Source: Bolinopsis microptera (Eukaryota; Ctenophora; Tentaculata; Lobata; Bolinopsidae). Taken from it: DNA of 31,072 bases. Position numbers and translations under genes: made by a program. Below are positions 1 to 31,072 of the stretch, piece by piece (within the stretch, counting starts at the first letter, position 1; every line of letters begins with the position of its first letter). Below the pieces are notes generated by a model. The model was given only the letters and a program-made list of their open reading frames with translations. It ran no database searches and was not told where the DNA came from. The stretch spans positions 1-31,072 of the forward strand of contig NW_026971843.1 in the NCBI RefSeq assembly GCF_026151205.1, written 5' to 3'.

Positions 1-1771
1 ATGTAGATAAAGAGGTAGAGGATTCGTACAAAAGCAAAGAAACTGATCAAACCAGAAGAAGCAAGATAAAAAAAACCACGGTTCTACATCCGAGGATCAT
101 TCAAACCGTCCCAAAACTAAAGTCGAAGATATTGATCGAGGAATGGTGGAAACATTAAAAGTGACAAATCGGAAAAAAGGAAGACCGAAAAGCCGAGTGA
201 TTCTCGTAGAAAGAATGATGAAATAAAACGAAAGAGTAGTAAAAAATGAAATAGAAAAAGCCAAAAAAGGGTCGAATCTGGTCACATGCCCGAACACTTG
301 GTGATCGAAGACGAAAGAGAATGGACAAAGGATGACATTCACTGGGAATATGACAATTACTTGCCTGATGATTATGAGCCAAATACGGATAATACAACAA
401 GGTCCGAGTTGGAGATTAATGGTGATTTGGACATAGACACATTTGATATAGATGGTGCAATCGATCGATATAATGATATTGATCGCATCGATACCAATCC
501 AAATAATTCTGTTAGTAATCGATGAGGAAGATGAAAGTGCTGATAGCGAAGACACTGATGACAGTAGGGATGGCATAGATGATAGTGACAATGGCCGATA
601 GCAAAAAGGATGATGACAGCACGGATACCAAAGATGATGATGACGGTACCAATAGCAAGCCTGAGATTGAAAGGAAGAGCATGATAGAAGATGACGACGG
701 TGCGGATATTAAAAAGGATGATAGTACGGGTAGCAAGGAAGATGACGAGAGCACGGAAAGCAAAGATAGTGATGACAACACGGATACCAAAGATGATGAT
801 GACGGTACCGATAGCAAAGAGAATGATGAAAATAAGGATAGTGATGATGACGATGGAACAGATGATAAAGATGATGACAAAAGCACGAATAGTAAAGAGG
901 GATGATAACAACACGGATGGCAGACAAGATGATGACAATAATACGGATAGCAGGAAGGATGATGAGAGCACGGAAAGCAAAAATGATGTTGACAACAATG
1001 ATAGCAAAGATGATGACGACAGTACAGATAGCAAGGAGGATGATGACAGTGCAGATAGTAAAGAGAATGATGACAATACGGAAAAACAAAGATGATGACG
1101 ACAGGACAAATAGTAAAGAAAATGATGATAGTACAGATAGCAAAGAGGATGATGACAGTATGGATGGCAAAGATAATGACAGCGGTACAGATAGCAAGCC
1201 AGAGATTGAAAGGAAGAGCATGAGAGAAGATGACGACGGTGCGGGTAATAAAGAGGATGATAGTACGGAAAGCAAAGATGGTGATGACGACAACACAGAT
1301 AACAAAGAAGATGGTGACCGTACAGATAGCAAAGAGGGGGATGACAATAAGGATATCAACGATGATGGCGATGGAACGGATGATAACAAGATTATGAAAG
1401 CACGAATAGTAAAGAGGATGACAACAGTACGGATGGAAACGATGATGACAAAAAGGATAGAAAAGAAAATAGTGACCGAGCGGATAGCAAAGAGGATGAT
1501 GAAGTATGAATGATGATGAGGATATGACCCCTATTATTATGAGAGAACTGAAATCCCATATCATAACGGTGACAGCAAAGAAAAGAAGCATAAGCCTGAG
1601 ATTGAAAGAAAAAACCATGAAAATGACAGCGAAGAAGAGAAGCCTGAGGAGTATCAACCTGAGATTGAAAGAAAGAACCATAAAAAAGAACCTAAACCTC
1701 ACGAAAAAATAGTAGTGGATGAAGGCGATCATACAGAAGTGGATGGAGTTATTACAATCTATGAAAAAGAG
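1..1771 (+). pseudogene. acidic tandem-repeat exon of membrane-protein gene, frame-shifted
   Basis: Seen: the + strand is extremely purine-rich and encodes repeats of about 9 residues of the type DDDSTDSKE (27-bp units). A higher-order duplication offset by 539 bp carries the landmark PEIERKS (659 and 1198). The acidic reading frame is not continuous: it is frame 1 at 286-522, frame 2 around 509-577, frame 3 at 579-905, frame 1 at about 898-1095, frame 2 at about 1085-1395, frame 1 at 1393-1509, and frame 2 from 1520 to the end. Several switches sit on short homopolymers; for example GAGGGATG at about 898 corresponds to GAGGATG at 1414. The last stretch ends in VITIYEKE followed by a donor GTAAAT at 1772, phase 0, which matches the next exon. 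The 5' end lies outside the window. It is either a decayed repeat exon or an exon with assembly indels in low-complexity sequence. Opposite-strand ORFs here are shadows of the repeat. Confidence 0.5.
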
Positions 1772-1902
1772 GTAAATTGTAAAGGGTTATAAAGGCATAA
1801 TACATACTTATAAGCTGTTTGGTTACCTAGCTACAGTATTTTAATCCCGACAACTCAGAAAATTGATGCAAAGATAACTGTAGTCTGACTTCATTGTTTC
1901 AG

Positions 1903-2068
1903 TTTGACATAGTTTCTAAGGAGATTCCGGCTGACAAGGAGATAATACTGAAACCCGCTTCAGGAGAGGAGATCAGAGTGAAGATCCTCTGTTCACATCA
2001 ACAACCATCTCCAGCGACACTAAGTCCTTCAAGTTCCACTTATCTCATGGAGGATTCCACGGTATACA
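1903..2068 (+). CDS. internal exon of membrane-protein gene (extracellular part)
   Basis: The acceptor TTGTTTCAG ends at 1902 and a consensus donor GTAAGT starts at 2069. The exon is 166 nt, phase 0 in and phase 1 out, open throughout. It starts FDIVSKEIPADKEI and ends in a Ser/Thr/Pro-rich stretch (SPATLSPSSSTYL), as expected of an extracellular linker. The incoming phase agrees with the donor at 1772. I do not recognise a domain. The next exon has an incompatible phase if this donor is used; a weaker donor at about 2107 would fit. Confidence 0.55.
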
Positions 2069-2261
2069 GTAAGTTAACATCTAATCGTTTACTGTTTTGG
2101 AAAAGGTCTACTGCTGATAAGTGCAGCCGTAACTAATTTTCAGATCATTTGAGAATTCTATTTATTACATTCCTGAATTTCCGTATATTCATGTGACTTA
2201 TCGACAAGATACGGCACGATCCTCTTGACAATTTATTGTAGGAAATGGTTTCTTAACATAG

Positions 2262-2328
2262 TGAAATTGGAAAAGAACGAATCGGACGACCCACTTTCTT
2301 AAATGAGCCTAAGGAGTATGCTTTGGAT
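2262..2328 (+). CDS. possible short exon of membrane-protein gene
   Basis: An open stretch reading IGKERIGRPTFLNEPKEYALD ends at a good donor (GTAAGT, 2329) in phase 0, and the next exon starts in phase 0. The upstream acceptor is uncertain: CATAG ending at 2261 would need a phase-2 donor, which the strong GTAAGT at 2069 does not provide. An alternative acceptor at 2241 runs into a stop at 2254. The 3' border is therefore better supported than the 5' border. Confidence 0.35.
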
Positions 2329-2461
2329 GTAAGTATCTCGTTTTTAGAGACTTCATTAGGATACTCTTATAACTATTAGTATTACAAATACACTCTGCTT
2401 CTCTTGAGCAGAACATTGTTTTGTGGGCTAAAAAATGTGCTACCATCGTACTCTATTGCAG

Positions 2462-2650
2462 TTAAAAAGGCATCAGGACAAACCCGAGTCTAACGAAGCA
2501 GTAACAATCGCTGAATTCGAGCCGGACAGAGTACCTTTCACTTTCACAGCGGGTTCCGGTGACAGATACTACGAGTTTGCCAATGATAGGCTGGACAGTA
2601 ACCAGTATTACGGTGTATTTATTGTCGGGGTTGTCTATCTTTCTCCAGGG
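2462..2650 (+). CDS. exon encoding fibronectin-III-like membrane-proximal domain
   Basis: The acceptor CTATTGCAG ends at 2461 and the donor GTAGGT starts at 2651. It is 189 nt, 63 codons, phase 0 on both sides. The peptide contains FTFTAGSGDRYYEF, then NDRLDSNQYYGVFIVGVVYL. This pattern (F-x-x-G-x-G-x-x-Y, then N-x-x-L-x-x-x-x-x-Y-x-V-F) resembles the C-terminal half of the membrane-proximal FN3 domain in receptor tyrosine phosphatases and related adhesion receptors. The family call is by eye. No phosphatase domain follows in the later exons, so the protein is at most FN3-receptor-like. Confidence 0.6.
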
Positions 2651-2752
2651 GTAGGTTACCTGATCTTCTTGAATCACACTTATGAACAAGTTTCAGATGA
2701 TAGCCCGTTCTTGATACATATTGCAGTGATAATCATTTTAACAAGTTAAGTA

Positions 2753-3288
2753 GCACATGTTAAGTAGCCCATGTTAAGTAGCACATGTTAAGTATATGTT
2801 AAGTAGCACATGTTAAGTAGCACATGTTAAGTAGCACATGTTAAGTAGCCCATGTTAAGTAGCACATGTTAAGTAGCACATGTTAAGTAGCACTTGTTAA
2901 GTATATGTTAAGTAGCCCATGTTAAGTAGCACATGTTAAGTAGCCCATGTTAAGTAGCACATGTTAAGTATATGTTAAGTAGCCCATGTTAAGTAGCACA
3001 TGTTAAGTAGCACATGTTAAGTAGCACTTGTTAAGTATATGTTAAGTAGCACAAGTTAAGTAGCCCATGTTAAGTAGCACATGTTAAGTATATGTTAAGT
3101 AGCCCATGTTAAGTAGCACATGTTAAGTAGCCCATGTTAAGTAGCACATGTTAAGTATATGTTAAGTAGCACATGTTAAGTAGCACATGTTAAGTAGCAC
3201 ATGTTAAGTAGCACATGTTAAGTAGCACATGTTAAGTAGCACTTGTTAAGTAGCACATGTTAAGTAGCACATGTTAAGCACCAAGCAG
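2753..3288 (+). repeat. intronic minisatellite, 14-bp unit with 11-bp variant
   Basis: A tandem array of GTTAAGTAGCACAT (variants ...GCCCAT and ...GCACTT) is interspersed with a shortened 11-bp unit ATATGTTAAGT at irregular but recurring intervals, implying a higher-order pattern. It lies inside the 663-bp intron 2651-3313 between the FN3-like exon and the transmembrane exon and accounts for most of that intron. Confidence 0.95.
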
Positions 3289-3313
3289 CTGTTTAAACCA
3301 CCGATATCCGCAG

Positions 3314-3462
3314 AAAAAGGTGCATCTGACTACGGGTTGGGTTGAAGACGCTCATTCTCCAGGACGACCCACCTATTTCTTGACGAAGAAGGGAGTAGGG
3401 CTTACTGTACCCATCTTTGTGCTCCTCAGTATCGTTTGTTACCTTCGGCGGTCTTCTTTAGG
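3314..3462 (+). CDS. transmembrane exon
   Basis: The acceptor TATCCGCAG ends at 3313 and the donor GTGAGT starts at 3463. It is 149 nt, phase 0 in, phase 2 out. The encoded peptide goes from KKVHLTTGWVEDAHSP through RPTYFLTKKG to a hydrophobic segment VGLTVPIFVLLSIVCYL followed at once by RRSS. This is a single transmembrane helix with a positively charged stop-transfer side, so the C-terminal exons are cytoplasmic (type I topology inferred; the signal peptide lies outside the window). Phase joins cleanly to the exon at 2462-2650 and to 4277-4353. Confidence 0.7.
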
Positions 3463-3712
3463 GTGAGTTACATACTTATTAAGTCTATATTTCTGGGACT
3501 ATGCATTTCAGACAGTACATGTCAGCCTACATATTGGTATGACTATGAGTGTGACTTGAATTCTTGAACGTGTTGAAATTTGAGATTATCCAACATAACA
3601 GCTGCTTTAATTGTTGCGTAATCCTTTTAACTTTATATTAGGGTGTGTATGATTGTGTATGATTCGCATCTCCAAACAAATCAAAAGTTTAAAAAAAAAC
3701 TTTATATTATAG

Positions 3713-3760
3713 GTGGTTATGGAAGAGAAATAAGCTGACAGTGCCTGACACTAGCTACAA
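3713..3760 (+). CDS. candidate 48-nt cassette exon
   Basis: The acceptor TATTATAG ends at 3712 and a weak donor GTTAGT starts at 3761. It is phase 2 in and phase 2 out (48 nt), so it can be included or skipped without changing frame. It would add WLWKRNKLTVPDTSYK directly after the transmembrane helix. It is supported only by splice-like borders and compatible phase. Confidence 0.3.
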
Positions 3761-3942
3761 GTTAGTGTTTAAAAGTTATCAATAGAACTTATCATCAAAA
3801 ATTTTAACAATAAGGTTTTTTGATCACCAATGTTATTGTTACCATGGAGGTAATACATTTTTGATAAACAAGTAACTGTAAGCTAAGCAAAGCATCTAGA
3901 TAATAAAATGTCAATAAGTTGGATAATGTATTTTTATTTCAG

Positions 3943-3989
3943 ATTTAAGAAATTAAAGAGAAAGTCAAAAAGAAAAGCAACAAAGAAAA
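3943..3989 (+). CDS. candidate 47-nt basic exon, frame-breaking
   Basis: A good acceptor (TTATTTCAG) and donor (GTAAGC, 3990) flank an open stretch FKKLKRKSKRKATKK in phase 2. Its outgoing phase (1) does not match the exon at 4277, which needs phase 2. It resembles that next exon in composition and start (FKKLK versus IKKIT), so it may be a duplicated or mutually exclusive exon, or a decayed one. Confidence 0.3.
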
Positions 3990-4276
3990 GTAAGCTCACA
4001 TAGGGATTGCAATACCTCTTGTTGCTACCAATGTTTTTGCTAAAATTTGTTTTACAGGTCCCACATCAGATTGAACTTTTTCTTCTTAGCATTCGTGAGA
4101 TCAATAGTGGTGACTGAACTCGAATCACAGCTCACAACCTATGTATGGGGGACAATTATGTCGGAGGTCACACTAGAAATGTCAGATCCTGACCACTTGC
4201 ACTTTAATTGCACCTTTATTATATTAAGCTGATGGCATGGTTTCTAATTAACGTTTACCATTCTTATTTCTCACAG

Positions 4277-4353
4277 GATCAAAAAGATCACGAACACCGT
4301 AATGCCAAAGTTGTTTAAGAAAAATAAATCTAAAGGGAAATCGAAAAAGCTTG
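4277..4353 (+). CDS. basic juxtamembrane cytoplasmic exon
   Basis: The acceptor TTTCTCACAG ends at 4276 and the donor GTATGT starts at 4354. It is 77 nt, phase 2 in, phase 1 out; both phases match 3314-3462 upstream and 10067-10401 downstream. The peptide IKKITNTVMPKLFKK then NKSKGKSKKLG is strongly cationic, typical of an inner-leaflet lipid-binding juxtamembrane segment (inference). It is the last exon before the intron that holds the fold-back element. Confidence 0.6.
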
Positions 4354-4617
4354 GTATGTATGCTAAAGGAATTGGAGGTTTTTGTCCCACATATTCATAA
4401 ACTTCATATATAATAGGATATTATAGCAATACGATTTGGGGAGTTTGGGGAGGGAAAAGCCGCGGTAAATTGGGGATTTAATGTACAAAAGTTTGTTTGT
4501 GCACGTGACAAGGTTTCTCCAGTTTGGTTGATCGATCATGTCGCTAGATGATATCTCTATCACTGTTGCGAGCCAAATTAAACTTGCAGCAGCGCACTGC
4601 TTCGAGATTATTTTTCT

Positions 4618-4625
4618 GTTGAGAT
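4618..4625. repeat. left target-site duplication GTTGAGAT
   Basis: The 8-bp GTTGAGAT immediately precedes the element's terminal TATGGAAGCGC. An identical copy at 10012-10019 immediately follows the inverted terminus GCGCTTCCATA. Confidence 0.85.
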
Positions 4626-4628
4626 TAT

Positions 4629-4722
4629 GGAAGCGCATGTGTGTCAAAAAAAATAATGATACACATGCGCTTCCTAGGTAGCGTATGTGTGTGAAAAAAT
4701 TTTTTTGATACACATGCGCTAG
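4629..4722. repeat. two terminal hairpins of the fold-back element
   Basis: GGAAGCGCATGTGTGTCA at 4629 is followed, after an A-rich loop, by its partner TGATACACATGCGCTTCC ending at about 4676 (one mismatch). A second imperfect hairpin uses TAGCGTATGTGTGTGA and TGATACACATGCGCTA, with an A/T loop. The right end has the same pair in mirror image at about 9915-10008. The core CACATGCGC recurs in alternating orientation. Confidence 0.85.
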
Positions 4723-6670
4723 CAGGTTTATCATGTATATCATTAGGTGGCCCATGTGTGTCATTTTTGTAAAATTACTGTAAAATCTCTATTTAATATT
4801 CTAATCGCTATCTTTATCTATTTATATATGTATTTTATCCTTATCTCTATTTTATCTTTAAACTCCTCTCCGCTCGCCTCCCGTGTGAAACGAGCGCGCC
4901 TGCACGCTGCAGTGGCGCGAAAGCACATGGTTATATATATATTAGGTTAAAGCGCGTGTACTGTTGCTGCACAGGCTATAATGTTAATTGACGATGTCAA
5001 TTCATCGCAGCTCGGCGAGGCACAGTAGCGCATTTCACCGATTTAGCGTTGCAAGAAGCATAATCAATAATTGAATGCGCGGCGCGGCACAGTAACGCAT
5101 CGTGCTACAAGCTATAATATTTATAAACATACTCATTGGAGAATGGAGCTATAGAGGAATGAAGCTGCCTGCTGCGCGTGCGGTAGAATGACAGGCTGAG
5201 CGCCGCCAAGTATTGCATATTGAAGCGTGTACGCCGACGAATGACAGGCGAGCTCCTGTGTCCTGGGATCGTGCGCGAAGATCGAAATGCAATTCATGTA
5301 TCAAGCCAACTGCCAAGTGCCAACAACAATGTGTTTATTGTTATAAATGATAATGGACTAACCCGTTTCGGGATACTTCATAGCAACTAGCAAGCTTGCC
5401 GCGCATCGATCCAATAATGCTTCTCGTCGTAAGTGGTAAGGCCACCTTGTTTGTCGTTAGATATAGGCAAAATGCACCCAGCACCCCTGCGGACCTCGCT
5501 GAGCTGCTATGCAAAGTGAAAAAGTAACAACTCAATGGATGGTTAGTGGTTACCCGTACCGTAATGGGTGCTACATGCCTAGCATGAAATATTTACTTAC
5601 TTACTTGTGCACTTAATTTGTGTATTATATGTTCATAATCATATAAATTCGGCGGAATGACAGGCTTGAGGCTGAGCGCGGCCCAGTAAACTTCGAATCG
5701 AAAAAATTAAACGAGTAACATCCGTCAACTAATAGTTATATGTAATAATTAAAAACAAACTTTGCTTGTTTACCTGAACTTAGAATTTTATACAATTAAT
5801 GTAAGATTAAAGTCGTGTTTTTACCAATTTCCCTGCACCATCCGGTAAATTTATTACCCTCAGCCCTTCGTTGTGGGCTGCGTGGTCGTATCGTGGCTTT
5901 CGCCACGGTATACAGTATAGCGGGGGCGAAATGAAGTACAAATGAGGATCGCGACGCGTGACTTGTAGGTTTATAACCTACCAGGACGCGCGCCGAGTTG
6001 GACTCGTCGACGGTCCTGATTAATATTTGAAGCAAATATTTTACGACTACAAGTATCACCCGTTAAAGAAAGGATTGGAAATTGAACTCGCCGGTACGTC
6101 GACGGATGATGCTTGTCTAAATTTGTTCGAAGTAACACGAACAAATTTCTTTTCGAAGCGAAATGTCTGTGTTACTGGGCGGCGCTCAGCCTGTGCCTTT
6201 TCGATGTCATTCCGCAACCGTTTATCATTTACGAACGAATAAAAACAACGTCAATATTTTACATGTCACAGTTAGCTGGCAGTACGGCCCAGTCAATAAA
6301 TTGTGCATCGCGCCGATCTAGCAAAAAACATTATTTGATGCGCTGATCAGTCTTCTTAGACTAATAATATAAAACATTGTTTCTTTTGTCCGTAATTCAA
6401 ATCGCCTGTACTGCGTGAGAATTACAAAATAATTACAGCACATTTACAAAATAAGAATAATGAAAAAGTAAACGTGTTTTCTCGGTTATAATTCTTGGAG
6501 GACTTCGCCGCTTCGACGCGCCGCGCAAACTAGCATTCTTGCAGAGCAACGATCTCGACGGATTGACATCGTCAATCAATTATAATTCATAATTATTTTT
6601 AGAATAACGCTTTATTGTTAATGCAATCATAGTAGTCAGCTTGTGACATGGCTATGACGCCTTTTTCTTA

Positions 6671-6890
6671 CATGGTTATGACATGGTTATGACATGGTTA
6701 TGACATGGTTATGACATGGTTATGACATGGTTATGACATGGTTATGACATGGTTATGACATGGTTATGACATGGTTATGATATGGTTATGACATGGTTAT
6801 GACATGGTTATGACATGGTTATGACATGGTTATGACATGGTTATGACATGGTTATGACATGGTTATGACATGGTTATGACATGGTTACAA
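6671..6890 (+). repeat. 11-bp tandem array, left arm of fold-back element
   Basis: About 20 copies of CATGGTTATGA, nearly perfect (one TATGGTTATGA variant). The mirror array in the right arm is about twice as long. Confidence 0.95.
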
Positions 6891-7333
6891 CCAAAACTCC
6901 TTCAGACCAATTTTGAACCATTATGAGCACTTTCAGGATACAATTCATTTCCGTTCATTTCCGTTCATTCTATGAACCTGGGTCATTTGGTGCGACTTTC
7001 GATGACCTCTAGGCCTAGCTTATGACACTATCTATCATAGAAAACCGAATTGGGGTTTCCCAGCCCTTACGTAATAAGTCTCAAATCGAAATGACATGGT
7101 TATGACATGGTTATGACATGGTTACAACCAAAACTCCTTCAGACCAATTTTAAACCATTATGAGCACTTTCAGGATACAATTCATTTCCGTTCATTTCCG
7201 TTCATTCTATGAACCTGGGTCATTTGGTGCGACTTTCGATGACCTCTAGGCCTCCGCCTAGCTTATGACACTATCTATCATAGAAAACCGAATTGGCAGT
7301 TCCCAGCCCTTACGTAATAAGTCTCAAATTGAA
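6888..7333 (+). repeat. tandem duplication within left arm
   Basis: A block of about 200 bp beginning CAACCAAAACTCCTTC occurs at about 6888-7090 and again at about 7125-7333. The copies are separated by three 11-bp repeat units (about 7091-7125). The right arm has this block only once (about 7440-7665), so the arms are not exactly symmetrical. Confidence 0.85.
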
Positions 7334-7334
7334 A

Positions 7335-7460
7335 TGACACACATGCGCCACCTATTGATTTACATGATAAACCTGCTAGCGCATGTCTGTCACTTTTGTT
7401 TTTGACACACATGCGCTAGCAGGTTTATCATGTAAATCAATAGGTGGCGCATGTGTGTCA
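7335..7460. repeat. central palindrome of the fold-back element
   Basis: TGACACACATGCGCCACCTA at about 7334 runs into a mirror copy ending TAGGTGGCGCATGTGTGTCA at about 7459. Stems of nearly 60 bp flank a loop of about 10 nt. The same 60-bp motif, slightly diverged, lies next to both outer ends (about 4706-4764 and 9875-9933). Each arm is thus bounded by inverted copies of it. Confidence 0.9.
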
Positions 7461-7664
7461 TTTCAATTTGAGACTTATTACGTAAGGGCTGGGAACCCCC
7501 AATTCGGTTTTCTATGATAGATAGTGTCATAAGCTAGGCCTAGAGGTCATCGAAAGTCGCACCAAATGACCCAGGTTCATAGAATGAACGGAAATGAACG
7601 GAAATGAATTGTATCCTGAAAGTGCTCATAATGGTTCAAAATTGGTCTGAAGGAGTTTTGGTTG

Positions 7665-8102
7665 TAACCATGTCATAACCATGTCATAACCATGTCATAA
7701 CCATGTCATAACCATGTCGTAACCATGTCATAACCATGTCATAACAATGTCATAACCATGTCATAACCATGTCATAACCATGTCATAACCATATCATAAC
7801 CATGTCATAACCATGTCATAACCATGTCATAACCATATCATAACCATGTCATAACCATGTCATAACCATGTCATAACCATGTCATAACCATGTCATAACC
7901 ATGTCATAACCATATCATAACCATGTCATAACCATGTCATAACAATATCATAACCATGTCATAACCATGTCATAACCATGTCATAACCATATCATAACCA
8001 TGTCATAACCATGTCATAACCATGTCATAACCATATCATAACCATGTCATAACCATGTCATAACCATGTCATAACCATGTCATAACCATGTCATAACCAT
8101 GT
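7665..8102 (-). repeat. 11-bp tandem array, right arm of fold-back element
   Basis: About 40 copies of TCATAACCATG, the reverse complement of the left-arm unit. Variant units with ATATCATAACC recur at intervals of several units. Confidence 0.95.
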
Positions 8103-10011
8103 AAGAAAAAGGCGTCATAGCCATGTCACAAGCATGAATTATAACCGAGAAAACACGTTTACTTTTTCATTATTCTTATTTTGTAAATGTGCTGTAATTA
8201 TTTTGTAATTCTCACGCAGTAACAGGCAATTACGGACAAAAGAAACAATGTTTATATTTATTAGTTTTAGAAGACTGATCAGCGCATCAAATAATGTTTT
8301 TTTGCTAGATCGGCGCGATGCACAATTTATTGACTGGGCCGTACTGCCAGCTAACTGTGACATGTAAAATATTGACGTTGTTTTTATTCGTTCGTAAATG
8401 ATAAACGGTTGCGGAATGACATCGAAAAGGCACAGGCTGAGCGCCCGCCCAGTAACACAGACATTTCGCTTCGAAAAGAAAGTTTTTCGTGTTACTTCGA
8501 ACAAATTTAGACAAGCATCATCCGTCGACGTACCGGCGAGTTCAATTTCCAATCCTTTCTTTAACGGGTGATACTTGTAGTCATAAATATTTGCTTCAAA
8601 TATTAATCAGGACCGTCGACGAGTCCAACTCGGCGCGCGTCCTGGTAGGTTATAAACCTACAAGTCACGCGTCGCGATCCTCATTTGTATTTCATTTCGC
8701 CCCCGATATACCGTGGCGAAAGCCACGATACGACCACGCAGCCCACAACGAAGGGCTGAGGGTAATAAATTTACCGGATGGTGCAGGGAAATTGGTAAAA
8801 ACACGACTTTAATCTTACATTAATTGTATAAAATTCTAAGTTCAGGTAACAAGCAAAGTTTGTTTTTAATTATTACATATAACTATTAGTTGACGGATGT
8901 TACTCGTTTAATTTCTTCGATTCGAAGTTTACTGGCCTACTGGGCCGCGCTCAGCCTCAAGCTTGTCATTCCGCCGAATTTATATGATTATGAACATATA
9001 ATACACAAATTAAGTGCACAAGTAAGTAAGTAAATATTTCATGCTAGGCATGTAGCACCCATTACGGTACGGGTCGGGTAACCACTAACCATCCATTGAG
9101 TTGTTACTTTTTCACTTTGCATAGCAGCTCAGCGAGGTCCGCAGGGGTGCTGGGTGCATGCAGGTGCATTTTGCCTATATCTAACGACAAACAAGGTGGC
9201 CTTACCACTTACGACGAGAAGCATTATTGGATCGATTCGCGGCAAGCTTGCTAGTTGCTACGAAGTATCCCGAAACGGGTTAGTCCATTATCATTTATAA
9301 CAATAAACACATTGTTGTTGGCACTTGGCAGTTGGCTTGATACATGAATTGCATTTCGATCTTCGCGCACGATCCCAGGACACAGGAGCTCGCCTGTCAT
9401 TCGTCGGCGTACACGCTTCAATATGCAATACTTGGCGGCGCTCAGCCTGTTATTCTACCGCACGCGCAGCAGGCAGCTTCATTCCTCCATAGCTCCATTC
9501 TCCGATGAGTATGTTTACAAATATTATAGCTTGTAGCACGATGCGTTACTGTGCCGCGCCGCGCATTCAATTATTGATTATGCTTCTTGCAACGCTAAAT
9601 CGGTGAAATGCGCTACTGTGCCTCGCCGAGCTGCGATGAATTGACATCGTCAATTAACATTATAGCCTGTGCACTGTGCAGCAACAGTACACGCGCTTTA
9701 ACCTAACCATGTGCTTTCGCGCCACTGCAGCGTGCAGGCGCGCTCGTTTCACACGGGAGGCGAGCGGAGAGGAGTTTCCAAGATAAAATAGAGATAAGGA
9801 TAAAATACATATATAAATAGATAAAGATAGCGATTAGAATATTAAATAGAGATTTTACAGCAATTTTACAAAAATGACACACATGGGCCACCTAATGATA
9901 TACATGATAAACCTGCTAGCGCATGTGTATCAAAAAAATTTTTCACACACATACGCTACCTAGGAAGCGCATGTGTATCATTATTTTTTTTGACACACAT
10001 GCGCTTCCATA

Positions 10012-10019
10012 GTTGAGAT
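10012..10019. repeat. right target-site duplication GTTGAGAT
   Basis: Identical to 4618-4625; directly follows the inverted terminus of the fold-back element. Confidence 0.85.
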
Positions 10020-10066
10020 ATTGCCATGTTTTCAAGATTTGATTCATAACTCGGTTTTCATTACAG

Positions 10067-10401
10067 GACGCAGCAACGAACCAACATCCTCAAACAAAGA
10101 ACAGTATGATTTGGTCTCGTTTAAACCGAAGGGTCATGGTCAACCCGAAGCACAGATAACTTTCAATAAGAAAGATAACAATCAATATTATGATGGGTCA
10201 TGGGACGATGAATCGTATCCTCAGGATGATACAACAGCTGATTATGGAGCAGCTGATTATAACCACGATGAATACGATGAATACGGCCAGATGGTTGTGC
10301 CGAAAGGTTTGACTCTTCAGAGACATTTCGTCAACGAAACGGAACTTGACGATACCATTCTAAATATGGCTGAAGAGGAGTATGAGTGGAACAGTTCATA
10401 A
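10067..10401 (+). CDS. terminal exon: acidic, Tyr-rich cytoplasmic tail
   Basis: The acceptor TTTTCATTACAG ends at 10066. Phase 1 entry (G|GA) matches the donor at 4354, which shows that the exons on both sides of the 5.7-kb intron belong together. It encodes about 111 residues starting RSNEPTSSNKEQYDLVSF and ending MAEEEYEWNSS with TAA at 10399. The middle is rich in Asp and Tyr (ADYGAADYNHDEYDEYGQ). YDLV fits a YxxPhi sorting or SH2-binding motif (inference). There is no kinase or phosphatase domain, so signalling, if any, would go through adaptors. It has no frame breaks, unlike the acidic 5' exon. Confidence 0.75.
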
Positions 10402-10700
10402 GATGATATTTAGAGACTTGACATGTCTGACTAAATCACATGCTATCAGTTTTTGTTATTATCGGCTATGCTATGATCGGTGAAATGAAGATGGTTGTTT
10501 CGCGTCCATCTTAACTGGTCGCCCGGAGCATTTAAAGCTGATGTCACTGTCAGCATTCAGTTCATATCAGTGTTACTGTTTTATATTCTTACTGTTTTTC
10601 ATCTAGCTACGGTATTTAAATTGGAGGAGGAGTCAAAATGATACCACAATCAACGGAAAAATACCAACATTTTAATGAAAACTGCAATAAAAAGCTGCGC
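10402..10700 (+). other. 3' UTR of the membrane-protein gene
   Basis: Non-coding sequence after the stop, AT-rich with no repeat that I can see. It ends near a candidate polyadenylation signal. Confidence 0.5.
10686..10691 (+). terminator. AATAAA polyadenylation signal
   Basis: AATAAA in the context GCAATAAAAAG lies 285 bp after the stop codon of the terminal exon. It is the first canonical hexamer after the stop that I noticed. Confidence 0.45.
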
Positions 10701-10819
10701 CGCAACAGCTCACAGCAATTGCATTATGTATCAGTATGTACTACGGCTTAATGACGTCAGCATTTGCCAGACCCCCTCCCCCTTTGTATTGCCTTCTTAA
10801 AACCCCCATACTTTATACT

Positions 10820-12172
10820 TGTAGCGCGATGCGTTACTGTGCCGCGCCGCGCACTCAATAAGGCTTCTCAATAAGGCCACTCAATAAGGCTTCTCTCAGA
10901 TCGTTGACGGATGTTACGCGTCTAAATTTCTTCGAAGTAGCGCGCGCCGCTTTCTTCTCGAAATGTTAATGGCCCGACGGCACGAGCTACGAAGTAGCGC
11001 GCGCCGGGCCAGATCATTAACAATGGTCAATCAGATCGGCGAGATGCGCTACTGTGCCGCGCCGAGCTGCCATGAATTGACATCGTCAATTAAACTTAAT
11101 ACTAGGTAGTGCGCCATCGACAGTGAGCCGCGCGTGCCGACTGTAGGATGGTTTTTTAGCGCTAATTTCGGCCAGCACAATTTTCTTCAAACAAATAAAT
11201 ATTAAGTATCCTTCCCGACCTCCGATCGCAACAAAAATTGGTAAGCTTACTCATAGACTTACAAGGAAGGTGTCCGAAAAGTTTAAAGCATATCCAACCA
11301 TCAGACATTATGTTACAGCTAAAAGTAGCGTATTTTGCTCCATTTTGATCACTATATCAACTCCGATATCCACCAAATTTTTCGGACAGTTGTGAAAGCC
11401 CTATTGGAAGGTCTTCGCCAATTTTCAAAATGATCTCATTCAAGGAACTGAAGATATATCCAAATAATACGACAAAAATCAACGAATTTGGTCAAATTTG
11501 GTCAAATTACGCGAGTTTTACAGCTAATTTTGCTCCAAAAGCCGCGCACCATCAAATATGGCACCTAGGCGATTAGTCGAAACTCACTGATCTTTCCAAA
11601 AAAGGTATGACAAATTTAGTATTGTGAAAATTCTCACAGTCTCTAGAAAACAATGGTACAAAAAATTTCAAAATCCGAGCAAGTTTATTTTTATGGTGCA
11701 CCCCCTATTAATACATACCCCTGGCCGGCAGGATCCTGTCAGCCAGCTATAATAGGGGTATAGAATTGAAATGCTGAGGGAGGGGGTATAGGCAGGGAAG
11801 ATTATTGTGTGATTGATTTAATGTTTAAGCAGTTCGTCAACAAAGTTCAGTTCAAGTACTAATATTAAGTTGACCATTGTTAATGGTCTGGCCCGGCGCG
11901 CGCTACTTTGTACTTCGAAGAAATTTAGACGAGTAACATCCGTCAAATATTAAGGAAATTAGCGAAGTTTTATTGTTGGTAAAATTGATTTGAAGCAGAA
12001 TAGCTAGATTCGGCGTAATGACAGGCTGAGCGCGGCCCAGTTAAGGTTTACTTGTCCATTGTTAATAGATTAGCCGGCCGGCGTAGCACTTGCCTCGGGC
12101 TAACATTTGCATTTCGAGAAGAAAGCGGTGCGTGCTACTTCGGAGAAATTTAAACGAGTAACATCCGTCAAC
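10820..12172. mobile_element. relic of the fold-back family, inverted modules
   Basis: Sequence at 10826-10860 and 11038-11098 matches the right arm of the large element at about 9533-9575 and 9600-9660. The examples are GATGCGTTACTGTGCCGCGC and GAATTGACATCGTCAATTAA. The relic is itself inverted: 10990-11030 pairs with 11871-11920, and 10903-10975 pairs with 12106-12171. The spacer is about 850 bp with no recognisable gene. A small tandem repeat (CAATAAGGC, three copies) is at about 10856-10890. The right end runs directly into LINE ORF1. Confidence 0.65.
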
Positions 12173-12186
12173 AGTCAAAGCACAAA

Positions 12187-13791
12187 GTGCAAAGATTTAA
12201 AAAAGATTTAACGGGTGATACTCGTAAAATATCTGTTCCAGATATTACGAAACAGATAACCTCCCTTGAGGATAAACTTACTTCCCTGATTGCAGACACA
12301 GACAGAATCAGTAGCAGCTACAATCTGATTGCTGAGAGAGTGGTGGCCTTATCAGATATCAACACAGGTCTCACGCACTTGAATCTGCAACAAGACAAGA
12401 CCAATTCAACGCTGAAGGCCTTATCAGAGAAACTCGAGAGCATAACAACCACGGCCACATCACAACCACAACATGTTGCTACGCCTCCTCCTCCTCCTCC
12501 TCCTCCTCCTTCTTTTCACGTGTTTGAGCCCCCTGCAGTCCCATCCGGTATGGTCCCGGCAGTAATTATCAACGATTTGATTGATGAACACGCTGCGCAG
12601 CCCATTGTTGACTTCCTAACAGCCACTGAATTTAATGATGAGAATGGTCACTCAGTGAAATCGTTTGGCCATCCATATTCTTATGTAGGGTCAAAAGCGA
12701 CCACTAGTCCGCCTATCATTCCTGAAGCCTTGCAACCCCTAGTGGATTCGATCAATAAGATGCAGGCTGAAGAGTTCTACAAGAGCTATCCCGAGCTGAA
12801 GAAGAAAGGAGCAGCACCAGTTATCAACTCCTGCTTGGTCAATCGATACGTTGGTCAGGAGAGCTTTCTACCAGAACACTCGGATAATGAGATCACAATC
12901 CACCCCGAATCGTCAATTTATACGATCACAGTGGGTGAACCTTGTGAGATCTTGTTTGCTGACAGAAGCTCCAAGACTGACAGTCTCAAGTTAGACTGCG
13001 GTGACAGATCAATGTACCGAATGACTCGGCGATCGCAGGACTTCTTCTCGCACCGAATAGAGAAGGGCTCTGTCGAGAAAGGAGTGCGATACAGCCTCAC
13101 TTTCCGATCAGTTAGTTGGAAAAATCGCAACTCAACATGCATAGTCGGTGATTCCAATACTGGCCACCTTGCCTTTGGAACTAGCAAACTAAACTCGTTT
13201 GGTGAGCTAATGCCGGGTCAACGGTTCTGGGCCGCTACAATGGAGGACATCAAGCCTGAGTGGTGCTGTGGCTACAACAACATCGTAGTATCTTGTGGCA
13301 TTAACAATCTAAAAAAGAACGATGTTAGAAATCAGGAGGACATTGATCGGCTGTTTCAGCTGTATAAGTCTAAAATTAACGAAATTAGACAAGTTAATAG
13401 TAGTATTAAAATTTTCATTGTTCCGATACTGCCTACCAAGTCTAACGAGCTTAATAAAAAAGCTTTGTATTTTAACTCACGTATATTCAATGATTTAGAT
13501 CAGCCTAGTTTGGGTGTATCACATGTCCGCGGTCTCGATGACTTCTTAGATCGCAACTGTTTGCTGTCTGAGAAGCTATCGAAGAAACTTGATAAAAACC
13601 GTAGACTTGATTTGTTGCACCTAAATGAGGCTGGTGTTAAACGATTTGCGGCTATTATTAAGAAAGCTATATTTAACAGGCTAAATAGAGGAGCTGAAAT
13701 AAGGAGGAGGACCCGAACCCCTAGCAAGACACAGAACGAGCCGATATCGCAAGCTGCAAGCTTACCTAGTCCTGATGATCGCCAGGTATGA
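12187..13791 (+). CDS. LINE ORF1: coiled coil, AlkB-like dioxygenase, SGNH esterase
   Basis: 534 codons; the frame is open from 12154 without an ATG, so the true start is missing. Residues about 15-90 are heptad-like (coiled coil, probable oligomerisation). Pro-only tract at 99-108. Residues about 122-310 match AlkB-family 2OG-Fe(II) oxygenases: NSCLVNRY at 214, iron ligands H231-x-D233 (HSDNE) and H289 (FFSHRIE), and the oxoglutarate-binding signature R301-YSLTF-R307. Residues about 316-495 match SGNH hydrolases: GDSN at 321 with nucleophile S323, GINN at 371, and D475-LL-H478. The C-terminal tail is basic (RGAEIRRRTRTPSK). Esterase domains are known in CR1 ORF1 proteins; the fused AlkB domain is the unusual part. 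A role in removing alkyl or methyl marks from the element's RNA or cDNA is inference. All key residues are present, so the domains look functional. Confidence 0.85.
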   Translation: MQRFKKDLTGDTRKISVPDITKQITSLEDKLTSLIADTDRISSSYNLIAERVVALSDINTGLTHLNLQQDKTNSTLKALSEKLESITTTATSQPQHVATPPPPPPPPPSFHVFEPPAVPSGMVPAVIINDLIDEHAAQPIVDFLTATEFNDENGHSVKSFGHPYSYVGSKATTSPPIIPEALQPLVDSINKMQAEEFYKSYPELKKKGAAPVINSCLVNRYVGQESFLPEHSDNEITIHPESSIYTITVGEPCEILFADRSSKTDSLKLDCGDRSMYRMTRRSQDFFSHRIEKGSVEKGVRYSLTFRSVSWKNRNSTCIVGDSNTGHLAFGTSKLNSFGELMPGQRFWAATMEDIKPEWCCGYNNIVVSCGINNLKKNDVRNQEDIDRLFQLYKSKINEIRQVNSSIKIFIVPILPTKSNELNKKALYFNSRIFNDLDQPSLGVSHVRGLDDFLDRNCLLSEKLSKKLDKNRRLDLLHLNEAGVKRFAAIIKKAIFNRLNRGAEIRRRTRTPSKTQNEPISQAASLPSPDDRQV

Positions 13792-14423
13792 TCAACAAAA
13801 TCTTGAGAGAAAACTGTAACCATTGCCTGAAAAATGTTTACATGGGTCAGCCGTTGTTTGAGTGCAGTAGATGTAATTGTATTGCCCACTCAAAGTGTTT
13901 TTCACAATCAAAAGCACAAATTATTAATGACAACTTCTATTGCTTTTCATGCAAAGACAAAATAGTACACAAGTATAATCCCTTCAAACACTTTATAGAT
14001 GACACAACCTCACCAGAAGCACATGACGAAACATATAAAATATCCTCAATCTTAGACAAATGCCAAGCTTATTCTGCTAATGAAATCAACTCATCGCATG
14101 GAGAAAACCTTAAAAAGTTTTCAAGCTCCTACTTTCTTAACATTGATGGCAATAAAAGCAATTTTGATAGTCTATTAACTGAACTGCACCGCATTAACCA
14201 AAACTTCACCGTAATAGGTTTATCAGAAACTAACATAGGTCCTGATGAAAGCACCGTGTATTCAATTCCTAACTACAATAGTTTTTACCAGAATACTGTA
14301 GGTAATAAATCCAAAGGAACTGGTGTAGCATTATATGTTCAAGATAGACTTAGCAGTATTGTGAAGTGTGAACGAACTTGCGTCAGACGTAACCGAGAAT
14401 TTAGAATCACTATTCGTAACTAG
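13788..14423 (+). CDS. LINE ORF2, first part: PHD finger and N-half of APE endonuclease
   Basis: Starts at an ATG that overlaps the ORF1 stop (ATGA, 13788-13791). A C4HC3 PHD finger is visible: C10-x2-C13-x12-C26-x2-C29-x4-H34-x2-C37-x14-C52-x2-C55. The APE-type endonuclease then begins: YFLNIDGNKSNFDSL, the catalytic-Glu motif GLSETN, and GTGVALYVQDRL. The true frame is lost near 14360 by a 1-nt indel. After it this frame reads a nonsense tail to the stop at 14421, while the endonuclease continues in frame 1. The opposite-strand ORF here is a shadow. Confidence 0.8.
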   Translation: MINKILRENCNHCLKNVYMGQPLFECSRCNCIAHSKCFSQSKAQIINDNFYCFSCKDKIVHKYNPFKHFIDDTTSPEAHDETYKISSILDKCQAYSANEINSSHGENLKKFSSSYFLNIDGNKSNFDSLLTELHRINQNFTVIGLSETNIGPDESTVYSIPNYNSFYQNTVGNKSKGTGVALYVQDRLSSIVKCERTCVRRNREFRITIRN

Positions 14424-15945
14424 TCGTAAAAACTCAGAAGAAGTAACTTTTGGGGTTATTTACCGACCACCCAGTGGTAATTTTGCAAGCTTCCTGACAG
14501 AATTATCCAGAATACTCCAGATATTGCCTAAAAGATCTGCATACATAATGGGAGATTTTAACGTCAACCTTCATGCTAATAGTAAAGAAGTTAACAATCT
14601 CGAGGAGATAATGTTTAGTGCTGGTTTCTCACCTCTTATATCAACACACACGCACGAGAAACCGGGATGTAATCAAACGTGTATTGACAACATTTACACA
14701 AATTATATTAACAAGGTTGTTGCCTCAGGTACAGTATCTGACAGAATCTCGCATCATCTGCCAGTTTTCCATATTTTTGAAGACTTAGCTGTAACTAACT
14801 CTGAACCTCAAGTTAAACATACCCAATATTATTATTACAGTGAATCGAACGTTCGACTTCTTGTTTCGTCTTTAAACCAAGATTTCTCTGAGCATCCACC
14901 AAGAAACTTTAATGAATTTCATGACACATTCAAAACGAATCTAGACAAATCATGTAAACTCAGTAAACCTAAAGTCTCCAAAAGAACGCCAATTAGAAAT
15001 CCGTGGATAACAGGAGGATTAATCGCGTCTATAAATAAAAAACATGAGCTGCACGACCACTGGCATAAAGCGAAAAGAGAGAAATGTTTGCATAATCCAG
15101 GTAAATTTTGTCGTGAGATCAAGGAAGCCTGTCACTGCAATCCTTGTAATGATGCCAGGGAAAAGCATGCTAATTTTACTGACAAACGTAGGAGAGTTAA
15201 ACACGTAATACGACTAGCTCAACGCCACTACACGTGCAACAAAATTGAGGAGTGTCAGGGTGACAGTAAAAAAACCTGGCAGTTAATTAATAAAGTGCGA
15301 GGAAAGCAAAATAAGCAAATGAAACCGTCATTCATGATAAACAATGAGCGTGTTATTTGTCGACGAGTTATTGCTCATGAATTTAACAAGTACTTTGTGT
15401 CAATCGCCTCCAATCTGAACGAGGTCTATGAGAGGAGGATTGATGAAGATCCTATAATTGCTAAATCATTCACTGACTACTTGCCACAGTCCTGTCCATC
15501 AAGTATTTATCTCGCTGAATGTACAAGCTCTGAAATAATACAAATTATAAGTGAATTTAATAACGGTAAAGCTAGCGACATACCGGCACATGTAATGAAG
15601 CAGTGTAGTCAAACTATATCAGAACATCTTGCCAGAATTTATAACAATTGCATGAATGAAGGTGTCTTCCCTGATCAACTGAAAACGGGTAAGATAACCC
15701 CGATATATAAAAAAGAAGATGAGGAATTACTCGAGAATTACAGGCCAGTATCAACATTACCAGTATTTGGCAAAATATTTGAAAAAATTATTTACAGTAG
15801 ATTATACAACTTTTTCTTATCTCGAGGAATAATATTCGAAAATCAGTTCGGCTTTCGAAAAAACCACTCGACAAGTCATGCTCTTAATTACTCCGTAAAT
15901 CATGTCGAAGAAAAACGGAATAATAAAAACCACGTATTAGGAATT
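14368..15945 (+). CDS. LINE ORF2, middle part: APE endonuclease C-half and RT fingers
   Basis: Continues the endonuclease in frame 1 after the frameshift. GVIYRPPSGN, then GDFNVNL at about residue 62. The final motif reads SHHLPV at 128 where the family has SDHLPV, so a catalytic Asp is His. A linker follows with an extra Cys-rich segment at residues 240-270 (CLHNPGKFC...ACHCNPC). The RT begins with KKTWQLINKVRGK, EFNKYFVSIASNL, GVFPDQLKTGKITPIYKK, NYRPVSTLPVFGKIFEKI and FGFRKNHSTSHAL. Homology stops at HVLGI (15945). The same reading frame continues into the inserted repeat for 23 codons and ends at 16017. Confidence 0.85.
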
Positions 15946-15947
15946 TT

Positions 15948-17499
15948 ACCAAAACCCATAATCATGGGTAGAGTGGACCGCTGTCAGTGTCTCTCTTTCC
16001 CAAACAAAAGGAAATGATATTACTTTGATTGACCGTTCTCAAATGCAAAATGATACCGAGAATGAAATCGGTCGCTCGCTTTTCCCATTCATTCACGGCT
16101 TACGAATTGTAATAAGTTTCGATTGATTACATCAATCAGATGCTGTAAAAATCTCTTTGGGTTGCGTTCGGGTCGATACCTAGTATTTCGGGGTAAGGGT
16201 GGTAGTTATTAGTATTACTTATTGAATTAGCTGAAGTTTATTGAATCTTCATTGCCGAGTACAGCTGCCTTTGGGTAGTTTTTCTTAATCTATTACAATT
16301 GTAAATGAATGGGAAAAGCGAGCGACCGATTTCATTCTCGGTATCATTTTGCATTTGAGAACGGTCAATCAAAGTAATATCATTTCCTTTTGTTTGGGAA
16401 AGAGAGACACTGACAGCGGTCCACTCTACCCATGATTATGGGTTTTGGTAAAATATCATCTCTTTTTGATTATAATGTCAGGGTCCTTTATAAAGTCGAA
16501 ATATAAACTGATATCTTCATTAATAAGGAGGAAGTTTCAACGATTTCGAAATCTATCCTTTAAAAACATTTCCTTGTGTTTAGGGAAGCATATCGGTCGA
16601 TCACTGACTGAATATGCCACTTAATACTCATTCAAGTTGGCATTAAATTCATATATAATGACATTAAACTGTCGTGGCAAAGCAGAATTTGTTGGAAATC
16701 ACGAATGAGCAAAATTCTCACCTTTCGCACGTGCAAACTTTGAGCAGACGTTGCGTGCGCATCCAATATTGAATCGCCGTAAATTTTTGCATGTAATTGT
16801 TTTATATATAGCTTGATAAGCATGCAAAGTTTCAAAGTATTTTAAGAAGAACTGTAATCACAACGGCACTCTAAAGTTGACAGAAAATGACGAAAACAGC
16901 AATTTTCAGTGATTTTAGCGATTTTCTATCAATTTGGGCGTGTCCCAACGTGTGCAACTTTTCGATTTTCAACTTTAAAACTAGCCTATGACACAATTTA
17001 TACCTATAGGAAGCAGAACTGAGCTCCACAACCCAAGGCATGGCCCAACACCAGAGAATACTAAATCGCAAAATTGACGTTTTTATAAAATAATTCTTCA
17101 AAAAAGCACAAACTTCAATGACGAATATCTTTATGAAGGCAAGCTAGAAAAACTTTCCGGTAGATTTTCAGATTGCTTGAACAATTATCTAAGATGAAAA
17201 TTTCCTCAGATTTTGAATAAAATTACTCCTTAATGGTTTAAAATTAATTTTAAAAGTTATTACTTTGTCAAAAATCAAGTTTTAAAAACGGTTAACTTGA
17301 TGACGTCATCAAGGGGTGTTTATGACGTCATATAATTTTTGTATACAATGTAAACTAAAGTATAAACAATTATTTGCAAGACCTGTGGTCGGAAATGGCT
17401 GTATCTTTTATACTTTTAAATCTATGGACAATTAAATACAGGCTACAATTGACTGGCAAAGCGTCTATCCCTGAATATATATATGTATATATGTATTTG
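15948..17499 (+). repeat. tandem unit 1 (1552 bp), hairpin plus 1.05-kb block
   Basis: Starts ACCAAAACCCATAATCATGG. The first 502 bp (15948-16449) form an inverted repeat with arms of about 145 bp around a loop of about 200 bp. It is followed by a block of about 1050 bp with no gene. It contains an 18-bp perfect palindrome centred on TGACGTCA (17296-17313) and a second TGACGTCA at 17323. It is more similar to unit 3 than to unit 2 in the 1-kb block. Confidence 0.9.
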
Positions 17500-19029
17500 A
17501 CCAAAACCCATAATCATGGGTAGAGTGGACCGCTGCCAGTGTCTCTCTTTCCCAAACAAAAGGAAATGATATTAATTTGATTGACCGTTCTCAAATGCAA
17601 GATGATACCGAGAATGAAATCGGTCGCTCGCTTTTCCCATTCATTCACGGCTTACAATCAATCACATGCTGTAAAAATCTCTTTGGGTTGCGTTCGGGTC
17701 GATATACCTAGTATTTCGGGATAAGGGTGGTACTGGTAGTTAGTGAATTAGCTGAAGTTTATTGATTCTTTATTGCTGAGTACAGCTGCCTTCGGGTAGT
17801 TCTTCTTAATCTATTACAATTGTAAATTAATGGGAAAAGCGAGCGACCGATTTCATTCTCGGTATCATCTTGCATTTGAGAACGGTCAATCAAATTAATA
17901 TCATTTCCTTTTGTTTGGGAAAGAGAGACACTGGCAGCGGTCCACTCTACCCATGATTATGGGTTTTGGTCAAATATCATCTCTTTTTGATTATAATGTC
18001 AGGGTACTTTATAAAGTCGAAATATAAACTGATGTCTTCATTAATAAGGAGGAAGTTTTAACAATTTCGAAATTTTTCCTTTAAAAACATTTCCTTGTGT
18101 TTAGGTAAGCATATCGGTCTATCACTGACTGAACATAAAACATTATAATCATTCAAGTTGCCATTAAATTCATATATAATGACATTGAACTGTCGTGGTA
18201 AAGCAGAATTTGTTCGAAACCGCGAATGAGCAAAATTCTCACCGTTCGCACGTGCAAACTTTGAGCGGTTGTTGCGTGCGCATCCAATACTGAATCGCCG
18301 TAAATGTTTGCATAGCGGTATTTTATATATAGTTTGATAAGCGTGCAAAGTTTCAAAAGATTTCAAATAGAACTTGGATCACAACGGGACTCCAAAGTTG
18401 ATAAAAATCGTGGAAACACAAATTTTCAGTGATTTTAGCAATTTTTAATCAATTTCGGCGTGTCCCCACGTGTGCAACTTTTCGATTTTTAACTTTAAAA
18501 CTAGCCTAATGCACAATTTATACCTATAGGAAGCAGAACTGAGCTCCACAACCCAAGGGATAGCCCAACACCAGAGAATACTAAATCGCAAAATTAACGT
18601 TTTTATAAAATAATTTTTCAAAAAAGCACTAACTTCAAAGGCAAATATCTTTATGAAGGAGTAAGATAAGAAAACTTTCCGGTAGATTTTCAGAATGCTT
18701 GAACAATTATCTAAGGTGAAAATTTCCTCAGATGTTGAAAAAAATTACTTTTAAATGGTGTAAAATCAATTTTAAAAGTTATTACTTTGTCGAAAATCAA
18801 GTTTAAAAAACGGTTAACTTGATGACGTCATCAAGGGGTGTTTATGACGTCAAATAATTTTTTTATACAATATAAACTAAAATGTAAACAATTATTTTCA
18901 AGATCTGTGGTCGGAAATGGCTGTATCTTTTATACTTTTGAATCTATGGAAACTTAAATTTAGGATACAATTGACTACATTTGACTGTCAAAGCGTCTAT
19001 CCCTGAATATGTATATATATATGTATTTT
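17500..19029 (+). repeat. tandem unit 2 (1530 bp)
   Basis: Same organisation: hairpin 17500-17970, then a block of about 1060 bp. It differs from units 1 and 3 by scattered substitutions and small indels. The palindrome CTTGATGACGTCATCAAG is at 18818-18835, followed by a second TGACGTCA. Confidence 0.9.
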
Positions 19030-20575
19030 ACCAAAACCCATATTTATGGGTAGAGTGGACCGTTGCCAGTGTCTCTCTTTCCCAAACAAAAGGAAATGAT
19101 ATTAATTTGATTGACCGTTCTCAAATGCAAAATGATACCGAGAATGAAATCGGTCGCTCGCTTTTCCCATTCATTCACGGCTTACGAATTGTATAAATAA
19201 GTTTCGATTGATTACATCAATCAGATGCTGTAAAAATCTCTTTGGGTTGCGTTCGGGTCGATACCTAGTATTTCGGGATAAGGGACAAGGGTGGTAGTTA
19301 TTACTTATTGAACAAGCTGAAGTTTATTGAATCTTCATTGCCGAGTACAGCTGCCTTTGGGTAGTTCTTCTTAATCTATTACAATTGTAAATGAATGGGA
19401 AAAGCGAGCGACCGATTTCATTCTCGGTATCATTTTGCATTTGAGAACGGTCAATCAAATTAATATCATTTCCTTTTGTTTGGGAAAGAGAGACACTGGC
19501 AACGGTCCACTCTACCCATAAATATGGGTTTTGGTAAAATATCATCTCTTTTTGATTATGATGTCAGGGTACTTTATAAAGTCGAAATATAAACTGATAT
19601 CTTCATTAATAAGGAGGAAGTTTCAACGATTTCGAAATTTTTCCTTTAAAAACATTTCCTTGTGTTTAGGGAAGCATATCGGTCGATCACTGACTGAATA
19701 TGCCACTTAATACTCATTTAAGTTGGCATTAAATTCATATATAATGACATTAAACTGTCGTGGCAAAGCAGAATTTGTTGGAAATCACGAATGAGCAAAA
19801 TTCTCACCTTTCGCACGTGCAAACTTTGAGCGGACGTTGCGTGCGCATCCAATATTGAATCGCCGTAAATTTTTGCATGTAATTGTTTTATATATAGCTT
19901 GATAAGCATGCAAAGTTTCAAAGTATTTCAAGAAGAACTGTAATCACAACGGCACTCTAAAGTTGACAGAAAATGACGAAAACAGCAATTTTCAGTGATT
20001 TTAGCAATTTTCTATCAATTTGGGCGTGTCTCCACGTGTGCAACTTTTCGATTTTCAACTTTAAAACTAGCCTAATGCACAATTTATACCTATAGGAAGC
20101 AGAACTGAGCTCCACAACCCAAGGCATGGCCCAACACCAGAGAATACTAAATCGCAAAATTGACGTTTTTATAAAATAATTCTTCAAAAAAGCACAAACT
20201 TCAATGACGAATATTTTTATGAAGGAGCAAGCTAGAACAACTTTCCGGTAGATTTTCAGAATGCTTGAACAATTATCTAAGGTAAAAATCTCCTAAGATT
20301 TTGAATAAAATTACTCCTTAATGGTTTAAAATTAATTTTAAAAGTTATTACTTTGTCAAAAATCAAGTTTTAAAAACGGTTAACTTGATGACGTCATTAA
20401 GGGGTGTTTATGACGTCAAATAATTTTGTTATTCAATGTAAACTAAAGTGTAAACAATTATTCGCAAGACATGTGGTCGGAAATGGCTGCATCTTTTATA
20501 CTTTTGAATCTATGGACACTTGAATACAGGCTACAATTGACTGGCAAAGCGTCTATCCCTGAATATATATGTATA
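19030..20575 (+). repeat. tandem unit 3 (1546 bp)
   Basis: Hairpin 19030-19535 with the variant ACCAAAACCCATATTTATGG, then the long block. The palindrome at 20384-20401 has one mismatch (ATTAAG). The unit's last bases (GTATA, then TATTT) are split by the element at 20576-22022. Confidence 0.9.
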
Positions 20576-22022
20576 CTAGTGTAACCCGTGCCTTCGGCCG
20601 GGACTTTACTGTCACAGTTGCAATGTAAAAGTATACAACCGCATTATATAATATTTGATATCACGCATAACGCTGTCTTATGAAAGTATGAAATCTCCCT
20701 ACAGTTGAAACAAAGCGGCCGCAAGAGTGAGTTCTAAGCTTATAGCATATTACGTGGGGCTAAACTAATTACGGTACATGTTATCCTCCTCGTTCTCTCT
20801 CCCATCCATTTATGTCACATTTCTGGAACAAAATCATCAATTAAACCACTTACCACCGGCCGATTTTTATAAAATTTGCTTATGGGCTTCGTCAGAGTTT
20901 TGTCAGCACTATACCGAAAAAACCAGTCCCGTAACTATTACCGTTTTTTTTGTATAACCGTTCGGAAATTACACACAGACAGACAGACACACAGACAGAC
21001 ACACATTCTGGTGTTATTAAGTTGATATATATCACGACAATCTATCGTAAAACAGGGGTTCTAGAAAACCCATTTCCCGATGCTCCTGAAACCTGAAACT
21101 TTTTTTGCAGTCGATTCGGTCAACGTCTAGACGCCCTGAAAAATGTCAGATCTCTAACTCAATTTTAACATGGTTTTTAAGGCACCTGAATATGGCGATT
21201 TTGGGTTTTTTACCGAATTTCGTATAACAGTGCTCATGGCGAGTATTTTATGCAAATTTCTTAAAAATCTCAACATAACTATTTTTTATTCCTGTCATCT
21301 TTGACATCAAATTAGAATGTTTTGAACTAAAAATAAATCTGCTGAACGACTTCCGATGAGTCTTAATGCCTGAAAAACTCCTGCCGGAGTGCACGAAAGA
21401 GGCTTGTAACGTGTACCAAAGGGGGTATAATAGTAAAGGGGGTATAATAGTAAAGGGGGTATAATAGTAAAGGGGGTACATAGTATACCCACAATAAATG
21501 CACCGGTCGTGCTTGCCAGCACTGTGATCACGACAATCTATCGTAAAACAGGGGTTCTAGAAAACCCACTTCCCGATGCTCCTGAAACCTGAAACTTTTT
21601 TTGCAGTCGATTTGGTCAACGTCTAGACGCCCTGAAAAATTTCAGATCTCTAACTCAATTTTAACATGGTTTTTAAGGCACCTGAATATGGCGATTTTGG
21701 GTTTTTTACCGAATTTCGTATAACAGCTGTGCTGGCGAGTATTTTATGCAAATTTCTTTAAAATCTCAACATAACTATTTTTTATTCCTGTCATCTTTGA
21801 CATCAAATTAGAATGTTTTGAACTAAAAATAAATCTGCTGAACGACTTCCGATGAGTCTTAATGCCTGAAAAACGCCTCCGGCCGGAGTGCACGCTTCGC
21901 GTGCACGAAAGAGGCTTGTAACGTGTACCAAAGGGGGTATAATAGTAAAGGGGGTATAATAGTAAAGGGGGTACATAGTATACCCACAATAAATGCACCG
22001 GTCGTGCTTGCCAGCACTGTGA
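20576..22022 (-). mobile_element. probable non-autonomous Helitron with duplicated 5' end
   Basis: Read on the - strand, the element ends in a GC-rich hairpin (CCCG-GCC-GAA-GGC-A-CGGG), six bases, then CTAG (20576-20579), the Helitron 3' signature. It starts TCACAGTGCTGG (TC start) at 22022. The flanking bases are A (20575) and T (22023), as expected for insertion between A and T; there is no target duplication. It encodes no Rep/helicase. It contains an ACAGAC-type microsatellite at about 20971-21007. The terminal 495 bp at the 5' side is present twice in tandem. Confidence 0.6.
21032..22022. repeat. 496-bp tandem duplication with 17-bp subrepeats
   Basis: The copies are 21032-21527 and 21528-22022, both starting TCACGACAATCTATCG and ending CCAGCACTGTGA. 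Each contains a run of AGGGGGTATAATAGTAA, about four copies in the first and three in the second. The second copy also has a small insertion around 21893. The short minus-strand ORFs in both copies are repeat-derived. Confidence 0.9.
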
Positions 22023-22024
22023 TA

Positions 22025-23350
22025 TTTATCGATCTCTCTAAAGCATTTGATACCTTACCATTTGATATGCTACTTAAGAAACTTAGTAATTACGGAGTTA
22101 GAGGAAACGCACTAAAGCTGCTCTCCAGCTATCTAAATAACAGATACCAGTATGTTAGTGTACTTGGTGAAGAATCAGAGCCTCTCCCAGTTAAACTAGG
22201 CGTACCACAAGGATCTGTTTTGGGCCCCTTGCTCTTTCTTATCTATATAAATGACATCTATAGATGTAGTACATTAGGAAAGTTTGTACTATTTGCAGAT
22301 GACACAAACATCTTTGTAGCTGCTGAAACTAAGGAACTAGCATATAAAATAGCGAATGAAATTCTTGACTCTGTGTGCCAATATATGCGCCATAATCTAC
22401 TGCACATTAATGTTAAAAAATCTTGTTACATGTACTTCTCGCTTACTAAACGTAAGACCATTGATAATACTGAAAATGACTTGAATCTAGAAATTGATGG
22501 AATCCCGATCAAACAGGTTACTGAAACGAAATTTCTAGGTGTTATTATAGATGACAAACTGAGTTGGACACCTCATATCGAGAAACTAACTAAGAAATTA
22601 AACAGTATATGTGGCCGTATTTATCGAATAAAAAACTCCCTCCCCAGCCAGCTGTACAAACAGATATACCACACTCTTTTTGAATCTCATCTAGGATACG
22701 GTATAACTGTATGGGGTGGTGTATCAATTAATAAGCTTTCACCGCTATTCCTTGCACAGAAGAAATGTGTCCGAATCTTATTTGGGGACTCGGAAGCATT
22801 TAGCGACAAGTTTAAAACTTGTTCTCGTAGCAGGCCAATCCAGTGCAGTATAAACAAGAAAGGTCAAATATCCAATGAATCAAATATACCTCACATTAAA
22901 CCGTGTTCTATATGTATCAGCTTGAGGAAGACTGGTGATAGACAAGTAAGGCCACATCGCTGCCAAATACTTGGGGCAGATTTCCACTCTAGAGAATCAA
23001 CAAAACCGATTTTCCAATCTAAGGAACTAATGACAGTACATAACATATATAGATACAGATGCATTACTGAAACAATGAAGATAGTGAAGAGTCATCAGCC
23101 CATATCCATGTATTCTCTATTTAAGAAGTCTCAGCTCAGAGATGACAGATTTGTGACACCACACTCATCTCACAATTTCGCATATAAAGGGGCAAATCTA
23201 TGGAATACGTTTCTTGAACAGTCAAATGCACGTGGTAAAATAGGTTCTCTAGGCTCAATTAAATCCCAATTGAAGTATTCTATCATGAAGGCTCAACACC
23301 AACCTAACAATATTAACTGGCAGGACTTAAACTTCAACACTTTCCTATGA
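22025..23350 (+). CDS. LINE ORF2, last part: RT palm and C-terminus
   Basis: 441 codons from the insertion junction to TGA at 23348. RT motif A FIDLSKAFDT is at the start, then GVPQGSVLGPLLFLIYIND, the catalytic FADD at residues 90-93, LLHINVKKS, KFLGVIIDDKLSW and a thumb region. All RT catalytic Asp residues are present. Relative to the second LINE it carries an extra segment of about 40 residues at 271-312 (Cys-containing, KPCSICISL) before ILGADF. The same frame extends upstream into the inserted repeat (from 21923), which is not real coding sequence. Confidence 0.85.
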   Translation, partial: FIDLSKAFDTLPFDMLLKKLSNYGVRGNALKLLSSYLNNRYQYVSVLGEESEPLPVKLGVPQGSVLGPLLFLIYINDIYRCSTLGKFVLFADDTNIFVAAETKELAYKIANEILDSVCQYMRHNLLHINVKKSCYMYFSLTKRKTIDNTENDLNLEIDGIPIKQVTETKFLGVIIDDKLSWTPHIEKLTKKLNSICGRIYRIKNSLPSQLYKQIYHTLFESHLGYGITVWGGVSINKLSPLFLAQKKCVRILFGDSEAFSDKFKTCSRSRPIQCSINKKGQISNESNIPHIKPCSICISLRKTGDRQVRPHRCQILGADFHSRESTKPIFQSKELMTVHNIYRYRCITETMKIVKSHQPISMYSLFKKSQLRDDRFVTPHSSHNFAYKGANLWNTFLEQSNARGKIGSLGSIKSQLKYSIMKAQHQPNNINWQDLNFNTFL

Positions 23351-25860
23351 AAAGACCCCCATTTATATTTATATCTTTTACATTTTACACCTGTCACTCA
23401 CATCATATATACACCACAAAAGAAAAAGATTCATTCAATCATTACATTATACACTCACTCCACCAAACACGCACACAACCCATTGAAGAAGGTTACACGC
23501 GGGTGTACCGTTCGCTTTATCCGAAGGGAAAAATGATACTTTACGTAACGCGCGATTTACGTCTTGGTAGCTAAATTATTCAAGCGCTATTTGTCAGAGC
23601 GACACAAATGCGCGCGGCGCGAGCGCTTGCGCGGCTCTCTTATCCACCACTCATGTTTACATCGTACCAGGCAATGGTTCAGTTTAATTATGGTAAGGGC
23701 ACAGCCTGTCAAAAACCCTTTTCGGATGATCCGTCGACACCGCCTGAAGGTGACTGCATAATAACGGATCATCGTGGAATCAAACGTTAATAAGCTTGCA
23801 GCTTCCGATGTCAATGTATTTATCCTGGTTTCGCATGCTTGAACTGGTTTTGGACTTGCTCTATCCAGAGCCCTTGCGCTTGCAGTAGCGCGCGCCCGCC
23901 TCACTTGTGAAACAAGCGCGCCCGAAGTGGCGCGAAAGCACATGGTTAGGTGAAGTTTTGGACCTCTTCATGCTTTTAATTTGTTTATTATTGTTATTTA
24001 GTATTATGAGCTGATGTGTACATATACATACGGTATCTAAAAATTAAGCGTATAGCGAGCATATTTAAACAATTTTCAAGCTATAATGCATTGCTGATTG
24101 CAAGCAGCTTCAACTTAAATATCGCATAAAAATCATTTAACTCAAAACTAAAATTTTATTGGAATATAGGGAAAACTAAAATAAAATTAATGTCAGACCC
24201 GTCGCCACTCTCAGCAGTCAACCAGGGCTCATAAAAGCTTAACAGCGCCTGGGTCCGTTCACCAACTGTGCTAATGTGAGTGGCGGTGTGGTAAGACCCA
24301 TTTTTAACAGCGTGAATATTTATTAAATACAAGCGCGCTAGTATTTAAATATATAGCTGCTAGCATACTTGTTTCATTTAATTTTAAATCAAATTTATTC
24401 GGATATATATTTATTGATTATGTATTAAATTGGTGATCAATAATAAAATTGTCTTTTCTCAAAAATTGTCTTTTCTCAAAAAAAATTGTCTTTTCTCATA
24501 TATTGGAATAGGGCCGTCGACGAGTCCAACTCGGCGCGCGTCCTGGTAGGTTGTAAACCTACAAAAACTATTATTCTTGCTTCGCATAGCAACGATCTCG
24601 ATGCTCGATTGTATCACGTCGTGATCCCCATTGTCATTTCAGTCCTGTAGCGTTTCTACAATACAGGTGGGTAATACTTATCATATGTCATACGTTGTAT
24701 GACCCGCCGCGCACGAGTGCGCGGCTCCCCTGTATCGTAGAAACTCTACATAGTGAAACGACTTGCTCTAACCAGAGCCCTTTCGCTTGCAGTAGCGCGC
24801 GACCGCCGAAGGCGGCAAAGGAGCACTGCAGTATTATTATACTGCGGTATTATCAATTATTATACCGTAGTTCCTTTATTTTATTGTCTAAAAGTGAACA
24901 ATACCAAATTAAAATAAACATTCAGAGGCATTTATAGCCTTCGATAAGCATAAATCATCGCACACGATGTACGTGCAGCCGGGGTTAAATACGACGCTAT
25001 TGTCAGCACTGCGCGCGCGTACACGTACCATATATCTTATGTGTGCTGATCCATAGGTTTCTACTCGATCTACTTGTGAAACAAGTACGCGTAGACAGGA
25101 AAACAAATTTTAGGAAAACAAATTTAAATTTTGGTATTTATTAATAACAATCAAAACATATCATATCATAAAAATAAAGCCGCGCGTTGGTTGACTGCCT
25201 CAGTAAGGTGAATAATATAAGCTCGAAGGTGCCCTGCGCATTTACAGAACCTCAGAAATCATACATCACTACGAGTTACTCATGCTTGCTTTTTTAATTT
25301 TTATAGGAGTGTAGATTGTCAGGTATTTCACTCATTCATACTTAGTCGGTTTAAAGCTGTTATATTTATGTTTAGAACTCACTATTGTTTAAACTATGAA
25401 AGCAGAACGTAGGTTTGTTTTCCTATAGTCTGATAATATTTATTTATTTTATTCTATAACAAGCATTCTGTAAATTGGAGTGTCGTATTTATTATAAAAG
25501 AGCCAGCCAACCTCCGCATTATAATCTTTTGTGTGCCAAGTTCGTTTATAAAATCTTATCATATAATAAAATTGATCCAATAATCTTAGATGAACGGTAT
25601 ATATATCATAGCTCATCGTTATTAAAATCCGAATGGATGAATTAATCAAGTAATGTTCCCTTTCAACACAACTAAACAACAAACAAATGCTTGCTCACCA
25701 GTGGTGACGCAATCGTAGGGGCATGCAGTTATTTCGGATAACTCTCAACCCGACGACAGCGTCGAAAAATAATCAAATTATGCATTTGCGCCATACTGGA
25801 CACATTTTATATTTAATATTCTACAGTTTGTAGAAATTAGTGTTATCTACTGCAGTAAGC
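23351..25860. other. gene-poor stretch with GC-rich dispersed modules
   Basis: No gene recognised. The first 200 bp are probably LINE 3' UTR. 23590-23950 holds CG-rich sequence related to the fold-back arms; TGGCGCGAAAGCACATGGTT is at about 23927 and at 4913. 24512-24570 matches 8605-8660 (GTCGACGAGTCCAACTCGGC). A module with CAGTAGCGCGCG occurs at about 23884 and 24790. Three copies of AATTGTCTTTTCTCA are at about 24448-24500. 25450-25860 is AT-rich with nothing recognisable. Confidence 0.6.
24646..24750. repeat. nested hairpin structure
   Basis: Outer arms TGTAGCGTTTCTACAATACA... (24646-24667) and the near-complement ending GAAACTCTACA (24729-24750), about 20 of 22 paired. Inside are CATACGTTGTATG (24689-24701) and a perfect GCCGCGCACGAGTGCGCGGC hairpin (24706-24725). 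It does not match tRNA or another RNA family I know. Confidence 0.6.
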
Positions 25861-26203
25861 TTAACTGGCGAGCAAGCATCGTCCCACTCGGCCAGGACGA
25901 AAATACCGAGTCCAATCACAGAAAGTTAACCATAAACTAATGATAAGTATAAGAGCTCGGACATCGACAAAAATCACACACTCCAGACGACGGGGGAAGA
26001 GAGGAAAGCTGCTGGGCTCAACAAATTTTGATAATTGTAAACAAATTTGTTCTTGTGCCCTATAATAATTTGGTATTGAGGTATGACCCTGTACTGTGCG
26101 TGATGGTGAAAGTGAAAGTGAATGTGAATCTATAATGCGAACGAAGTGAGTTGTGGCCAAAAGATTCTTCAATTTTAAAATAACCAAGTCAAAGGACTCT
26201 GTT

Positions 26204-28010
26204 TTAAAACACAAGCTCATTCTTATCGAAGTTTAATTCTGTCCATTCTAATTCTTCGTACCTGGGCTGTATCTTGAGTAGCTCACTTTTCAGTGTTACT
26301 TTAACTAAGTTTGTTGACTTAGTAAAGCTTATCAAACTGTCAATTTTTCGACAGTCGTTCCACATTTTTGTTGATTGATAAATGAAAGAGGAGGATGGGT
26401 TCGGGGTGATGAACTGGTCTGAACGTCTTTGTGATGGTGATCTGTGGAGTAAAGATAGGAGTGAGATTGGAGATTCTAATCTGACAATTTTGAACAGTTT
26501 TAATAGACATGTGTATTTGTACAGGTTGTGGACGGTAAGAAGGCCGTTCTTGTTAAACAACGGCTTTGTATGCTCTTTTTCAAAGAATTCCCTTCCTAGG
26601 ATTTGTTCATCTATACAACGTGTTCTGGCACATGTTCTAAACTTATCTAGATATGCTTCAAGGTCACCAAATAGTATTCTGATACATTTTTTCTGAGTGA
26701 TGAAGATAGGTTGAAGCATATTGTTACTCGACCCACCCCATACCGATATTCCAAATCTTAGGTGAGACTCAAATAACGTGTGGTACAATTCTTTATGGTG
26801 TTTTTTCGGGATAACATGTCGTATTCTACTGAGTCTTCCGATCTCACATCTAAGTTTCGAGTTGAGGGCTCTTATTTGAACATCCCATTTTAGCTTTTCG
26901 TCAATAATAACACCTAAAAACTTGGTCTCTTTAACTTGCTTTATTACCGTATTATTCAGAGTTAGTATGTATTCTGATTCGTTATCTGCCTCATTATCAG
27001 TAGCTGTACGTGACGGCTTGAAGTGAATGTAGCAGCATTTCTTTACATTTATATGTAATAGGTTGCATTTCATGTACTGGTGTAACAAACGGAGAATTTC
27101 GTTTGCTCTTTCATACAGTTTTTTTCTACATTCATCTACTACAAATATGTTTGTGTCATCTGCAAATAGTATGAACTTGCCCAGATCAGTTGTTCTAAAT
27201 AAGTCGTTAACATATATTATAAATAGCAGGGGTCCGAGACAAGAGCCTTGTGGAACTCCAAAGAGAACAGGCAGCTTGTCAGACTCCTCGCCCAGTACAG
27301 AGACATATTGATATCTATTAGAGAGATAACTAGCGATGAGTCTATTGGTGTTTCCACGTATTCCATAGTTGTCTAGCTTATTAAGTAGTTTTTCATGTGA
27401 GATCGTGTCAAACGCTTTAGATAGGTCAATAAATATTCCAAGCACATGCAGTTTTTTGCTAAGACAGGATTCTATGTAATTCACTGAGGAGTTGAGGGCA
27501 TGGCTTGTGGAATGATTTTTTCTAAATCCGTACTGGTTCTCGTAAATCATTTTCTGGGACTGAAAGAAGCTATACAGTCTGTTGTAAATAATTTTTTCAA
27601 ATATCTTACCAAAAACAGCTAAGGTTGATACTGGCCTATAGTTTTCCAGCAATTCCTCATTATCCTTCTTATAGATCGGACTGATTCTCCCAGTCTTTAA
27701 ATCATCTGGGAATACTCCATTCCTCATGCATTCATTGTATAATAAAGATAGTATAGGACAGATCACTCTAGACGATTCTTTAACTACGTGTATTGGGATG
27801 TCGGATGACTTCCCATTCTTCAGTTCAGATAATATCATTCTAACCTCGTCAGCTGTACAGTCATTCATGAAAATACTGGACGTGTTTGCTCTAGGCAGGT
27901 AGTCATAAAAACTAGGAAGATTGTTAATAGTTAGTTCTCCAATTTCATTATATGCCCCGTTTAAATTAGACGCTAGAGAAACAAAATACTTATTAAACAC
28001 ATGGCTATGT
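26204..28010 (-). mobile_element. 5'-truncated CR1/L2-like LINE, RT core intact
   Basis: The minus-strand ORF runs 28051-26204. Homology to the first LINE begins at FNKYFVSLASNL (about 28000). The preceding residues are flanking DNA that happens to be in frame. 5' truncation is the usual result of incomplete target-primed reverse transcription. The upstream flank contains TTGACATCGTCAATCAA (28081-28097), a motif also in the fold-back arms. I see no obvious 3' tail. Confidence 0.85.
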
Positions 28011-28051
28011 GAATGAAACGACCGTGGGGTCACAATGTGATACAAGGTCAT
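26204..28051 (-). CDS. reverse transcriptase fragment of second LINE
   Basis: 615 codons, no internal stop. RT motifs in order: GVFPDDLKTGRISPIYKK, NYRPVSTLAVFGKIFEKI, YGFRKNHSTSHAL, motif A FIDLSKAFDT, GVPQGSCLGPLLFIIYVND, FADD, KFLGVIIDEKLKW, then the C-terminal region TCARTR, QILGREFFEKEHTKPLF. The C-terminus is ELNFDKNELVF. It lacks the PHD and endonuclease regions. It is clearly diverged at the protein level from the first LINE across the palm, so it is a different subfamily. It serves here as the reference that shows where the first LINE is interrupted. Confidence 0.85.
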   Translation of the reverse strand: MTLYHIVTPRSFHSHSHVFNKYFVSLASNLNGAYNEIGELTINNLPSFYDYLPRANTSSIFMNDCTADEVRMILSELKNGKSSDIPIHVVKESSRVICPILSLLYNECMRNGVFPDDLKTGRISPIYKKDNEELLENYRPVSTLAVFGKIFEKIIYNRLYSFFQSQKMIYENQYGFRKNHSTSHALNSSVNYIESCLSKKLHVLGIFIDLSKAFDTISHEKLLNKLDNYGIRGNTNRLIASYLSNRYQYVSVLGEESDKLPVLFGVPQGSCLGPLLFIIYVNDLFRTTDLGKFILFADDTNIFVVDECRKKLYERANEILRLLHQYMKCNLLHINVKKCCYIHFKPSRTATDNEADNESEYILTLNNTVIKQVKETKFLGVIIDEKLKWDVQIRALNSKLRCEIGRLSRIRHVIPKKHHKELYHTLFESHLRFGISVWGGSSNNMLQPIFITQKKCIRILFGDLEAYLDKFRTCARTRCIDEQILGREFFEKEHTKPLFNKNGLLTVHNLYKYTCLLKLFKIVRLESPISLLSLLHRSPSQRRSDQFITPNPSSSFIYQSTKMWNDCRKIDSLISFTKSTNLVKVTLKSELLKIQPRYEELEWTELNFDKNELVF

Positions 28052-28481
28052 ACAACGTTCATATGAAAAATGCTCGATATGTTGACATCGTCAATCAAAT
28101 TTTTTTAATATCGGATAAAATTTGTTAAACTGGTAAAAAGAAATTTATGCGCATTTGGTGATATTGAACAAATTTGCGCCTTTATAATTCGTTCTTCACT
28201 AAACAATATTTTGGCTGATAGATCGAAGACACAATACAAAAATTGTGCAGTAAAATACAAAATGCTAAAATGACTTCCTAAAACCGTGCATATTAAAGTG
28301 TTTCCCCAAAATCGATGTCTCAAATCACAAAAGAGGTCATATTGAAATCGATCTGCCGATAAGAATATAATATTATGTATCTGGCGCAAATATATTTCAT
28401 TTCATCGTTGTTGGTTCTTAACATCAATTTTGACAAATACTGAACAAGGTCTACATTTCTCCAAATAAGCAAAATATTATA

Positions 28482-28673
28482 TTATACAATTAATATTTGG
28501 TAATTTTGACATTTTAGTAAACAGTAAACAGTAAAGAAATATTTATTTGGTTGACATTTATGATACTTGAGTTCTTCGTCCTTCTTTTCAATGAGCTTCT
28601 TTTGCAAATCAATGACAGTTTTCTGCTCCGCGATTAATGAAATGTTTTGTTTATCTACTCTCTCCGCAGCCAT
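28482..28673 (-). CDS. possible small gene or first exon, minus strand
   Basis: From the ATG at 28673: MAAERVDKQNISLIAEQKT then a Lys/Glu-rich stretch (KKLIEKKDEELKYHKC) with coiled-coil character. Composition is protein-like for about 45 codons, then becomes AT-rich filler, so a splice donor may lie inside (GTATCA near 28560). No homolog recognised. It would be divergent from the gene at 29523. Confidence 0.25.
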   Translation of the reverse strand: MAAERVDKQNISLIAEQKTVIDLQKKLIEKKDEELKYHKCQPNKYFFTVYCLLKCQNYQILIV

Positions 28674-28761
28674 TAGCAAATGAAACAAACAGTTTGCAGC
28701 CAATCACACAGTTTTTCTTTCGAAACTGAACTCTTGTTCAGGTTTTTAATACAAGATCTCC

Positions 28762-28950
28762 CTATTCCTTAACATCCAGTTTGTGACACATTTCATTAAA
28801 AATACTGTTTGTAGCTCTTGCTACCTGATCTGCATGCCTGGCATTAAACAGATCTTCATTATCGGGGTCATCGACCAAATGCTTCGTATGTTCATGGTAT
28901 GAGTGCTGCATCGTGTATATTCCAATGTACAGTTCTTGTATCAGGCCACA
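28762..28950 (-). CDS. possible exon, minus strand
   Basis: An open stretch of about 60 codons with balanced composition (ELYIGIYTMQHSYHEHTK ... NARHADQVARATNSIFNE), ending TAG. There is no in-frame ATG at its start; a pyrimidine-rich TGTCTTTTAG lies just upstream on the - strand, but the frame directly after it hits a stop. It may be a terminal exon or chance. Confidence 0.2.
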   Translation of the reverse strand, partial: CGLIQELYIGIYTMQHSYHEHTKHLVDDPDNEDLFNARHADQVARATNSIFNEMCHKLDVKE

Positions 28951-29090
28951 CAACGATCACACTAAAAGACAAGCACTTCTTATCGCAAGTTACGACAGCT
29001 GATAACAGAGTTCTCTAATTGCAACCAAATGTAAAACGACTTAATTTTTATAGAATATTTATGATGACATGTGATGATGTTTCATTATTT

Positions 29091-29124
29091 TTTGATTTGA
29101 TTTGATTTGATTTGATTTGATTTG
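29091..29124 (+). repeat. (TTTGA)n microsatellite
   Basis: Six perfect TTTGA units plus a partial one, about 400 bp upstream of the coiled-coil gene. Confidence 0.95.
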
Positions 29125-29522
29125 TCGAAAAGAGAATTTTACTGTTTCTCTAAGGTTCTCCATAGGGAGGCATCATTTTCCCGAACTTTTATCCAGCAGG
29201 GGTAGTACATGGTGTGTTATGATTGCAAATGATTAAGTGGTCACAAATAGGTACATGGTAGGGTGGTTTTTATAATTCTTGAGTATCAAACAGTAAAAGC
29301 TCTTACTATCGGAAGATAGGTTCTAGAGAGGTTTTACTGAGAGGTTTTACTGTATTTAGTTTTGATTTCAGTAGCCCGCCCCGTAGCCATGGTGTTGGTA
29401 ATTCCAGAGGTTTTTATATTAATCTATTATGTTATGTTGTTAATTTACTCTAATCGGAGAGTTCATTTAAATTAATATTATTCTAACCTAAATTTATGTT
29501 CAGACCACATTCTAGTCGATGA

Positions 29523-30980
29523 ATGTCGCTATACCGTTCTAAATCTCCTCTGAGATCACCTGTCTCAAAGTCAACACCCAAGTATAATAGCTCCCTCAGA
29601 AGGAGTGCTAGTTTTGGAAAGTCTAAGAATGTTGCCAACTCTACTCTCAATAAATCTTTGGGCTCAGCTGGATTAGACCTGGCTACTGTTGAGAGTGAAT
29701 ACATCAAAAACTTGCAGCAGCAAGTATACTTCCTTGAACTTGAAGCAAACTTTTTACGCGATCAAGCCCAAAAAGCAGATACCCTCTCCAAACATAGTGC
29801 AGCAGATGAAGCTTCCAAATGGAGACGAAGGCTCAAAGATGTTGAAATTGAACAAGATTCCCTTAAGAGTGAGATCAGGCGCAAAGAGATAGAAGCTGAT
29901 GCTGCTGAGATGGAGAGAAGGCAGTATGTCAAGGAGTTAAAATCCCTGAAACAAACAGCAACTGCTGAAAAATCACATCTGCTTGATGAGATTGCTACAT
30001 TACGACACAAAGTGGATGACACCACTCTCTCAACAAAACAACTGGCTATACAGTTGGAAGCAGCTGAAGAGAGGAAGATGGCCACAACAAGTGAATGTCT
30101 TGACACAAAAAGTAGACTGGCTGTTGTACGTGACCAGTTAGATCGCACACTTGGTACCAACAAAGATTTGAGAGAGGATCTTGTGGACAAAAAGTTGGAA
30201 ATAAAGCAGTTCAAGCAACAACTTGGTGATTTGGAGACGAGATATCTCACTCAGGCAACAGAACTAAAAGAAGCAGCCATCACAGATATGAGAACAAAAC
30301 TGGCTGATATGCGAGTACGAATGAGAGAACTTGAGGTAACCTCTGAATTGGATAAAAGCTTGAAAGAAAAAGCTTTGGAAGATTCAAACTACACTTCAAA
30401 AACTAATTCAATCTTGAGAGAAGAGTTGTGTGACCTCAAAGTTCAGCTTGGTAAGGAGAGAGAACTATATGAGAAGCAGTCCATACAAAGATCCATGGAT
30501 TCAGATGAAATTGCCACTTTGAAATATAGAAATAAGCACCTTCAAGATGAAATAGATAACCTCAATGACAACGTGGCGAAAGAAAAGAAGAAAGCTAAAA
30601 ACTATCTCTGTAAGCTTGCCGAAACTGATGCTGACATTTCAGCTAATCGAGCTAACGAAACTCTTCTGCGAAACAAACTTGCGGACGTGGAAATCACCAA
30701 GGATGCCAAATCTCATGAAGTCTCCTCCCTTCGTAAAGATAAAAACCTGCTCCTTGACCAAGTGATTGACCTTCAATCCAAGTTAGACTTAAAAACATCA
30801 GAAGTCGGTAGTCTTGCATCTGAGATAGAATTCCTAAAGTCCAAGGTTTCAGACCTGGCATCAGAAGCCCGGCTCAACAAATCACTTGAGACTAGAAGAT
30901 GGGAAGATATCGAAAACATGGCTGAAAAAATTCATCGATCTCCGTCCCCCCGTCCCAGGTCTCCGTACAAGGTACACTGA
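29523..30980 (+). CDS. coiled-coil protein with SP-rich ends, single exon
   Basis: 485 codons from ATG to TGA without introns. Residues 1-50 form a basic, Ser/Pro-rich head with SP and TP sites (SKSPLRSP, KSTPK, RRSASF). A charged coiled coil runs from about residue 55 (SEYIKNLQQQVYFLELEANF) to about 465. The tail HRSPSPRPRSPYKVH again has SP sites. The overall design (phosphorylatable disordered ends around a rod) suggests a filament- or cilium-associated structural protein; I do not recognise the family. Two ATGs lie 4 bp apart (29519 and 29523); the first opens an 8-codon frame, so 29523 is the start. TTATGTTCAG ending at 29502 could be the acceptor of a 5' UTR intron. Only the gene's CDS is free of repeats in this window; minus-strand ORFs here are shadows. 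Confidence 0.85.
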   Translation: MSLYRSKSPLRSPVSKSTPKYNSSLRRSASFGKSKNVANSTLNKSLGSAGLDLATVESEYIKNLQQQVYFLELEANFLRDQAQKADTLSKHSAADEASKWRRRLKDVEIEQDSLKSEIRRKEIEADAAEMERRQYVKELKSLKQTATAEKSHLLDEIATLRHKVDDTTLSTKQLAIQLEAAEERKMATTSECLDTKSRLAVVRDQLDRTLGTNKDLREDLVDKKLEIKQFKQQLGDLETRYLTQATELKEAAITDMRTKLADMRVRMRELEVTSELDKSLKEKALEDSNYTSKTNSILREELCDLKVQLGKERELYEKQSIQRSMDSDEIATLKYRNKHLQDEIDNLNDNVAKEKKKAKNYLCKLAETDADISANRANETLLRNKLADVEITKDAKSHEVSSLRKDKNLLLDQVIDLQSKLDLKTSEVGSLASEIEFLKSKVSDLASEARLNKSLETRRWEDIENMAEKIHRSPSPRPRSPYKVH

Positions 30981-31021
30981 TCTAACACCAGATCAAACTA
31001 TATCATCTGGACCCATATCTG

Positions 31022-31027
31022 ATTAAA
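31022..31027 (+). terminator. ATTAAA polyadenylation signal candidate
   Basis: The variant hexamer ATTAAA lies 42 bp after the stop codon of the coiled-coil gene. The window ends shortly after, so the cleavage site cannot be judged. Confidence 0.4.
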
Positions 31028-31072
31028 GAGGCACAGACTAAGAGTAAACATTACAATATTGTAATATACTAA

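What the first reader, a model, noticed from the sequence alone, without database searches (positions are those of the whole stretch)
12553..13671. LINE ORF1 carries an AlkB-like dioxygenase fused to an SGNH esterase
Seen: HSD, FFSHR and R-YSLTF-R in the AlkB order, followed at once by GDSN, GINN and DLLH of an SGNH hydrolase, all in one ORF directly upstream of a PHD-EN-RT ORF2. Known: CR1 ORF1 proteins can carry an esterase; AlkB enzymes remove alkyl or methyl groups from nucleic acids and occur in some plant RNA viruses. I do not know of a described AlkB-SGNH ORF1. Inference: the element may protect or demethylate its own RNA or cDNA, or escape RNA-methylation control.
Basis: partly seen in the sequence, partly recalled or inferred. 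Interest (0 to 1): 0.87.

Follow-up and report, generated by a model that had tools for sequence, protein, structure and literature searches.

The report
AlkB demethylase inside comb-jelly LINE retrotransposons
In a comb jelly, a jumping gene (a LINE) carries in its first protein what looks like a working enzyme for removing methyl groups from RNA or DNA, joined to an esterase; the pair recurs in related elements, so it seems to be an established part of their machinery and not an accident.

The parts
12245..24498 (+). 5'-truncated copy of an AlkB-ORF1 LINE, interrupted by a nested insertion (15949-22021)
   Evidence: blastn: 12245-15948 is 99.27% and 22022-23394 is 99.56% identical to copy L009; pieces of L011 reach 24457
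12154..13788 (+). ORF1 open frame (545 codons, stop at 13789-13791; element-derived from 12245; PHD-bearing N-terminus missing)
12235..12453 (+). long helix, probable coiled coil (residues 28-100)
   Evidence: predicted helix 28-100
12541..13119 (+). AlkB domain (residues 130-322)
12877..12891 (+). HSDNE motif: Fe ligands H242 and D244, acidic E246
   Evidence: 120/120 each in 120 aligned rows
13051..13053 (+). third Fe ligand H300
   Evidence: 119/120
13087..13107 (+). RYSLTFR: 2OG-binding R312 and R318
   Evidence: 118/120 and 120/120
13129..13698 (+). SGNH esterase domain (residues 326-515)
13153..13155 (+). SGNH nucleophile S334 (GDSN)
   Evidence: 120/120
13303..13305 (+). SGNH block III N384
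   Evidence: 120/120
13609..13620 (+). SGNH D486-x-x-H489
   Evidence: 113/114 and 115/115
13788..14423 (+). ORF2 piece 1: zinc finger (C1/PHD-like) and start of endonuclease
   Evidence: weak, sub-cut-off Pfam C1_1, PHD, Exo_endo_phos; same start as the open ORF2 in L009
14365..15948 (+). ORF2 piece 2 (after a frameshift): endonuclease and first part of RT
   Evidence: RVT_1 E 2.7e-8; Exo_endo_phos_2 E 3.5e-4, below cut-off
15949..22021 (.). nested insertion holding three tandem units of about 1.55 kb and a shorter duplication
22022..23350 (+). ORF2 piece 3: rest of RT
   Evidence: 99.56% to L009; open frame 21923-23350
24445..24498 (+). 3' tail of LINE: tandem AAAATTGTCTTTTCTCA
   Evidence: fetched L011 ends in the same unit

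Best explanation
It is a degraded copy of a ctenophore LINE whose ORF1 protein is built as PHD finger - coiled coil - AlkB dioxygenase - SGNH esterase. Shown: the predicted folds, the retained catalytic residues of both enzymes, purifying selection on AlkB, the multi-copy and multi-family spread, and attachment to two diverged RT lineages. Inferred: ORF1p multimerises through its coiled coil, coats the RNA it was translated from, and the AlkB part oxidatively removes methyl groups on the Watson-Crick face (m1A, m3C) from the element's RNA template and/or the single-stranded cDNA, so that target-primed reverse transcription can run to the 5' end and damage is not fixed. The esterase would act at membranes or lipids, as proposed for ZfL2-1. 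The RNA that is copied is a host-trans-spliced mRNA, as shown by spliced leaders at the 5' ends of genomic copies.
Against: No activity or substrate was tested. Cis action on RNA or cDNA, rather than on host DNA or RNA, is inference. The best structural match, ALKBH2, is a dsDNA enzyme. Esterase-type ORF1p domains did not bind oligo(A) RNA in the one study seen (PMC3905857), so RNA coating is not certain for this class. The homologue set is biased to sequences that resemble the query. The acidic residue at H+4 is also common in other AlkB proteins found here (109 of 113 with a letter there among P0121-P0238, many of them ORF1 fragments), so it is not special to this family. In PMC12295762 the rate of E175A is given only as a dash, as for three other mutants.
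Confidence: 0.58

Rival explanations
1. An m6A eraser: the AlkB part removes m6A from the element's RNA so that it escapes m6A-based control, as proposed for orchid Gypsy elements.
For: Direct precedent of a retroelement-encoded AlkB with m6A demethylase activity in vitro (PMC9289625, abstract and passages); Fe and 2OG residues are present.
Against: The orchid domain nests in the ALKBH5 group by that paper; here sequence and fold lie nearest ALKBH2/3, and an acidic residue at H+4 is kept in every row of the two LINE sets with a letter there. That ALKBH5 lacks it is recalled, not tested.
Confidence: 0.15
2. A chromatin/DNA tool: with the PHD finger as histone reader, the AlkB part repairs or oxidises methylated bases (3mC, perhaps 5mC) in DNA at the target site or in the element's own copies.
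For: Best fold match is the dsDNA enzyme ALKBH2; PHD-like matches at the ORF1 N-terminus; ALKBH2 co-evolves with DNMTs (PMC9246332, passages) and ABH2/3 can act on 5mC in vitro (PMC11431407, passages); Mnemiopsis has CG methylation.
Against: The ORF1 of the second lineage (L060) shows no PHD match, so PHD and AlkB are not tied; nothing seen here shows ORF1p acting on chromatin.
Confidence: 0.15
3. AlkB serves mainly as a nucleic-acid binding fold that replaces the RRM or zinc knuckles which esterase-type ORF1ps lack; catalysis is secondary.
For: None of the esterase ORF1ps in RepBase had an RRM or another structured RNA-binding domain (PMC3905857 section 13); no RRM or CCHC match in the ORF1s scanned.
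Against: A binding-only role does not explain Fe ligands and 2OG arginines kept in two lineages.
Confidence: 0.09
4. A chance fusion or relic without function, captured by a few copies.
For: The window copy itself is a broken element; one sampled copy (L068) appears to have lost most of AlkB.
Against: All 80 scored of 1457 candidate places in the genome match, 14 of 16 fetched elements have long open ORF1 and ORF2, purifying selection, two RT lineages.
Confidence: 0.03

Closest known systems
Esterase-type (Type IV) ORF1 of CR1/L2 LINEs, e.g. zebrafish ZfL2-1 (PMC3905857, passages and section 13; PMC4120745, passages)
   Same: Coiled coil followed by an SGNH esterase in ORF1, upstream of an EN-RT ORF2; PHD fingers occur in CR1/L2 ORF1s.
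   Different: AlkB does not occur in the text of PMC4120745, nor dioxygenase in PMC3905857 (word counts); here AlkB sits between coiled coil and esterase, and the host is a ctenophore.
Orchid Ty3/Gypsy elements with an ALKBH5-like ORF (PMC9289625, abstract and passages)
   Same: A retroelement that encodes an AlkB dioxygenase with intact HxD...H and R...R.
   Different: LTR element, separate ORF, ALKBH5-type, reported from Phalaenopsis; here a LINE ORF1 fusion, nearest ALKBH2/3, in several families and two RT lineages.
AlkB domains of plant RNA viruses (PMC544882, abstract and outline)
   Same: AlkB carried by a selfish RNA replicon, proposed to protect its RNA from methylation.
   Different: RNA virus polyproteins; no RT, no SGNH. 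They appear among structural matches as general AlkB relatives.
Human ALKBH2 / ALKBH3
   Different: About 20-25% identity in the structural alignments; cellular repair enzymes, not fused to PHD, coiled coil or esterase.
GDSL ORF3 of bdelloid LTR elements (PMC5408684, passages)
   Same: GDSL/SGNH esterases shared among unrelated retroelements.
   Different: AlkB does not occur in that text; the paper finds LINE esterases separate from the bdelloid ones.

Membership tests
AlkB family (2OG-Fe(II) oxygenase, PF13532) | HxD...H iron triad | tested here: met
   120/120, 120/120, 119/120; 68/68, 68/68, 68/69 in second lineage
AlkB family (2OG-Fe(II) oxygenase, PF13532) | Arg pair for 2OG (RxxxxxR) | tested here: met
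   118/120 and 120/120; 69/69 and 69/69
AlkB family (2OG-Fe(II) oxygenase, PF13532) | Double-stranded beta-helix fold | tested here: met
AlkB family (2OG-Fe(II) oxygenase, PF13532) | Oxidative dealkylation of nucleic acid | not testable with these tools
   needs protein
ALKBH2/3 (m1A/m3C) type within AlkB | Nearest relatives by profile and fold | tested here: met
   ALKBH2 and ALKBH3 rank first; identity only about 20-25%; no tree with all ALKBH groups was made
ALKBH2/3 (m1A/m3C) type within AlkB | Acidic residue four after the first His (E175 in ALKBH2) | tested here: met
   E in 120/120 and 68/68; also common in other AlkB proteins found (109 of 113), so weakly diagnostic
SGNH hydrolases | Ser, Asn, Asp-x-x-His catalytic blocks | tested here: met
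   S334 120/120, N384 120/120, D486 113/114, H489 115/115; which Gly of block II serves was not established
SGNH hydrolases | SGNH fold | tested here: met
SGNH hydrolases | Pfam sequence profile | tested here: inconclusive
   PF13472 stays below its cut-off in every protein that I scanned where it matched, and L014 and L062 gave no match; the precomputed domains of some homologues do list it
LINE (non-LTR retrotransposon) | ORF1 plus ORF2 with APE-like endonuclease and RT | tested here: met
   14 of 16 fetched loci have both long open frames; RVT_1 E 2e-36 to 2e-38 in four ORF2s; endonuclease profile over its cut-off in L009 and L014, just below in L018, below in L020
LINE (non-LTR retrotransposon) | 5' truncation and short-repeat 3' tail | tested here: met
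   window copy starts inside ORF1 at 12245; tail 24445-24498
LINE (non-LTR retrotransposon) | Target-site duplications | tested here: inconclusive
   none found by a simple exact search on seven copies with uncertain ends
CR1/L2 clade | RT phylogeny with reference elements | not tested
   no Repbase set at hand; only own-genome RTs were compared
Type IV (esterase) ORF1 | SGNH esterase in ORF1, usually after a coiled coil | tested here: met
   definition from PMC4120745 and PMC3905857
PHD-bearing ORF1 | PHD finger | tested here: inconclusive
   absent from the truncated window copy and not matched in L060; in longer copies over the Pfam cut-off only in L024 (25.9 against 24), weaker in L009, L014, L018, L020, L062; profile hits PHD structures at 5e-4
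Orchid Gypsy AlkB elements | LTR/Gypsy element and ALKBH5-type AlkB in a separate ORF | tested here: not met
   ORF2 is endonuclease-RT of LINE type; AlkB fused inside ORF1; nearest ALKBH2/3

The most novel reading that the evidence does not exclude
Ctenophore LINEs have made a nucleic-acid demethylase a core part of their ORF1 particle: a template-clearing enzyme that strips reverse-transcription-blocking methyl groups (m1A, m3C, or marks near a methylated spliced-leader cap) from the element's own trans-spliced RNA, so that full-length copies including the host spliced leader can be made. As far as my searches show this would be the first animal retroelement with its own nucleic-acid demethylase; since two RT lineages only 33-37% identical share it, it would be either old or passed between lineages by ORF1 exchange.
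Probability: 0.35. Interest if true: 0.92.

Novelty: new variant of a known kind. Interest (0 to 1): 0.8.

Why it matters
Esterase-type ORF1 proteins had no known structured RNA-binding domain in the 2013 survey that I read in part, and what their enzymes do in retrotransposition is an open question. A conserved second enzyme of known chemistry (AlkB) fused to that esterase gives a testable handle: a retroelement that edits the methylation of its own RNA or cDNA. As far as my searches show it would be the first animal case and, unlike the orchid case, which its authors call recent, it spans several families and two RT lineages. The spliced-leader ends add a molecular record that LINE RNA is trans-spliced before it is copied, with two leaders used on one acceptor. 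That makes ctenophores a good system in which to ask how RNA processing and RNA methylation limit LINEs.

Tried and rejected
Chance or one-off fusion: rejected, since all 80 scored of 1457 candidate places in the genome match and the protein searches gave 211 and 71 homologues.

Viral relatives: a scan of IMG/VR with alignment A1 gave 23 pattern matches and no confirmed relative. The structural matches shown from BFVD are, where named, AlkB domains of giant and RNA viruses and proteins of phages including SGNH ones (50 rows shown); they show the folds, not kinship.

AlkB was found by profile in L060, L062 and L063 (most of the domain) and in L061 and L065 (its C-terminal part). L068 shows an AlkB N-terminal part by eye and then an apparent deletion to the esterase end. 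L066 shows only the end of SGNH in a short frame. L064, L067 and L069 gave no ORF1 (the slice missed it or another element lies there). No intact ORF1 without AlkB was seen, but ten slices do not exclude such families.

Age: the shared ORF1 in two RT lineages need not mean age. These LINEs exchange parts (L014 and L017 share AlkB-SGNH-ORF2 but not the N-terminus), so ORF1 exchange is possible.

Origin of the domain: in the tree of 65 rows the LINE AlkBs including L060 join with weak support (93/77). L060 groups firmly with P0167, P0168, P0169, P0174 and P0180 (99/87), which an earlier tree (96 rows) had placed with the stand-alone enzymes. Rows dropped: one search used 21 of the 120 first-search proteins and left out fragments; one search used 12 of them, 6 of the 10 rows of A2, and left out near-duplicates and others of the 62 stand-alone rows, among them the long-branch rows P0196, P0219 and P0227. 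The donor of the AlkB gene is not identified.

RT clade: not assigned, no reference set. Target-site duplications: none found. In the 50 rows shown for the second lineage no AlkB group other than ALKBH2/3 is listed; that is not evidence of absence.

Among the rows listed, organism names are Mnemiopsis leidyi and Bolinopsis microptera, plus one bacterial MAG (P0111), which I take for contamination (inference). Presence outside ctenophores is neither shown nor excluded.

Full report

Where it is. The window is contig 84 of a 264.65-Mb assembly. Contig 4 of that assembly is 16,326,010 bases long, the length given for the contig of P0112, named Bolinopsis microptera LOC134813758; the host is therefore very probably that lobate ctenophore (taxonomy).

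The element. The window copy is 99.27% identical to copy L009 from 12245 to 15948 and 99.56% from 22022 to 23394; pieces of L011 carry the match to 24457, at a tail of tandem AAAATTGTCTTTTCTCA, 24445-24498. It is thus a 5'-truncated LINE with a 6.07-kb nested insertion and a frameshift in ORF2. Relatives show what was lost: of 16 loci that I chose among the 80 ORF1 matches, 14 have a long open ORF1 (645-750 codons) next to a long open ORF2 (1122-1184 codons), in five groups by DNA similarity; L012 and L023 do not. In the five ORF1s scanned, Pfam finds AlkB over its cut-off in all five, PHD over it only in L024 and below it in four, GDSL below it in four and not at all in L014. In the four ORF2s scanned it finds RT (RVT_1 E 2e-36 to 2e-38) in all, the endonuclease over a cut-off in two and below it in two, and an N-terminal zinc finger (C1, RING or PHD-like) only by weak matches in three.

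Is the enzyme kept? In the 120 aligned rows (window, P0001-P0118, P0120) H242, D244, E246, S314, T316, R318, S334 and N384 are invariant, H300 is 119, R312 118, D486 113 of 114 and H489 115 of 115; 107 of the 109 rows that cover both domains have the whole set of nine catalytic residues. In the L060 lineage AlkB was matched in 70 of 71 proteins, with H 68/68, D 68/68, E 68/68, H 68/69, R 69/69, R 69/69; the Asn column is not conserved there in that alignment (25 of 66). Between copies, AlkB dN/dS is 0.17 (L009-L010), 0.18 (L014-L017), 0.10 (L014-L016), 0.21 (L016-L017), 0.17 (L020-L021), 0.08 (L022-L024), 0.15 and 0.18 (window with L009 and L010); the remaining pairs are too close or saturated. 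SGNH lies at 0.10-0.33 in the same pairs except 0.57 for window-L009 (three changes in all), RT at 0-0.06 where computed. Simple counts for five of these pairs, which share L014 twice, reject neutrality for AlkB at P 0.003 to 6e-14. The proteins were collected by similarity, which favours conserved ones.

Which chemistry? Profile and fold both rank ALKBH2 and ALKBH3 first. The invariant E246 aligns with the E of HRDDE in ALKBH2, which by the numbering in PMC12295762 is E175; there, in models, it belongs to a hydrogen-bond network with the amino group of the flipped methylated base, and the table gives a dash for the rate of E175A, as for three other mutants (passages). An E at this place is also common in the other AlkB proteins found (109 of 113). 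ABH3 prefers ssDNA and mRNA, ABH2 dsDNA; both act on m1A and m3C, which block DNA and RNA polymerases (PMC11431407, passages). Since a LINE must copy its RNA end to end at the target site, an RNP-borne enzyme that removes such groups would pay directly. That step is inference.

An unexpected link: spliced leaders. 10 of 16 fetched AlkB-LINE copies carry a host spliced leader about 20 to 950 bases before the ORF1 open frame, seven leader 1 and three leader 2. Leader 1 resembles, by eye, the published Hormiphora leader (PMC8527503, passages). It occurs 1332 times exactly in the genome, 74 times followed by GTAA, most of these in tandem arrays on contigs 3, 5 and 13 that look like SL RNA genes; the reversed control gave none. 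Leader 2 occurs 118 times, 35 followed by GT, 20 of these in one array on contig 5 with a spacing of mostly 428 bases. L009 and L010 are the same family (94.6%), yet L009 has leader 2 and L010 leader 1 on the same acceptor (GATGTGCAATGA); L022/L024 and L023 repeat this on TTCAGG. So the RNAs that were reverse-transcribed had been trans-spliced. Six of 16 copies (L011, L013, L015, L017, L020, L021) showed no leader there. Leader relics in retrocopies are known from dinoflagellates (PMC12014239, passages). Metazoan SL caps are usually hypermethylated (recalled); whether AlkB acts there is speculation.

What is known. Esterase ORF1s (Type IV) and PHD-bearing ORF1s are described for CR1/L2 LINEs (PMC4120745, PMC3905857, passages); in RepBase no esterase ORF1p had a structured RNA-binding domain (PMC3905857 section 13). 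A retroelement AlkB is described for orchid Gypsy elements, ALKBH5-like, with m6A demethylase activity in vitro (PMC9289625, abstract and passages), and AlkB is known in plant RNA viruses (PMC544882, abstract and outline). Searches of the open-access library listed, by title and abstract, no paper on a LINE with AlkB; the listings are partial, and preprints, most subscription papers and Repbase were not searched, so priority is not certain.

Verdict. The finding is real and wider than it looked: a conserved AlkB-SGNH ORF1 in several LINE families of ctenophores. Identity is near certain; activity is likely; the exact role is open.

Noticed in passing
L009, L010, L012, L014, L016, L018, L019, L022, L023, L024 (5' of ORF1): LINE copies carry one of two host spliced leaders upstream of ORF1; the same family (L009/L010) has different leaders on the same acceptor, so the LINE RNA was trans-spliced before reverse transcription.
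   Followed up: yes
G000 contigs C3:13511054-13533412, C5:21341874-21352046, C13:12783459-12945000, C13:15242052-15247446; leader 2 at C5:1039671-1050564: Arrays of leader followed by a GT donor, probably the SL RNA genes. The other 1258 exact copies of leader 1 lack GTAA; the 100 listed, all on contig 1, are scattered and may be relics in retrocopies.
   Followed up: partly
L014 vs L017; L020 vs L021: LINE families are mosaics: L014 and L017 share AlkB-SGNH-ORF2 at low dS but have very different PHD/coiled-coil parts; L020 and L021 differ far more in AlkB (dS 1.0) than in coiled coil or EN (dS 0.12-0.15).
   Followed up: partly
window 26204-28051 (-): A second LINE fragment: RT 78% identical to that of L020, which is an AlkB-ORF1 element; its ORF1 was not seen in the window.
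   Followed up: partly
window 15949-22021: Nested insertion with three tandem units of about 1.55 kb, inverted-repeat ends by eye, and a 300-bp duplication 21031-21330 / 21527-21826.
   Followed up: no
window 4968-5478 and 9163-9673; 6639-8133: 511-bp inverted repeat arms 99% complementary around 11-bp satellite arrays (ACATGGTTATG and its complement).
   Followed up: no
window 524-1506: A degenerate 27-bp repeat array, acidic (DDDSTDSKE-like) in one + frame.
   Followed up: no
window 29523-30980 (+): Open frame of 485 codons that looks by eye like a long coiled-coil protein; not identified.
   Followed up: no
L068 (G000:C2:5921596-5923596): A LINE copy whose AlkB N-terminal part runs straight into an SGNH C-terminal part, as if the middle were deleted; its N-terminus resembles, by eye, Mnemiopsis P0196.
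   Followed up: no
P0111: An AlkB-LINE ORF1 sits in a MAG labelled Saccharospirillaceae bacterium; probably eukaryotic contamination of the bin.
   Followed up: no
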